DNA of 57,329 nucleotides, from assembly GCA_017961575.1 (NCBI GenBank), contig JAGCXA010000026.1, forward strand, positions 1 through 57,329, given 5' to 3'. Shown here piece after piece: positions 1 to 57,329 of the stretch. Source of the DNA: Clostridia bacterium. Lineage in GTDB: Bacteria > Bacillota > Clostridia > Oscillospirales > CAG-272. A program made the position numbers and the translations under genes. Numbering within the stretch: the first letter of the stretch is position 1; each line of letters opens with the position of its first letter. The notes under the pieces were generated by a model that saw nothing but the letters and a program-made list of their open reading frames with translations, did not search any database and was not told where the DNA came from.

Positions 1-533
1 AGCGCGGGCGGAACGTCCGCGTTACGGTCAGCGTCTCCTGCTTCGTGCCGAAACCCTTTACCGCCTTCCAATGGGAGGGGCAGGATCCGCTCGAAGTCTT
101 GCAGGAGAAGCAACTGTATCTGAAAGATCAGATCACCGACCGCAAGGTCGTTTACCACTACCACGACGCGAAGGTCTCGCGGGTCGAGGCGGTGCTTGCG
201 CGCGGCGACCGCCGGCTCGCCCCCTCGCTCGTGCTCGCCGCCCGCGAGGGTTCGGCGTACGCGGCGTGGAGCGAACACTTCGATTACGACAAGTGGATGG
301 ACTACTTTGCGCGCACCGGGATCGACCCCGCCTTCTACGCCAACCGCACCTTCGGGCTCGACGAGGTGCTTCCGTGGGATCTCATCGACTGCGGGGTGAC
401 GAAGGACTACCTGAAACGCGAGCGCGAACGCGCCTACGCCGCGAAAACGACCCCCTCCTGCGCCGAGCATTGCAACGGCTGCGGAGCGGATCGGTTGGGA
501 GGGAATACCAGATGGTGTCCGAAGAAAAAGTAA
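1..533 (+). CDS. C-terminal end of a TIGR03960-type B12-binding radical SAM protein (partial)
   Basis: The reading frame is open from base 3 at the window edge, so the gene begins outside. The visible part, about 176 residues, opens with VSCFVPKPFTAFQW, the hallmark segment behind the radical-SAM core of the TIGR03960 family. It ends in a Cys cluster (CAEHCNGCG followed by WC) typical of that family's C-terminus. A GTG at 45 could be misread as a start, but homology continues upstream of it. The B12-binding and radical-SAM CxxxCxxC parts lie off the window. The gene overlaps the DUF2344 partner downstream by 22 bp, as is usual for this pair, which is often fused. The family's substrate is unknown; an RNA or ribosomal target is only a guess. 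Confidence 0.85.
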   Translation, partial: RGRNVRVTVSVSCFVPKPFTAFQWEGQDPLEVLQEKQLYLKDQITDRKVVYHYHDAKVSRVEAVLARGDRRLAPSLVLAAREGSAYAAWSEHFDYDKWMDYFARTGIDPAFYANRTFGLDEVLPWDLIDCGVTKDYLKRERERAYAAKTTPSCAEHCNGCGADRLGGNTRWCPKKK

Positions 534-1228
534 ACCGTCCGTGCGACAATACGCCGATCCGGCTCCGTTTCCGGTTCCGCAAGGTCGGGCGGCTCCGCTA
601 TATCTCGCACCTCGAACTCGTCCGCACGGTCTCGAAGGCGGCGACCCGCGCCGGCATCCCCTGCTGGTTCACGCAGGGTTTCAACCCGGTGCCGAAGATC
701 GTTTTCGGAACGCCGATGTCGGTCGGGATGGAGAGCGAATGCGAGTTCGTCGAATTCCGCCTGACCGAGCGGATCGAACCGTCCGACGCCCTCTCGCGCC
801 TGAACGCCGCCACGCCCGCCGAACTGACCTTTCTCGAAGCGTACTATCCCGACAACAAGTTGACCGATCAATGCTTCGCGGAATACGAGATCCTCGTCAG
901 AACCGAGCGGAACGCCGAGGAACTCGCCGCCGCTTTCCGCAAACTGCTCTCCGACCCGAACCTCACCTGCCGCAACCTGACCCACGGCAAGGCGAGCGAG
1001 CGGGTCGTCGGACGGCAGACCGGGGACGCGAAAGTGACCGTCACGGGGGAACACGCGCTCCGGCTGACCATGACCCTCGGCACCTCGCAGGGCGAATTTC
1101 TGAACCCCGACTACGTGATGATCGCCCTCGATCAGGAGACGCGCTTCCTCGACGGCTCGCCGCTCGATAATACCTATCTCATCCGTCGCCTCGAGGCGCT
1201 CGATAAAGACAAAAATAAATTTCAATAA
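512..1228 (+). CDS. TIGR03936 / DUF2344 radical-SAM-associated protein
   Basis: The 238-residue protein contains the family signature: LRFRFRKVGRLRYISHLEL near the N-terminus, then PCWFTQGFNPVPKIVFGTPM and SVGMESECEFVEF. These match DUF2344 proteins, which are found next to or fused with TIGR03960 radical-SAM enzymes. The frame is open further upstream, but the ATG at 512 has a GGGAGGG ribosome site at 497-503 and starts where homology begins. It overlaps the preceding gene by 22 bp, so the two are translationally coupled and probably act as one enzyme. The biochemical role of the family is not established. Confidence 0.88.
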   Translation: MVSEEKVNRPCDNTPIRLRFRFRKVGRLRYISHLELVRTVSKAATRAGIPCWFTQGFNPVPKIVFGTPMSVGMESECEFVEFRLTERIEPSDALSRLNAATPAELTFLEAYYPDNKLTDQCFAEYEILVRTERNAEELAAAFRKLLSDPNLTCRNLTHGKASERVVGRQTGDAKVTVTGEHALRLTMTLGTSQGEFLNPDYVMIALDQETRFLDGSPLDNTYLIRRLEALDKDKNKFQ

Positions 1229-1239
1229 GGACAATCCCT

Positions 1240-1599
1240 GTGCAAACGATGAAAGAACGTCAAAAACCGTCCGCGCTCGACCCTACGGGGTTCGTCCTCC
1301 TTTCCGAGTACGTTCCCGACGCGGTGCAGAGATCCGCTATTACACCGCGTACAATTTCGTCGGAGAGCGGATCGACGGATACCATGGGAGGCGTCTTCGA
1401 TTTTCCGGGCGGGATTTCGCACCCCGATTATCGCGGGATAACCGAAGATCAATACGAAAACCGGATGCTTCTCCGGCATATTATGACGCAAAACGGGTTT
1501 CAGCCGATTGATTGCGAACGGTGGCACTTCTGTCTGACGGAAGAACCCTATCCCGACACCTATTTTGTTTTTCCGGTTTCGTCGGTGTATCTGAAATAA
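1240..1599 (+). pseudogene. Broken VanX/DdpX-type D-alanyl-D-alanine dipeptidase (M15D)
   Basis: The N-terminal frame reads FVLLSEYVPDAVQ. One base is then missing near 1328, and the match continues in another frame as EIRYYTAYNFVGERIDGY (1329-1382). Right after this (from 1384) the first frame resumes with MGGVFDFPGG, ISHPDYRGI, an ERWHF zinc/catalytic motif and NEP-like EPYPDTYFVFPV, which is the C-terminus of the family. The whole central part, including the SxHxxGxAxD zinc-binding motif, is gone; by family length roughly 300 bp are deleted. The product cannot be an active dipeptidase. The family cleaves D-Ala-D-Ala, and alanine racemase lies directly downstream, so this was plausibly a D-alanine recycling pair. 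The 119-residue frame is open but is a remnant. Confidence 0.78.
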
Positions 1600-1642
1600 A
1601 TTCGCCGCGCGCTGATCGGTTTTACAAAGAAAGGAACCAACC

Positions 1643-2752
1643 ATGGAACAAAGGATCACCGAAGCGACCGCCCTGCTCTCGACCGCGGCGCTGCAGAATA
1701 ATTTTCTCCGCCTGACGCGCGCCGCCGACGTCGCCCCCGAAAACGCCTTCGCGCTCGTCAAGGCGAACGCCTACGGGCACGGCGCGCGCGAGGTCGCCCT
1801 CCGGCTTGCCGCGGTCGGCGCCCGTCGGTTTGCCGTCGCTCGGCTGTCGGAGGCGATCGAGGTCAGGGAAGCGATTCCCGACTGCGAGATCCTGATCCTC
1901 GCGCCGACCAACCCGTGCCTGACCTCCGACCTTCTCGCGGGCGACTTCACGCAGGTCGTCAACTCGACCGAATACGCCGACGAACTTGCCGCCCGCGTCC
2001 CGTGTGACAAGCGGCTGAAAATCACGTTCGCCGTCGATACCGGTATGGGACGGCTCGGCTTTCCCGCCGTTTCGGGCGACCCGACCGAAGAGATCCTTGC
2101 GGTCGCGAAAAACGGTCGGCTCCTTCCCACGTCGATCTACACCCATATCCCCGACGCAGACGTCGACGGGGGTTTGGCGGAAAAATCGATCGGGATCTTC
2201 CGCGGCGTGCTGAACGAACTCGCCGCAAGGGGACTGTCGCTTCCGGCGCATTTTGCCAACAGCGTCTCGATTTTGCGTTTCGGCGCCGCCGCGCAGCCGA
2301 TCATCCGTCCGGGCATTTCGCTCTACGGATATAACCCCGCGCCGCATCTTCCTGATCCCGGACTGGTTCCCGTGATGCGCCTCTGCGCCCCGATCTTGCA
2401 GGTGCGGCGGTTCGCGCCGGGCGAGACGGTCGGATACTACCGCACTTACCGGATCGACAAGCCCACGCGGATCGCTCTGCTCGGGATCGGTTACGCCGAC
2501 GGCTTTCTGCGTTCCTGCTCGGGCGGGCTCGTCACGGTCGGCGGTGTAAAGTGTCCCCTCGTCGGACGGATCTCGATGGACCTTTCCTCGATCGCGCTGC
2601 CCGACGGTCTTGCCGTCAAGCCGGGCGATCACGCCGTCCTTTTCGGGGATGAGCAGGCGGATCTTATCGCGCTCTCCGCGCACGCCGGATCGATTCCGTA
2701 TGAAATGCTCGCGGGGTTGACCGCCCGCGTCAAGCGCGTTTGGGTCGACTGA
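1643..2752 (+). CDS. alr: Alanine racemase
   Basis: This 369-residue PLP enzyme interconverts L- and D-alanine for peptidoglycan. The N-terminal barrel carries ALVKANAYGHGA, in which the Lys forms the Schiff base with PLP. The C-terminal domain has the conserved GRISMDL and GDHAVLFG segments of the family. Length is normal for a soluble Alr, and there is no membrane domain of the VanT type. The ATG at 1643 follows AAAGGAACC at 1629-1637. It lies 43 bp behind the dipeptidase remnant, and a strong bidirectional terminator follows its stop. Confidence 0.95.
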   Translation: MEQRITEATALLSTAALQNNFLRLTRAADVAPENAFALVKANAYGHGAREVALRLAAVGARRFAVARLSEAIEVREAIPDCEILILAPTNPCLTSDLLAGDFTQVVNSTEYADELAARVPCDKRLKITFAVDTGMGRLGFPAVSGDPTEEILAVAKNGRLLPTSIYTHIPDADVDGGLAEKSIGIFRGVLNELAARGLSLPAHFANSVSILRFGAAAQPIIRPGISLYGYNPAPHLPDPGLVPVMRLCAPILQVRRFAPGETVGYYRTYRIDKPTRIALLGIGYADGFLRSCSGGLVTVGGVKCPLVGRISMDLSSIALPDGLAVKPGDHAVLFGDEQADLIALSAHAGSIPYEMLAGLTARVKRVWVD

Positions 2753-2770
2753 CGGTTCACAAGGAAATAT

Positions 2771-2804
2771 AAAAGGATCCTCGCTTTTTGCGAGGATCCT
2801 TTTA
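2771..2804. terminator. Bidirectional intrinsic terminator between alr and the AraC gene
   Basis: A perfect inverted repeat, AAAAGGATCCTCG / CGAGGATCCTTTT, surrounds a CTTTTTG loop. It has T-runs on both sides and separates two convergent genes, so it can serve both. Confidence 0.85.
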
Positions 2805-2830
2805 TACGGTTGCGCCGCCGTGCGGTCCGC

Positions 2831-3682
2831 TTACTTCGTCAGCATATTGCGGAACGAGAGCGGGGAATCGCCGAGCGTTTCGCGGAAGATGCGGTAGAAG
2901 TACTGCATACTGAAAAAGCCGGAGCGCTGCGCGACCTCCGAAACCGGGAGATCGGTTTCGGCGAGCAGGGTCAGCGCGTGATGGAGCCGCACGCGGTTGA
3001 TGTACTCGACGGGCGGGACGCCGACGCCCTCGCGGAAAATGCGCGTGAAATGGTCGGGCGTCAGACACAGTTCCGCCGCGAGCGAGGGGATCGTCATCTT
3101 CTCGGCGTAGCCGTTCTCGATCCGGTCAAGCACCGGTTTCATCCGCATCACGTTGTGGTAGACGACGCGGTCATCGCCGCGCTTTTCACCGCCGTAGTAG
3201 CGGAGCAGTTCGGTCATCATCAGGTAGAGATTGGCGCGGATCGGCATCGCGTAGCAGACCTCGTGCGCCTCGAACTCGTCCTGCGCCGCGTCCATCAGCG
3301 CGGTCAGCTTGGCGTGGAGCGGATGCTCCGACGTGAAGGTGAAGAGCAGGTTCTTTGCCTGCACCGTCAGCATATAGAGGAGTTCCGATTCCATCGTGTC
3401 CATATTCTGCGAGAGGATCGACTCGTGAAAGGACATCAGCCGGATCTCGGCGGGCGCGTCGACCGTTTCGCAGGACAGAAGCCGGGACGGAGCGATGAAC
3501 AGGATCTCGCCCTCCGTCGCCTCGTGCGAGAAGAGACCCGCCTGCACCCGCACTTTCCCCGACTGTACGCCGAGAAACGACATCCAGCCCTCGCGGATAA
3601 AGGTGGGGATCAGCCGCCCTTCTCCGTGCCGCACCGTCATCTCGAACGGAAATTGCCGTCCCTCTCTCTTGTCGTTTGCCAT
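2831..3682 (-). CDS. AraC-family transcriptional regulator
   Basis: The 283-residue protein has an N-terminal sensor half (about 1-180, cupin-like in this family) and a C-terminal double helix-turn-helix. The latter contains LAAELCLTPDHFTRIFREGVG and, near the end, VAQRSGFFSMQYFYRIFRETLG, the typical AraC motif pair. The start at 3682 has AAGGAGA eight bases upstream, and a TTTACA/TATAAT promoter lies behind it. The ligand cannot be told from sequence. The neighbours (alr, an HtrA-like protease) have their own signals, so the target operon is unknown. Confidence 0.88.
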   Translation of the reverse strand: MANDKREGRQFPFEMTVRHGEGRLIPTFIREGWMSFLGVQSGKVRVQAGLFSHEATEGEILFIAPSRLLSCETVDAPAEIRLMSFHESILSQNMDTMESELLYMLTVQAKNLLFTFTSEHPLHAKLTALMDAAQDEFEAHEVCYAMPIRANLYLMMTELLRYYGGEKRGDDRVVYHNVMRMKPVLDRIENGYAEKMTIPSLAAELCLTPDHFTRIFREGVGVPPVEYINRVRLHHALTLLAETDLPVSEVAQRSGFFSMQYFYRIFRETLGDSPLSFRNMLTK

Positions 3683-3733
3683 AGGTTCCGTCTCCTTATC
3701 GTTTTATCGCCGATTCCGAGATTTTCCGATTCC

Positions 3734-3762
3734 ATTATAGCAAATCCGAAACGAATTGTAAA
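3734..3762 (-). promoter_or_regulatory. Sigma-A type promoter of the AraC gene
   Basis: On the minus strand, TTTACA (3757-3762) and TATAAT (3734-3739) are separated by exactly 17 bp, about 50 bp upstream of the start. Confidence 0.7.
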
Positions 3763-3918
3763 GCAATTCCGCGAAATCTTTTCTTTCTCTTTATAAAAAA
3801 GTTTTACTTTTGTTCACGGAAAACACATTTTCTCGTTTCAGTTTCGTCTTATCTCGGTGTTACAATGGAATTTGAAAACCGGGAGTGTCCCGGCGTACTT
3901 TGATTGAGGACGGTTCCG

Positions 3919-5271
3919 ATGATGAAAAAGATCGTTTGCCTGCTCCTGCCTGTTCTGCTCGTTCTGTCGCTTGTCTCCTGCACGGTGTTCGACGGAAAAC
4001 GGGGCGGACCCTCCGCCTATGAGGTCGCGGTCGAGAACGGATATAAGGGAGACGAGGTCTCGTGGCTCGAATCGCTGAAAGGGAAGGACCTCTCGCTCTC
4101 GGAGGTCTACGCCGCCGCGCGCGACGCTGGCTTTGAAGGCGACCTGCTCGACTTCCTCAAAGAATACCTTTCCTACGACGACGGCGATCTCGTCCTTTCC
4201 GGGGTCGCGCCGGTTTCGGCGGGGATCAGCGGTTCGCTGCTTTCGAGCGTCAGCATCACCTGCACCTTCGACTGTCTCTTTCGCAACTGGTTCGGAACGT
4301 CGACCCAGACCAAACAGCAATCGGGTTCGGGCGTGATCTACCGGCTCGACAAGGAGCAGGGCGACGCCTATATCATCACCAACTATCACGTCGTTTACCG
4401 CTCCGATTCGCTGACCGAAAACAAGATCAGCGACCGGGTCAAGGTCTACCTCTACGGCAGCGAGAGCGAGCGGTACGCCATCGACGCGACCTACGTCGGC
4501 GGCTCGATGAACTACGACATCGCCGTGCTGAAAATCACCGGCAGCGAGGTTCTGAAAAGGAGTTCCGCGCTCCCCGTTTCGGTCGCCGACTCGAATCTGA
4601 TCACCGTCGGGGACGTCGCCATCGCCATCGGAAACCCGGTGGGCATCGGGATCTCGGCGACGAGCGGGATCGTTTCGGTCGATTCCGAGTCCATCCAGAT
4701 GCAGGCGTGCGACAACGTTTCGATCGTTTCCTACCGTCTGCTCCGCGTCGACACCGCGATCAACGAGGGGAACAGCGGCGGCGGTCTGTTTGACAAAGAC
4801 GGACGGCTGATCGGCGTCGTCAACGCCAAGATCACGTCGAGCGATATAGACAACATCGGCTTTGCCATTCCTTCCAACGTCGCGACCTACGTCGCCGACA
4901 ACATCATCGACACCTGCAACGGAACGACCGTCACCGCGCCGAAAAAGTGTATGCTCGGCATCACGGTCGGCGTGTCGGGTTCGACCGCCTACTTCGACCC
5001 CGATACCCGAACGACCCGCATCCGCGAAACCGTCTACCTGACCGACGTGCAGAGCGGGGCGGCGGCGGACGGCGTATTGAAGATCGGCGACGTCGTCACC
5101 TCGGTCAAAATCGGCGACGCGACCTATCCGATCGACCGCAGTTTCATCATCGTGGACATTATGCTGACCTGCCGGGTGGGGGACACCGTCACCGTCTCCT
5201 ATACCCGCGACGGCGCGCCCGGCACGGCGGAATTCGTTCTGACCGAATCCGCTCTCGTCACGGTCAACTGA
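3919..5271 (+). CDS. HtrA/DegP-like trypsin-family serine protease, lipoprotein
   Basis: The 450-residue protein begins MMKKIVCLLLP and has a lipobox LSLVSC with Cys21, so it is predicted to be exported and lipid-anchored. A segment at about 33-53 (SAYEVAVENGYKGDEVSWLE) matches a short motif that recurs in Clostridial surface proteins. The protease domain shows the triad His157 (ITNYHVV), Asp200 (NYDIAVL) and Ser286 (NEGNSGGGLF). A PDZ-like region with GAAADGVLKIGDVV follows at about 375-450. The role is probably extracytoplasmic protein quality control or processing. A TTG at 3904 would also open the frame, but the ATG at 3919 has GAGGACGG at proper distance and starts the signal peptide cleanly. 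An inverted-repeat terminator follows. Confidence 0.9.
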   Translation: MMKKIVCLLLPVLLVLSLVSCTVFDGKRGGPSAYEVAVENGYKGDEVSWLESLKGKDLSLSEVYAAARDAGFEGDLLDFLKEYLSYDDGDLVLSGVAPVSAGISGSLLSSVSITCTFDCLFRNWFGTSTQTKQQSGSGVIYRLDKEQGDAYIITNYHVVYRSDSLTENKISDRVKVYLYGSESERYAIDATYVGGSMNYDIAVLKITGSEVLKRSSALPVSVADSNLITVGDVAIAIGNPVGIGISATSGIVSVDSESIQMQACDNVSIVSYRLLRVDTAINEGNSGGGLFDKDGRLIGVVNAKITSSDIDNIGFAIPSNVATYVADNIIDTCNGTTVTAPKKCMLGITVGVSGSTAYFDPDTRTTRIRETVYLTDVQSGAAADGVLKIGDVVTSVKIGDATYPIDRSFIIVDIMLTCRVGDTVTVSYTRDGAPGTAEFVLTESALVTVN

Positions 5272-5302
5272 CCCGGCGTTTGCCCAAAGGGCAACGTCAC
5301 CA

Positions 5303-5332
5303 AAAGAGGCGCGCCGAACGGCGCGCCTCTTT
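5303..5332. terminator. Bidirectional terminator between the protease and the DUF4363 gene
   Basis: AAAGAGGCGCGCC and GGCGCGCCTCTTT form a perfect stem around a GAAC loop, between two convergent genes. Confidence 0.82.
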
Positions 5333-5697
5333 CATAATAGGTTGATCGGGTCGTTTCCTGCTTCTTCGGCGAGGTGTGTGAGCGCCGCGATCAACTCGTG
5401 CCGCGAGACGACGTAGAGCGACACGTCCCCTGCGATACACGCGCCGCAGAACGTCGCGACGGCGCGGTCAATGTCGGACAGCACCCGGTGGTCGAGCGTG
5501 AGCAGGTAGATCTTCTCGCGCTTCTGCCACGCCTCGTGGATCCGGTCGGCGTCCTCCCGCTCCGCGACGGTTGTTTCGGGCAGCGCCTCGACTCGCCGAC
5601 GGAGCGCGTCGATCGAACCAGCCGTCGCGTGCCCGCCGACGAACACCCCGACAAAGAGCGAGAGCAGAAGAAGGGAAGAGAAGAGGATCGGTTTCAC
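5332..5697 (-). CDS. DUF4363 family protein, membrane-anchored
   Basis: This 121-residue protein has one N-terminal hydrophobic segment (about 4-25) and a helical remainder with the DUF4363-like WQKREKIYLLTLDHRVLSDI segment. DUF4363 proteins are regularly encoded beside DUF421 (YetF-like) proteins, and here the start overlaps the DUF421 stop by 4 bp. The pair is therefore one operon and probably one membrane complex. The molecular function is unknown. Confidence 0.75.
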   Translation of the reverse strand: MKPILFSSLLLLSLFVGVFVGGHATAGSIDALRRRVEALPETTVAEREDADRIHEAWQKREKIYLLTLDHRVLSDIDRAVATFCGACIAGDVSLYVVSRHELIAALTHLAEEAGNDPINLL

Positions 5698-6365
5698 GGT
5701 TTCGTCTCCTTTCGGACGAGGGTGTAGCGTCCGTCCTCGCGCAGGGCGAGGAGAAAGACGTCCTTGACGGACACCCCCTTGCGTTTCAGGATCCCGTCCA
5801 CCGTCTTCCGGTCGATCCCGGGGGATGAGAGCGCGTTTTCGTCCGGAACCCCGTCAAGGATGACCGGTTTACGGTATCCCCCGCGTTCTCCTTTGAGCGA
5901 CGCCTGCGTCACCGGCTGCTGTTCCGGGACGAGCAGAACCGAGAGCCGCCCGTTCTGTTCCACCGTGCAAAGAGACACGTCCGAGAGGTCGTCCACCCCT
6001 TGCAGGCGGAGTTCCCCCATCAACTCGTCCAACGAGATCCGCATCTTTTTCAGCGCCGCCTGATCGATCACGCCGCTTCGGATCAGGGTCGACGTCCGCG
6101 GCTCGAAGACCCGTTTCAGAAAGGCGAAACGGTTTTTGAGACAGGTGATGAGCAGTTCGAGCGAGAGAATGAAGAGCAGGGGGATCACGGCGTAGAGCAG
6201 GGGGATCTCGGGATCGGCGACGGGGAGCGCCGCGATCTCGGAGAGCAGGAGCGTCGAGATCAGGTCGGATACTTCGAGTTCGCCCACCTGCCGCTTTCCC
6301 ATAATGCGGATCGAGAGCGAGAGCAGAATATAGATCACGATGATCCGGTAGAGGATGGTCGCCAC
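5694..6365 (-). CDS. DUF421 (YetF-like) membrane protein
   Basis: The 223-residue protein opens with membrane segments (about 5-22, then 50-75) containing the family motif IRIMGKRQVGELEVSDLI. A cytoplasmic domain follows with LIRSGVIDQAALKKMRIS and LDELMGELRLQGVDDLSDV, the standard DUF421 arrangement. The family is linked to envelope or spore-associated functions in Firmicutes, but no activity is established. It is the first gene of a two-gene minus-strand operon with DUF4363. Confidence 0.88.
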   Translation of the reverse strand: MATILYRIIVIYILLSLSIRIMGKRQVGELEVSDLISTLLLSEIAALPVADPEIPLLYAVIPLLFILSLELLITCLKNRFAFLKRVFEPRTSTLIRSGVIDQAALKKMRISLDELMGELRLQGVDDLSDVSLCTVEQNGRLSVLLVPEQQPVTQASLKGERGGYRKPVILDGVPDENALSSPGIDRKTVDGILKRKGVSVKDVFLLALREDGRYTLVRKETKP

Positions 6366-6446
6366 GGCGTCCCTCCTTTTTTCGGTTAGTTTGGCGCGAA
6401 TTCCGCCCGGTTATTCCGCACGCGAGCCCTTTTTGCGGTAAAACTA

Positions 6447-6475
6447 TTTACAAAAAGTAAAAATAATGATATAAT
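6447..6475 (+). promoter_or_regulatory. Promoter of the mtaB operon
   Basis: TTTACA (6447-6452) and TATAAT (6470-6475) are spaced 17 bp apart. They lie in an AT-rich island 32 bp before the mtaB start. Confidence 0.78.
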
Positions 6476-6506
6476 ACGGTTTCAGAGTGTGTGAAAGGAG
6501 AGGGCT

Positions 6507-7811
6507 ATGGGCTACCGCGTCGGTTTTTGTTCGCTCGGGTGCAAGGTCTCGCAGTATGAGACCGAGGCGCTCGCGGAGCGTTTTGCCGCCGCGGGGTTCG
6601 AGGTATCGGACTTTGCCTCCGTCTGCGACGTTTACGTCGTCAACACCTGCGCCGTCACCGTCGAGAGCGACCGGAAATCGCGGCAGATGATCCGCCGCGC
6701 CGTTCACGCGAATCCGGGGGCTGTCGTGATCGTGACGGGATGCTCCTCTCAACTCCACCCCGACGGGATCGCCGCCATTCCCGGCGTCTCCTACGTTTCG
6801 GGAAACGACCGGAAAATGCACCTGCCGAAAATCGCGCTCGATCTGCTCGCCCGTCCGAGGACGGCGGCACAGACCGAGGTACGCGATCTTGCGGGCGTCC
6901 CTTTCGAGCCCATCGCGATCACGCGCGCGCCGCGCACGCGGGCGTTCGTCAAGATCGAGGACGGCTGCAACTGCCGGTGCGCCTACTGCGCCATTCCGCT
7001 CGCCCGCGGACCCGTCCGCTCGAAGCGTCCGGAGGACGTGATCGCCGAGGTTTCGGGACTCGTCGCGTCGGGTACGCGCGAGATCGTTCTGACCGGGATC
7101 GAAACGGCGGCGTACGGGATCGACCTCGACGGCTACCGTCTCATCGACCTGATCTCCGACCTCGCCGAAAAGACCGACGTCGAACGCATCCGGCTGAGTT
7201 CGCTTTCCCCCGAGATGATGACGTCCGCGACGGTCGCCCGTCTCGCCGCGATCCCGAAGCTCGCGCCGCACTTTCATCTGTCGCTCCAATCGGGCTCCGA
7301 CGCGACGCTCGCGGCGATGCGCCGCCCCTACCGCACGGGGCAGGTGCGCGACGCCCTCTCCGCGCTCCGGGACGCGATCCCCGGCGTGACCTTCACGACC
7401 GACGTGATCGTCGGATTTCCGGGCGAGAGCGAGGAGCGGTTTGCCGAGACGCTTGCCTTCTGCCGGGAGGCGCGTTTCCTCCGGCTTCACGTTTTCCCGT
7501 ATTCGCCCCGCCCCGGGACCCCGGCGGCGACCTTCCCGGATCAGATATCGGGCGACGAGAAGCACAGGCGGGTCAGGGAACTCGTCAAATGCGGCAAAGC
7601 CGTCGCGAAAGAACTCCTTTCCGACCTGATCGCCGCCAAAACCCCCCTCTCGGTTCTTTTTGAAACGCGGGACGGGGAGTATTTCACGGGACATTCCGAA
7701 AACTATATCGAGGTCAGGGCGAAAACCGATCTTGACCTTTCGGGCAGGATCGCGACCGTTCTGCCGACCGCGCTTTCCTGCGACGGCGTGATCGGAAAAA
7801 TCGTCGGGTAA
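6507..7811 (+). CDS. mtaB: tRNA (N6-L-threonylcarbamoyladenosine(37)-C2)-methylthiotransferase
   Basis: This 434-residue radical-SAM methylthiotransferase converts t6A37 to ms2t6A37 in tRNA. The N-terminal UPF0004 domain starts VGFCSLGCKVSQYETEAL and includes VVNTCAVT and VTGCSSQ, which supply the three Cys of the auxiliary Fe-S cluster. The radical-SAM motif is CNCRCAYC (CxxxCxxC) at about residues 155-162. A short TRAM-like tail closes the protein. The CSLGCKVSQYE pattern separates MtaB from MiaB and RimO. It is the first gene of an apparent operon with glycyl-tRNA synthetase and a phospholipase D-like gene. Confidence 0.95.
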   Translation: MGYRVGFCSLGCKVSQYETEALAERFAAAGFEVSDFASVCDVYVVNTCAVTVESDRKSRQMIRRAVHANPGAVVIVTGCSSQLHPDGIAAIPGVSYVSGNDRKMHLPKIALDLLARPRTAAQTEVRDLAGVPFEPIAITRAPRTRAFVKIEDGCNCRCAYCAIPLARGPVRSKRPEDVIAEVSGLVASGTREIVLTGIETAAYGIDLDGYRLIDLISDLAEKTDVERIRLSSLSPEMMTSATVARLAAIPKLAPHFHLSLQSGSDATLAAMRRPYRTGQVRDALSALRDAIPGVTFTTDVIVGFPGESEERFAETLAFCREARFLRLHVFPYSPRPGTPAATFPDQISGDEKHRRVRELVKCGKAVAKELLSDLIAAKTPLSVLFETRDGEYFTGHSENYIEVRAKTDLDLSGRIATVLPTALSCDGVIGKIVG

Positions 7812-7847
7812 AACAAGATTGCGGCACCCCGCAAGAAAGAGGATACA

Positions 7848-9245
7848 ATGAACAACAGCGAAAAAACAATGGACAAGATCGTCGCGCTCTGCAAGAACCG
7901 GGGCTTCGTTTTCCCGGGGTCGGAGATCTACGGCGGGCTCTCGAATTCGTGGGACTACGGACCGCTCGGCGTGGAGTTCAAGAACAACGTCAAGCGCGCG
8001 TGGTGGAAGAAATTCGTGCAGGAGAACCCCTATAACGTCGGACTTGATTCGGCGATCATTATGAATCCCCGGACGTGGGTCGCCTCGGGGCATCTCGGCG
8101 GTTTTTCGGATCCTCTGATGGACTGCCGCGTCTGCAAGAGCCGTCACCGCGCCGACAAACTGATCGAGGACTACGCGTTTCAGAACAAACTCGACGTCAA
8201 TCCCGCCGGGATGACCGACGACGAGATGGCGGCGTATATCAAGGAGAATCACATCGTCTGCCCCGACTGCGGGAGCGGCGATTTCACCCCGATCCGCAAG
8301 TTCAACCTGATGTTCAAGACCTTCATCGGCGTGACCGAGGATTCGACCAACACGGTCTATCTCCGTCCCGAGACGGCGCAGGGCATCTTCGTCAACTTCA
8401 AGAACGTGCAAAGAACGGCGCGCAAAAAGATCCCGTTCGGCATCGGTCAGATCGGTAAGTCCTTCCGCAACGAGATCACGCCGGGGAACTTCGTGTTCCG
8501 TACCCGCGAATTCGAGCAGATGGAACTGGAATTCTTCTGCAAGCCGGGAACCGACCTCGACTGGTTCAACTATTGGCGCTCCTTCTGCGCCGAGTTCCTC
8601 TATTCGCTCGGTATGAAGCGCGAGAACCTGCGGCTCCGCGACCACAGCCCCGAGGAACTTTGCTTCTACTCGAAGGGCACGACCGACATCGAGTTCCTGT
8701 TCCCGTTCGGATGGGGCGAACTCTGGGGCATCGCCGACCGCACCGACTACGACCTGACCCAGCATCAGACGACGTCGGGCGAGTCGATGGAATACTTCGA
8801 CCCCGAGACAAACGAGAAGTACGTCCCCTACGTCGTCGAGCCGTCGCTCGGCGCCGACCGGGTGGCGCTCGCCTTCCTCTGCGACGCCTACGACGAGGAG
8901 GTCGTCGACGCCGAGAAGAACGACGTCCGCGTGGTGCTTCACCTGCATCCGGCGCTCGCTCCCGTCAAGGCGGCGATCCTCCCGCTCTCGAAGAAACTCT
9001 CCGACAAGGCGGGCGACCTCTTCGCCGACCTCTCGAAGACGATGAACGTCGAGTTCGACGAATCGGGCTCGATCGGGAAGCGCTACCGTCGGCAGGACGA
9101 GATCGGGACGCCCTTCTGCGTCACCTACGACTTCGACAGCGAGAACGACGGATGCGTCACGGTGCGCGAACGCGACTCGATGGAGCAGATCCGTCTGCCC
9201 ATCTCCGAAGTGAAAACGTATATCGAGGAAAGGATCGCGTTCTGA
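7848..9245 (+). CDS. glyQS: Glycyl-tRNA synthetase, single-chain (alpha2) type
   Basis: This class II synthetase of 465 residues charges tRNA-Gly. It shows the start motif [20 protein letters not shown], class II motif 2 around [20 protein letters not shown], and motif 3 near [15 protein letters not shown]. The C-terminal anticodon-binding domain includes [17 protein letters not shown]-like sequence. Cys residues near 100 and 140 ([16 protein letters not shown]) suggest the zinc-type insert seen in this family. It starts 37 bp after mtaB with AAGAAAGAGG upstream. No T-box precedes it here. Confidence 0.96.
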
Positions 9246-9251
9246 CCAGAT

Positions 9252-10745
9252 ATGAAGGAACTTGACCGCCGGGAGCGCGTCGCCGCCTCCGGCAAAAAGG
9301 GAAAAAAGAAGAGCGTAGCCCGGCGGATCGTCGGGATTGCGCTCCTTTTGCTTTTTCTCTTCCTCGTCTACTTCTGTCTCGGAATGACGCTGTCCGTCCT
9401 TCCGCTCAAAAAAACGGCGGACGGCGTGCGCGATCCCGCCTCCTACCGCGGAAACGGCGATCCGTGGGTCGAACGCGCCGCCGTGATCGAGGAGAACGCC
9501 GACGCATTTGAATGGCGCCTGAAACTGATCGACGCGGCGAAGGACTCGGTGTCCTTCGTCACCTACCAGTTCCGCGAGGGCGAGAGCACGACGCGGCTTG
9601 CCGCCGCCCTGAAACGGGCGGCGGAACGGGGCGTGAAGGTGCGGATCATCGTCGACGGGTTCAACGACGTATTGCGGATGGAGGGAAAGACCTTCTTCCG
9701 CGCGGTCGCCGCCGTCCCCGGCATCGAAATGAAGATTTACAACCGTCCCTCTCTCCTTGCCCCCTGGACCTGCAACGCGCGCCTGCACGACAAATACTTC
9801 ATCGTGGACGACCTCGCCTATATCATCGGGGGACGGAACACCCACGACGGATTCTTCCTCGAAAACGACAACGGGCTTCGCAACTACGACCGCGAGGCGC
9901 TGATCTACAACACCGCCCATACGGACGTCTCTCCCTATCCCGCGGGCGGGGAAGACGTCGCGTCGATCTACGGTCTGATCGACTATTTCGACCGGATGTG
10001 GGAGAGCCGGGAGGTCGAGCCCTTCCGCGTCGGGCTGTCCAAGCCGACGAGCCGGAAGATCCAAGCCGAGTTCGAACGCTGGGAGGAGTTCTCCCGGGAT
10101 CTGCCGACGATGACCGATCCCGACGCCGCGCTTGCGGCGGAAACCCTTGTCATCGACCGCGTGACGCTGCTCACCGGCGAGACCGGGACGGGAGGGAAAC
10201 AGCCGCTCATCTGGAACGAACTCGTCACCCTCTGCGCCTCGGCGGAAAAGCGCGTGCTGATCCAGACGCCCTATATCCTGTTCAGCCGGGATATGTACCG
10301 CGACGTCGAGAAGATCGTCGCCTCCGGCGCTAAGGTCACGATGCTGACCAACTCGGTCCTCAACACCGACAACAAATTCGCCCCGCCCGACTATCTTTAC
10401 CATCAGGACGAGATCCTCGCTACCGGCGTCTCGATCCTCGAATTCGACGGAGACTATTCGACCCACGCGAAAACCGTTTTGATCGACGACGACCTCGTCG
10501 TGATCGGCTCCTTCAACGTCGACCTCCGCTCCACTTACCTGAACACCGAGATCGTCGCGGTGATCGCCGGGGAGGAGTTTCAGGATCAGACCGAGGAGTG
10601 TATGCGCCCGGTCTTCGCCGGTTCGACCCTGATCGGGGAAGAGAACAGGGTCGGACAGCGGCTCAAAGAGGACGCCGGATTTTTCCGCCGCGTCGGTCTT
10701 TATATCGTCGGCGCCATCGTCCAACTCTTCCGCTTCGAGCTGTAA
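9252..10745 (+). CDS. Phospholipase D / cardiolipin-synthase-like protein
   Basis: The 497-residue membrane protein has a basic N-terminus, one hydrophobic segment (about 25-50) and two HKD catalytic motifs. The first is HDKYFIVD (His179, Lys181, Asp186) and the second HAKTVLID (His405, Lys407, Asp412). Two complete HxKxxxxD motifs mean an active phosphatidyl-transferase or phosphodiesterase fold. Classic cardiolipin synthases have two N-terminal membrane helices; this protein has only one, so the substrate is open. It begins 6 bp after glyQS and ends with a convergent terminator. Confidence 0.85.
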   Translation: MKELDRRERVAASGKKGKKKSVARRIVGIALLLLFLFLVYFCLGMTLSVLPLKKTADGVRDPASYRGNGDPWVERAAVIEENADAFEWRLKLIDAAKDSVSFVTYQFREGESTTRLAAALKRAAERGVKVRIIVDGFNDVLRMEGKTFFRAVAAVPGIEMKIYNRPSLLAPWTCNARLHDKYFIVDDLAYIIGGRNTHDGFFLENDNGLRNYDREALIYNTAHTDVSPYPAGGEDVASIYGLIDYFDRMWESREVEPFRVGLSKPTSRKIQAEFERWEEFSRDLPTMTDPDAALAAETLVIDRVTLLTGETGTGGKQPLIWNELVTLCASAEKRVLIQTPYILFSRDMYRDVEKIVASGAKVTMLTNSVLNTDNKFAPPDYLYHQDEILATGVSILEFDGDYSTHAKTVLIDDDLVVIGSFNVDLRSTYLNTEIVAVIAGEEFQDQTEECMRPVFAGSTLIGEENRVGQRLKEDAGFFRRVGLYIVGAIVQLFRFEL

Positions 10746-10822
10746 TGCGTCTCAGTCCAAGCCGACGAAGGCGGCTTGGTATGTTATCCGCTCGCCGGGC
10801 GAGCGACCTCGTTTGAATACAA

Positions 10823-10853
10823 AATCAGCCGCCCGTTGCCGGGCGGCTTCTTT
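10823..10853. terminator. Convergent terminator between the PLD-like gene and clpX
   Basis: GCCGCCCG / CGGGCGGC with a TTGC loop (stem 10828-10847) is followed by TTCTTT on the plus strand and preceded by AAAA for the minus strand. A second small hairpin (CCAAGCCG / CGGCTTGG) lies at 10758-10780. Confidence 0.75.
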
Positions 10854-10874
10854 ATTGATTCCGTTTTTTTCGTG

Positions 10875-12161
10875 TTACTCCGCCTTTTTGATCCGGATCG
10901 GGTCGGCTTTGCCGAGCACCGCGTCCTCGGTGACGACCAGTTTCTTCACCGTCGGATCGGAGGGGATCTCGAACATCGGTTTCAGCATCACGCCCTCGAT
11001 GATCGAGCGGAGCCCGCGCGAGCCGGTCTCGCGTTCGAGCGCCTGCTTCGCGATGGCGCGGAAGGCGGCGTCCTCGATTTCGAGTTCCACGCCGTCGAGT
11101 CCGAAGAGTTTTTTGTACTGGCGGTACATCGAGTTCTTCGGCTCCTTCATGATCCGGACCAGCGCGTCCTCGTCGAGGTTGTCGAGCGTCACGAGGATGG
11201 GGAGCCGCCCGACGAGTTCGGGGATCAGCCCGTATTTCACAATGTCGTGCGCCGTCACGCCCTTGAACACGCCCCGCGCGATCTTCTCGCGCCGCGTGCG
11301 GATCTCGCCGGTGAAGCCGATGGTTTTATTGCCCTGCCGCCGTTCGATGATCTCTTCGAGCCCGTCAAACGCGCCGCCGCAGATGAAGAGGATGTTCTCG
11401 GTGTTGATCTGGATGAATTCCTGATTCGGGTGCTTTCTGCCGCCCTGCGGCGGGACGTTCGCGACCGTGCCTTCGAGGATTTTCAGCAGCGCCTGCTGCA
11501 CGCCCTCGCCCGACACGTCGCGGGTGATCGAGCGGTTCTCGCCCCGACGCGAGATCTTGTCGATCTCGTCGATATAGATGATCCCGCGCTCGGCGAGGTC
11601 GACGTCGTAATCGGCGGCTTGGATCAGCCGGAGCAGGATGTTTTCAACGTCCTCTCCGACGTAGCCCGCCTCGGTCAACGTGGTCGCGTCCGCGATCGCG
11701 AAGGGAACGCGGAAGCACTTGGCGAGCGTCTGCGCGAGATAGGTCTTTCCGACGCCGGTCGGACCGATCAGAAGCACGTTCGATTTTTGCAGTTCGACGT
11801 CGTCGTCCTCGGCGGGGGCGGCGTTCTGCTTTCCTTCGGCTTTGCTTTTCAGTTTCGCGTCGTGCGCGGCGATCCGCTTGTAGTGATTGTAGACGGCGAC
11901 CGACAGCACTTCCTTCGCGTCGTCCTGCCCGATAACGTAGTCGTCGAGCATCTTCTTGATCTCGGTCGGCTTCGGCATATTTTCGGGCGAGAAAGTCTCG
12001 GCAAATCGCGTGACCGCCTGCTCGTCGATCAGGTTCTGGCAATCCTCGACGCATCCGTCGCAGATATAGAGCCCGGTGCGCGACGGGATCAGGAAAAGAA
12101 CCTGATCTTCCGTCCTGCCGCAGAAGGCGCAGCGGCGGCGTCCGCTTGACTGTTTTTCCAT
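10875..12161 (-). CDS. clpX: ATP-dependent Clp protease ATP-binding subunit ClpX
   Basis: This 428-residue AAA+ unfoldase feeds substrates to ClpP. The N-terminal zinc domain is [11 protein letters not shown] ... [10 protein letters not shown]. The AAA+ core has Walker [13 protein letters not shown], Walker [11 protein letters not shown] and the [13 protein letters not shown] segment; [13 protein letters not shown] near the end is typical of ClpX. An in-frame ATG 18 codons upstream exists, but the ATG at 12161 has AAAGGA at good distance and begins [15 protein letters not shown] as in the family. The tig-clpP-clpX order is the common Clostridial arrangement. Confidence 0.97.
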
Positions 12162-12252
12162 AATCACGTTATCCTTTGCATTGTCGAAAAACGAAAATTC
12201 GGCGAGGCGGTTCACGTCCGTTCGGGGGAACCGCCTCGCCGACGGGGAAGGA

Positions 12253-12840
12253 TCAGATCCGCTTCTCCATCACGCGGTCGATCAGTCCGTATTCGGCGGC
12301 CTCTGCCGCGGTCATAAAGTTGTCGCGTTCGGTGTCCCGGCAGATCTCTTCGTAGGTGCGCCCGGTCTGCTCGGCTAAGATCCGATTCATCTTTTCACGG
12401 ATGAAAAGCAGGTGATCGGCGTGGATCTTGATGTCGCTCGCCTGACCCTGCATCCCGCCGACCAGCGGCTGATGGATCATCACCTCGCTGTTCGGGAGAG
12501 CGAACCGCTTTCCCTTCGCGCCGGAGGAGAGCAGGAACGCGCCCATGCTCGCCGCCATTCCGATGCAGATGGTCGAGACGTCGCATTTGATATAGTTCAT
12601 CGTGTCGTAGATCGCCATTCCCGCCGAGATCGACCCGCCGGGGCTGTTGATATAGAAACTGATGTCCTTCTCGGGATCCTGCGATTCGAGATAGAGCATC
12701 TGCGCCACGATGAGCGACGCCGTCTGATCGTTCACCTCTTCGGAGAGGATGACGACCCGGTCGTTCAGAAGCCGGGAATAAATATCGAAGGAACGCTCGC
12801 CTCTCGGGGTATTCTCAATGACCATAGGGACAAGTGCCAT
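12253..12840 (-). CDS. clpP: ATP-dependent Clp protease proteolytic subunit ClpP
   Basis: This 195-residue serine peptidase forms the tetradecameric ClpP barrel. Visible landmarks are [20 protein letters not shown], the nucleophile region [13 protein letters not shown] (Ser), and [14 protein letters not shown] (His), in the usual positions. The C-terminal Asp is in [11 protein letters not shown]. It lies between tig and clpX on the same strand, with short gaps, consistent with one operon. Confidence 0.97.
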
Positions 12841-12875
12841 GGGATGATCCTCCTTCGGATGACTGTTTTTCGGGA

Positions 12876-14387
12876 TTACTTATCCGCCGCGGGCTTTTTC
12901 GCGGCGGGCTTTTTCGCTGCCGTCGTCTTCGCCGCCGCAGTCTTGGTCGCGGCGGACTTCGGAGCCGCCTTCGTTCCGGTCGACTTCGCGGTCGCGCTCT
13001 TGGTCGCGGGCTTCTTCGCCGCGGGTTTCTCCTCGGCGGGTTTCTCGGCGTCGTCGGCTTTCTTCGCCGCAGGTTTCGCCGCGGGTTTCTTCGCGGCGGG
13101 CTTCTTCGCCGCCTTCACGACGGCTTTCGCCTTGATGAGATCCATCGCCGCCTTCACGAGCAGATCGCGGCGGATGTCTTCGGCGTCGACCATCCCCTTG
13201 ACCTGTTCGACGGGTACGTTATATGCGTCGGAGATGTTCTTGTATTCCTCCTCGACCTTTTCGTCGGCGACGGTCAGTTTTTCAAGCGCGGCGACGGTTT
13301 CGAGCGCGAGCCGCACCTTCACCTGCTTTTCCGCCATCGGACGCATCTGCTTCCGCAGATCGTCGAGGGTCTGCCCGGTGTACTTGAAGTAGGTTTTGAG
13401 GTCGAGTCCCTGCTGACGGAGCCGCGTGTCGTAGTCGCGGACGTAGTTCTCGGTCTCGGCAACGAACATCGGTTCGGGGACGTCGGCTTTCACGAGGTCG
13501 ACCAGTTTCTCGCTCAGCGCGTTCTCGAACGCGACGTCGGCGGACTGCTCTTTTCTCTTCTGAATGTTTGCCCGAACGTCGGCTTTATATTCATCCAGCG
13601 TGTCAAACTCCGAAACGTCCTTGGCGAACTCGTCGTCGAGGGCGGGGAGTTCGGTCGCCTTGATCGCGTTCAGCTTGCAGGCGAAGACGGCTTCCTTGCC
13701 CGCGAGTTCCTTGGCGTGGTAGTCGGCGGGGAAGGTGACCTTCACGTCAAACTCGTCGCCGATCTTGTGACCGACGATCTGATCCTCGAAACCGGGGATG
13801 AAACTCCCGCTTCCGAGCCGGAGGTCGTACTTCTCGGCGGCGCCGCCGTCAAACGCGACTCCGTCCACCGTGCCCTTGTAGTCGATGTTCGCGGTGTCGC
13901 CGTTTTCGGCGGGACGGTCGGTCACGTCGACCGTGCGTCCGTTTCTCTCCTGCACGCGCTTCACCTCGGCGTCGACTTCCTCGTCCGAGACCTTGACGGT
14001 CTCTTTTTCGGCTTCAATGCCGATATAGCCCTCGATCTTGACCTCGGGCTTCACGTAGACCAGCGCCTTGAAGGAGGCGCCGTTCTCGTCGATTTTATCA
14101 ACGTCGATCTCGGGCTGCCCGACGGTGTCGAGCCCCGCTTCCTTGATCGCCGCTTCGTAGGCGGCGGGCATCACCTCGTTGATGGCGTCCTCGTAGAACA
14201 CGCCCTTGCCGTACATCTGTTCGACGATGTGACGGGGCGCCTTCCCGCGGCGGAAGCCGGGAACGGTGATCGATCCTTTCTTCTTATTGAAAACGTCCGA
14301 AACCGCTTTGTCAAAGGTCTCCTTGTCGACCGAGAACCCGATCTCAAACCGGTTTTTTCCTGCCGCTTCCTTTTTCGTCAGAGCCAT
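12876..14387 (-). CDS. tig: Trigger factor with a long Lys/Ala/Pro-rich C-terminal tail
   Basis: This ribosome-bound chaperone and peptidyl-prolyl isomerase has 503 residues. The ribosome-binding domain contains [17 protein letters not shown]. The FKBP-like domain begins at [20 protein letters not shown]. The helical chaperone arms run to about residue 425. Residues 426-503 are then a low-complexity Lys/Ala/Pro/Thr tail of repeated AAKKP units, absent from the standard protein of about 430 residues. The TTG at 14402 is in frame, but GGAGG placed 8 bases before the ATG at 14387 decides the start ([10 protein letters not shown]). A TTGACA/TAAAAT promoter lies upstream. Confidence 0.94.
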
Positions 14388-14429
14388 TGGGTTTTCCTCC
14401 AAAAGAACTTTATTTTTTACAACTCATTT

Positions 14430-14458
14430 ATTTTACATTAAAAGAAAATACTTGTCAA
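14430..14458 (-). promoter_or_regulatory. Promoter of tig-clpP-clpX
   Basis: On the minus strand TTGACA (14453-14458) and TAAAAT (14430-14435) are 17 bp apart, within an AT-rich stretch upstream of tig. Confidence 0.78.
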
Positions 14459-14516
14459 GCAATTTGCGTCAAAAAAAGACCGAAAAGCGAAAAAAGCAAC
14501 GCGCCGTTCGCCCCCG

Positions 14517-15230
14517 TCAGAGCAGTTTGGGGAGAAAATCGAGATAGTCCGCCGAAATAAAACGGAACGTGATCCCCTCGAACTCGGTCGCGGCGGGGAC
14601 GGTGTAGATCCCGTGGATATGCCCGAAACAGCACTCGGTCACGCCGTATTCGTGAAGCAGGTCGACCGTCGGACGGCAGACCTGATCGTTCCAGACCGGG
14701 GGGAAGTGAAAGAACACGACGGTTTTCGCGCCGGGGTGTTCCTCTTCGAGTTTTTTCGCCGCGTCGAGCGAGAGTTTCAGCCGGATCGCCTCCCGGTTGA
14801 CCAGTTTCTCAAAGTCGCCGTGCGCGCCCTCGTCGTTTTCCCCGAACCAGCCGCGCGTGCCGCAGACGATCCTGCCTTCGGTATAGATCGCGTTGTTGTG
14901 CAGGAACCGGATGTCGTCGAAACCGAGCGAGGCGAGATAGGCGTTCATTTTGGTTTCGGTCGACCACCAGTAGTCGTGATTGCCTTTTCCGAGGATCTTT
15001 TTGCCCGGAAGGGAGTGCAGGAAAGTAAAGTCGGACTTCGTGCCGGCAAGGGAAACCGACCAGGAGACGTCACCGGGGATCACGACGGTGTCGCCGTCCG
15101 AGACGACGGCGCGCCAGTTCTTTTCGAGCCGCTCGGTGTAGCCCGCCCACTTCTTGCCGAATACCTCCATCGACTTGTCGGTATCCGCCGCCGTGGAGAG
15201 ATGAAGATCCGAGATCGCAAAGAGCGCCAA
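14517..15230 (-). CDS. Calcineurin-like metallophosphoesterase
   Basis: The 237-residue enzyme carries the complete metallophosphoesterase motif set: ISDLHLS (DxH), IPGDVSW (GD), GKGNHDYWW (GNHD), FFHFPP and GHIHGIY (GHxH). Start: the frame is open to 15302, but the TTG at 15230 begins LALFAISDLHLS, as homologues do, and has AAAGGAGG 11 bases upstream. Substrate is unknown; relatives act on phosphodiesters or phosphoproteins. It is a single gene between tig and a divergent DUF1540 gene. Confidence 0.88.
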   Translation of the reverse strand: MALFAISDLHLSTAADTDKSMEVFGKKWAGYTERLEKNWRAVVSDGDTVVIPGDVSWSVSLAGTKSDFTFLHSLPGKKILGKGNHDYWWSTETKMNAYLASLGFDDIRFLHNNAIYTEGRIVCGTRGWFGENDEGAHGDFEKLVNREAIRLKLSLDAAKKLEEEHPGAKTVVFFHFPPVWNDQVCRPTVDLLHEYGVTECCFGHIHGIYTVPAATEFEGITFRFISADYLDFLPKLL

Positions 15231-15322
15231 GTCCGGGAACGCCTCCTTTCGGTTGATTTTCGTATAATCCGCCCGCCCGGCGGGTATACTCTCCTGCGGC
15301 AAAACGCCGAAAGGAGAAAGAA

Positions 15323-15517
15323 ATGAAAGACAAAGAAAACGCGGAATGCAGCTCGCCCTGCGAGAAGATCAAGGGGATCACCTGCGACGTGAAGAGCTGC
15401 GAGTACAACGACGGGGAGAACGAGTGCTTGGCGGGTCACATCTCGGTGGGGCCGACCGACGCCTCCTGCTCGGACGAGACGGTCTGCGTGACCTTCCGTC
15501 CGAAGACCGAGGGCTGA
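15323..15517 (+). CDS. DUF1540 Cys-rich small protein
   Basis: The 64-residue protein has eight Cys residues, including GITCDVKSCEYNDGENEC followed by AGHISVGP and C-x5-C-x4-F, the DUF1540 signature common in Clostridia. The Cys spacing suggests metal binding. The ATG follows GAAAGGAGAAAG. Its stop (15517) directly abuts the thrC stop (15518) on the other strand. The function of the family is unknown. Confidence 0.88.
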   Translation: MKDKENAECSSPCEKIKGITCDVKSCEYNDGENECLAGHISVGPTDASCSDETVCVTFRPKTEG

Positions 15518-16999
15518 TTACAGTCCGGCGAACGCAAGCACCCGCTCGGGCATCTCTTCGGGAGCCGCCGTCCCGGTAAAGCGGACGGTGCGCTCCCCGA
15601 TCCCGACCAGCGGGGCGGGGATGGGAGTCGAGGTCAGCGACGACAGCTCGCGGAGAGCCGACAGGTCGCTCCCCGGCTCTTTTCCCGTCAGACTGCGGTA
15701 GACGTTCGCGGCGAACTTATACGGGCTTGCCGTCGAGGCGAGCAGGATCTTGCGCGAGCGGTCGCGCGCGTTTCTGTCGGCGCGGATCGCGGCGTAGCCC
15801 ACCGCCGTGTGCGGATCGGCGAGATACCCCGCCTCCCACGCGAGTCTGATCGCTTCCGCCGTTTTGGTTTCGTCGGCGGAATAGCCGATGAAGTCGGCGC
15901 GGAGGGCGGTCAGTTCCTCGTGGGTCAGGGCGTAGGTCCCGGTCGCGTTCAGCTGCTCCATCAGCGCCTTGCAGCGCCGCGCGCCGAAACGGACGAAGAG
16001 CAGCCGTTCGAGGTTGCTCGAAATCAGAATATCCATAGAGGGCGACATCGTGGTATGGAACGAACGGTTCCGGTCGTAGACGCCGCAGGCGAAGAACTCG
16101 GTCAGAACGTCGTTGCGGTTCGACGCGCAGATCAGCCGTCCGAGGGGGACCCCCATCTTTTTCGCCAGATACGCGGCGAAAATATTGCCGAAATTCCCGG
16201 TCGGCACCGTCACGTCCACCGTCTCTCCCATCTCGATCCGAGAGGTGGAAACGAGGTCGCAGTAGGCGGATACGTAATACGCGATCTGGGGCGCGAGCCG
16301 TCCCCAGTTGATCGAGTTCGCGCTCGAAAGGATCACGCCCCGTCCGGCGAGTTTTTCGCGGATCGAGGGGTCGGAAAAGATCGTTTTCACCCCGGTCTGC
16401 GCGTCGTCGAAGTTGCCGCGGATCGCCGTCACGTTGACGTTGTCCCCGGTCTGGGTCGCCATCTGCAGTTTCTGCACCCGGCTGACCCCGTCGACGGGGT
16501 AGAACACCTGAATTTTGGTCTGCGGAACGTCGCGATACCCTTCCAGCGCCGCCTTGCCCGTGTCGCCCGACGTGGCGACGAGGATCAGGGCGGTTTTCCG
16601 TTCTCCCGTCTTGCGGAGCGCGCGGGAGAGCAGGCGCGGCATGATCTGCAGCGCCATATCCTTGAACGCGCAGGTCGGACCGTGCCAGAGTTCGAGGGCG
16701 ACGGTCGTCCCGTCAATATCCGAGAGCGGCGCGGCGCCGCCGGGGAAGCGTTCCTCGCCGTACGCCTCGCGGCAGTCGGAGAGCAGTTCTTCCTCGGTAT
16801 AATCGGAGAGGAACTTTCCGAGGATACGCGCGGCGCGTTCGGGATAGGGCATCCCCGAGAGTTCGTAGAGTTCGTCCTCGTCGATCTGCGGGATCTCGGC
16901 GGGCATATAGAGCCCTCCGTCGGGGGCTAACCCCCGTTTGATCGCCTCGGCGCTCGTAACGTAGGGTCCGGTTGCGGAACGGGTGCTGGAGTAGAGCAT
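15518..16999 (-). CDS. thrC: Threonine synthase
   Basis: This 493-residue PLP enzyme makes threonine from O-phosphohomoserine. It begins MLYSSTRSATGPYVTSAEAI and has GLAPDGGLYMP. The PLP Lys lies in CAFKDMALQ, and the phosphate-binding region is ATSGDTGKAALEGY. VPTGNFGNIFAAYLAKKMG follows in the C-terminal half. The open frame runs further upstream, but the ATG at 16999 has AAAGGAT seven bases before it and matches family starts. It has its own transcript, ending convergently with the DUF1540 gene. Confidence 0.95.
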   Translation of the reverse strand: MLYSSTRSATGPYVTSAEAIKRGLAPDGGLYMPAEIPQIDEDELYELSGMPYPERAARILGKFLSDYTEEELLSDCREAYGEERFPGGAAPLSDIDGTTVALELWHGPTCAFKDMALQIMPRLLSRALRKTGERKTALILVATSGDTGKAALEGYRDVPQTKIQVFYPVDGVSRVQKLQMATQTGDNVNVTAIRGNFDDAQTGVKTIFSDPSIREKLAGRGVILSSANSINWGRLAPQIAYYVSAYCDLVSTSRIEMGETVDVTVPTGNFGNIFAAYLAKKMGVPLGRLICASNRNDVLTEFFACGVYDRNRSFHTTMSPSMDILISSNLERLLFVRFGARRCKALMEQLNATGTYALTHEELTALRADFIGYSADETKTAEAIRLAWEAGYLADPHTAVGYAAIRADRNARDRSRKILLASTASPYKFAANVYRSLTGKEPGSDLSALRELSSLTSTPIPAPLVGIGERTVRFTGTAAPEEMPERVLAFAGL

Positions 17000-17054
17000 T
17001 GTTTTATCCTTTCGCGTGGGTACACCACAAAAACTTTTTCCGTATGATTCGGTT

Positions 17055-17963
17055 TCAAAGACCGACCCGGTCGAAAAACCGGTCGGCGTTCCGGGAGAAG
17101 ATCGCGTCGATCCCGCCGTCGGGGATCCCCGCGTCGGAGAGCGCCCTCGCGAGCGCGGGCAGATCGGAGGTCGAGGACAGCCCCTCGGGCACCTCGTCGG
17201 TGCCGTCGAAGTCGCAGCCCAGGGCGATCGCGTCGGGGAAGCGGGCAAAACCGTAGAGCAGATGCGCCGCGACGTCGCCGATCCCGGCGCGGCCGTCCGG
17301 CGTCAGGTGCGGTGCGTGGAAGGTGACGCCGATCAGCCCCCCGAGATCCGTGATCCTCTCCGCGTCCCGGTCGGTCAGGTTCCGTCCGTGCGGGCGGAGC
17401 GCGTCGAACCCGACGTGCGAGGCGATCACGGGCAGTCCGCGCGCCTCTCCCATCGAGAGCATTTCGTCGGCGGCTCTCCGGGAGGCGTGCGAAAGATCGG
17501 GGATCAGCCCGAGGGCAAAACAGCGGTCGATCGCCTCCCGCCCGAAGGGCGTCAGCCCGACGTCGGTGTCCCACGCTCCGCCGAGGGCGTTTTCGCCCCG
17601 CCAGAACGGGATCACCGATACGACGCCCGCCGCCGCGAGCGCGTCGAGGAGCGTAAGGTCTCGCCCGATCGGGCGCAGATCCTCCACCGAGAGCGGAACC
17701 GAGGCGGGCGGGATCCCCTCCGCCGCGCATTTGCGCCGGAAGGACAGGACGGTTTTGAAGAGGTCGCCCCTGCATTCGTCGTCGGTGCGTCCGGCGCGGC
17801 TCCACACCGCCGAAACGACGCGGAAGCCGGAATAGTCCGAAAGGGAAGTCAGCCGGACGGCGAGGGCGGCAGAGGAGCAGGGTAGGTCGGATCCCTCCAT
17901 TCTGGTGGGGGTATCGGCGTGCAGGACGGTGAGACGTACGGGAACGCGGGACTTGTCGTTCAT
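17055..17963 (-). CDS. Membrane-dipeptidase family (M19) zinc dipeptidase
   Basis: The 302-residue protein has the M19 landmarks: LHADTP near the N-terminus (metal ligands), LIPDLSHASRRAADEML, VIASHVGFDALRPHGRNLTD (substrate-side His and Arg), and ALGCDFDGTDEVPEG close to the end. The family hydrolyses dipeptides, often including D-residues. No signal peptide is seen, so a cytoplasmic enzyme is likely despite the family name. GGAGG stands six bases before the ATG at 17963. It lies upstream of thrC on the same strand, with a 55-bp gap. Confidence 0.9.
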   Translation of the reverse strand: MNDKSRVPVRLTVLHADTPTRMEGSDLPCSSAALAVRLTSLSDYSGFRVVSAVWSRAGRTDDECRGDLFKTVLSFRRKCAAEGIPPASVPLSVEDLRPIGRDLTLLDALAAAGVVSVIPFWRGENALGGAWDTDVGLTPFGREAIDRCFALGLIPDLSHASRRAADEMLSMGEARGLPVIASHVGFDALRPHGRNLTDRDAERITDLGGLIGVTFHAPHLTPDGRAGIGDVAAHLLYGFARFPDAIALGCDFDGTDEVPEGLSSTSDLPALARALSDAGIPDGGIDAIFSRNADRFFDRVGL

Positions 17964-18012
17964 TCTTTACCTCCGCATCGTTTTCTCAACTCTTATGCGG
18001 AGGCGCGCCGCA

Positions 18013-18414
18013 TTATGCGCGCGCGAAGAACGCTCCCTCGATGTGATTGACCGATTTTACTCTGTCGCGGCTTTCGTTCGGGTCGAGCAGAACCTCGATC
18101 ACGTCGAAACGGATCGAAAGATCGGGCGACGGATGACGCGAGAGCCAGATCCTCGCCGCGCGGACGATATGCTCCTGCTTGTCGGGGGTGACGGCGGCGG
18201 CGGGACGGGTCAGGCAGGTTTCCTTTCCCGGTTCGAGCCGTCGGGTCTTCACCTCGACGAAGATCAGCGTGCGCCGGCGTTTCGCCACGACGTCGATCTC
18301 GGCGCCCCCCGCCCGGTAGTTCCGGTCGAGGACGCGAAAGAAGCGGCGGCGGAGATAGCGGACTGCGGCGCGTTCGCCGAGGTCGCCCCGGGCGCGCTTT
18401 TCGGTCTTGCTCAT
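18013..18414 (-). CDS. yraN: YraN family (UPF0102) protein
   Basis: The 133-residue protein contains [20 protein letters not shown] and then [20 protein letters not shown] and VEVKTRR, the restriction-endonuclease-like core of UPF0102 with D-ExK-type residues. Nuclease activity is inferred from the fold, not shown. Its start overlaps the rnhB stop by 4 bp, so the two are translationally coupled; rnhB-yraN is a common pair. Confidence 0.92.
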
Positions 18415-19040
18415 TTCCCGTTCTCTCCGTCCGAGAGGAATTTCAGAAAGGAGCGGCGGTGGAGCGGGCAGGGACCGAGCCGACGCAGGGCGTCCATGTG
18501 CTCTTTCGTCCCGTATCCCTTGTGTTTGGCAAACCCGTATTCCGGGTACTCGCGGTCGTTTTCCAGGCAGATCCGATCCCGCGTCACCTTGGCGAGGATG
18601 CTCGCCGCCGCGATCGAGACCGAGAGGGCGTCGCCCGAGATCACCGTTTGGTGCGGGATCGCGATCCCGCGGGCGCAGTTCCCGTCGATCAGGGCGAAGT
18701 CCGCCGGGACGGGCAGTCCCTCGATCGCGCGGCGCATCGCCAGCATCGTGGCGTTTAAGATGTTCAGCTCGTCGATCTCCTCGGGCGACGCCGTACCGAC
18801 GGCGTAGGCGAGGGCGACGTCGCGCACAGCGTCATAGAGACGGTCGCGCTGTTTCGGGGTCAGTTTTTTCGAGTCGTTAAGACCGGGGATCACGCATCCC
18901 GCGGGGAGGATGCAGGCGGCGGCGACGACGGGACCCGAGAGCGGACCTCTGCCCGCCTCGTCCACGCCGCAGACCGATCTGTAACCCGCCTCGCGCAGTT
19001 GGTTTTCGAGGCGTTCGTCGGGGACGGTCTTGTTCAGCAT
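18411..19040 (-). CDS. rnhB: Ribonuclease HII
   Basis: This 209-residue enzyme removes ribonucleotides from DNA and RNA from RNA-DNA hybrids. The active-site segment [20 protein letters not shown] contains the Asp-Glu pair, and a further Asp lies in FALIDGN. The tail has [19 protein letters not shown], conserved in RNase HII. It overlaps rbgA by 7 bp and yraN by 4 bp. Confidence 0.96.
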
Positions 19041-19936
19041 ACGGCGTCGCCTCCTTTTTCGAGCCGCCGGTCGCGGCTCGGTTTTTCAAGCGAGATCCGT
19101 CCGATCACACCCGAACGGAACTCGTCGAGCAGCGTTTCCGCCGCGCGGCGCATATTCACGTCACCCCCGGATACGAGGAATCCGCGCTTCCGCCCGACCA
19201 GTTCCAGAAGGTCGTAGCCGTCGCGCCCCTCGGTCTCGTCCGGGGAGAGTTTGTAGCGTGAGAGGAACAGAGCGGGGCAGATCTCGTACAGCCGCTCGCA
19301 GAGCGTCATCGCGAGCGTTTCGACGTCGAGTACGCCGTCGCGGATCGCCCCGGTCAGGGCGAGGTTTTCGCCGACCGACTTCTCGTCGAATTTCGGCCAG
19401 AGAACGCCCGGCGTATCGAGCAGGGAAAGCCCGATCGAGGTCGTGACCCATTGCTTTGCCGTCGTGACGCCCGGTCGGTTCTCGACCTTGTCGCGTTTGC
19501 CGCCGGCAAGCCGGTTGATAAGAGAACTTTTTCCGACGTTCGGGATCCCGACGATCATCGCCGAGAGCCGTCGCCCCGCCATCCCTCTCGCCTCGTTTTT
19601 CGCGATCTTGTCCGAGAGGATGCGGCGCACGGCGTCGCCGATCTTCGCGATCCCGTCCCCCGTCACGCAGTCGATCAGAAGCGCTTGGTTTTCGGTCTTT
19701 TCGTAGTGCGAGAGCCAGGCGTCGTTTGTCGCGGGATCGGCGAGCGACGCCTTGTTCAGCAGCGTCAGTTTCGGTTTCCCGGCGGTGAGTTTTAAGATTT
19801 CGGGATTCTTGGAACTCCGGGGGATCCGCGCGTCGAGCAGTTCGAGCACGATATCCACGTCCGAGAGGCATTCCGCGATCAGCCGCCGGGTCTTCGACAT
19901 ATGACCGGGGAACCATTGGATCGGATCAAGCGCCAT
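19034..19936 (-). CDS. rbgA: Ribosome biogenesis GTPase YlqF/RbgA
   Basis: This 300-residue circularly permuted GTPase is needed for late 50S assembly. It starts [15 protein letters not shown], then has G4 NKASL before G1 [14 protein letters not shown], and G3 DTPG, the permuted order typical of YlqF. The C-terminal helical domain follows. It sits in a minus-strand operon of two signal peptidases, rbgA, rnhB and yraN, an arrangement well known in Firmicutes. Confidence 0.95.
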
Positions 19937-20002
19937 TTTTTCGTTCCGTCCGGGATCGTCCCGGCGTCCTTTCTTTCAGAATTTATGCGGGGTTGCGCCC
20001 GT

Positions 20003-20551
20003 TCAGCGTCCGAGCGCGAAGCGCACCACGCCGACGGTCGTGCGGAGGTCGACCAGTCCCGTGTCGTCGGAGACCGTCCGGTTGTCGCCGAGGACGAAAA
20101 CGCAGCCCTCCGGGACGTTCGTCGGTTCCACGTCGGGGCATACGCCGCCCGAAGCGGAAAGATACGGTTCCTCCGGGGAGATCCCGTTCACGTAGAGAAC
20201 GCCGCCCCGGACCTCGACCGAGTCTCCGGCGACCGCGACGACGCGGCGGACGTAGATCTCGCCGGATCCGTTCGCGGGACTTGTGAAGGCGACGACCTCC
20301 CCGCGTTCGGGGTCGCCCCATTCCGGCGTGACGAAAACGACGCACCGGGCGGGATAGTTCGGCGCCATCGCCTCGCTCTTCACCCGGACGGGACGGATCG
20401 CGAAGAAGAGAAGCGCAAGCATCAGAACCAGCGCCACCGCCGCGACGCAGATCAGAGCGTGCACGCGGACGAGCCGCCGTACGTTCTTCGTTTTCGGTTC
20501 TTTGGCGTCGATCGGACGGAAGGAGAGGACGGGCGCGTCCCGGTATTCCAT
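20003..20551 (-). CDS. Signal peptidase I homologue lacking the catalytic Ser and Lys (likely pseudoenzyme)
   Basis: The 182-residue protein has an N-terminal membrane helix (about 32-52) and a SPase I fold with EIYVRRVVAVAGDSVEVRGG and CVFVLGDNRTVSDDT. The catalytic Ser precedes Met in the box S-x-S-M; here the box reads KSEAMAPN, with Ala61 at that position (codon GCG). The general-base Lys, normally in KR-[IV], is Arg102 in VRRVV. Both residues of the dyad are therefore replaced, while the rest of the domain is intact. It lies 39 bp downstream of a normal signal peptidase. It could regulate or bind that enzyme or hold substrates. A sequencing error is unlikely because two separate sites are changed and the frame is intact. 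Confidence 0.82.
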   Translation of the reverse strand: MEYRDAPVLSFRPIDAKEPKTKNVRRLVRVHALICVAAVALVLMLALLFFAIRPVRVKSEAMAPNYPARCVVFVTPEWGDPERGEVVAFTSPANGSGEIYVRRVVAVAGDSVEVRGGVLYVNGISPEEPYLSASGGVCPDVEPTNVPEGCVFVLGDNRTVSDDTGLVDLRTTVGVVRFALGR

Positions 20552-20590
20552 TGACTTCGCCTCCTTTACGGTTTTTTCGGGTTTGCGGGA

Positions 20591-21211
20591 TCAGTCGATC
20601 CGTCCCGCCGACGAGATCGGCCAGACGCGGCAGAGCACCTTGCCGAGGATCGAGCGGACGTCGACCATTCCCACGTCCTCGAAGCGGCTGTCCCGCGAGT
20701 TCATCCGGTTGTCGCCGAGGACGAAGACGAAGCCCTCGGGAACGACGGTTTCGGGATAATCGGAATACCCCTTCGGGAGCGAGAGAAAATCCTCGGACTG
20801 CGCGATCTGATCGACCAGCACCACGCCGCCCCGGATCTCAACGGTCTGCCCGCCGACGGCGATCACCCGCTTGATGAACGGCGTGGAGCGGTCGTTGTGG
20901 TTCAACGGGACGAAAACGACGACGTCGCCGTTCTTCGGCTCGTAATTGGTATCGGAGATCAGAAGATGCTGTCCGTTTATCAGCGTGTTGTTCATCGAGC
21001 CGCCCTGCACCAGCGTGTGCCGGACGAGAAAACTCGACGCGAGCAAAACGGCGGCGACGGTCAGAACCAGCATCTCCACGAAATCGAAAAGACGGCTCAT
21101 CCGGTTGACCCGCCGCAATTCCGCCCGGTCGACCCCCTCGGGGAGGATCGGCTCGTCCGGGGCGAATTCCTCCGCCTCGCTCGCAAGATCTCTCAGTTCG
21201 TCTTGACTCAT
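20591..21211 (-). CDS. lepB: Signal peptidase I (active type)
   Basis: The 206-residue protein removes signal peptides from exported proteins. It has one membrane helix (about 42-62), the nucleophile box VQGGSMNNTL (Ser72), the Lys box TPFIKRVIAVGG (Lys114) and GFVFVLGDNRMNSRDS. All dyad residues are present, unlike in the gene downstream. A GTG at 21223 is in frame; the ATG at 21211 was chosen because AAAGAGTGG lies at better distance, but this is uncertain. It is the first gene of the operon with the dead homologue, rbgA, rnhB and yraN, and has a TTGATT/TATAAT promoter. Confidence 0.92.
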   Translation of the reverse strand: MSQDELRDLASEAEEFAPDEPILPEGVDRAELRRVNRMSRLFDFVEMLVLTVAAVLLASSFLVRHTLVQGGSMNNTLINGQHLLISDTNYEPKNGDVVVFVPLNHNDRSTPFIKRVIAVGGQTVEIRGGVVLVDQIAQSEDFLSLPKGYSDYPETVVPEGFVFVLGDNRMNSRDSRFEDVGMVDVRSILGKVLCRVWPISSAGRID

Positions 21212-21276
21212 TGGAAAGACCACTCTTTCTTCGTATTCTGCGCGCAGCCCGCACGCAAACCATAATAATTCATTTT

Positions 21277-21305
21277 ATTATATCATACTTTCTCCTTCAA
21301 ATCAA
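21277..21305 (-). promoter_or_regulatory. Promoter of the lepB-rbgA-rnhB-yraN operon
   Basis: Minus strand TTGATT (21300-21305) and TATAAT (21277-21282) with 17 bp spacing. Confidence 0.68.
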
Positions 21306-21349
21306 CCGTTTTTCGGAAATCCGCGGGCTTTTTTTCGCGGCGCGGCGGG

Positions 21350-21378
21350 TTGCATAACGCGGGGGAAAATGGTATAAT
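21350..21378 (+). promoter_or_regulatory. Promoter of the Y-family polymerase gene
   Basis: TTGCAT (21350-21355) and TATAAT (21373-21378) with 17 bp spacing. It is divergent from the lepB promoter. No clear LexA box was seen. Confidence 0.65.
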
Positions 21379-21404
21379 AAGAAAAAAGGGAAGGGGGGAC
21401 GGTT

Positions 21405-22667
21405 TTGGACGGAACGCGGGCGTATATCTGCATCGATCTCAAATCGTTTTTCGCCTCGGTCGAGTGCGTCGAACGCGGACTCGATCCGATGACGGCGCGG
21501 CTCGTCGTCGCCGATCCCGAACGGAAGAGCGGGACGATCTGCCTTGCCGTCACCCCCGCGATGAAATCCCTCGGGGTGAGGAACCGCTGCCGCGTTTTCG
21601 AGATCCCGCGCGGACTCGACTATATCACCGCGCCGCCGCGGATGCGGCTCTATCTCGAATACTCGGCGAAGATCTATTCGATCTACCTCGACTTCTTTTC
21701 CGCCGACGATATTCACGTCTACTCGGTGGACGAGGTCTTCATCGACGTCACCGGGTACCTGAAAACCTACAAGAAGACCCCGCTCGAACTGGCGCGTTTC
21801 CTCGTTTCCGAGGTGCGGAAAAGAAGCGGAATCCCCGCGGCGGCGGGAGTGGGGACCAACCTCTACCTCGCGAAGATCGCGATGGATATTCTCGCCAAGC
21901 GTTCGCCCGACTTCATCGCCGAACTCGACGAGGCGTCCTACCGCGAAAAACTCTGGCGGCACACCCCCCTGACCGACTTCTGGCGGGTCGGTCACGGCAC
22001 GGCGGAGCGGCTTGAAAAACTCGGCGTCCGCACGATGGAGGGGATCACCCGCCTGCCCGAAGAGGCGCTCTACAAGACCTTCGGGGTCGACGCGGAACTC
22101 CTGATCGACCACGCGTGGGGACGCGAGCCGACGACGATCTCCGATATCAAATCCTATAAGAGCAAAACGCACAGCGTCACGTCCGGGCAGGTGTTGATGC
22201 GCGATTATACGCAGGAGGAAGCCGAGGTCATCGTGCGCGAGATGGTCGACCTCCTTTCGCTGGATCTTCTCGACCGCGGATGCGTAACCCCCCATCTTTC
22301 GCTTATGATCGGGTACTCCTCCAAGGAGGGAAGGGAACCCTCCCACGGCGGGACGAAGATCGACCCGCCGAGCGAATCCGACCTCGTTCTGATCCCCTCC
22401 GCTCTGCGGCTTTTCCGCAGGATCGCCGTCCCCGGATGCCTGATCCGCCGGATCGGCATTTCGTTCGACGACGTATTTTGCCCCGCCTTCCGGCAGGCGT
22501 CCTTCTTTGAGGACGACGACGCCGACGAGCGCCATCGCCGCCTGCGGAAAGCCGTTTCGGGGATCCGTCACCGCTTCGGGGGCAACGCCATCCTCCGCGG
22601 CACAGACTTCGAGGAGGGGGCGACGACGCGGGAGCGGAACAGGCAGATCGGCGGACACAAAGCGTAA
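21405..22667 (+). CDS. Y-family DNA polymerase (UvrX/YqjW-like)
   Basis: This 420-residue translesion polymerase has CIDLKSFFASVECVERGLDP as its metal-binding N-terminus, the catalytic VYSVDEVFIDVTGY (Asp-Glu pair), AGVGTNLYLAKIAMDI, and a helix-hairpin-helix region at about 200. The DLKSFFASVE-type start and C-terminal half resemble the Firmicutes UvrX/YqjW branch rather than DinB proper. The start is the TTG at 21405, with AGGGGGG seven bases upstream. No polymerase partner (YolD type) is recognised; a small repeat protein follows instead. Confidence 0.9.
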   Translation: MDGTRAYICIDLKSFFASVECVERGLDPMTARLVVADPERKSGTICLAVTPAMKSLGVRNRCRVFEIPRGLDYITAPPRMRLYLEYSAKIYSIYLDFFSADDIHVYSVDEVFIDVTGYLKTYKKTPLELARFLVSEVRKRSGIPAAAGVGTNLYLAKIAMDILAKRSPDFIAELDEASYREKLWRHTPLTDFWRVGHGTAERLEKLGVRTMEGITRLPEEALYKTFGVDAELLIDHAWGREPTTISDIKSYKSKTHSVTSGQVLMRDYTQEEAEVIVREMVDLLSLDLLDRGCVTPHLSLMIGYSSKEGREPSHGGTKIDPPSESDLVLIPSALRLFRRIAVPGCLIRRIGISFDDVFCPAFRQASFFEDDDADERHRRLRKAVSGIRHRFGGNAILRGTDFEEGATTRERNRQIGGHKA

Positions 22668-22691
22668 ATAAAACCGTAAAGGAGAAAAACG

Positions 22692-22892
22692 ATGGAAGAA
22701 ACGATCCGTACCTTTTCGTGGCAGATCATCGGCTATATCAAAACGCTTCCCAACGGGGACAAAGAGGTGCGGGATTTCTCCCGCCGGATCCTCGGCTACT
22801 ACCGCAAAAGTCAGGATACGACGACCAACTTCACCGGGCAGATCCTGTATCGGGGGGATATGTCGTCCGCCCTCCTCATCCTGAAACCCTGA
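22692..22892 (+). CDS. Small hypothetical protein with internal short repeats
   Basis: The 66-residue protein follows the polymerase by 24 bp with AAAGGAGAAAA before its ATG, so it is expressed with it. It is built of three similar beta-like units: WQIIGYIKTLPNGD, RRILGYYRKSQDTTT and GQILYRGDM. No known family is certain. The GYxx-repeat pattern resembles short beta-strand repeat proteins of Clostridia. It may be a partner of the polymerase, which is inference from position only. Confidence 0.7.
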   Translation: MEETIRTFSWQIIGYIKTLPNGDKEVRDFSRRILGYYRKSQDTTTNFTGQILYRGDMSSALLILKP

Positions 22893-22996
22893 CGCGCGCA
22901 TTTCAGCGCAGCTCGGAAAACGAAAGGTCTCTATTGATCCGTTGAAGCTTTTTACTATGTGAAAAACTCAACGCTCCGTTGAACGCATTTAAGGTT

Positions 22997-23030
22997 GAAA
23001 ACCGCCCCGAGGGGCGGTTTTCTCCGTTTT
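22997..23030 (+). terminator. Terminator after the polymerase operon
   Basis: GAAAACCGCCCC / GGGGCGGTTTTC with a GA loop, followed by TCCGTTTTT. The 182 bp between the small gene and the GH20 gene hold nothing else evident. Confidence 0.8.
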
Positions 23031-23074
23031 TCAAAAATGATTTTCCTGTCGCATTTGCCCGTTCTCGCGGAACG

Positions 23075-24952
23075 TCACAGGTTCGACGCGCTGACGATCC
23101 GGCGGTAGTCCATACTGCTGCCGAGTCCCGGTTTCCCGTCGTAGAGGAGGCGGGGCTCGTCGAGTTCGGCGATCGCGCCGATTCTGCCGAAGAGGTAGTC
23201 TTCGATCCGCTTTTTCGCGGTGCGGACGCCCGCGATCGCGCCGCCGTAACGGACGTCGAGGATCTCCCATCCGATCGGCTTGCAGGTCGAAAAGAAATCC
23301 GCCTGATGCGCGAGACGGAGGGCTTCGAGCCGCCGTTCGAGTTCGGGAAGGTCGTCGTCGGCGATCCGTTTCAGCGTCGCGCGGTCGTTTTTACTGTAGG
23401 CGGCGGTGATCCGCACCCCAAGATCGCCCTTGATCGAGAGCGCGTCGGCGAGCGCGCGGTAGAAGGCGAAGGTCGGGGCGTAGGCGGGATAGCGCTTTTC
23501 GCAGTCCGCCATCTCGACGGCGAGCGCCCGGTAGTGCTCCGACACCGTATGTTCGCCGAGCCCCGCGTCGAAGAGTCCGAGCAGGACGTTCTGCCAGAGC
23601 AGGGTTTTGCTCGGCGACTGCACGTCGTAGTTGTCGCCGTTGATCTCCTCGATCTGATCGAAGCGCGAGATCGCCTTGATCGCGTCGTAGGGAACGCCCG
23701 CGCAGAAAGCGAAGCGGCGGGCGACCTCCTCCTCGGTCGCGTCGGCGTGATATTCCTGCTCGGCGAAGAGCTGAACGCCGGGCAGGGCGGCGTAGGGGCT
23801 GCTTTCCCTGTGATCGTCGCCCCAGACCGTGCAGAGAACCTCGCGGACGCCGTTTGCCTTGCAGGAGAGGAGCGCGTCGCGGGAGGTCAGCCAGGTTCTC
23901 GTATGGTGGCTCCCGAAGGTGCGGACGTTCCTGGAACAGCCCGAGAAGATCAGGCGGTCGCAGAGCTTCTTATATTCGGGGATCCATTTGTCGTAGTATT
24001 CGCGGCGGTTGTAGTAATCCCAGTAGACGATCTGCACGTCCCGCGGCACCCTTTCAAGGATCTCGGGCGGGAACTCGAAGAACGATCCGTCGAGGTAATC
24101 GCTTTCGTTCTCCCGGCAGACGCGGACGAACATATCGCCCCACATCAGGGGCGTATAGCCGTACTTCTTCGTGATCGAAAGGATCCGTCCGAGATGTTCG
24201 CACATCACGTCGAAGATCGGACGGCAGCCGTTCTTGTTCAGGTAGTTGCCCCGCGCAAGACCCCACGCCTCGTCAAGCCCGATATGGATCCGCTTGGAAC
24301 GGAAGCACCGGGACATCGTTCCGATAATCTTCTCGCAGAGGGCGTAGGTGCGCTCGTCGCCGACGAGAAGGGTAGAGGGGGTGTCTCTGAAATCCGAGTA
24401 AGGACGCCATTTGATCGCCTCCGACAGGTGTCCGAGCGTCTGCACGCAGGGGATCGCCTCGATCCCGAGCGAATAGGCGAAGTCGTCGATCTCCCGGAAG
24501 TCCTCTTCGGTGTAGCGCGGGCGCATATAGCCCCAGTAGGGTTCGTCGGGCAGATCAAAGGTGTTCTCGGTATAGAGCAGAAAGGTGTTCAGCCCCATCG
24601 CCGCGAGCGTCAGAAGGAAGCGTTTGCAGGACGCGACGGTGAGCAGGGAACTCGCCTGACTGCCGTCGTACATCAAGCCGTTGGAATCGAAAAAGTCGGT
24701 CTCCTCGACCGCGTAGTTTTCGTCGGCTTCATGTTCGAGCAGAAGCCCGAGCGCGCGGAACAGGTGAACGGGCTTTCCGATTCCGATTCGGACGGCGCTG
24801 CCCGCGCGGGCGACCGAGAGTCGCGGCGCCCCGGTCGGGGCGACCGAGACCGAAAGCCCCCCGTCCCCGATCTCGTAGCCGTAGCGCTCGCCGAATGCGG
24901 CAAGCCCGGGGAGCAGGCGTTGCTCCACGCCCGAAAACCGTATACGGATCAT
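23075..24952 (-). CDS. Glycoside hydrolase family 20-like beta-N-acetylhexosaminidase
   Basis: This 625-residue cytoplasmic enzyme (no signal peptide) has a GH20-type barrel. NGLMYDGSQ opens the barrel, PCVQTLGHLSEAIKW follows, and the catalytic pair lies in IHIGLDEAW (Asp-Glu). YTPLMWGDMF and LCTVWGDDHRESSPY come later. Sequence is nearest to the Hex1/exo-glucosaminidase branch of GH20, so terminal GlcNAc or GlcN removal is likely. It is preceded by an AraC regulator on the same strand, 3 bp apart, and divergent from nagB-like and nagA genes. The locus together would degrade amino-sugar oligosaccharides and feed the product into fructose-6-phosphate. Confidence 0.85.
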   Translation of the reverse strand: MIRIRFSGVEQRLLPGLAAFGERYGYEIGDGGLSVSVAPTGAPRLSVARAGSAVRIGIGKPVHLFRALGLLLEHEADENYAVEETDFFDSNGLMYDGSQASSLLTVASCKRFLLTLAAMGLNTFLLYTENTFDLPDEPYWGYMRPRYTEEDFREIDDFAYSLGIEAIPCVQTLGHLSEAIKWRPYSDFRDTPSTLLVGDERTYALCEKIIGTMSRCFRSKRIHIGLDEAWGLARGNYLNKNGCRPIFDVMCEHLGRILSITKKYGYTPLMWGDMFVRVCRENESDYLDGSFFEFPPEILERVPRDVQIVYWDYYNRREYYDKWIPEYKKLCDRLIFSGCSRNVRTFGSHHTRTWLTSRDALLSCKANGVREVLCTVWGDDHRESSPYAALPGVQLFAEQEYHADATEEEVARRFAFCAGVPYDAIKAISRFDQIEEINGDNYDVQSPSKTLLWQNVLLGLFDAGLGEHTVSEHYRALAVEMADCEKRYPAYAPTFAFYRALADALSIKGDLGVRITAAYSKNDRATLKRIADDDLPELERRLEALRLAHQADFFSTCKPIGWEILDVRYGGAIAGVRTAKKRIEDYLFGRIGAIAELDEPRLLYDGKPGLGSSMDYRRIVSASNL

Positions 24953-24955
24953 CGT

Positions 24956-25759
24956 TTATCCCTCTCCTCCCGCGTATTTTTTCGGGGAAACGCCGACGTC
25001 TTTCTTGAACACGCGGCAAAAATAGTTCGGGTCGTCGAACCCGACGCACTCGGCGCACTCGCGGACGTTCAGTCCCTCGTCGCGGAGCAACTGCTTGGCG
25101 CGCTCGATCCGGAGTTTCGTCAGGTAGACGTTCGGCGGAAACCCGGTCGCTTCCTTAAAAACGTGGTTGAAGCGATCCCGGCTGAGAAAGCAGATCGAGG
25201 CGGCGCGGTCGAGATCAATCTCGGAATAGGCGTTGACGTGAATGTAGTTCAGGGCTTCGGACAGGCGGTGCGGAGCGTTCGGCTTTCCTTTTTCGGTCTT
25301 GCTCTCACTCTCGCGGAGCAGGGCGATGATCACGCGCAGATACCCCGCCGTCAGATCCTCGCGCCGTTCGCCGATTCCGTTGTACGCCCGGGCAAGCCCG
25401 TCGAGCGCGTTCTCGAAATCCCGGCGGTTCAAGACGGTGATCTTCCGCGCGCCGCCCGCTTCGAGCGGTGAGGCGAGCGTGCCGCCGAAATGAACCCATT
25501 TGTTGACGCTGACGTCGCTCTTGAAGAAGGTGTAGCGTTGGGGGACGTCGGGCGGAAAAAACAGCGCCTCGCCCTCTCTGACCTCGACTCTCTTTCTTCC
25601 CCGATAGAGAATCGCTCTCCCCTGGGCGAGATACATTACGGTAAAGTCCGACCGTTGCCGCCTGACCTGACAGTCGCGTTCGGCGATCGTCTGCGCGCCG
25701 CAGCTGTTCAGCCCGAGTTCGCCCTCGACCCTTTTATCCGAAGAATACGGTACGTTCAT
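24956..25759 (-). CDS. AraC-family regulator of the amino-sugar locus
   Basis: The 267-residue protein has an N-terminal cupin-type sensor (RAILYRGRKRVEVREGEALFF) and two C-terminal helix-turn-helix units, LDRAASICFLSRDRFNHVFK and VRECAECVGFDDPNYFCRVF, ending in FKKDVGVSPKKYAGG. The frame extends 14 codons upstream, but the ATG at 25759 has GAGG nine bases before it. Position between the GH20 gene and divergent nagB/nagA suggests it controls both sides, sensing an amino sugar. Direct repeats of CTTTCAGCAA lie in the divergent gap. Confidence 0.88.
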   Translation of the reverse strand: MNVPYSSDKRVEGELGLNSCGAQTIAERDCQVRRQRSDFTVMYLAQGRAILYRGRKRVEVREGEALFFPPDVPQRYTFFKSDVSVNKWVHFGGTLASPLEAGGARKITVLNRRDFENALDGLARAYNGIGERREDLTAGYLRVIIALLRESESKTEKGKPNAPHRLSEALNYIHVNAYSEIDLDRAASICFLSRDRFNHVFKEATGFPPNVYLTKLRIERAKQLLRDEGLNVRECAECVGFDDPNYFCRVFKKDVGVSPKKYAGGEG

Positions 25760-25822
25760 TTTTTTCGTCCTCTGTCGGTTTCTTTGAGAACAGTATATCA
25801 CGTTTTCTTCGGAAAATCATCC

Positions 25823-25853
25823 CTTTCAGCAAAAAAATGCTATCTTTCAGCAA
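25823..25853. promoter_or_regulatory. Direct repeat CTTTCAGCAA, candidate AraC operator
   Basis: Two identical 10-bp copies at 25823-25832 and 25844-25853 start 21 bp apart, that is two helical turns. This is the spacing expected for an AraC-type dimer on one face of DNA. The pair lies about 10 bp upstream of the -35 box of the nagB promoter. Confidence 0.6.
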
Positions 25854-25862
25854 TATTACCAC

Positions 25863-25892
25863 TTGGATCGTGTCGCGCGGGCGAGGTACAAT
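25863..25892 (+). promoter_or_regulatory. Promoter of the nagB-like / nagA operon
   Basis: TTGGAT (25863-25868) and TACAAT (25887-25892), 18 bp apart, 32 bp upstream of the start. The weak -35 fits activator control. Confidence 0.55.
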
Positions 25893-25924
25893 AGAACCAA
25901 CAAAAAAAGAAAAGAGGCAACCGA

Positions 25925-26779
25925 ATGGACGTAATGAAACTCTCCCCCGCGGAACTCGGCGTCGGCTCTCCCATCAAGCTCGAACGGTGCAACAGCGAGT
26001 ACGACGTTTATTGGAAAACGGCGCTGGAAATGCTCGATCTGATCAAGGAAAACGACAGGAAAGGCAAAACGACCTTTATGATCGTCCCGTACGGGCCGCT
26101 CGGCGGTTACAGCGTGCTCGTCTATCTCGTCAACAAATACCGGATCAGTCTGAAAAACTGCGTCTTTATGAATATGGACGAGTATATCGGCGAGGACGGG
26201 AAGTATATCCCGAAGGACGACCCGCTCTCCTTCCGCGGCGGAATGGAGCGCATCTTCTACGGTCTGATCGACGACGAACTGAACGTTCTGCCCGAGAACC
26301 GCTATTTCCCGGATCCCGACGATCCCGGCGTCTGCCTGCGTCTGATCGAAAAATACGGCGTTCCCGATATGACCTGGGGCGGGATCGGCATCAACGGGCA
26401 TTTCGCCTTCAACGAGCCGCCCGAACCCGACGAGGAATGCACGAACGAAGAGTTCCTTGCCCGCACGACCCGCGTGCTTCCGATCACGCGCGAAACCCGC
26501 ACCATCAACGCCTATATGAACTGCGGCGCCAACATCGACGCCATCCCGAAAAAGTGTGTCACCGTCGGGATGAAGGAGATCTTTTCGTCCGAGCGCATCC
26601 GGATCCTGATGCCGCGAGACTGGCTTGCCGCGATGCTGCGCAAGGTGCTGCACGGCGAGGTCACCTGCCGGGTTCCTTGCTCGCTTTTCCAAACGCATAA
26701 GGACTGTATGATCTACGCCTCGAACGACGCGATCGAGGGCGACGTGATTCCGAAGATCCGGGTCTATAACAAGAAATGA
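25925..26779 (+). CDS. Glucosamine-6-phosphate deaminase-like protein
   Basis: The 284-residue sugar-phosphate isomerase-like protein belongs to the NagB/6-phosphogluconolactonase superfamily. Visible are FMNMDEYIG (the catalytic Asp of NagB, Asp72 in E. coli) and GIGINGHFAFNEPP, which matches the NagB GxGxDGHxAFNEP box. At the Asp141 position of that box there is Asn, while the His and Glu of the triad remain. Length is close to NagB, but the N-terminus differs. With nagA overlapping by 4 bp and a GH20 enzyme divergent, deamination of GlcN-6-P is the likely role. The Asn makes a related substrate possible. Confidence 0.82.
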   Translation: MDVMKLSPAELGVGSPIKLERCNSEYDVYWKTALEMLDLIKENDRKGKTTFMIVPYGPLGGYSVLVYLVNKYRISLKNCVFMNMDEYIGEDGKYIPKDDPLSFRGGMERIFYGLIDDELNVLPENRYFPDPDDPGVCLRLIEKYGVPDMTWGGIGINGHFAFNEPPEPDEECTNEEFLARTTRVLPITRETRTINAYMNCGANIDAIPKKCVTVGMKEIFSSERIRILMPRDWLAAMLRKVLHGEVTCRVPCSLFQTHKDCMIYASNDAIEGDVIPKIRVYNKK

Positions 26780-27954
26780 AGGCGATCGTAAACGGCGCGC
26801 TCGTCACGCCGCGGGAGGTTCTTTACGGAAAAACGATTCTCTTCGGCGAGACGGTCGAGGGGATCGCGGATTCCGCCGCCCCGCTTCCGGCGGACGTCGA
26901 AACGGTTGACGCGCGGGGAGGCTTCGTTTTGCCCGGCTTTATTGATCTGCACGTTCACGGCGGCGGGGGATACGACTTTCTCGACGGCGATCCGGGGGCG
27001 ATCGACGCGATCCTGCGTCTCCACGCCGCCCACGGCACGACCGCGCTTTTCGCGACCACGCTGACCTGCCCCGACGCGGTTCTTTTCGCCGGCGTAGAAC
27101 GGCTTGCAGCCGCGATCGGGCGGGGAAGCCCCGCCGACGGGAGCGCCCTGCTCGGAATCCATCTTGAAGGCCCGTGGCTCTCGCCCTCGAACGTCGGGGC
27201 GCAGGCGGTCGCGGGGGAACGGACGCCGACCGCCTGCGAACTTGACCGTCTGCTCGCTCTTTCGGCGGGAACGATCGCGCGGATCGACGCGGCGCCCGAG
27301 TTGTCGTCGGGGATCGATCTGCTCTCCGCGTTTGCGTCGGAGCACGGGATCCTGCTTTCGGTCGCGCACAGCGCGGCGAACGCCGAAACGACGCTCGCGG
27401 CGTACGAAAAGGGCTTCACCCATATCACGCACCTGTATTGCAGTACCACGACCGAACACAAGGAGGGGCAGACCGTTCACGCCGGGATCGTCGAAGCCGC
27501 GTATCTCAACGACGGGATCACGGTCGAACTGATCGGCGACGGCAAACATATCCCCCGCGAAACGATGCTGCTCTGTTTCAAGATCAAAGGGGCGGAAAAG
27601 GTCGCTCTCGTCACCGACGCGATGCGCGCCGCCGGAACCGACGACCGGACGTCGATCCTCGGTGAAAAAACGACCGGCACCCCGGTTCTCGTCGAGGACG
27701 GCGTCGCCAAACTGCGCGACCGTTCCTCGTTCGCCGGATCGGTCGCGACGATGGACGTCTGCTTCAAAACCGCGCTTCGCTACGGCGTGCCGCTCCCCGA
27801 CGCGGCGAGAAGCTGCGCCCTGACCCCCGCCGAGATCGCCGGGGTCGCCGATAAAAGAGGATCGCTCGACGTCGGCAAGGTCGCCGACGTCCTCATCTTC
27901 GACTCCGACTTCAATCTGCAAAGCGTTTTTATCAAAGGAAAACGGATCCGCTGA
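26776..27954 (+). CDS. nagA: N-acetylglucosamine-6-phosphate deacetylase
   Basis: This 392-residue amidohydrolase yields GlcN-6-P and acetate. Metal and active-site motifs are present: IDLHVHGGGGYDF (HxH), GIHLEGPWLSP (Glu), SVAHSAANAE (His), FTHITHLYC (His) and LVTDAMRAAGTDD (catalytic Asp). ATG overlaps the nagB-like stop (ATGA), so the two are translationally coupled. A strong terminator follows. Confidence 0.94.
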   Translation: MKAIVNGALVTPREVLYGKTILFGETVEGIADSAAPLPADVETVDARGGFVLPGFIDLHVHGGGGYDFLDGDPGAIDAILRLHAAHGTTALFATTLTCPDAVLFAGVERLAAAIGRGSPADGSALLGIHLEGPWLSPSNVGAQAVAGERTPTACELDRLLALSAGTIARIDAAPELSSGIDLLSAFASEHGILLSVAHSAANAETTLAAYEKGFTHITHLYCSTTTEHKEGQTVHAGIVEAAYLNDGITVELIGDGKHIPRETMLLCFKIKGAEKVALVTDAMRAAGTDDRTSILGEKTTGTPVLVEDGVAKLRDRSSFAGSVATMDVCFKTALRYGVPLPDAARSCALTPAEIAGVADKRGSLDVGKVADVLIFDSDFNLQSVFIKGKRIR

Positions 27955-28005
27955 CCGGTTCCTTCGTCAGACGTCTTTTTTCGTTTCGGAACCGCAAAGA
28001 AAGAA

Positions 28006-28036
28006 CCCCGTTCGCAAAAAGCGAACGGGGCTTTTC
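28006..28036. terminator. Terminator after nagA, shared with the EEP gene
   Basis: CCCCGTTCGC / GCGAACGGGG with an AAAAA loop (28006-28030) followed by CTTTTCG. It lies between convergent genes. Confidence 0.82.
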
Positions 28037-28042
28037 GTTTGG

Positions 28043-30295
28043 TTATCGGAGACAGAACCTTGCCAGGATCGGCAGATGGTCGGAGGGGTATCTGCCGTCG
28101 CCGTCCACCGGGTTGTCGACGACCGTATAGTACGCCGTATCGATATTTCCTTTCGTGAAGAAATGGTCGAAGACGTAGGGACTCCGGGTGGCGTGCCCGT
28201 TTACGTACGTTCCGCCGACGTCGTCGGTTTCCGCGGCGGCGGAAAATCCTTCCGAAAAGCCGTCGTCAAGAAACATCCGAATCGTAAGCGACCCGCCGTT
28301 GTTCGGATTGCTCGGGACGTTTTGCGCGTTCATATCGCCCATGATGATCTGGTCGGGGAATGCGTCCTCCTGCAGTTCGAGCCAAGCGAGCAGGGCGCGG
28401 ATCTCGTAACGGCGCACCTTGTCGTGCGGCACCGCCGCTTCATCGCCCGTTTTACCGTAATGCAGATGCGTGTTGACGACGAGGATCCGCTTCCCGGTCT
28501 CTTTTTGTTCCAGAACGACGTAGTGGAACGTACGACCGTGTGTGTCGAGGTCCATATTCGCGTTCTCCGGGTTGGGGACGTTCAGGGCGATTGCCACGTC
28601 CTTGTAGACCAGCGTTCCGTCAAAGAGCAGCGTGAACTTATCGGTCTTAAAGAAGATCTCGTTTCTCTCGAATCTGTCGGTGGTGTCGTCACCCGTGACC
28701 CGGGTGTAACCGCCGGCTTTTGCCAGAGCGTTAAAAAGAGTGTCCCAGCGCTCGTTGTATTCCTGAAAACCCACGATATCGGGGGATGCGGCGAGGACCG
28801 TTTGAAGCGCTTTCGGATGTCTGCCGCTCCATCCCTTGTTGAAAACCTCGACGTTGTAACTCATAGCGGTGAACGAATGGGGGTACTGGGGATCGTCCGG
28901 GACGTTCCGATAATAGCGGGGCGCTGAGAATCCCTTCCCGTTTTCGGCGCGGTAGCCGCCGTCGTTCGGACCGTTTTCAACGGGCACGACCGGCTCGACC
29001 TGCCGCACGAATTCCTTGCCGCAGCTCGCAGAGGCGTCGGCAAAGACGCAGTAGGCGGATTGGTGTTTTCCGTAACTGTTCCCCCGGTACTTCATCCGGT
29101 AAATGAACACGTACCGGTCGGCGCCGACGTCGGTATATTCGACCTTGCCCGTGCTCGCGTTATAAGACGCCGTATACAGGTAGTTTTGGATTCTTTCGTC
29201 CATCAGCGTCCCTTGCAGTTTCGAGACGGCGACGCCGTCGAGGTAGGTCGTCACGGTAAACAGATATTCGGCATCGGTGTTCGCGGTGGGCAGTACGGTG
29301 ACGTCCTCGTGTACGCGGACGCCGATGCGATGCCAGCCGTATTCCGGGTTGCTCTGAACGGCGCCGCCGAGGTTCGGGTAGTCGGCGTACGCGCCGGTCG
29401 TGGTCCCCATTCCGGCGGGGGTCGTCACCTCGTCGTCGGATACGAGCGTTCCGAGCCCGTTTAAGGCGTCAAAACCTCCTGCGTACGGGCAATCGCTGCC
29501 CCAACAGTTTGCACACGGACTCCAGAAATTCAGGGGAGCGCTTTCCGAGAAGTCGTCTTTGGCGATCCGCGAGGTCACGTATGGTGCGTTGGTATTTTTG
29601 AGGTATTGAACGAGCGAATCGTTATAGAAGACCGAATACTCGATCAGGAGATCGTTGCCCTCCGGGTTGACTTCGTTCGGACAGAAGGTCTTTGCCCCGG
29701 AGCAGAGAACGTCGGAATACAGATTCCGTTTATCCTCGATGACGTCGTTCCACACGGTCGACGCGGTGCCGATCGCTTCATTGATCGGTCCGTTTCCGAC
29801 TCGGTTCATTTTCATGACGCTGAGCTTCATGACGTCGGAATAGCGCGTTCCCGTGCTGTCGGTGACGAATGCGCGCGCGTAGATCCATTCGTAGAATCGC
29901 TCGAAGGGAACGTCCAATGCGCACGGGACCAGACTGCGTCCCGCGGGGGCTTCGACGATCTGATTTCCGATACGCGCGGCGACGCCTGATTCCGACGTTG
30001 CGAACTCGATGCATCCTTCGTCTCCGCGCACGGGGGTAGGATTGTTTCCGCCGTTCTCAAGCGAGAAGACGAAACCGAACTCATCGTAATCGAGAGAGCC
30101 GATCGTGAACGTGAAATAGAGCGAGGTATAAGCCGCGCCGATGGAAAAATCCGGGGAAGGGTAGCAGGTGAAGTCTTCGATCTCCAAGTTTCCCGAGGAG
30201 TCCGCCGCCGTCGCGACGGGGAACAGAACGGTCAATCCGGAGATCAGCGTTGCCAGGACGAGCAGGAGCGAAAGAATGCGCCTTTGCGTTTTCAT
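28043..30295 (-). CDS. Secreted endonuclease/exonuclease/phosphatase (EEP) domain protein
   Basis: The 750-residue exported protein has a signal peptide (about 1-30, LLVLATLISG ... ATA-ADS). A central beta-rich part follows. A C-terminal EEP domain from about 480 has AMSYNVEVFNKGW, VGFQEYNERWDTL, VVNTHLHYGKTGDEA, QIIMGDMNAQN and a closing YPSDHLPILARF. All metal and catalytic residues of the EEP fold (Asn, Glu, Asp-x-Asn, SDH) are visible. It may be an extracellular nuclease, sphingomyelinase or phosphatase; the substrate cannot be told. The first 170 residues resemble the N-terminus of the heparinase-like protein at 51.7 kb, suggesting a shared surface module. Confidence 0.85.
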   Translation of the reverse strand: MKTQRRILSLLLVLATLISGLTVLFPVATAADSSGNLEIEDFTCYPSPDFSIGAAYTSLYFTFTIGSLDYDEFGFVFSLENGGNNPTPVRGDEGCIEFATSESGVAARIGNQIVEAPAGRSLVPCALDVPFERFYEWIYARAFVTDSTGTRYSDVMKLSVMKMNRVGNGPINEAIGTASTVWNDVIEDKRNLYSDVLCSGAKTFCPNEVNPEGNDLLIEYSVFYNDSLVQYLKNTNAPYVTSRIAKDDFSESAPLNFWSPCANCWGSDCPYAGGFDALNGLGTLVSDDEVTTPAGMGTTTGAYADYPNLGGAVQSNPEYGWHRIGVRVHEDVTVLPTANTDAEYLFTVTTYLDGVAVSKLQGTLMDERIQNYLYTASYNASTGKVEYTDVGADRYVFIYRMKYRGNSYGKHQSAYCVFADASASCGKEFVRQVEPVVPVENGPNDGGYRAENGKGFSAPRYYRNVPDDPQYPHSFTAMSYNVEVFNKGWSGRHPKALQTVLAASPDIVGFQEYNERWDTLFNALAKAGGYTRVTGDDTTDRFERNEIFFKTDKFTLLFDGTLVYKDVAIALNVPNPENANMDLDTHGRTFHYVVLEQKETGKRILVVNTHLHYGKTGDEAAVPHDKVRRYEIRALLAWLELQEDAFPDQIIMGDMNAQNVPSNPNNGGSLTIRMFLDDGFSEGFSAAAETDDVGGTYVNGHATRSPYVFDHFFTKGNIDTAYYTVVDNPVDGDGRYPSDHLPILARFCLR

Positions 30296-30400
30296 ACAGT
30301 TTTCTCCCTTCGATACGGTAATGATTTACGGGATCGGACGGACGAACAACGCATTCGGCTCCGCTCTTCGTTGCGACCGTTTCCGAACCCGCTGAAATCA

Positions 30401-30429
30401 ATTGTACTCTGATTTTGCAAGAAAATCAA
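30401..30429 (-). promoter_or_regulatory. Promoter of the EEP gene
   Basis: Minus strand TTGATT (30424-30429) and TACAAT (30401-30406), 17 bp apart, about 105 bp upstream of the start. Confidence 0.65.
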
Positions 30430-30631
30430 GAAATTTATAGATTTAAAGTTAAAAAATAGCAACACGCACAAAAGAAAAGCCGAATAAATATGCAAGGTGT
30501 ACATATCAAAAAAGGAAGGATCCGGGAATAAAAAAGGCGTCCCGCGGGGCGGTTTCGTTCCAAGCTTTCCCGTGAAGCGGTGTCGCCCAAATAACCCGTT
30601 TGAAGGAGTGAGTTTACGAGCGACGCGCAAA

Positions 30632-30886
30632 CGGGATTCGACGGGGACCGGGACGAAGGAGAAAGTAACCGAGGGTTGAACGCTTTGTGGAAGAGGTGAA
30701 CAAGCGCGCTTGCGCGCGGGATTCGACGGGGACCGGGACGAAGGAGAAAGTAACCGAGGGTTGAACGCTTTGTGAAAGAGGTGAACAAGCGCGCTTGCGC
30801 GCGGGATTCGACGGGGACCGGGACGAAGGAGAAAGTAACCGATGGTTGAAAGCTTTGCGCGAAAGTCGAACAAGCGCGCTTGCGCG
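30632..30886. repeat. 85-bp tandem repeat, three copies
   Basis: Three near-identical 85-bp units start at 30632, 30717 and 30802, each beginning CGGGATTCGACGGGGACC. Copies two and three, and the boundary after copy three, carry GCGCGCTTGCGCGC, a self-complementary stretch. Copy three has a few base changes (GATGGTTGAAAG). Repeats abut without spacers, so this is not a CRISPR array. Open frames through it are spurious. The rest of the gap (30430-30631 and 30907-31043) holds only small hairpins, for example TTTTGCGCC / GGCGCAAAA near 30990-31012. Confidence 0.9.
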
Positions 30887-30888
30887 CG

Positions 30889-30906
30889 GGATCTGAGGGG
30901 AATCGA
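30889..30906. repeat. 18-bp copy of the tmRNA 3' end (att-like direct repeat)
   Basis: GGATCTGAGGGGAATCGA occurs here and again at 31088-31105, inside the acceptor/T-arm end of ssrA. tmRNA 3' ends are frequent integration sites, and such a displaced copy is what a former element would leave. Only about 180 bp lie between the copies and no integrase is present, so this would be a remnant. Confidence 0.5.
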
Positions 30907-31043
30907 CGCTCGGCGCAAGCGCCTCGCTACCCCTCGTTCTCGCCCCGCATAGCAAAAGGGAAGCCGTATCGGATGGCGAGAACGTTAGATTTTGCGCCGA
31001 AAGGCGCAAAATCGAGGGGTTCGATATGAGCCGAGGATCCATC

Positions 31044-31084
31044 AAAAAGGAGCGTCCGCGCACAAGGCGCGGGCGCTCCTTTTT
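31044..31084 (-). terminator. Terminator of ssrA
   Basis: On the minus strand, directly after CCA, AAAAAGGAGCG ... CGCTCCTTTTT forms a long stem with GCGC-rich interior and a closing T-run. Confidence 0.85.
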
Positions 31085-31452
31085 GGTGGATCTGAGGGGA
31101 ATCGAACCCCTGTCCGAAAACCGTCGGTATGACTTTCTTCGCGGGCAGTCGCTCTTTTGAAATTCCCTTCGCGCAGCACCGGGCGACAGGTTTTGCGGTC
31201 GGGTAGCCGTTTCGTCCGTGACCGGGTCAACGGCAAATCCCCGGTTCACGTGCACTGCTGATTTGACGCCGGGCGAGGTTCGCAGTCCTCCCTCACTCGA
31301 CGGGCGGCTTATGCCGCGGCACTGCCCTTAGGCAGCCATTGCAAGTTTCTTTTTAGAATCTGCGTTTAATTTTAGGTGAACCTTTTAACGGGATTGCTCG
31401 GCCCGCCGCGCTTATCATACTTTCAAATCCCCGTCGAAACCTTTACAGACCC
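31084..31452 (-). ncRNA. ssrA: tmRNA
   Basis: This 369-nt transfer-messenger RNA rescues stalled ribosomes. The mature 5' end GGGTCTG (31446-31452) pairs with CAGATCC before ACCA at the 3' end (G-U allowed once). The conserved GGTTTCGACGGGG follows the 5' strand, and GGTTCGATTCCCC forms the T-arm. CCA is encoded. The tag frame, read from GCA at 31363 to the TAA at 31328-31330, gives ADSKKKLAMAA, an 11-residue tag ending in the usual small hydrophobic residues. The resume codon is inferred from position and the LAxAA end. Confidence 0.95.
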
Positions 31453-31466
31453 ATACCGGGGAACCT

Positions 31467-31495
31467 ATTGTAACACGGCGCGCCCGGTTTGTCAA
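31467..31495 (-). promoter_or_regulatory. Promoter of ssrA
   Basis: Minus strand TTGACA (31490-31495), 17 bp, TACAAT (31467-31472). The -10 box lies 14 bases before the mature 5' end, so a short leader is removed. Confidence 0.85.
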
Positions 31496-31786
31496 GCGCC
31501 CCGGCAAAAAAACTCCCTTTTAAATATACGTGCGTATTGCGCGCCCAGCGCGTCACGCGCGTGGACGTACGCGCATATAACGCGCATATATGGAATGAAG
31601 ACGCGCCCCCGGCGCAAAATGAGAGAGACGGAAAATCAGGCGCGCAGCGCCGACTTCATTAGGGCGAGCCCGTCTTTTTTAGCCCGTTTTTTGGAGTCCT
31701 CACACTTTTTTTCGTCCGAAAAACCCCCATTTTACGGGCTTTTTTCAATTTTTTCGAAATTTTTTGAATTTTTTTGAAAAAACCTA
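31496..31786. other. Non-coding spacer between ssrA and the c-di-GMP leader
   Basis: The left part has CGCG-rich palindromic stretches (31540-31590) and the right part is T-rich. I see no gene, RNA or consistent repeat in it. Confidence 0.5.
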
Positions 31787-31815
31787 TTGACAAACGACGA
31801 CGGGTAGTGTATAAT
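31787..31815 (+). promoter_or_regulatory. Consensus promoter of the c-di-GMP-controlled operon
   Basis: TTGACA (31787-31792) and TATAAT (31810-31815) with a 17-bp spacer, both perfect consensus. Transcription would start about 31822, just at the first aptamer. Confidence 0.9.
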
Positions 31816-31820
31816 GGGAC

Positions 31821-31908
31821 CAGATTAAAGGGCAAAGCAGTTGAAAGACTGTGACGCAAAGCTAGAGGGCCTTCACAAGTTATCTTGTAAGGTAGCCAGT
31901 TGCATCTG
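31821..31908 (+). promoter_or_regulatory. c-di-GMP-I (GEMM) riboswitch aptamer 1
   Basis: The P1 stem CAGAT / ATCTG closes the element. Inside are the conserved GGCAAA, a GAAA tetraloop hairpin, GTGACGCAAAGC, AGGGCC and AAGGTAGCCAG, in the order and spacing of the class I c-di-GMP aptamer. It is one of two copies 85 bp apart with nearly identical sequence. Confidence 0.95.
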
Positions 31909-31992
31909 ATTAAAAGGCAAAGCAGCCGAAAGGCTGTGACGCAAAGCTAGAGGGCCTTCACAAGATTACTTGTAAGGTAGCCAGTTGCATCA
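31907..31992 (+). promoter_or_regulatory. c-di-GMP-I (GEMM) riboswitch aptamer 2
   Basis: The second copy has GGCAAA at 31916, GAAA loop, GACGCAAAGC and GGTAGCCAGTTGCATCA, with P1 TGAT / ATCA. Differences from copy one are compensatory in the stem (CAGTT-GACTG becomes CAGCC-GGCTG) or sit in the variable arm. Its 3' edge (31981-31990) is also the 5' half of the terminator behind it. Confidence 0.95.
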
Positions 31993-32014
31993 CGAGTATG
32001 CGACTGGCGTTTTT
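31981..32014 (+). terminator. Riboswitch-controlled intrinsic terminator
   Basis: CCAGTTGCAT (31981-31990) pairs with ATGCGACTGG (31998-32007), one G-U, followed by CGTTTTT. The left arm belongs to aptamer 2, so the ligand-bound aptamer should block the terminator. An ON switch by c-di-GMP follows from this geometry. Confidence 0.82.
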
Positions 32015-32047
32015 CGTTATTTACGGCGAAAACGAAAGGGGAACCGG

Positions 32048-32815
32048 ATGGAAGAGTTTGACGCGCGTGTCAGTCTGATCGACGAAACGCTGAGCAGCGG
32101 ACTCGATCCCATTGAACTTCTCGCGACTCCGATCAACTCCCCCCTGACCGATCTTCCGGTCGCCTACCGCACCCGGCTCCGGATCAACAGCGTCGAGGTC
32201 GGCGTGATCGAGCCCGAGCAGTACGATCCGGTCGCTTCCCGCACTTCCCAATGCGTCTCCCTCGCCCTCTGGAACTTCCGTCGGGTCTGCGACCTGGCGA
32301 AGGACCTGCGCGAGATTTCCTCGGCGATCAGCTTCTTCACCGTCCGCACTCCACCCCGCATCCTGACGAAAGGAAAGATCGGGGACCTGGTCGAAACGGT
32401 ACTGAAAGACGCCGACTACGACGACCCCTCGAACGTCTGCTTCGAGTTCCCCCGCGAGAGCGTCTTCTCGGACACCGAGGCGATGGCGAACGGACTTCGC
32501 GTTCTGAAATCCTACGGCATCAAGTCCGCGCTCGTCGGTTACGGCGACGAGTTCTGCCCGGCTCCGCGGCTCGCCTCGCTCCCCTTCGACTACGTGATGC
32601 TCGACGATTCGGTCCTCGCCGATCTCATGAACCCCGATAAGGAACTTTCGGTCGAGGCGCTGATCAAATACGTCTCCACCTTCGGCACCGAGTGCATCGC
32701 GCTCGGAAGAACGACCGCCGAAGAGAGCGAACGGCTCGTCCGGATTCGGGCGTTCGGTTACGAAGACAAGGATCCGACGGTCATCACGGAGAGTGAACTT
32801 CGCGCCAAATTCTGA
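32048..32815 (+). CDS. Degenerate EAL-domain protein
   Basis: The 255-residue protein follows the EAL fold but lacks its catalytic residues. YRTRLRINSVEVGVIEPEQY replaces the EAL-motif strand; VCFEFPRES stands for the ExTES strand; LVGYGDEFCPAPRLASLPFD replaces DDFGTGYSSL; and YVMLDDSV stands for the K-x-D strand. Glu, Asn and Asp metal ligands are therefore missing, and phosphodiesterase activity is not expected. It may bind c-di-GMP, bind another operon product, or be a scaffold. The ATG at 32048 has AAAGGGG before it. It is the first gene behind the riboswitches and is 13 bp from the next gene. Confidence 0.78.
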   Translation: MEEFDARVSLIDETLSSGLDPIELLATPINSPLTDLPVAYRTRLRINSVEVGVIEPEQYDPVASRTSQCVSLALWNFRRVCDLAKDLREISSAISFFTVRTPPRILTKGKIGDLVETVLKDADYDDPSNVCFEFPRESVFSDTEAMANGLRVLKSYGIKSALVGYGDEFCPAPRLASLPFDYVMLDDSVLADLMNPDKELSVEALIKYVSTFGTECIALGRTTAEESERLVRIRAFGYEDKDPTVITESELRAKF

Positions 32816-32827
32816 CGGGAGGATCAA

Positions 32828-33598
32828 ATGACAAGAAATTCGATTTCGCGGTACATCCTCCGGTCTGCCGGCGAGGTCAAACGGTTCCGGATCCTGATGC
32901 GGGTCATACCGATCGTGATCGCGGTGCTGATCGCTCTGACGAGCGTCGTCTACGTTTCCTCGGTGATGTATAACCGCTACGGCAGTTACACGGTCACGGT
33001 CAATAAGTTCGATAACCTCAACTACTCCATCGCGCTCACCGAGTACATGATCGAGGACCCCGACGTCGAGGGAAAAATGATCCCCGGCAAATCGGTCGCC
33101 CGCCTGAACTCCAAAGCGTCCGAACGGATCCGCGATATGGACGGTGCGACGATCCCCGAAGACGTCGACCAGATCAACGGCGAACACAACGGAGAAAACT
33201 ACATCGCCTACACCTACTACCTCGTCAACAACGGCGAAAAGACGCTGACCTACGAATACAACCTCTACATTGTGAACACGACGAACGGCGTCGAAAAGGG
33301 AGTCCGCGTCCGGCTCTACGAAAACGGAGTCAAGACGACCTTCGCAAGGACCAAGACCGACGGGTCGGGACCCGAGGATGGAACGGAACCCTTCATGGGA
33401 GACACCACGATCGTCAGAAAACAGGTCAGCAACTTCGGACCCGGCGAGTACACCCGTTTCACCATCGTGATCTGGATCGAGGGAAACGACGACGACACGA
33501 CCGACGACATCATCGGCGGACAGTTCAAGGTGGATATGAAGGTCAACATCATCGGCGACGAAAAGGGAAAGCCGATCGACTTCGAGCAAAAATCCTGA
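32828..33598 (+). CDS. Membrane-anchored protein of the exported-fibre cluster
   Basis: The 256-residue protein has a basic N-terminus, one membrane helix at about 24-47 (IPIVIAVLIALTSVVYVSSV) and an extracellular domain of about 205 residues. Near the end it has FTIVIWIEGNDDDTTDD, like the RLW[LV]EGED-x-CNN stretch near the ends of the two exported proteins that follow. No cleavage site is evident, so it stays in the membrane and may anchor or initiate a fibre. GGGAGGATC precedes the ATG. The family is not recognised with certainty. Confidence 0.7.
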   Translation: MTRNSISRYILRSAGEVKRFRILMRVIPIVIAVLIALTSVVYVSSVMYNRYGSYTVTVNKFDNLNYSIALTEYMIEDPDVEGKMIPGKSVARLNSKASERIRDMDGATIPEDVDQINGEHNGENYIAYTYYLVNNGEKTLTYEYNLYIVNTTNGVEKGVRVRLYENGVKTTFARTKTDGSGPEDGTEPFMGDTTIVRKQVSNFGPGEYTRFTIVIWIEGNDDDTTDDIIGGQFKVDMKVNIIGDEKGKPIDFEQKS

Positions 33599-33672
33599 TT
33601 CGGTTATTCTTCCGGCAACGGAAAATAATATAACACCAATTTTGATTATTATTTTAAAAGGAGAAAAAACCA

Positions 33673-34584
33673 ATGAAAAAGCTCATTCCTGCTCTCGCGC
33701 TCCTGCTGGTCTCCGCTGTGATGCTGGCGACCTCCTCGTTCGCATGGTTCTCGATGAACACGACCGTTACGGTTACCGGTATGTCCGTGACCACGAAGGC
33801 GTCGAGCAACCTGCTGATTTCCGCTACCACTACGGAAGAGGACTTCAAGCCGGATCCGCTCACCCAGACCCGCAACGGTATCCTCGAGCCCGTTTCCACC
33901 ATCGACGGTTCCAACTTCTTCTACACCACCGACGCTAAGGCGGACGGCAGCAAGAACAAGGCGATCACCGGCGCCGGCGCCGTTCCTTACGTTGCCTATT
34001 CGGAGGACGCTACCCCTGCCATCGTCGGAACCAACTCCGGCAAAACCACCTATGACGACGAGTTCAACGAAGCGTATCAGATCGGTACTGTCTCTACCAG
34101 CAACGTCGCGTACGGCTACATCGATTACACCGTGTATCTGAAAGCGACCGCGAGCGAGAGAAGCAAACTGCTCCTTTCCACGGTTGATCTTCAGTACGAC
34201 GGCGGCGCCGTCACCGAGAAGGCTTGGAGAGTTGCGGTCTTCGCGCAGAGCGCTTCCACCGCTTCCGGCCTCACCGGGTCCGACACGCTGGTGACCATCC
34301 TTGAGCCCGCTTCCGCCGCGTACTTTGACGGAACCGCCGTCTCCGGCGCCGCCGCGAAAGCCGCCGTCAACACGAAGATTGACGACGAGGCGGTGATCGA
34401 CGCCGACGTCGCCGCGAACGCGACCATGTACTACAAGGTCATCGTTCGTCTGTGGCTCGAGGGCGAGGACACCACCTGCAACAACGAGACCTTCGCCGAC
34501 CTGACGGAAGATTACACCCTCGACCTTACGTTCGATCTCAAACCGTACGCCGACGCTGCGACCGGTGCTACCGTGATCAGCTGA
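33673..34584 (+). CDS. Exported protein with SipW-type N-terminus, putative fibre subunit A
   Basis: The 303-residue protein starts MKKLIPALALLLVSAV, then TSSFAWFSMNTTVTVTGM. A hydrophobic stretch ending in FAWFSMN is typical of substrates for SipW/ER-type signal peptidases in Clostridia, as in TasA/camelysin-like proteins. The mature part is rich in Thr, Ala and Asp, and ends with RLWLEGEDTTCNNETF. It has a strong AAAAGGAG ribosome site. It is a paralogue of the 302-residue protein two genes on: same N-terminus, ETV-STIDG / SSIDGS-FFYT, YGY[IV][DE]Y and the same C-terminal motif. Function is inferred: surface fibre or matrix component. Two ER-type signal peptidases are encoded in the cluster. 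Confidence 0.75.
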   Translation: MKKLIPALALLLVSAVMLATSSFAWFSMNTTVTVTGMSVTTKASSNLLISATTTEEDFKPDPLTQTRNGILEPVSTIDGSNFFYTTDAKADGSKNKAITGAGAVPYVAYSEDATPAIVGTNSGKTTYDDEFNEAYQIGTVSTSNVAYGYIDYTVYLKATASERSKLLLSTVDLQYDGGAVTEKAWRVAVFAQSASTASGLTGSDTLVTILEPASAAYFDGTAVSGAAAKAAVNTKIDDEAVIDADVAANATMYYKVIVRLWLEGEDTTCNNETFADLTEDYTLDLTFDLKPYADAATGATVIS

Positions 34585-34645
34585 ATCGACTGAACGGACT
34601 GAACGAACATCATTCTCAACTTCGGGTTGATTGATTTTGACGACG

Positions 34646-34679
34646 CGAAGGGGAGTGCCCGATCGGGGCGCCCCCTTCG
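34646..34679 (+). other. Stable hairpin between the two subunit genes
   Basis: CGAAGGGG ... CCCCTTCG with a GC-rich inner stem (GTGCCC / GGGGCGC) is followed not by a T-run but by AATGAAAAG. It may be an attenuator or an mRNA stabiliser that sets a high ratio of the first subunit. Confidence 0.6.
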
Positions 34680-34706
34680 TAATGAAAAGAAGGAGGTGCA
34701 ATAGAT

Positions 34707-35615
34707 TTGCGGAAATTCGTTCCCGTCTTTTGTATTCTTCTTCTTTTTGTCGTTTTATTGACTACGGCGTCGTTCGCCTGGCTGTCGATGAACGATCACA
34801 CGCGGGCGACCGGAATGCAGATCAACACGCTGGTTTCGACCAGCATTCTCGTTTCCGAAATCAACGAGGATCCGCTCTATAATCCCGGCTTGACGCAGGA
34901 TCGCACGGCGGTGCTTCAACCGGTTTCGTCCATTGACGGAAGCGCGTTCTTCTATACCGTCAACGCGGTTGCAACCGGCGCAAAGAACACGGGCAATTAC
35001 GTCGGGTATACCGAAACGGCGGGTCTGAACAACGACGGGGCGGGGAAGACGAAGTACGACGCCGCCTTCAATACCGCGTACAAGGTTCAGACGCCCGTGA
35101 CGACCGGAACCGTCGTTTACGGCTACGTGGAATACGTTTTCTATCTGAAAGCGACCAACGCGACTGACGTCGCCGCCGCTTTGAATATGACGAAATGCAA
35201 TCTGCTCTATAACGGTCAGCCGATCGCCGTCGACAACGGCGCCGAGGGACTTGCCGTCCGGGTCGCGATTTTCTCGCAGCCGGCGGAGCAGAACACCGAA
35301 AAAGCGGGCGACGGCAACCTGGTTACGATCCTGAAACTGCAGGACGCCGGAAACTTCACTTCAAACCGGGCGGTCAAGAACGAATCTTCGCTTGATACCG
35401 TAACGAACGCAAACGCAAACGCCGTCATCGACAGCGAGATTGCGGCGGGCGCGACCGAGTATCATAAAGTGGTCGTTCGTCTCTGGGTTGAGGGAGAGGA
35501 CGCCTCCTGCAACAACGAAACCTACGTGCAGCTGACAAACGCCTGGTCGCTCGATCTCAAGTTCGAACTTGGAGGATCCGTCGTGAACAAACTGGGTTCG
35601 GTATCCGAATCCTGA
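34707..35615 (+). CDS. Exported protein with SipW-type N-terminus, putative fibre subunit B
   Basis: The 302-residue protein starts from TTG at 34707, eight bases behind AGGAGGTG. The N-terminus has a hydrophobic run followed by TTASFAWLSMNDHTRATGM, matching the subunit A start. The body shares QPVSSIDGSAFFYT, VVYGYVEYVFYLKATNA and VVRLWVEGEDASCNNETY. Cys at the CNN motif is kept in both paralogues. As a tandem pair with similar length it looks like a major/minor subunit couple of an extracellular fibre. The role is inference; the paralogy is visible. Confidence 0.75.
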   Translation: MRKFVPVFCILLLFVVLLTTASFAWLSMNDHTRATGMQINTLVSTSILVSEINEDPLYNPGLTQDRTAVLQPVSSIDGSAFFYTVNAVATGAKNTGNYVGYTETAGLNNDGAGKTKYDAAFNTAYKVQTPVTTGTVVYGYVEYVFYLKATNATDVAAALNMTKCNLLYNGQPIAVDNGAEGLAVRVAIFSQPAEQNTEKAGDGNLVTILKLQDAGNFTSNRAVKNESSLDTVTNANANAVIDSEIAAGATEYHKVVVRLWVEGEDASCNNETYVQLTNAWSLDLKFELGGSVVNKLGSVSES

Positions 35616-35650
35616 CGTAAACGAACGGGATCCTTCCGGTAAGATAATTC

Positions 35651-35703
35651 AAAAACCGCAAAAAACCGCAAAAAAACCGCAAAAAAACCGCACCAAAAAC
35701 CGC
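35651..35703 (+). repeat. Short tandem repeat (A-rich)CCGC, five copies
   Basis: Copies of AAAAACCGC to AAAAAAACCGC, 9-11 bp long, fill 35651-35703 just before a terminator. Slippage during replication could change the number. Confidence 0.8.
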
Positions 35704-35707
35704 TCTT

Positions 35708-35750
35708 GAAGAACCTCCGGGATTCTCCGGGGGTCCTTCTTGTTTTTTTT
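35708..35750 (+). terminator. Terminator after subunit B
   Basis: AAGAACC-TCCGGG / CCGGGGG-TCCTTCTT with an ATTCT loop and a run of eight T. The remaining part of the 472-bp gap, up to the promoter at 35957, shows nothing coding. Confidence 0.75.
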
Positions 35751-35956
35751 GTGCAAGAGGACGGGATCGCGCGCGCGTCAGCGCGCGACGTGGGAACGCC
35801 GCCGAAAAAAGACCGGAAGGGAAGACGGGGACGGGAAAATTACGCCCCACCCCCTTGAAAATGACGACAAAAACGCGCGAAACGCCCCCGATTTCGTCGC
35901 TTTGCGTGAAAAAACCGTTTTTTCTCGCCCTTTTTCCGACTTTTTTTTAATAATAC

Positions 35957-35985
35957 TTGACTTTTTGCAAATTGCTCGTTATAAT
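35957..35985 (+). promoter_or_regulatory. Second promoter of the cluster, ahead of the first ER-type signal peptidase
   Basis: TTGACT (35957-35962), 17 bp, TATAAT (35980-35985). Transcription would start about 100 bp before the ATG, so the second half of the cluster may not depend on the riboswitch. Confidence 0.8.
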
Positions 35986-36087
35986 ATTTGTGATAGAAAA
36001 TAGAGAAGTATCGCATCGGAAAGGCGCGCGCAAATTCGCCTTCCGTAAACTCCGAATTCAACCGGGAAAGGAACGGTAATACATTTT

Positions 36088-36921
36088 ATGGAGACAACCA
36101 AAAAAACCTCGGTCAAGAAGGTTCTGTCGATTGTCGGCAACACGGTTCTCTGGCTTTTCGTGGCGTTCGCAATCGTAATTACGGTGATTGTCTTCGCCTC
36201 CAACAACAACAAATCCGAGGACAATTCGCTTTCCAGCATCGGGGGGCTTGCCATTGTCACGATCAGTTCCGACTCGATGAGCCGCAGCCCGAAAGAAGAG
36301 GATTATCAGTCGGGCGGACGTCTTGAGGGGAAAACCGGGTTCAAAAAAGGAGCCCTGATTTTCGTCAACAAGTTGACCGACGCCGAGAAAGAGAAGCTTG
36401 CCGTCGGCGACGTGATTACCTTCCGCGTTGATCTGGATCACGACGGTAAGGAAGAGTTCAATACCCACCGTATCATCGACGTTCACGAGCATGAAGGCAA
36501 ACTCTATTTCGTGACGCAGGGGGATCACAACGAATTCGCCGACGGCGTATATTCCGAGTCCAACTCTGCCCACGCTTCCAGCGGATACGTCGTCACCGCT
36601 TCCAAGATCGAGGGGAAATGGAACGGCCGTAAGATCGCCGGGGTCGGTAAATTCCTGGCTTTCTTGCAGACCCGGACCGGATTCTTCGTCGTCATCATCC
36701 TTCCGTTGATCGCTTTCTTCCTCTACGAACTGATCCGTTTCGTTCTCGTCATCCTCTCGCTGAGAGGGAAGAAAACCGAGGACGAGATCCGGCAGAAGGT
36801 GATGGAGGAACTTCTCCGCGCGCAGCAAGCGGGGCAGCCCGCCGCGCCCGAAACGAAAGCGACGCAGACGGACGCTCCCGCGGAGAAACCCGCAGAGGAG
36901 CCGAAAGAGCCGAAAGAATAA
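36088..36921 (+). CDS. ER/SipW-type signal peptidase I, copy A
   Basis: The 277-residue protein has membrane helices at about 18-37 and 205-228. The ER-type dyad is present: Ser63 in ISSDSMSR and His127 in FNTHRIIDV, with Asp146 in FVTQGDHNE. His instead of Lys marks the archaeal/ER/SipW class. The C-terminus is a charged cytoplasmic tail ending in a Pro/Glu-rich PAEKPAEEPKEPKE, similar to the repeats in the DUF2357 protein of this cluster. It is predicted to cut the FAWFSMN-type exported proteins upstream. Confidence 0.85.
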   Translation: METTKKTSVKKVLSIVGNTVLWLFVAFAIVITVIVFASNNNKSEDNSLSSIGGLAIVTISSDSMSRSPKEEDYQSGGRLEGKTGFKKGALIFVNKLTDAEKEKLAVGDVITFRVDLDHDGKEEFNTHRIIDVHEHEGKLYFVTQGDHNEFADGVYSESNSAHASSGYVVTASKIEGKWNGRKIAGVGKFLAFLQTRTGFFVVIILPLIAFFLYELIRFVLVILSLRGKKTEDEIRQKVMEELLRAQQAGQPAAPETKATQTDAPAEKPAEEPKEPKE

Positions 36922-36933
36922 GTTTTTTCCCGA

Positions 36934-36959
36934 TCCCGCGGGCGCACGCCCGCGGGAGT
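36934..36959 (+). other. GC-rich palindrome after signal peptidase A
   Basis: GATCCCGCGGGCG / CGCCCGCGGGAGTC forms a strong hairpin without a T-run. It may stabilise the mRNA or slow transcription. Confidence 0.55.
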
Positions 36960-36988
36960 CGGATCCCGCGAATTGATTTTTACGATGC

Positions 36989-37027
36989 CTGTTTCGACGC
37001 CCTCGGCTCGAAACAGTCAGATTTTTT
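36989..37027 (+). terminator. Terminator before the AAA+ gene
   Basis: CTGTTTCGA / TCGAAACAG, nine perfect pairs with a ten-base loop, then TCAGATTTTTT. A separate promoter for the ATPase gene is expected in 37028-37100 but no clear -35/-10 pair is evident. Confidence 0.75.
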
Positions 37028-37120
37028 GTTTCGCGCGCGCGGGCGCGAAATGCGCGTATTATATAGTTAAATATAACGAATCGGCGTTTTTGCCGAAAAC
37101 CAACGGTAAAGGGGAGTATC

Positions 37121-38743
37121 ATGGGCGCGTTTCTTGACTGGTTCTTTGAGTTCATGACAACCATGCTGAAAGACGGCGTGTTGCGGGTCTTCACCGGAAT
37201 TTTCTGGGGGATCGTGCAGATCTTCAACATACCCGACTATATTTCGATCTTCAATTCCCACAGCAGCGGGTTCTCCGCCGTCGAGTGGGTGCTTTCGATC
37301 TTTGCGATGATCGTCATTTTCCTGATCTGGGCGCTGCTTATCACGCTGCTCGTTTTCGCTCTCCGCAAGTATTTCCGTTTTCGCCGTTCGATCGTCGGAA
37401 ACGAGGATCTGCTCGAAGAACTCGCCGATATGCACCGCGACGTTCTCCGGCTGACCAAGGAGAAGGAGCGCATTATGGCGCTGAAAATCGGGCAGACCTC
37501 GATCTCGGTCGACGAACTGAACGCGATCCTGAACTCCGACGACGACAACACCCCCGCCTCCATCGAGGAGGCGCAGGCGGCGGGTCTTGCGCGCGTCGCG
37601 GGCGAGAACGGCGGCGGGGAAGGCGGCGGCTCGGGCGAAGGATCGGGCGCGGGCGCCGTCTCCACCAACCGCTTCTTCCGGCTCTCCGCCGTGGACGAGA
37701 AGTACCGCTTCTACGTCGAGCCCGAATACGACCGTTCGATGTCGCTCTCCGAGATCTGCGACGACTTCCGCAACTTTGCGTGCAGCAAGATGCGGCTTTA
37801 CTACGAGATCCGCACCATCCGGCTGATGTTCGCGGGGCTTGCCTCGACCAAGATGATCCTTTTGCAGGGTATTTCGGGTACCGGTAAAACCTCGCTCCCG
37901 TATTCGATGGGTAAGTACTTCAAAAACGACGCGACCATCGCGTCGGTACAGCCGTCGTGGCGTGACCGCACCGAACTTTTCGGTTACTTCAACGAGTTCA
38001 CCAAGAAGTTCAACGAGACCGAGTTCTTGCGCCGGATCTACGAGGCGTCCTACAACGACGACATCAACGTCATCGTCCTCGACGAGATGAACATCGCGCG
38101 CGTCGAGTACTACTTCGCCGAGATGCTCTCGGTTTTGGAAATGCCCGACCCGAACGAGTGGAAACTCGAACTCGTCCCGGCGTCCTGGCCCGACGACCCG
38201 GTACACCTCGTCGACGGGAAACTGCAGATCCCGCAGAACGTCTGGTACGTCGGAACGGCGAACAACGACGACTCGACCTTCGCCGTCTCGGATAAGGTCT
38301 ACGACCGTGCGCTGGTCATCAACCTCGACAGCAAGGGCGTTCCCTTCGAGGCGCCCGAGACCGAGGCGAAGCGCATCAGTTACAAGTACATCGAGGGGCT
38401 GTATCAGAAGGCGTTCAAGGATCACCCCGTCAGTCAGAAGATCCTCGACGACATCGCGAAACTCGACCTCTACGTCATCGAGCATTTCCGGGTCGCGTTC
38501 GGTAACCGTATTATGAAGCAGATGTTGCTCTTCGTGCCGGCTTACGTCGCCTGCGGCGGCACCGAACTCGACGGCATCGACTACGTGCTCGCGACCAAGG
38601 TTTTCCGTAAATTCGAGGGATTGAACCTCTCGCTGATCCGCGACGAGATCCGGGGTCTGATCGCCTATCTCGACGCCGTCTTCGGGCGCGGGCAGATGAA
38701 GGAATGCATCGTCTACCTCGAACGCCTGCAAAAGATGTTCTGA
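37121..38743 (+). CDS. Membrane-tethered McrB-like AAA+ ATPase
   Basis: The 540-residue protein begins with membrane segments (about 53-80 is clearest), a coiled region and a Gly/Ser-rich linker (about 161-180). Then comes an AAA+ domain with Walker A GISGTGKTSLPY (from about 250), Walker B VIVLDEMNIARVEYYFAEML (from about 317) and the sensor segment YVGTANNDDSTFAVSDKV. The DEMN-x-ARVE Walker B and the N-N-DDST-x6-D pattern are those of the McrB family. No DNA-binding domain is visible. It precedes a DUF2357/McrC-like gene, so the two probably form a McrBC-type ATPase complex at the membrane. Start AAAGGGGAG-N4-ATG. Confidence 0.82.
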   Translation: MGAFLDWFFEFMTTMLKDGVLRVFTGIFWGIVQIFNIPDYISIFNSHSSGFSAVEWVLSIFAMIVIFLIWALLITLLVFALRKYFRFRRSIVGNEDLLEELADMHRDVLRLTKEKERIMALKIGQTSISVDELNAILNSDDDNTPASIEEAQAAGLARVAGENGGGEGGGSGEGSGAGAVSTNRFFRLSAVDEKYRFYVEPEYDRSMSLSEICDDFRNFACSKMRLYYEIRTIRLMFAGLASTKMILLQGISGTGKTSLPYSMGKYFKNDATIASVQPSWRDRTELFGYFNEFTKKFNETEFLRRIYEASYNDDINVIVLDEMNIARVEYYFAEMLSVLEMPDPNEWKLELVPASWPDDPVHLVDGKLQIPQNVWYVGTANNDDSTFAVSDKVYDRALVINLDSKGVPFEAPETEAKRISYKYIEGLYQKAFKDHPVSQKILDDIAKLDLYVIEHFRVAFGNRIMKQMLLFVPAYVACGGTELDGIDYVLATKVFRKFEGLNLSLIRDEIRGLIAYLDAVFGRGQMKECIVYLERLQKMF

Positions 38744-38802
38744 CGTAAAACGAATCCGGGTAAAGCACCCGAAAAATGGCGGCGACGCCGGAAAGGAGCG
38801 TT

Positions 38803-41583
38803 ATGGACGAAGAGCGAAAACTGCGCGGAACATCGGATGACGCTCCTGTTCTTTCGGAGACCGATTCGACCTCCGAGGCGCACGAGGAGAGTTATACCCC
38901 CGCACGGTATACCTTCGTGGCGGAAAACGAGGATCCCACCGTCCGCGACAAGTACGGGATGGTCTACGACGGGATGAATCAACTCTCCGCCGACATCCGG
39001 CGCGACGTCGATATTTTCTCATCTGTCGAGGATATGATCCGCCGCGGATCGGGCGAGATCTCCCTGAAACGGCAAATGATGCGGAAAACGCTCGACGCCA
39101 CGTGGATCAAGGTCATCGAGGACTGCATCATCCCGCTCGACAACGTGATCCGGAAGCCCCGCCGTTTCATCGAGGAAAACGAGGCGGTCTTACCGATCGA
39201 ACTTTCGCGCAACATCACCAGTCGCTCGATGCGGCACCTTGCCCAGCATACCGACTACATCAGCAAGATCGAGGGCGACACCATCACGCCGTCCAAGATC
39301 CTGAACGTTTTTCGCGACGAGACGGTGCAGACCTACGAAAACCGGTTCGTCAACACCCTGATCAACCGGCTCTATATCTTCGTTTCGCGCCGCTACGACG
39401 CGATCCGGGAGAACGGGCGCGCCTCGGCGACGTCGGTCCTTTCCTACGAGACGAAGTTCGAGACCGCGTCGGTCAAGGGAAAAATCCAACTCAATATGGA
39501 GATCTCGGCGTCGTCCGAGGTCGAGGGCGCGCGCACGAACTCGCACGAAGAGGCGGAACTCTGGGACCGTCTTGAACATCTGAAACAGGTCGTTTCGGCG
39601 TACGCCACCTCTCCCTTCGTGCAGATGATGGGGAAGAGTTACGTTCGTCCCCCGATCATGCACACCAACGCCATCAACAAGAACCGCGACCTGCGCCAAT
39701 GCGTCGCTCTCTGGGAGTTCATCGAGAGTTACGAGGGCGCGGGCTACGAGTTGTCGGTGAAGGACACCGCCGAGAAGATGGACGACCGCTACCTCGACGA
39801 GATGCTTTCGTCGCTCGCCGTGCAGTACTGCGTCTTCCGCTACAATATGTCGGCGGATCTCTCCGACGAGATGATCCTCTCCGAGAGCGAGGACGGCGAA
39901 CCGTTTACGCCGAAGTTCCTCGATTCGCTCGAAGAATACGAATCCGACGACTTCAACGTCCACGATACTTCCTACAAGAAGTATATGGCGGTCAACGGTC
40001 TGAACCCGAAGCGGAAACTCACCGTCGGCGAGTGGCGGATCCGCCGCGCGATCGACGTCGCGCTCAAAGCCGACCGTATCCTCGAACTGAAACGGATCGC
40101 CGACGAAGCCGAGCGCAGGAAACGCGAGGAGGAAGAGGAAGCCCGCCTGCGGATGGAGCAGGAGGAGACCGCACGCCTCGAACGCGAAGCCGAAGAGGCG
40201 CGCGAGAGACAGCAGAAGGAAGCCGAAGCCGAAGCCATCGAAGAGATGCAGAACAAGTCCGAAGAGGAGGAGTCGCTGCGTCGCGTAGCCGAGGAGGCGG
40301 CGGAGAGCGTCGAGAGCGAAGCCGAACGCGAAAAGGCGATCGAGGAGTCCGAGGAGGAACGCTACGCCAAACGGCTTGAAGAAGAAAAGAAACGCGCCGA
40401 GGAGGTCGACCGCCGCCGCGAGGAAGCCGAGCGCGGCTTGACCGAAACCGAGACGCCGATCCTCTCCGCGTCCGAGATCGTCGAACGCAAAAACGAGGAC
40501 GAAGAGCAGGAGAGAATCGAGGAACAGCGCGACCGCCGCGAGGCGATCGAGCGCGAAAAACGCGAGGCGGAGGAAGCCGCCGCGCGCGAAACGTTCCTGT
40601 CCGAGGAAGCCAAAAAACGCGGCGAGAGCGAGGAAACCGATCTTGCCGAGAGCGAGTTGACCGAAAAAGAACTCGAAGAGATGGCGGCGCTCCGCGAACG
40701 CGAAGCCGAGGATGCCCGCCGGCGCGAGGAAGAAGCGCGTCTTGAACGCGAAAGAGCGGAAGAGGAACGGCTTGCCCGTGAGGAAGCCGAACGCCTCGAA
40801 CGCGAAAACGAACTCGACGAAGCCGCCCGCTTCATCCGCGAGGAGGAAGAAGAGGCGCTGCGCCGCGAATTGGAAGCAGCCGAGCGGGAGGCGCAGGAGG
40901 AATCCGAACGTCGCCGCCGCGAATACGAGGAGGCGCGCCGTCAGGCGGAGGAGGAGCGCAAAGCGCTCGCGTCGGACGCCGCGTCCGAGGACGAGAAGGA
41001 GATCGAGCGTCTCCGCCGCGAACAGGAAACCGAGACGAAAGAAGAGGCGGAACGCCGCCGCGACGTCTATCTCGACGCTCTCCGCCGCGCGGAAGAGAGC
41101 GAGAAAGCCGAAGAAAAGCCGGAAGAACCCGTCGAAGAACCTGCGGAAGAACCCGCGGAAGAACCCGTGGAAGAACCCGTGGAAAAGCCCGCGGAAGAAC
41201 CTACGGAAGAGCCCGTGGAAGAACCCGCGGAAGAACCTGCGAAGGAACCCGTGGAGCAACCCGCGGAAGAACCCGTGGAAAAACCCGTGGAAGAACCCGT
41301 GGAAGAACCCGTGGAAAAACCCGTGGAAGAACCCGCGGAAGAGCCCGTGGAAGAACCCGCGATCAAACCGACGGAATCGTCGACGGAAGTGCTCGAAACG
41401 CTTGCTTTGAGACAATTGGTGAAGAAACCGACGGCAAAGGTCGGCGTGAAACGGGGACCGAAGACCGCGACCAACACCCGGAAGAAAACCCGGATGAAGC
41501 CCGGCGCGAAGAAGACCGGGCAAAAGAAGGTCAAACCCGGCGAAACGAACGTCTCGCCGAGAAAGAAGAACCGGAAGAAATAA
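38803..41583 (+). CDS. DUF2357/McrC-like protein with coiled coil, EPVEE repeats and basic tail
   Basis: The 926-residue protein has four parts. Residues about 1-430 resemble the DUF2357 domain of McrC-type partners, with TYENRFVNTLINRLYIF (177-193) its best landmark. Residues 430-766 are a Glu/Arg-rich coiled coil. Residues 773-853 are tandem EEPVEEPAEEP units, encoded by a 12-bp DNA repeat. The last 55 residues are Lys/Arg-rich. The PD-(D/E)xK nuclease expected in McrC is absent; the C-terminal half is instead a long rod that may connect membrane and cytoplasm or bind a surface protein. Assignment to DUF2357 rests on one clear motif, position after the McrB-like gene, and general composition. 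The ATG at 38803 has GGAAAGGAG before it; an upstream ATG (38776) is worse. Confidence 0.68.
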   Translation: MDEERKLRGTSDDAPVLSETDSTSEAHEESYTPARYTFVAENEDPTVRDKYGMVYDGMNQLSADIRRDVDIFSSVEDMIRRGSGEISLKRQMMRKTLDATWIKVIEDCIIPLDNVIRKPRRFIEENEAVLPIELSRNITSRSMRHLAQHTDYISKIEGDTITPSKILNVFRDETVQTYENRFVNTLINRLYIFVSRRYDAIRENGRASATSVLSYETKFETASVKGKIQLNMEISASSEVEGARTNSHEEAELWDRLEHLKQVVSAYATSPFVQMMGKSYVRPPIMHTNAINKNRDLRQCVALWEFIESYEGAGYELSVKDTAEKMDDRYLDEMLSSLAVQYCVFRYNMSADLSDEMILSESEDGEPFTPKFLDSLEEYESDDFNVHDTSYKKYMAVNGLNPKRKLTVGEWRIRRAIDVALKADRILELKRIADEAERRKREEEEEARLRMEQEETARLEREAEEARERQQKEAEAEAIEEMQNKSEEEESLRRVAEEAAESVESEAEREKAIEESEEERYAKRLEEEKKRAEEVDRRREEAERGLTETETPILSASEIVERKNEDEEQERIEEQRDRREAIEREKREAEEAAARETFLSEEAKKRGESEETDLAESELTEKELEEMAALREREAEDARRREEEARLERERAEEERLAREEAERLERENELDEAARFIREEEEEALRRELEAAEREAQEESERRRREYEEARRQAEEERKALASDAASEDEKEIERLRREQETETKEEAERRRDVYLDALRRAEESEKAEEKPEEPVEEPAEEPAEEPVEEPVEKPAEEPTEEPVEEPAEEPAKEPVEQPAEEPVEKPVEEPVEEPVEKPVEEPAEEPVEEPAIKPTESSTEVLETLALRQLVKKPTAKVGVKRGPKTATNTRKKTRMKPGAKKTGQKKVKPGETNVSPRKKNRKK
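41119..41361 (+). repeat. 12-bp minisatellite inside the DUF2357 gene
   Basis: About 20 copies of a GAACCCGTGGAA-type unit encode EEP(V/A) steps. Units differ by G/C exchanges and K/E or Q/E changes. Copy number could vary between strains without a frameshift because the unit is a multiple of three. Confidence 0.9.
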
Positions 41584-41613
41584 CGTAAAAGGCGTGAAAG
41601 GGGGGGAAGACCG

Positions 41614-42288
41614 ATGGCGGTTTCAGACCAAGCGAAACGGAAATCGAAAATGACCCCCGGCAATATCGCCTACGCGGTTCTGATCCTTCTTCTCGTCGTC
41701 CTCGTGCTCTATCTTCTGATCGCGCGGATGACGGGGAATATCCCCACCTTTTTCGGCTACTCGGTCGTGCGGATCGTCACCGGGTCGATGGAGCCGAAGA
41801 TCCCGGTCGGTTCTTTCGTCCTGATCAAAAGGATCGCGCCCGGGGAGGTCGGAGAGGGGGATATCATCACTTTCTATACCGACGATCCCGATCCCGCCAT
41901 CGCGGGAATGACGGTCACCCACCGCGTACTGTCGGTCGAGACGACCGAGGACGGAAAACTCGTTTTCAGGACCAAGGGCGACAACAACCCCGTCCCCGAC
42001 GTCTATCCCGCGACGGGAGAGGGACTCGTCGGACGCTACGTTTGCGGGGCGTTGCCGCTCACGGCGATCGTCACGCTGTTCCGCACGCATCTGCCCATCG
42101 CGCTGCTCGTGACCGTTCTTATCCCGATGATCGTCCTGACGCAAAACGGAATCCGAAAGAGAATGAAGGCGCTCTCCTCCGAACGCGAGGAACACATCCG
42201 ACAGCGGGTGGCGGAGGAACTTGCCCGCTTAAAAGAGAAACAGAACGAGAATACCAACCGCCCCGACGACGGGAATCATCAACCGTAG
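41614..42288 (+). CDS. ER/SipW-type signal peptidase I, copy B
   Basis: The 224-residue protein has membrane helices at about 18-37 and 150-170. Catalytic residues of the ER type are Ser58 in IVTGSMEPKIPVGS, His103 in VTHRVLSV and Asp123 in RTKGDNNPVPD. It differs enough from copy A to have separate substrates. A Glu/Arg-rich C-terminal tail (HIRQRVAEELARLKEKQ) resembles the tail of copy A. It starts 31 bp after the DUF2357 gene, from the ATG following GGGGGGGAAG. Confidence 0.88.
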   Translation: MAVSDQAKRKSKMTPGNIAYAVLILLLVVLVLYLLIARMTGNIPTFFGYSVVRIVTGSMEPKIPVGSFVLIKRIAPGEVGEGDIITFYTDDPDPAIAGMTVTHRVLSVETTEDGKLVFRTKGDNNPVPDVYPATGEGLVGRYVCGALPLTAIVTLFRTHLPIALLVTVLIPMIVLTQNGIRKRMKALSSEREEHIRQRVAEELARLKEKQNENTNRPDDGNHQP

Positions 42289-42311
42289 CACAGCTGAAAG
42301 GAAGAGTCGCC

Positions 42312-42557
42312 GTGTTTGAAAGATTCAAGATGCAAAAACAAATCAAAGTCATTCGTCAAAGGATCGAGTTCCTTGAACAGAAGCGCGCGAGAAGCCAAGC
42401 GGCGCTCGTCGACGCGATCCTGAGAAAAGTGGATCCCGACGACGAGGACGTCGAGTATTTCAACCAATTCACCGGCGAGATCGAGCGCCTTCGCGCCGAT
42501 ATGCACGAACTGGAAGCGGAACTCTTCGCCGACAAAAAGAAAAAAGAGAACAAATAA
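42312..42557 (+). CDS. Small coiled-coil protein
   Basis: The 81-residue protein starts with GTG at 42312, behind AAAGGAAGAG. It is almost entirely charged and helical (QKQIKVIRQRIEFLEQKRA, EIERLRADMHELEAELFAD), with heptad spacing of Leu and Ile. No family is recognised. It sits between signal peptidase B and the phosphodiesterase in the same operon and may be an adaptor. An upstream ATG in frame at 42042 lies inside the signal peptidase gene and is not favoured. Confidence 0.72.
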   Translation: MFERFKMQKQIKVIRQRIEFLEQKRARSQAALVDAILRKVDPDDEDVEYFNQFTGEIERLRADMHELEAELFADKKKKENK

Positions 42558-42584
42558 CGAATCGCAAAGAGAGAACGAGACGAG

Positions 42585-45032
42585 ATGAAGAATCAGAAGA
42601 TCAAAAAGATCCTCTATACGGCGGCCCTGGTCGGGACGGCGATTCTTCTCGTCGTCTCGATCATCTACTTCCTTTCGATCATCATCCGTTTCCGCTCCGA
42701 TCTGACCGAGACGACCGAGTCGCTTTCCCTGCAAATGGCAAACAGCGCCGCGAACGATATCAACCTCGTGCTGGCGACCGAGCTTGCCCGCGTCGACGCG
42801 ATGGCGGAAGAAATCGCGTTTTACCACGAGTCGGAGGACGACGAGGAGGAAACGTACTGGCGCTCCACCGCAAAAGGGGCAATCGAGCGCCAGTTGCAGG
42901 ATTACCGTTCCAACCGTGAGCATACGGCGTATATCGCCGCCGACCTCCGGTATATCCGAAAAGGAATCGAATACGACAGTTCCGGCGAAATGATCTCCGC
43001 CACCGAAAAAAAGAGCAAATCGATCGAACGTGTAATGGACTCCGACGTGCCGGTTTTTTCGGGCATCTTCGAGGGGAACTACTTGACCGGGATCGTTCGT
43101 CAGTTCGTCCTCTGGTATCCGTTCCAAGAGGAACAAGAGGCGTGCATCGAAGGTATTGTGATCTACTATTTGTCCGACGTGTTTTTCTCCTCGAACTCGT
43201 TCTACCGCGAGGGCGTTCAGAACCCCGATGAAGCCGAGAAACCGGCGGAGCAGGAGACCGGGCGGAAGGAGGCGTTCACCAACGAGGCGGCGTTCTCCTG
43301 CCTGATCTCGCGCCACGAATCCGGGGACACGTCGTGGGTGATCGATCTGATCGGACGGAACGCGACCAACGATCTGAACTTTTCGCCGCCCGACCAGATT
43401 TTTAAAGAACTCGACAAACTGACGCACGGCGCGGCGGGGATCAAATACCTGCAAAGCGGCGTCGATCAGAAAGACGCGCGCGTCGCGACCGTCTCGATCT
43501 CCTCGAACAAGTACGCGATCGCGACGTCGCCCGTGCCGCTGACCGACGGGGAACTCACGATCGTCGAGATTTACGATCCCTCGGTCATCTACCGCACAAG
43601 TTACAGCTTTATGGGACAGATGGAGGGGGCGCTGATCTTCCTCGGCGTCATCTTCGTCACGATCCTCGTCTACCTGAACTATCAGCGCACCCATCTGCGC
43701 GACAAGAAGGAACTCGAAGAGCAGATCGACTCGGTCTCCGGGTGTCTGACCTACCGCTATTTCCTGAGTCACTCCGACGAACTGGTCGACAAGAACCCGA
43801 CCAACCGCTACGCCGTTCTGATGCTGCGCGTCAACTACCTGCAATACCTCGGGCAACTCTACGGCGACGAGATCTTTTTGAAGGTCATCCGTTTCGTCGG
43901 GGAAGTGTTCGAGAAACTGCTCGACCCCACCGAGACCTACGGTTATATCTCCGACAGTAACTTCGCCGTGCTCCTCCACTATCAGGAGGAGGTCGAACTG
44001 ATGAACCGTCTGCGGATGATCAACGCGATCATCTACAACTTCCCCGAACTCAAAACCAAAAACAACCACGTCAAGGTCACCTTCGGTATCTATCTCGTCC
44101 GTCCCGAGGACGAATTCTCCACCCTCCAATGCCTTGAAAAGGCGGGGATGGCGCTCCGCTCGACCACCTTCTCGGTCGACTCGCTCTTCCGTTTCTACAA
44201 CGACGAACTCGGCGCCGACTCGAACCGGCAGGCGGAGATCGAACTCAAAATGGAGAACTCGCTTCAAAACGACGAGTTCAAGGTCTTCTATCAGCCGAAG
44301 TACAACCTGAAAAAAGAGACGATCGACTCGGCGGAGGCGCTGGTGCGTTGGTACGATCCCGAACTGCGCCGCTACTATCCGCCCGCCGACTTCATCCCGC
44401 TTTTCGAGGAGAACGGGTTTATCGTCAAACTCGACCACTACGTCTTCGAGGCGGTCTGTAAGTTCGCCTCCGATCGGATCAAGGCAGGGAAGCCGCTCGC
44501 GCCGATCTCGGTCAACGCTTCGCGCGTGACCGCGGGCGAACCCGACTTTGTCCGCTACTACCTCGCCGTCAAGCGGAAATACGACGTTCCGAACAACCTG
44601 CTGACGATCGAATTCACCGAATCGACCGCGATGGACAACTACGAGTCGCTGCGCCGGATCGTCGCCGATCTGAAAGCCGGCGGCATCGGCAGTTCGGTCG
44701 ACGACTTCGGCTCCGGCTTCTCCTCTTACAGTATTCTGAAAGAGTTGAAGATGGACGAACTGAAACTCGACCGCTTCTTCATCACGGCGGGCATTGACGC
44801 CGAACGCGACGACGCGCTACTCAACTCGGTCATCAAACTCGGTCAGAAACTGGGGATGAAGGTGACGCAGGAGGGCGTGGAATCGGTCGAGATGATGGAT
44901 CGTCTGCGCCGTGCGGGATGCAACACCGTGCAGGGGTATTACTACTCGCGCCCGATCACGCAGGACGATTTCGTCGCCTTCCTCGATCGCGAACTCGGGG
45001 AAAAGGAGACCGACGGCGAAGAGAAGAAATAA
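42585..45032 (+). CDS. Membrane c-di-GMP phosphodiesterase (EAL) with degenerate GGDEF
   Basis: The 815-residue protein has two membrane helices (about 8-33 and 343-366) with an extracytoplasmic domain of about 310 residues between them. A degenerate GGDEF domain lies at about 380-540, where the signature is replaced by YISDSNFAVLL. The C-terminal EAL domain (about 560-805) is intact: AEALVRW, SVNASR, LTIEFTEST, VDDFGSGFSSY, ELKLDRFF, TQEGVES and VQGYYYSRPI. All expected metal and catalytic residues are present, so c-di-GMP hydrolysis is likely. As the last gene of a cluster that begins with c-di-GMP riboswitches it would lower the signal that turns on the front part. The ATG at 42585 has AGAGAGAACGAG before it. 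Confidence 0.9.
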   Translation: MKNQKIKKILYTAALVGTAILLVVSIIYFLSIIIRFRSDLTETTESLSLQMANSAANDINLVLATELARVDAMAEEIAFYHESEDDEEETYWRSTAKGAIERQLQDYRSNREHTAYIAADLRYIRKGIEYDSSGEMISATEKKSKSIERVMDSDVPVFSGIFEGNYLTGIVRQFVLWYPFQEEQEACIEGIVIYYLSDVFFSSNSFYREGVQNPDEAEKPAEQETGRKEAFTNEAAFSCLISRHESGDTSWVIDLIGRNATNDLNFSPPDQIFKELDKLTHGAAGIKYLQSGVDQKDARVATVSISSNKYAIATSPVPLTDGELTIVEIYDPSVIYRTSYSFMGQMEGALIFLGVIFVTILVYLNYQRTHLRDKKELEEQIDSVSGCLTYRYFLSHSDELVDKNPTNRYAVLMLRVNYLQYLGQLYGDEIFLKVIRFVGEVFEKLLDPTETYGYISDSNFAVLLHYQEEVELMNRLRMINAIIYNFPELKTKNNHVKVTFGIYLVRPEDEFSTLQCLEKAGMALRSTTFSVDSLFRFYNDELGADSNRQAEIELKMENSLQNDEFKVFYQPKYNLKKETIDSAEALVRWYDPELRRYYPPADFIPLFEENGFIVKLDHYVFEAVCKFASDRIKAGKPLAPISVNASRVTAGEPDFVRYYLAVKRKYDVPNNLLTIEFTESTAMDNYESLRRIVADLKAGGIGSSVDDFGSGFSSYSILKELKMDELKLDRFFITAGIDAERDDALLNSVIKLGQKLGMKVTQEGVESVEMMDRLRRAGCNTVQGYYYSRPITQDDFVAFLDRELGEKETDGEEKK

Positions 45033-45049
45033 GCCGCCCAAACCCAAAA

Positions 45050-45073
45050 AGCCGCCGGGGAATCCCGGCGGCT
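45050..45073 (+). terminator. Hairpin after the phosphodiesterase gene
   Basis: AGCCGCCGGG / CCCGGCGGCT with a GAAT loop, without a good T-run; probable end of the cluster. Confidence 0.55.
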
Positions 45074-45133
45074 GTCTCGTGTGAAAAACCGCGCTCCACT
45101 TTCGTTTTTCATTTGAAAAGAGGTCTTTTTCAT

Positions 45134-46477
45134 ATGCAATTCTTTATCTCGCTCTCGGTCGCCATGCTCGCGGGACTGCTCGTTTCGCGGCTTGCCAAAC
45201 TCCTGAAACTTCCCGCCGTGACGGCGTATCTTGTCGCCGGGATCCTCGTCGGTCCCTTCCTTCTCGGGGCGATCGACCTTTCGGGGCTCGGGATCACGGG
45301 GCTGTCCCACGTCGGTTTCTCGCCCGCCGATTTCGGGCTTGCGGATGGGTCGTCGAAGAATCCGGCGTTCACCCTTCTATCCGAACTTTCGCTCGGTTTC
45401 ATCGCCTTCTCGATCGGAAACGAATTCCGTTTGAAGGATCTGAAAACCATCGGGCGGCAGGCGACGGTCGTCGGGATCGTGCAGGCGCTGGTCGCGACGC
45501 TGCTCGTCGACGGGGCGCTGCTCCTTCTGCATCTCGCCATCCCCGACGTCCTGACCCCCTCGATGGCGATCCTGCTCGGCGCGATCGCCACCGCGACGGC
45601 GCCCGCCGCCACGCTGATGGTCGTCCGGCAGTATAAGGCGAAGGGGAAACTGACCGACATCCTGCTTCCCGTCGTGGCGCTCGACGACGCCGTGGGACTG
45701 GTCGTTTTCTCGGTTTCGTTCGGCGTCGCCCGCGCGCTCGATTCGGGGACGGTCAGCATCGTTTCGGTGCTCGTCAATCCGCTGATCGAGGTTTTGATCT
45801 CTCTGCTCCTCGGGGCTTTGATGGGCTGGCTCTTCACCTTCCTCGAACGCTTCTTCCACTCGAACTCGCGCCGGATGTCGATGTCGATCACCTTCGTGAT
45901 GCTGACCGTCGCGCTCTCGATGCTCGAATTTCACGTCGGAGAGGTCAAGATCGGCTTCTCGTCGCTTCTCGTCTGTATGATGCTCGGCAGCGTGTTCTGC
46001 AACCTCTGCGACTATTCGGGCGATATTATGAACCGGGTCGACAAGTGGACGGCGCCGCTCTTCGTCCTCTTCTTCGTTCTGTCGGGCGCGGAACTCCGCC
46101 TCGACATCCTGTCGAGTTGGATGGTCCTGCTCGTCGGGGTCGTCTACATCCTCTCGCGCTCGCTCGGCAAGTACGTCGGCGCCTACGGAAGCTGCAAACT
46201 GACCGACTGCGACCCGAACGTCACCCGCTGGCTCGGCGTTACGCTCCTGCCGCAGGCGGGGGTCGCGCTCGGAATGAGCGCCGTCGTGCTGGAAACGATG
46301 GGGGACGCGGGCGTGCTTGTCCGCAACATCGTCCTCTTCGCCGTCCTCGTCTATGAGCTTGTCGGACCCGTTCTGACCAAGATCGCCCTGACCCGCGCGG
46401 GCGACATCCGGGAGAAGACCGACGAGGGCTTCGACCGCGAGGCGTTTCTCGCGCAGCAGGAAGAAAAGAAACAGTAA
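45134..46477 (+). CDS. Cation/proton antiporter, CPA2 type
   Basis: The 447-residue polytopic protein has about 12-13 hydrophobic segments. It starts MQFFISLSVAMLAGLLVSRLAK and has PAVTAYLVAGILVGP, GFIAFSIGNEFR, AIATATAPAATLMVVRQYK and LPVVALDDAVGLVVFS, the last containing the Asp residues typical of the ion site. No RCK/NAD-binding domain is attached. Substrate (Na+ or K+) is open. A frame extends upstream but the ATG at 45134 follows AAAAGAGGT. It probably forms an operon with the small membrane protein, RlmI-like and AlaX-like genes. Confidence 0.88.
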   Translation: MQFFISLSVAMLAGLLVSRLAKLLKLPAVTAYLVAGILVGPFLLGAIDLSGLGITGLSHVGFSPADFGLADGSSKNPAFTLLSELSLGFIAFSIGNEFRLKDLKTIGRQATVVGIVQALVATLLVDGALLLLHLAIPDVLTPSMAILLGAIATATAPAATLMVVRQYKAKGKLTDILLPVVALDDAVGLVVFSVSFGVARALDSGTVSIVSVLVNPLIEVLISLLLGALMGWLFTFLERFFHSNSRRMSMSITFVMLTVALSMLEFHVGEVKIGFSSLLVCMMLGSVFCNLCDYSGDIMNRVDKWTAPLFVLFFVLSGAELRLDILSSWMVLLVGVVYILSRSLGKYVGAYGSCKLTDCDPNVTRWLGVTLLPQAGVALGMSAVVLETMGDAGVLVRNIVLFAVLVYELVGPVLTKIALTRAGDIREKTDEGFDREAFLAQQEEKKQ

Positions 46478-46507
46478 TCCGATCATACAGGAAGGGAGGG
46501 GAAACCC

Positions 46508-46828
46508 GTGAAAGAACCGAACGACCGAACGCGGCGCGCCGGACTCGTCGCGCTTTTCCTCTCGCTTTTATTGATCGGGGGGATTGCCGTCGGATGCGCC
46601 GTGCGGCTCGCATACGTCCGCTATACCGGGGAGTTCGGATCCGGCTCGTTCTCGGCGCTCCCGTCGCTCCCCCTGCCGATCCTCTGCCTGATCCTCGGCG
46701 CGCCGCTTCTCGGTTTCCTTTTCGCGGGTCTGATGACCTTCCGCGCGATCCGCCGCGCGAAGAGGAAAGAGGAAGCCGAACGCGAGAACGACCCCGACGG
46801 GGAGGACGAAAATCAATCCGATTTTTGA
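46508..46828 (+). CDS. Small membrane protein of unknown function
   Basis: The 106-residue protein has two hydrophobic segments (about 11-35 and 50-75) followed by an acidic/basic tail (RAKRKEEAERENDPDGEDENQ). The start is GTG at 46508 behind GGGAGGGGAAA. No family is recognised. It lies between the antiporter and the methyltransferase, with 8 bp to the latter. Confidence 0.72.
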   Translation: MKEPNDRTRRAGLVALFLSLLLIGGIAVGCAVRLAYVRYTGEFGSGSFSALPSLPLPILCLILGAPLLGFLFAGLMTFRAIRRAKRKEEAERENDPDGEDENQSDF

Positions 46829-46836
46829 GGTGAAAG

Positions 46837-48060
46837 ATGGATAGACCTTACGCTCGCGTCACCGTCACGGAAAAGGCGGAAAAATCGCTCAAATCGGGAC
46901 AGGTGCGCGTTTACGGCGAGGAGATCGTCACGGTTTCGGGCGAACCGGAACGGGGCGGGATCGTCGACGTGTACTCGGGGAGAGGGAAGTACCTCGGCTC
47001 CGGATTCTATAACGACTTGTCCAAACAGCGCGTCCGGATCGTCTCGAAGAATCCGAACGACCGTTTCGACGAGGCGTTCTGGCGTCGGCGGCTCCAATAC
47101 GCCGTCGATTACCGAAAGAGCGTGATGGGCGACGATTTCGCCTGCTGTCGCCTCGTTTTCGGCGACGCCGACGGCTTTCCCGGGCTGACGGTCGACCGCT
47201 TCGGCGAGGTTCTTGTCGCCGAGGTGCTGTCATTCGGGTGCGAGAGGATCAAAGCGACGCTGTTCAACGCGCTCGACGGGATCCTTTCGTCGATGGGCGA
47301 GACGGTCTCGGTGATCTACGAGCGGAGCGACGGCGCGATCCGCGCGCTGGAAGGGATGCTCCCCGCGACGGGCGCGTTCATCGACCGCCGACCCGATCCC
47401 GGTGCCCCCTACGAGACGGAGATCGTCGAAAACGGGATCGCCTACCGCGTCGACTACGGCGCGGGGCAGAAGACCGGGTTCTTCCTCGATCAGAAATACA
47501 ACCGACGGGCGGTCGCTAAAATCGCGCGCGGACGCCGCGTCCTCGACTGCTGCACCCACACCGGGGCGTTCGCCCTGAACGCCGCCGCCGGCGGGGCGGA
47601 GTCGGTCGTCGCCCTCGATATTTCCGACGCCGCCGTCGCGCTCGCCCGCGAGAACGCCGCGCGGAACGGGTATTCCGACCGGGTGTCCTTCGTTTGCTGC
47701 GACGTGTTCGATTACCTTTCGGAACTGGAAAAGAACAAGCGCCGCGACTTTGATCTCATCATCCTCGATCCCCCGGCGTTCACCAAGAGCAATTCGACCG
47801 TTTCCGCCGCCTATCGCGGCTACCGCGAGATCAACGCCCGCGCGATGCGGCTTCTCCCGCGCGGCGGGTACCTCGCGACCTGCTCCTGCTCGCATTTTAT
47901 GACGGCGTCGCTCTTCCGCAATATGCTCCACGACGCGGCGGCGGACGCCGCCGTCTCGCTCCGGCAGATCGAGGAACGCCAGCAGGCGCCCGATCACCCC
48001 ATCCTCTGGAACGTGCCGGAGACCGAGTATCTGAAATTCTGCCTGTTTCAGGTGGTGTAA
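46837..48060 (+). CDS. RlmI-like class I SAM-dependent rRNA methyltransferase
   Basis: The 407-residue protein has an N-terminal PUA-like domain, a middle part with GDADGFPGLTVDRFGEVLVAE, and a methyltransferase domain with QKTGFFLDQKYNRRAV, VLDCCTHTGAFALNAA (SAM motif), LIILDPPAFTKS and TCSCSHFM, the Cys of m5C enzymes. These fit RlmI, which methylates C1962 of 23S rRNA. The start overlaps nothing and has GAGGTGAAAG before it. Confidence 0.92.
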   Translation: MDRPYARVTVTEKAEKSLKSGQVRVYGEEIVTVSGEPERGGIVDVYSGRGKYLGSGFYNDLSKQRVRIVSKNPNDRFDEAFWRRRLQYAVDYRKSVMGDDFACCRLVFGDADGFPGLTVDRFGEVLVAEVLSFGCERIKATLFNALDGILSSMGETVSVIYERSDGAIRALEGMLPATGAFIDRRPDPGAPYETEIVENGIAYRVDYGAGQKTGFFLDQKYNRRAVAKIARGRRVLDCCTHTGAFALNAAAGGAESVVALDISDAAVALARENAARNGYSDRVSFVCCDVFDYLSELEKNKRRDFDLIILDPPAFTKSNSTVSAAYRGYREINARAMRLLPRGGYLATCSCSHFMTASLFRNMLHDAAADAAVSLRQIEERQQAPDHPILWNVPETEYLKFCLFQVV

Positions 48061-48062
48061 CG

Positions 48063-49226
48063 ATGACGACCGAAAAACTCTACGAAAAAGACGGGACGCT
48101 CTACGACTTCGACGCGACCGTCCTCGCTTGCGCGAAAACCGAAAACGGATACGCCGTGACCCTTGACAGGACGGCGTTTTTCCCCGGCGGCGGCGGACAG
48201 GCGTGCGACGTCGGGCGACTCGGCGGCGTACCCGTGACCGGCGCCTCGCTCTCGGAGGGCGACGTGCTCCATCATACCGCGGCGCCGCTAGCCGTCGGCG
48301 CGACCGTGCGCGGAGAGGTCGACCGTTCCGTGCGTTTTCCCCGGATGCAATGCCACACCGCAGAGCATATCGTTTCGGGACTCGTCCACGCGCGCTACGG
48401 CTTCGACAACGTCGGTTTCCACCTCGGCGACCGCGAGGTGACGATGGACTTCAACGGGGAACTGACCGAGGAACAGTTGGACGGGATCGAAGAACAGGCG
48501 AACGAGGTGGTTTTCCGGGACGTCCCGGTCACGGTCTCTTTCCCGACTCCGGCGGAACTCCCGACGCTTTCTTACCGCAGTAAACTCGATCTGACCGAGA
48601 ACGTGCGGCTGGTGTCGGTCGAGGGGGTCGACGTCTGCGCCTGCTGCGCGCCCCACGTCGCCAAAACCGGGGAGATAGGTCTCGTCCGTCTGCTCGGCTT
48701 CATCCGCTACAAGGGCGGGGTGCGCGTGCGGCTGGTCGCCGGGATCCGCGCGCTTACCGACTACCGCGCGCGCTGCCGCGCCGCGCGGGAGGTGTCGGAA
48801 CTCCTTTCGGTGCCGCAGGAGAAGATCGTCGACGGGGTGACGGGCGCGCTTGCCGCGTCCGACGCGCTCGCGCAGTCGAACGCCGCGTTTCGCCGTCGGC
48901 TTTCGGAGTTGATCGCGGGCGACTTGACCCCGACCGACGGCAACCGCGCGTATTTTCTTTTCGACACCGACGCCGACCCCGACGTCGCCCGCCGCGTCGT
49001 CAATCTCGCGCTCCCCGCGACCGGGGGGATCGTCGCCGTTTGCTACGGAAAGGACCCGACCCGCTATATCCTCGCGTCGTCGTCGGTCGATCTTCGCGCC
49101 GCCCTGCCGGGGATCAACGCCGCGCTCGGCGGGCGCGGGGGAGGGAAGCCCGGAATGGCGGAGGGGACGTTTTCGTCGGACCGCGACGCGATCGAACGCT
49201 TTTTCCGGGAAACCGACCTTCGATGA
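48063..49226 (+). CDS. AlaX-type alanyl-tRNA editing protein with DHHA1-like domain
   Basis: The 387-residue protein resembles the editing part of alanyl-tRNA synthetase: TAFFPGGGGQACDVGRL, then QCHTAEHIVSG (HxxxH) and VCACCAPHVAKTGEIG (Cys and His), together the zinc/editing site. The C-terminal part ends in GGRGGGKPGMAEGTF as in DHHA1. It probably deacylates Ser- or Gly-tRNA-Ala. It starts 2 bp after the RlmI-like gene, so the two are coupled. Confidence 0.9.
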   Translation: MTTEKLYEKDGTLYDFDATVLACAKTENGYAVTLDRTAFFPGGGGQACDVGRLGGVPVTGASLSEGDVLHHTAAPLAVGATVRGEVDRSVRFPRMQCHTAEHIVSGLVHARYGFDNVGFHLGDREVTMDFNGELTEEQLDGIEEQANEVVFRDVPVTVSFPTPAELPTLSYRSKLDLTENVRLVSVEGVDVCACCAPHVAKTGEIGLVRLLGFIRYKGGVRVRLVAGIRALTDYRARCRAAREVSELLSVPQEKIVDGVTGALAASDALAQSNAAFRRRLSELIAGDLTPTDGNRAYFLFDTDADPDVARRVVNLALPATGGIVAVCYGKDPTRYILASSSVDLRAALPGINAALGGRGGGKPGMAEGTFSSDRDAIERFFRETDLR

Positions 49227-49254
49227 CGGGAAACCCCTTTTTTCCGAAAATCGC

Positions 49255-49282
49255 TTGACAAACAGGAAAACCGTGCTATAAT
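49255..49282 (+). promoter_or_regulatory. Promoter of the T-box transporter gene
   Basis: TTGACA (49255-49260), 16 bp, TATAAT (49277-49282). Confidence 0.85.
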
Positions 49283-49289
49283 AGGAGCG

Positions 49290-49570
49290 TTAAAAGCGTT
49301 GACCGGAAACCAGTAGGGAGACCGTTACTTTTCAGAGAGACCGCCGGACGGTGCGAGGCGGCAAAGGACCTTCCCCCGAAATACGTTCCGCGAGCCGAGC
49401 GTCCGAAACCCCGGAGAGGGAAGGGCGTTCCGGACGCCCCCGTTACAGGGCTTGGGCGTGACGGCGTGCCGCGCGTCCGTGAGGTCGGTCTTGAAAAGGA
49501 TCGGCGAATTGAGGTGGTACCGCGGGTTTCGTCCCGTCCTCTGCATTCCGGAGGACGGGACTGTTTTCGT
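49290..49570 (+). promoter_or_regulatory. T-box leader, predicted tyrosine specifier (UAC)
   Basis: The T-box core AGGTGGTACCGCGG is at 49512-49525 and an intrinsic terminator (GTCCCGTCCTC / GAGGACGGGAC, then TGTTTT) at 49531-49566. In stem I, AGTA (49312-49315) faces GAA (49378-49380), and the stretch GAA-A-TAC-G-TTCC has the same layout as known T-boxes, where the triplet after GAA plus one base is the specifier. Here it is TAC, Tyr. The stem GGAA (49305-49308) pairs with TTCC (49386-49389). The antiterminator bulge has U (49518), which would pair with an A discriminator base, as in tRNA-Tyr. Uncharged tRNA-Tyr should allow read-through. Confidence 0.88.
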
Positions 49571-49595
49571 TCTTCGAGAAAAGAAAGGAAAAACA

Positions 49596-51152
49596 ATGGC
49601 ACTCAAACTCACAATGCTCATCGTCTTCTCTCTTGCGATGGTCGCCATCGGGATCTGGTGTCGGCGTTCCGCCACCGACGTCTCGGGCTTCGTGCTCGCG
49701 GGGCGCGCCGTCGGACCGTGGATGACGGCGTTCGCCTACGGAACGTCCTACTTCTCGGCGGTCATTTTCGTCGGCTACGCCGGGCAGTTCGGCTGGAAGT
49801 TCGGCATCGCCTCGACCTGGATCGGGCTTGCCAACTGCTTCCTCGGCTCGCTGCTCGCGTGGATCGTCCTCGGACGGCGCACGCGGCTGATGACCCAGAA
49901 GATGAAGTGCGCGACGATGCCGCAGTTCTTCGGCGAGCGCTTCGGCAGTCCCGCCCTGAAAATCGCCGCCGCCGCGATCGTCTTCGTCTTCCTGATTCCC
50001 TACACCGCCTCGCTCTACAACGGGCTTTCCCGGCTCTTCCGGATGGCGTTCGGGATCGACTACACCGTCTGCATCATCGTGATGTCGGTGCTTACCTGCG
50101 CCTACGTCGTTCTCGGCGGCTATATGGCGACGGCGATCAACGACTTCGTGCAGGGGATCATTATGCTGATCGGGATCATCGCCGTGATCGCGGCGGTGCT
50201 TCACGGGCAGGGCGGCTTTACCGCCGCGCTTGAAAAACTCGCGGCTGTCCCCGCCGAGACCCCCGGCGTCTTCAACTCCTTCTTCGGACCCGATCCCTTC
50301 TCGCTGTTCGCTGTCATCATCCTGACCTCGCTCGGCACCTGGGGACTTCCGCAGATGGTCGGCAAGTTCTACGCCATCCGCGACAGTCGCTCGATCCGCA
50401 CCGGCACCGTCGTGTCGACCGTCTTCGCCCTGATCGTGGCGGGCGGCTGCTACTTCCTCGGCGGGTTCGGCCGTCTCTTTGACGTCGACGTCGCGAAGGA
50501 GGGCTTCGACGCCGTGATCCCGCAGATGATCTCGACCCTCTCGCCCTTCCTCATCGGCGTGGTCGTGATCCTCGTTTTCTCCGCGTCCATGTCCACGCTC
50601 TCCTCGCTCGTCTTGACCTCTTCCTCGACCCTGACGCTTGATCTCATCAAGGGCTCCTTCGTGAAGAATATGCGCGAGAAAAAGCAGCTTCTGACCATGC
50701 GGATCCTCGTCGCCGTCTTCGTCGCGATCTCCGCCGCCATCGCCATCTTCCAGTACAAGAGCGGCGGCGCCGTGAAGTTCATCGCGCAGATGATGGGTCT
50801 TTCCTGGGGCGCGCTCGCCGGCTCGTTCCTCGCCCCCTTCCTCTACGGTCTGTGGTGGAAGCGGACGAGCAAAGCGTCGGTGTGGGTCAGCTTCGCCTTC
50901 GGGTGCGTCAATATGATCCTCAATATGTTCGTTCCGTCGATCTATCCCGCTTGGCTGAAATCGCCGATCAACTGCGGCGCGTTCACGATGCTGGTCGGGC
51001 TTGTGATCGTCCCGGTCGTGAGTCTCCTGACTCCGAAGCCGGATAAAGCGAAGGTCGACGAGATCTTCGATTCGCTCAACCGCGACGAGACCTTCGCCAT
51101 CCCCGCGGCGGAAGAGTCCGCCGCCGAGGAAACCGTCGCGAAAGAGATCTGA
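49596..51152 (+). CDS. Sodium:solute symporter (SSS family), predicted tyrosine transporter
   Basis: This 518-residue polytopic protein of the SSS family has about 13 membrane segments. It has FVLAGRAVGPWMTAFAYGTS, SYFSAVIFVGYAGQFGWKFG near the N-terminus, LTCAYVVLGGYMATAINDF and SASMSTLSSLVLTSSSTLTL, features shared with proline and pantothenate symporters. The sole reason to name tyrosine is the T-box with a UAC specifier upstream; the protein itself does not show its substrate. The ATG at 49596 has AAGAAAGGAA before it. A terminator follows. Confidence 0.85.
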   Translation: MALKLTMLIVFSLAMVAIGIWCRRSATDVSGFVLAGRAVGPWMTAFAYGTSYFSAVIFVGYAGQFGWKFGIASTWIGLANCFLGSLLAWIVLGRRTRLMTQKMKCATMPQFFGERFGSPALKIAAAAIVFVFLIPYTASLYNGLSRLFRMAFGIDYTVCIIVMSVLTCAYVVLGGYMATAINDFVQGIIMLIGIIAVIAAVLHGQGGFTAALEKLAAVPAETPGVFNSFFGPDPFSLFAVIILTSLGTWGLPQMVGKFYAIRDSRSIRTGTVVSTVFALIVAGGCYFLGGFGRLFDVDVAKEGFDAVIPQMISTLSPFLIGVVVILVFSASMSTLSSLVLTSSSTLTLDLIKGSFVKNMREKKQLLTMRILVAVFVAISAAIAIFQYKSGGAVKFIAQMMGLSWGALAGSFLAPFLYGLWWKRTSKASVWVSFAFGCVNMILNMFVPSIYPAWLKSPINCGAFTMLVGLVIVPVVSLLTPKPDKAKVDEIFDSLNRDETFAIPAAEESAAEETVAKEI

Positions 51153-51212
51153 ACCGATCTCCCCGCGACTGACCCGAAGAACGCGGTTCTCCCGTTTTCA
51201 TATACGATACGC

Positions 51213-51242
51213 CGCCCGCCGGAATTCCGGCGGGCGCGCTTT
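51213..51242 (+). terminator. Terminator after the symporter
   Basis: CGCCCGCCGGAA / TTCCGGCGGGCG, a perfect palindrome, followed by CGCTTT. The remainder of the 534-bp gap to the next gene holds only the promoter and terminator listed below. Confidence 0.7.
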
Positions 51243-51480
51243 GTGACGGGGAAGGAAAGGACGTTCGTTTGGCATTGCTTTGCGTGCAATACGCAATGCA
51301 AGAAAAGCAATCAACAAACAAATATAACCGACACGATACGAAGCGGATGTACTCAGTATTTGTCGGTCTTTTCGCGCCGTTCCTCTTTCGGCTTACCGAA
51401 TAACTCCCTATCTTTTTGCACAATTCCGGGCGAACGTTTTTGGTCAATCCGACGGTTTTTCTTTTTCGACTTTTTCGCTC

Positions 51481-51509
51481 TTGCAAAACCCGAAAGATTG
51501 TGATAAAAT
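51481..51509 (+). promoter_or_regulatory. Promoter ahead of the heparinase-like gene
   Basis: TTGCAA (51481-51486), 17 bp, TAAAAT (51504-51509). It starts a leader of about 170 nt. Confidence 0.6.
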
Positions 51510-51557
51510 AAACAAGGACAGCGAAGAAAGTTCACACTTTTTTCATAGACAATCAAA

Positions 51558-51590
51558 AAACCGCTTGTATTTTTTACAGGCGGTTTATTT
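51558..51590 (+). terminator. Terminator-like hairpin inside the leader of the heparinase-like gene
   Basis: AAACCGCTTGTA / TACAGGCGGTTT (one G-U pair) followed by ATTTCTTTTTTT, between promoter and gene. As an attenuator it would limit transcription. Confidence 0.65.
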
Positions 51591-51686
51591 CTTTTTTTAC
51601 TTTCGGCTACCCCGGCGCCCTTCATCCCGTTTACTCCCCGCGCGGATCAAGATACCGAGAAACACAGAAAGAAAGGAAGAAACACT

Positions 51687-54515
51687 ATGCAAAAAAGAGC
51701 CCGAATTCACCGGACGGTAACGTCCCTCCTCCTCACGTTTGCGATGCTGTTTTTCAGCGTCGCGGCGTTTTGCCCGACGAAAACGCTTTCTGCCGGGAGC
51801 GGCTCACCTTCAAAATTGAGGTGTATGATGCTTAATCCTTCTCTGTCGTACGACGACCCCACGATCAGGCTTCGCTTTGCGTTCACGGTTAATTTCGATT
51901 TTGAGGGGGATGTCGGGATCGTGTACTCGCTCCACAATCAGAACCCGACTATGGGCGGTCCGAGCTGTATGAACAGTTCGGGGACGCTTTGTTCCTTGAC
52001 AACTTACATCGGTTGGTACGATGGAGCGCTTAGCCCCGGGTTTGGAAGGAGATGGGCGATCGCGGAGACCTTTACGATCACAAAAGCCCACTATGACGAT
52101 CCGATTTACATCCGGGCATATGCCTACAACGGTTCCGGGATTCAGTATTCCTATGTCTTGGTCACGTCTGTCTGGGCTGTTTTTATGAGAGAATGGAACA
52201 ATAGCGACGCTATATTCACTTCAACCGACTTCGGGGAGAACAATATAACGTCGGATCTGGACGCGGTAGCGACCAAGCATTATAACGATCCTCTGACCAC
52301 TCCTATAGGCGAGCATCCGCGCGTTCTCTTTAACGAAAGCGACGTTCCCGGCATTGTCACGGCTTTCAACAACGCGCCCGCAAAAACAAAGTCCCAGTAC
52401 GACGGAGTGTCCGAACGCTACCAGAAAGTGACGGCAAACCCGCCCGACGGGATCCTTTCCGGCGGAAACTATAACGCGAAAACGTTAAACGATATCCAAT
52501 TACTTGCGCTCCTGTATCAGATGACGGGGAACCAGACGTTCGGTTACCGGGCGATCTACGCGATCAAAAACGTTCTGAAAACCATGAGCACCAACTGGAC
52601 AATGGGCGACAAGTGCCGTAATTACGGACACGTGATGTACGTCGCCGCGTGCGTTTACGACTGGTGCCACGATCTGACCACATCCAGAGACAGGCAGCAG
52701 ATCGTCAGGGGCGTCCAGAACAAGTGCTGTCAGGGCGGCAGGATGGAGATCGACTTCCCGCCTCAAAGCCAGGGCGCGATCTCGGATCACGGCACCGAGC
52801 ACCAGCTTCTGCGCGATTATCTCTCGTTCGCCATCGCGATCTACGACGAGTACCCCGGTTGGTGGGATTATATCGCGGGACGGTTCTATCAGGAGTACGT
52901 TCCGGTCAGAAACGAATTCTACAAGGCGGGGATGGTACCGCAGGGGGTCTCAAACTATTTGCGCCTCCGCTTCGCGTCCGACCTGTACTCGGCGCTCCTG
53001 ATCAAGGCGGCGACCGGCACGTTCCCCTACGCCAGCCAAAGCAATATGCAGAAAGTCATGCGAACCGTGTACGCCTACGAACTTCCCAGATTGTCCACCG
53101 GCGGCGAACTGCACGCGTTCGCTTCGGGTGACAACCAAACATGGGACAAGGATTTTCAGGACTTCGGAAAGGATTCTTTGTTTGCGTCGCATCTGTTCAA
53201 CGACCGGACTGCCAGGGCAATGCTGAAAAGACTCGAATGGAGTTACAGCGCGTTCGACGATCATCTGACGATGCGGGCGAGCGTCGCGGAATACCTGATC
53301 TGTTCTTCGAGCGGTGTTACGCCCGCCTCGAGTAGCCATTCCGGGGTAAAAAGGATCGTCTACAACGGCGGCTGGCTCGGACAGATCATTACCCGTACAG
53401 ATTGGCAAGGGAACGATATAGCGGCGACCCTGATGAAGATCGGTTGCCGCATGGCGTCGGGTCATGAACACGCCGACGCGGGACAGTTCCAGATCTGGTA
53501 CAAAGGAATGCTCGCGGGCGACACCGGCGCCTACGATACGTATGACCGGGCAGGGAACGTTGATCCTCATTTCTTCCAGTATCATCAGGCGACGGTCGCG
53601 CACAACTGCATCGTGCTCGGCAACGACGAGGGGCAGAATCAGCCCCCCGAAACCGGGAATTTCAACAACTGGATGACCAACAATATCTATAAGACCGGCA
53701 CGGTCACGGGCGTGCGGTACGGCTTTATGGACGCGGATCCGGAGGCGCCCGACTACGCCTATATTGCGGGCGACCTGACCCCGGCGTACAGCGGTACCGG
53801 TAAGGTCTCGTCGTATGAGCGCCGGATGCTGACCGTTTACGATACCGCCGACCATGACAACGAGAAACTCTACTTCTTCGTGTACGACAACATCACCACG
53901 ATGAACAAAAATTATCAAAAGAAGTTTTTGCTCCACGTACCGACGAACCCGACGGTTTCCGGGAATAAGGTGACCGTCACCAACGCGCAAGGCGGGAGAC
54001 TCGTTCTGCAAAACGTTTTCGGCGGTGCCACCATCTCCAAGGTCGGCGGCGTCGTCTTCACGGACGGCGAATACAATTCCACCGCTTCCAGCAACTATAA
54101 GGTCAACGGCACGCAGATAACGAACGTGGCAGGGACTACCACCTACGACGGATTTTGGGGGCGCGTCGAGATCAAAACCAATACGTCAAGCGCTAACAGC
54201 GAACTGCTGAACGCGATGTACGTCTGCGACGCGAACGTCGACCCCAACCTGACCGCGCAAGGTTTCTCGTCGTCGAACGTCAAGGGGACCGTTCTCGGCA
54301 ACACCGCGGCGGTGTTCGTGAAATCATCGGCCCCGCTCTCCTATTCGTTCTCGGTGCCCGGTTCGGGAACAAAGTGGTTTTACGTTTCCGGCGTCGCCGA
54401 CGGAAACTGGAAAATCAAGAGAAACGGGACCACCGTCCACGAAAGCAAGTCGGCGACGGGCGGACTTCTCATTTTCGATGCGCAGACCGGCACCATCGAA
54501 ATCATCAAACAGTAA
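51687..54515 (+). CDS. Secreted heparinase II/III-like protein
   Basis: The 942-residue exported protein has a signal peptide (about 1-35). Its N-terminal module (about 40-190) resembles that of the EEP protein at 28-30 kb, including GIVYSLHNQNPT and PIYIRAYAYNGSG. A helical alpha/alpha-barrel part (about 215-540) contains YGHVMYVAACVYDWCHD and ISDHGTEHQLLRDYLSFAIA. A beta-sheet part has the family box SGHEHADAGQFQIWYKG and LAGDTGAYDTY. The His and Tyr residues suit a polysaccharide lyase of the heparinase II/III group. The C-terminal 100 residues may be a further beta domain. No anchoring motif is seen. The substrate is unknown; glycosaminoglycans or uronate-containing glycans are likely from the family. 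Confidence 0.82.
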   Translation: MQKRARIHRTVTSLLLTFAMLFFSVAAFCPTKTLSAGSGSPSKLRCMMLNPSLSYDDPTIRLRFAFTVNFDFEGDVGIVYSLHNQNPTMGGPSCMNSSGTLCSLTTYIGWYDGALSPGFGRRWAIAETFTITKAHYDDPIYIRAYAYNGSGIQYSYVLVTSVWAVFMREWNNSDAIFTSTDFGENNITSDLDAVATKHYNDPLTTPIGEHPRVLFNESDVPGIVTAFNNAPAKTKSQYDGVSERYQKVTANPPDGILSGGNYNAKTLNDIQLLALLYQMTGNQTFGYRAIYAIKNVLKTMSTNWTMGDKCRNYGHVMYVAACVYDWCHDLTTSRDRQQIVRGVQNKCCQGGRMEIDFPPQSQGAISDHGTEHQLLRDYLSFAIAIYDEYPGWWDYIAGRFYQEYVPVRNEFYKAGMVPQGVSNYLRLRFASDLYSALLIKAATGTFPYASQSNMQKVMRTVYAYELPRLSTGGELHAFASGDNQTWDKDFQDFGKDSLFASHLFNDRTARAMLKRLEWSYSAFDDHLTMRASVAEYLICSSSGVTPASSSHSGVKRIVYNGGWLGQIITRTDWQGNDIAATLMKIGCRMASGHEHADAGQFQIWYKGMLAGDTGAYDTYDRAGNVDPHFFQYHQATVAHNCIVLGNDEGQNQPPETGNFNNWMTNNIYKTGTVTGVRYGFMDADPEAPDYAYIAGDLTPAYSGTGKVSSYERRMLTVYDTADHDNEKLYFFVYDNITTMNKNYQKKFLLHVPTNPTVSGNKVTVTNAQGGRLVLQNVFGGATISKVGGVVFTDGEYNSTASSNYKVNGTQITNVAGTTTYDGFWGRVEIKTNTSSANSELLNAMYVCDANVDPNLTAQGFSSSNVKGTVLGNTAAVFVKSSAPLSYSFSVPGSGTKWFYVSGVADGNWKIKRNGTTVHESKSATGGLLIFDAQTGTIEIIKQ

Positions 54516-54529
54516 GGGAAAAACGGTAT

Positions 54530-54989
54530 TTGCCGCCCGACGGAACTCCGTCGGGCGGCGCGATATACGGAGCGCGACGCGCTCCGTTCGATATAATTGC
54601 CGCGGGCGTGCCGCGGCAATTTCGATATATTGCCCTGCGGGCAATTCGATATGCGCTCTTCGGCGCGTGAACGAGGGAGGACGCAAGCGGCGCGATATGT
54701 TTGCTTCGCAAACGCGATATAAAGCGTGCCAAAGGCACGGTTAGGCGATCTCATGTATTCGCTTCGCTCATACGCGATATGCGCCTGCGGCGCGTGAACG
54801 GGGGAAGGCAAAACGGCGGTTTCTTTCGCGTCGCGAAAAGGGGGCAGGGGGATCCCCCGCGACATATCGCGTTTTGCGTGGACACACGCAAAACATATCG
54901 TGCCGTCCGTTTGACGGCATATCGCGTTTCGAGGCGGGGGATCTCCGCCTCGAAACATATCGCGCGAAACGCATTTGCGTTTCGCATTT
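54530..54989. repeat. Hairpin array with CGATAT linkers
   Basis: At least ten small hairpins with different stems are joined by the constant linker (G)CGATAT in the first half and its complement ATATCG(CG) in the second, so the array is arranged head-to-head. Examples: ATTGCCGCGG / CCGCGGCAAT, GTTTGC-TTC-GCAAAC, TGCCGTC / GACGGCA, TTTCGAGGCGG / CCGCCTCGAAA. No gene is present; the frames across it are spurious. Confidence 0.8.
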
Positions 54990-54995
54990 TTCCCC

Positions 54996-55025
54996 TTGAC
55001 ATTCCGTTCCCCTTCGTGCTATAAT
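54996..55025 (+). promoter_or_regulatory. Promoter of the HPr-like gene
   Basis: TTGACA (54996-55001), 18 bp, TATAAT (55020-55025). It is directly after the hairpin array. Right behind it lies a near-palindrome TGTAAACGTTACA (55031-55043), a possible operator. Confidence 0.8.
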
Positions 55026-55064
55026 CCTATTGTAAACGTTACAGACCGAAAGGGGATGATTTGT

Positions 55065-55304
55065 ATGAAGAAAGAAGCAATGATCCGTCTGTCCACGATC
55101 GCCGACGTACGCGAGTTCGTCGAGATCGTCACCGCCTCCGCCCGTCACGAGATCGATCTCGCCAGCGGACGGTACGTCGTGGACGGGAAGTCCATTATGG
55201 GGATTTTCAGTCTCGACCTCTCCAAACCGATCCTGATGACGGTGCACGGCGACCACGCCGAGGAACTTCTCGAAAAACTGCAGAAGTTCGTCGTCAAGGA
55301 CTGA
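55065..55304 (+). CDS. HPr-like protein lacking the phospho-histidine
   Basis: The 79-residue protein has the HPr fold. The Ser site is intact: VDGKSIMGIFSLDLSK (Ser43, equal to Ser46 of HPr). At the HARPA active-site position, however, it has ADVREFV, so no phospho-His can form; like Crh, it could only be regulated by Ser phosphorylation. The ATG at 55065 follows AAAGGGGATG. An upstream frame to 54975 is not used. It has a promoter and a terminator of its own. Confidence 0.85.
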   Translation: MKKEAMIRLSTIADVREFVEIVTASARHEIDLASGRYVVDGKSIMGIFSLDLSKPILMTVHGDHAEELLEKLQKFVVKD

Positions 55305-55314
55305 CGGACGAAAA

Positions 55315-55346
55315 AAAGGGCGCTTCGCGAACGGCGAAGCGCCTTT
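55315..55346. terminator. Bidirectional terminator between the HPr-like gene and glpK
   Basis: AAAAGGGCGCTTCG / CGAAGCGCCTTTT with T- and A-runs, between convergent genes. Confidence 0.82.
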
Positions 55347-55396
55347 TCATTTTTCGCGCGGAGCGCGGCGGAGAACCGCGTCCCCGTCGTCCCGCG

Positions 55397-56890
55397 TCAT
55401 TTCTCCGCCCACGCGAGCGAGCGTTCGACGGCGCGTTTCCACGCGCGCATTTTCTCCTCGCGCCAGGCGTCGTTTTGCCTCGCGTCGATCCTTGTTTCCT
55501 CGGTGATGAGCGACGCGACCTCGTTTTCCGAGGCGTAGAGTCCGACCCCGATCCCGGCGAGCGCCGCGGCGCCGAAGGCGGTCGATTCGATGCAGGAGGG
55601 ACGCACGACGGGGATGCCCAGCAGATCCGCCTGGAATTCAAGCAGGAATCGGTTGGCGGACGCGCCGCCGTCGACCCGGAGTTCCGCGATCTTCTTGCCC
55701 GTGACGCGCTCCATCAGGGCGATCATTTCGGCGGTCTGGTACGCCATGGATTCCAGCGTCGCCCGAACGATATGGTTCCGGTTGGTCGCGCGCGTGATCC
55801 CGATCAGGGTCCCCCGCGCCGTCGGATCCCAGTAGGGCGCGCCAAGCCCGGTGAAGGCGGGTACGAGATAGACTCCGCCCGTGTCCTCGACCTTGCGGGC
55901 GAGTTTTTCGGTCTCCGCCGCCGTCTTGACGATCCCGAGTTGATCGCGGAGCCATTGCACCGCAGACCCGCAGACGAAGACCGAGCCCTCGAGGGCGTAG
56001 TTGACGAGATCCCCGATCTGCCACGCGACGGTCGAGACCAGCCCCTCGTCCTGTTCGACCGGGGCGGTCCCGGTGTTCATCAGCAGGAAGCCGCCCGTCC
56101 CGTAGGTGTTTTTGAGCGAGCCGGGGGTATGGCACCCCTCGCCGAACAGCGCCGCCTGCTGATCCCCGGCGATCCCGGTGATGGGGATCCCCGCCCCGAG
56201 CACGTCGGGCGCGGCGTAGCCGAACAGCCCCGAAGAGGGAAGCACCGTCGGCAGAATCTCGCGCGGGATCCCGAACAGATCGAGCAACTCGTCGTCCCAC
56301 GAGAGCGTGTGGATGTTGAAGAGCATCGTCCGGCTGGCGTTCGAGACGTCGGTCGCGTGGACGCGCCCCCCGGTCAGTTTCCAGAGCAGCCACGAGTCTA
56401 CTGTCCCGAAACAGACCTCGCCCCGCTTCGCCTTTTCCAAGGCGCCGGGGACGTTTTGGAAGATCCATTCGAGTTTCGTCGCCGAGAAGTAGGGATCGGG
56501 GAGAAGCCCGGTCTTTTCCCGGATCATCCCGGAAAGCCCCGCCGCCCGCAGTTCCTCGCACCGCGCGGCGGTGCGCCGACATTGCCAGACGATGGCGCGG
56601 CAGAGCGGCGCCCCGGTCTTCTTGTCCCAGACGATCGTGGTTTCGCGCTGATTGGTGATCCCGATCGCGCGCACGCTGCGCCAGGTCGCCCCGGTTTTGA
56701 GCAGGGCTTCCGACGCGACGCCGATCTGCGACGACCAGATCTCCATCGGATCGTGTTCGACCCATCCCTCGCGGGGGAAGTACTGCGGAAACTCGTGCGC
56801 GGCGGACGCGACGATCGCGCCCTTTTCGTCAAAGAGGATACAGCGGGAACTCGTCGTCCCCTGATCCAGCGCCATCAGATAGTTCGGCAT
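55397..56890 (-). CDS. glpK: Glycerol kinase
   Basis: This 497-residue FGGY kinase phosphorylates glycerol to sn-glycerol-3-phosphate. It begins MPNYLMALDQGTTSSRCILF and has GWVEHDPMEIW, GITNQRETTIVWDKKTG, GIAGDQQAALFGEGC, PAFTGLGAPYWDP, GITRATNRNHIVRATLESMA and ELRVDGGASANRFLLEFQAD, the full set of landmarks for GlpK. The frame is open upstream through the hairpin array, but the ATG at 56890 follows AAAGGAA at proper distance and begins as in the family. No glycerol facilitator or dehydrogenase is in the window. Confidence 0.96.
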   Translation of the reverse strand: MPNYLMALDQGTTSSRCILFDEKGAIVASAAHEFPQYFPREGWVEHDPMEIWSSQIGVASEALLKTGATWRSVRAIGITNQRETTIVWDKKTGAPLCRAIVWQCRRTAARCEELRAAGLSGMIREKTGLLPDPYFSATKLEWIFQNVPGALEKAKRGEVCFGTVDSWLLWKLTGGRVHATDVSNASRTMLFNIHTLSWDDELLDLFGIPREILPTVLPSSGLFGYAAPDVLGAGIPITGIAGDQQAALFGEGCHTPGSLKNTYGTGGFLLMNTGTAPVEQDEGLVSTVAWQIGDLVNYALEGSVFVCGSAVQWLRDQLGIVKTAAETEKLARKVEDTGGVYLVPAFTGLGAPYWDPTARGTLIGITRATNRNHIVRATLESMAYQTAEMIALMERVTGKKIAELRVDGGASANRFLLEFQADLLGIPVVRPSCIESTAFGAAALAGIGVGLYASENEVASLITEETRIDARQNDAWREEKMRAWKRAVERSLAWAEK

Positions 56891-56938
56891 AACGTTCCTT
56901 TCGTCCGCGCGGAGCGCGGAGTGACGTGTTATACGTTT

Positions 56939-57329
56939 CCAAATCCGCTCGCAGAGCGGTATGTAATCCGTGCAAAGCACGGCATGTAATCTGCCCGAAG
57001 GGCAGTATGTAATCCACCCGAAGGGTGGTATGTAACCAATGCGAAGCATTGTATGGAATTCCCCGCAGGGCGACGTACCAAGTCTTCCCCTTGAGGGGAA
57101 GATGTCACGGAGTGACAGATGAGGTGGCGCCGGGTTTTTTCGTCCCTTGCGAATACCGTACCGCTTGCGGGGCAAGCGGATTACATACCACCCCGCGCGG
57201 CGGGGTGGATTACATACGCGCCTGCGGCGCAATTACATACCGATCGCGGAGCGATCGGATTACATCCACCCCCGTTGGAGGTGATTTGGAAACGACGAAT
57301 TACATACCGTCCGCTTCGCGGACGGATTA
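56939..57329. repeat. Hairpin array with GTATGTAATC linkers
   Basis: Short hairpins, each with its own stem, are separated by GTATGTAATC; after a central block the linker appears reversed as GGATTACATAC. Stems seen: CCGCTC-GCA-GAGCGG, CCGTGC-AAA-GCACGG, CTGCCC-GAA-GGGCAG, CCACCC-GAA-GGGTGG, CAATGC-GAA-GCATTG, then reversed CCACCCCGC-GCG-GCGGGGTGG, CCGATCGC-GGA-GCGATCGG and CGTCCGC-TTC-GCGGACG. The array runs off the window end. It lies upstream of glpK and contains no gene. Confidence 0.85.
57081..57134. repeat. REP/MITE-like palindrome unit
   Basis: TCTTCCCC-TTGA-GGGGAAGA followed by TGTCACGGAGTGACA and GATGAGGTGGCGCCGG, two hairpins in series with a conserved tail. Such units recur in gut Clostridia genomes. 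It forms the turning point of the surrounding array. Confidence 0.65.

Follow-up and report, generated by a model that had tools for sequence, protein, structure and literature searches.

The window analysed here, a stretch of 57,329 nucleotides from a Clostridia bacterium of gut or rumen, contains a compact operon of ten co-directional genes preceded by a regulatory leader (Table 1). From the letters alone, the original prediction had named a consensus promoter with two c-di-GMP-I riboswitches, a degenerate EAL protein and an intact EAL phosphodiesterase, a membrane protein followed by two exported paralogues with FAWFSMN and FAWLSMN N-termini, and two ER-type signal peptidases, and all of these are borne out by the analysis.

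Table 1. Features of the operon and its leader, in positions of the window
Feature	Position	Strand	Basis or remark
Sigma-70-type promoter	31787..31815	+	TTGACA-17-TATAAT, 12/12 consensus bases
c-di-GMP-I aptamer 1	31821..31907	+	70.9 bits
c-di-GMP-I aptamer 2	31906..31992	+	74.5 bits
Intrinsic terminator hairpin	31980..32008	+	5' arm formed by the 3' end of aptamer 2; GTTTTT follows
EAL1, degenerate EAL-domain protein	32048..32815	+	EAL 87 bits, catalytic motifs lost
TMx, membrane-anchored member of subunit family	32828..33598	+	helix 6-47, then mostly beta in model
FAW1, exported subunit	33673..34584	+	SipW-type signal peptide, SSFAWFSMN
FAW2, exported subunit, FAW1 paralogue	34707..35615	+	ASFAWLSMN
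Second promoter-like site before SIP1	35957..35985	+	11/12; consensus match only
SIP1, ER-type (Ser/His) signal peptidase, SipW-like	36088..36921	+	TIGR02228
McrB-like NTPase, N-terminal hydrophobic stretch and charged linker	37121..38743	+	Walker A GISGTGKTS, Walker B LDEMN, signature NNDD
McrC-like DUF2357 protein, long charged tail, EPVEE repeats	38776..41583	+	Pfam
SIP2, second ER-type signal peptidase	41614..42288	+	TIGR02228
Small charged, possibly coiled-coil protein, 81 residues	42312..42557	+	GTG start
EAL2, GGDEF domain (degenerate by eye) and intact EAL phosphodiesterase domain	42585..45032	+	EAL 190.9 bits, motifs intact

The NTPase, initially described as a McrB-like membrane ATPase, is indeed similar to E. 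coli McrB (E 0.0016 with the single sequence, 2e-6 with a profile) and scores under the Pfam cut-offs; its membrane anchoring is suggested by an N-terminal part in which long hydrophobic and charged conserved stretches are recognizable by eye in the alignment, and no FtsB-type Pfam match was obtained for it. The protein encoded next carries a DUF2357 domain at residues 121-220 (35.2 bits against a Pfam cut-off of 23.3) together with the predicted EPVEE repeats, and what had been called a rod corresponds to this domain plus a long tail, rich in Glu, Lys, Arg and Ala, of a kind seen by eye on most DUF2357 proteins in the alignment. Pfam matched no nuclease in the ten operon proteins, the McrC-like protein yielding DUF2357 and a PT repeat only, and the PADLOC REase_II match within it (E 1e-9, residues 796-869) coincides with the EPVEE repeat. 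The small protein, predicted to be a coiled coil, is charged and may form one; its start is most likely the GTG at 42312, because the N-termini of its relatives point there.

To place these genes in a wider context, relatives were grouped as a clade (L032-L082 and the window; support 99/96 for the NTPase), a sister group (L084-L086) and others (L087-L109), with the contig-truncated L057, L063 and L073 grouped as clade members. Counts exclude L032, L033, L039 and L045, whose NTPases are at least 98% identical to that of the window, as well as L083, which is like L084; L050 (92%) and L057 (89%) are close to the window and hence not independent. L057 and L039 come from one genome, and the contig pairs L062/L063, L061/L064 and L072/L073, each from one genome, were counted by locus. 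Places L090-L109, which served as controls, are 20 of 44 DUF2357 places and were chosen by hand (12 low-scoring, 8 high-scoring); L092 and L097, with no NTPase match, are not among the controls. Within the clade, an ER-type peptidase gene lies upstream of the NTPase gene in 40 of 42 loci, the DUF2357 gene follows it in 40 of 40, and downstream there is another peptidase gene in 34 of 34, whereas the McrB-like controls outside the clade have such a peptidase in neither position (0/20 upstream, 0/20 downstream) and the three distinct loci of the sister group have the NTPase without any such peptidases or subunits. Subunit-like exported proteins accompany 26 of 30 clade loci and none of 17 controls, with L040 having no subunit gene within 10 kb upstream. 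The neighbourhood is preserved over a range that reaches from Clostridia to records bearing the titles Izemoplasmatales and Bacillales, and the recurrence of the same gene order in dozens of loci indicates an arrangement beyond chance. Clade homologues do not lie consistently in restriction islands devoid of these neighbours, the finding that would have refuted the original prediction, although distant relatives do lack the neighbours, and a restriction island is rejected for the clade because no nuclease was found by Pfam and the neighbouring genes differ. Carriage on plasmids or phages is also rejected, as the 263 plasmid and 2 phage records all cover less than 80% of the NTPase query, at identities below 60%.

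The two peptidases of the window match the archaeal/ER-type family TIGR02228 at 54.3 and 107.8 bits (cut-off 51.85), they are the only two such matches in the genome, and the Ser/His dyad is present in all 82 rows of the peptidase alignment, a number that includes near-duplicates of the window's sequences. Likely substrates lie upstream. TMx, FAW1 and FAW2 matched no Pfam family, profiles of the subunits matched no relevant solved structure in the PDB, and a genome-wide search with the subunit profile recovered these three proteins only. The FAW signal profile nevertheless aligns with the camelysin/TasA profile at 92.9% probability over 32 columns (hhalign), and the mature domains of FAW and TMx align with each other at 98.5% over 216 columns. 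Compared with the TasA profile, the mature parts show weak similarity (12.9% probability for TMx, 2.1% for FAW), which exceeds that of 99 of 100 column shuffles; the one remaining shuffle is an edge artefact of 6-7 columns. PF12389, the mature domain of TasA and camelysin, has no match in the window's genome, and direct TasA homology of the mature subunits is rejected in view of the weak profile signals and the lack of a relevant PDB match. An alternating hydrophobic pattern follows the Trp in 49 FAW sequences, and the predicted model of TMx, of moderate confidence (pLDDT 74.7), consists mostly of beta strands after the helix. Type IV pili were considered and rejected for the operon, as the Pfam matches of its ten proteins include no PilB-type ATPase, PilC or prepilin peptidase.

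Both aptamers of the leader score above the RF01051 gathering score of 35 and are identical at 78 of 87 bases; the scan of the whole window listed aptamer 2 alone, overlapping matches apparently having been dropped. No terminator belonging to aptamer 1 was found between the two. Letters at the 3' end of aptamer 2 also form part of the downstream terminator, such that c-di-GMP should turn the operon on, and as judged from this arrangement the operon is probably activated by the nucleotide. Such an overlap is present in 10 of 10 loci examined, drawn from the 15 riboswitch-bearing loci (all but L052, L058, L059, L060 and L065), with the satellite leader inspected in addition; in L053, L070 and L071 it amounts to no more than the final 6-7 bases of the aptamer match. 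Tandem class-I aptamers are known from the triple-tandem Bc3-5 riboswitch of Bacillus thuringiensis, which controls cspABCDE and in which c-di-GMP activates transcription; unlike Bc3-5, in which each unit is described with an expression platform, the two aptamers of the window appear to share a single terminator (PMC4759541). Among 31 scanned clade loci (the window and 30 others), 15 carry a riboswitch, Bacilli included, and 16 do not, several of these having upstream genes in view. Across 23 genomes, 15 of at least 29 aptamers lie upstream within the cluster, against roughly 0.15 expected by hand arithmetic, in a search that scored up to 120 first-look candidates per genome and whose absences are provisional. 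In the window's genome, two of the three detected c-di-GMP-I aptamers are inside the operon, and the third precedes exported proteins of 296 and 1753 residues, homologues of which reside inside the cluster in relatives. Promoter-like sites are not enriched over the whole region (5, against 3.7 in shuffles).

The EAL proteins at the two ends of the cluster differ: the full catalytic set is found in 0 of 18 upstream EALs and in 17 of 19 terminal ones. Set aside from this count were three EALs that are neither the first nor the last cluster gene and look intact (L035 3329, L036 1718 and L059 19859), a fragment (L059 2-622) and that of the control L099. The terminal EAL gene is missing in 15 of 33 loci and the upstream one in 12 of 30. 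With 7 GGDEF matches in the window's genome, c-di-GMP is probably made by the organism.

The core of this gene set already has a name, contrary to the original prediction, which knew of no described system with the set: a 2024 eLife paper (PMC11090510) introduces it as CoCoPALM, spending a few sentences on it and leaving the group to a later publication. There, CoCoPALM systems are characterized by an NxD signature, with D or E as the usual next residue, by associated signal-peptidase genes, by fusion of the NTPase to an FtsB-like transmembrane and coiled-coil segment, and by coiled coils on the McrB and McrC homologues (PMC11090510). The operon resembles them in its McrB-like NTPase of NxD type, hydrophobic in its N-terminal part, in its McrC-like DUF2357 partner with a charged tail and in its adjacent signal-peptidase genes; its subunits, riboswitch and EAL pair, and the satellite giant of the genome, go beyond the main text of that paper (PMC11090510). 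Every clade row covering the signature reads N-[N/K]-D-D-S-T, of which NNDD alone would also fit NxxD; outside the clade, L087-L089 read N-x-D-Q, and L098, L100 and L101 N-x-D-E or N-x-D-D, the search pattern having no match in the remaining outside rows. Dedication of a SipW-type peptidase to exported subunits is a feature shared with tapA-sipW-tasA of Bacillus subtilis and sipW-bsaA of Clostridium perfringens, yet the cited accounts mention no NTPase or DUF2357 gene and place these operons under the control of SinR or a two-component system (PMC9674648, PMC7395162). The signal class is likewise common to both and the donor-strand principle is proposed for the window's subunits, whose mature parts, in contrast, fall outside the camelysin/TasA Pfam family. 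With CoCoNuT type IV restriction systems and E. coli McrBC the window shares a homologous NTPase and the DUF2357 domain, but no nuclease was found, and the neighbours are peptidases and exported proteins, not methyltransferases, nucleases or kinases.

Taken together, we consider it fairly probable that the locus serves to build a TasA-like surface fibre, is activated by c-di-GMP, brings an assembly NTPase of its own and belongs to the CoCoPALM group. The predicted surface-fibre machine employing a McrBC-type NTPase outside restriction is supported by the conserved neighbourhood, the dedicated peptidases, the homology among subunits and the riboswitch; the fibre itself and the motor function of the NTPase are proposed from sequence and context. 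Weighing against this reading are the lack of Pfam and relevant solved-structure matches for the subunits, the weak similarity of their mature parts to TasA, the moderate TMx model, the loci that have no riboswitch or no EAL gene at one end, the sister group and L040, and the description of TasA and BsaA fibres without an NTPase. In such a machine, c-di-GMP would stabilize the tandem aptamers and thereby block the overlapping terminator, allowing the operon to be read. FAW1 and FAW2, whose signal class is apparent, would be exported through the SipW-type signal peptide and cut near the FA/W(F/L)SMN junction by the two dedicated peptidases, themselves of recognizable ER type, and the new N-terminal strand, with its alternating hydrophobic pattern, could be donated to the next subunit as in TasA. 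TMx, a homologue of the subunits, may stay in the membrane as the base or nucleator of the fibre. From gene context, the membrane-anchored NTPase and its DUF2357 partner might assemble into a ring on the cytoplasmic side, beneath the site of fibre assembly, with NTP hydrolysis driving or policing subunit entry. Judging by their motifs, EAL2 would lower c-di-GMP as feedback, and the catalytically dead EAL1 may sense the nucleotide or act as a scaffold.

An alternative that we regard as unlikely, and nonetheless take seriously, is that the fibre assembles spontaneously and that the NTPase and DUF2357 protein carry out quality control, or extraction of jammed or unprocessed membrane precursors. 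BsaA, which needs no sortase, polymerizes alone when made in E. coli (PMC7395162), so that a motor is not required in principle, and TasA assembles by donor-strand exchange (PMC9674648). The N-terminal hydrophobic stretch of the NTPase, noted by eye, and the peptidase genes that flank it in almost every clade locus would also suit a role in quality control. Against it, we know of no McrB relatives that act as unfoldases. The strict pairing of NTPase and McrC-like partner is compatible with either a motor or a quality-control function.

Envelope-linked anti-phage defence, in which the NTPase and DUF2357 protein would detect infection or react to it and exported proteins would serve as receptor shields or sensors, appears improbable. 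The McrBC descent of the NTPase and its match to the PADLOC candidate-defence model PDC-M26A (E 5e-37) favour it, as do two plasmid-borne outside relatives in CoCoNuT-like operons, where an AAA-domain gene stands beside the NTPase and DUF2357 genes in both cases and kinase and phosphatase genes are present in one. The PDC-M26A match and these operons also weigh against the fibre reading. However, the operon has no nuclease family by Pfam, the subunit homologues accompany the NTPase clade and not the controls, and, to our knowledge, c-di-GMP riboswitch control and dedicated signal peptidases would be unusual for a defence system. Very improbable is that two independent operons, one comprising EAL1, TMx, FAW1 and FAW2 for a matrix under c-di-GMP control and one holding the peptidase, NTPase and DUF2357 genes behind a promoter of their own, lie side by side for reasons unrelated to function, as a 472-bp gap with the promoter-like site before SIP1 and a further aptamer between the modules in genome G019 might suggest, given that the neighbourhood persists from Clostridia to the Izemoplasmatales- and Bacillales-titled records and that the genome's two ER-type peptidases lie in the second half while the proteins needing them lie in the first.

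Returning to the c-di-GMP-activated fibre operon, what it likely adds to the naming of CoCoPALM is the cargo and the control of the gene core, neither of which figures in the main text of that paper (PMC11090510). A broader proposal, which we hold tentatively and which could well prove wrong, is that these loci represent an undescribed class of fibre assembly in monoderms, in which a McrBC-type restriction NTPase and its activator, recruited to the membrane, power or gate the assembly of TasA-like subunits that two dedicated ER-type peptidases process, with the c-di-GMP-I riboswitches detected in the window's genome all devoted to the machine and its satellite giant. Few outputs of c-di-GMP are known to us in gut bacteria, and this operon would add one. 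If the fibre reading is correct, the NTPase of a restriction system would have been turned into a part for cell-surface assembly, an uncommon passage from defence to a structural role; Clostridia of gut and rumen and Izemoplasma-like Bacilli would possess an energized assembly route for TasA-like fibres; and CoCoPALM, which the papers found do little more than name, would be given a cargo, an input signal and a mechanism that can be tested.

The NTPase marks a clade of loci with a conserved neighbourhood. NTPase homologues were sought regardless of their neighbours, and the open reading frames around them were then labelled with iterated profiles; matches turned up in 23 of the 197 genomes searched from the order, and a GTDB-based collection supplied 33 loci. 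In a tree of 65 NTPase domains, some of whose outside rows are long branches, the window's branch falls within one clade of 41 rows (support 99/96), which is adjoined by a four-row sister group (99/91), and CoCoNuT-like relatives from plasmids and a phage scaffold (CoCoNuTs are related type IV restriction systems) lie outside it. One such locus (L112) just outside the clade, from MT835511, a record titled as a phage (an unverified scaffold), carries a DUF2357 gene together with an NTPase resembling those of CoCoNuT and CoCoPALM, the latter being the published name for the NTPase/DUF2357/signal-peptidase gene core. Neighbourhoods were counted where flanks sufficed, among 48 clade loci, 21 control loci with an NTPase match and three distinct sister loci. 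The original prediction had proposed such a count as its check, and ER-type peptidases and subunits do accompany the NTPase in the clade and not in controls: a peptidase lies within 1.5 kb upstream in 40/42 clade loci (missing in L037 and L056), 0/20 controls and 0/3 sister loci, and FAW proteins (paralogous exported subunit-like proteins) or TMx (their membrane-anchored relative) in 26/30, 0/17 and 0/3. A downstream peptidase was found in 34/34, 0/20 and 0/2, and an adjacent DUF2357 gene in 40/40, 8/20 (the DUF2357 profile being narrow) and 2/3. EAL genes are more variable, upstream in 18/30, 1/17 and 0/3 and downstream in 18/33, 0/19 and 0/2. Among the four clade loci missing FAW/TMx (L040, L068, L069, L073), a giant exported protein takes their place in all except L040.

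Every feature listed for the window's operon in the original prediction, from the promoter and aptamers to the ten genes, is present, the genes all lying 3' of the aptamers on the same strand. Searches of Pfam and NCBIfam identified two signal peptidases (TIGR02228), an EAL and a GGDEF-EAL protein, and DUF2357; for the small protein and the three subunit-like ones, neither database gives a family above cut-off. A tmRNA gene sits directly upstream of the promoter, an order repeated in L050 and L057, and a T-box leader precedes a sodium-solute-symporter-like gene (family assigned by eye).

Coordinates of features in the window and in compared loci
Feature	Location	Detail
tmRNA gene	window 31084-31452	opposite strand
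Promoter	window 31787-31815	12/12 consensus bases
c-di-GMP-I aptamer 1	window 31821-31907	70.9 bits (gathering score 35)
c-di-GMP-I aptamer 2	window 31906-31992	74.5 bits (gathering score 35)
Terminator hairpin	window 31980-32008	5' arm is the 3' end of aptamer 2
T-box leader	window 49290-49544	106 bits
Satellite operon	L135 (contig C17 of own genome, G000) 777-7095	aptamer with overlapping terminator, then two exported-protein genes
c-di-GMP-I aptamer	C17 777-851	first element of the satellite
Gut-1 RNA (RF01706)	L065 8908-8988, 9081-9153, 11185-11264	inside cluster
Gut-1 RNA (RF01706)	L070 585-660	
Divergent GGDEF protein	L070 890-2272	123 bits

Because the terminator draws its 5' arm from the aptamer, the ligand-bound aptamer and the terminator should be mutually exclusive, so that, as read from base pairing, the riboswitch should be an ON switch for c-di-GMP. 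A terminator-like hairpin overlapping the aptamer 3' end recurs in each of the 10 loci inspected (Clostridia through to a Bacillales assembly), the overlap comprising just the last 6-7 bases in L053, L070 and L071, and again in the C17 leader. The window's two aptamers are identical at 78/87 bases; no terminator was found between them, and they thus seem to share one. Class-I tandem riboswitches that activate transcription are already known (PMC4759541).

In an all-Rfam scan of the window and 30 clade loci, 15/31 proved to carry an aptamer of the c-di-GMP-I or c-di-GMP-I-GGC family (the window, then 5/8, 4/8, 2/7 and 3/7 by batch), two of the 15, L050 and L057, being close kin of the window. 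Of the 23 genomes in which the NTPase search had a match, 10 together carry at least 29 class-I aptamers. In 8 genomes, 15 of the 29 are placed no more than 17 kb upstream of the NTPase and on its strand (read from maps), against an expectation of about 0.15, calculated by hand from 20 kb per genome on one strand and 46 Mb. The Rfam scan found no aptamer in L074-L082, and among the candidates scored genome-wide 8/9 of their genomes gave no class-I match, the ninth (G038) having two on another contig. These aptamer-free loci and genomes indicate that the predicted switch is a feature of part of the NTPase clade. Three class-I aptamers in L129 (genome G019) and four in L130 (genome G003) stand upstream of one NTPase in each case, ahead of successive modules, with opposite-strand genes, one FAW-like, between those of L130. 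The Gut-1 RNA matches of L065 lie between peptidase, NTPase and DUF2357 genes, and the divergent GGDEF protein of L070, directly upstream of a riboswitch-led cluster, is a possible local source of c-di-GMP.

Within the window's own genome the peptidase and subunit parts are concentrated in the operon, which holds both ER-type signal peptidase model matches and all FAW profile matches (FAW1, FAW2 and, weakly at 27.3 bits, TMx); PF09823 occurs once, and the degenerate operon GGDEF is one of seven. The sole other c-di-GMP-I aptamer detected, in an assembly 94% complete with 120/160 first-look candidates scored, is that of C17, where it precedes 296-aa and 1753-aa proteins with SipW-like N-termini (by eye). 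Since in G003, G019, G028, G044, G047 and L058 homologues of both belong to the cluster or adjoin it, all three detected class-I aptamers are, by gene context, predicted to serve the operon or its satellite.

The operon ATPase scores below Pfam cut-offs, and its proposed likeness to McrB is upheld by a PDB search that matched it to McrB of E. coli (E 0.0016 as a single sequence, 2e-6 as a profile). Its Walker A and Walker B motifs are both intact, and its N-x-D-D signature is the NxD form that section 7 of PMC11090510 assigns to the CoCoNuT branch; the alignment places a long hydrophobic stretch and then a charged conserved one at the N-terminus. Pfam recognises no nuclease in the DUF2357 protein, whose terminal tail is variable and mainly charged.

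In most FAW proteins the sequence opens with a hydrophobic stretch that closes with (S/T)(F/Y)AW(F/L), and the FAW profile aligns with the camelysin/TasA signal region (profile built from PF12389 members of 16 loci) at 92.9% probability over 32 columns. Hydrophobic residues occupy positions 2, 4, 8, 10, 13, 15 and 17 past the Trp in 57-98% of 49 FAW sequences, with mostly polar positions between, and this strand pattern stands where TasA carries its donor strand (residues 28-38, PMC9674648). TMx lacks the motif and retains its membrane helix. Its homology to the mature domain of FAW proteins (98.5% probability over 216 columns) is accompanied by a C-terminal W-x-E-G-x-D signature; the structure model of TMx (pLDDT 74.7, pTM 0.66) shows one long helix and, after it, mainly beta strands. 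The mature domains resemble TasA weakly, and we do not claim membership of that family.

The proposed pairing of a degenerate first EAL protein with an intact terminal phosphodiesterase recurs: in a comparison grouped by hand, with five rows set aside, 0/18 upstream EAL-like proteins and 17/19 terminal domains keep all six catalytic sites, the exceptions (L042, L043) deviating at the DDFG site. Neither gene is universal among clade loci. With the sites lost upstream and kept terminally, the upstream protein, at the head of the cluster, could plausibly sense c-di-GMP or act as a scaffold, and the phosphodiesterase at the cluster's end could plausibly provide feedback.

The original prediction knew of no described system with this gene set. 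That does not hold for the core, already named CoCoPALM in PMC11090510 (preprint PMC10542128); for the subunits, ON switch, EAL pair and satellite, no published description was found in the texts available. Among the matches listed for McrB/signal peptidase/pilus and for c-di-GMP riboswitch/SipW, no title or abstract start held the full set.

The sister group (L083/L084, L085, L086) contains no SipW-type peptidases. In L084 and L085 large proteins that contain a transglutaminase core (74.6 and 83.1 bits) lie in the vicinity of the NTPase. The NTPase of L085 and L086 adjoins an adhesin-like protein of 1003 aa, whose L086 copy was the one run against Pfam; L084 and L086 each have a second NTPase, that of L086 cut by the contig end. 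This group is possibly a second surface-assembly system, and such a further surface-linked role for the NTPase would lend support to the overall proposal.
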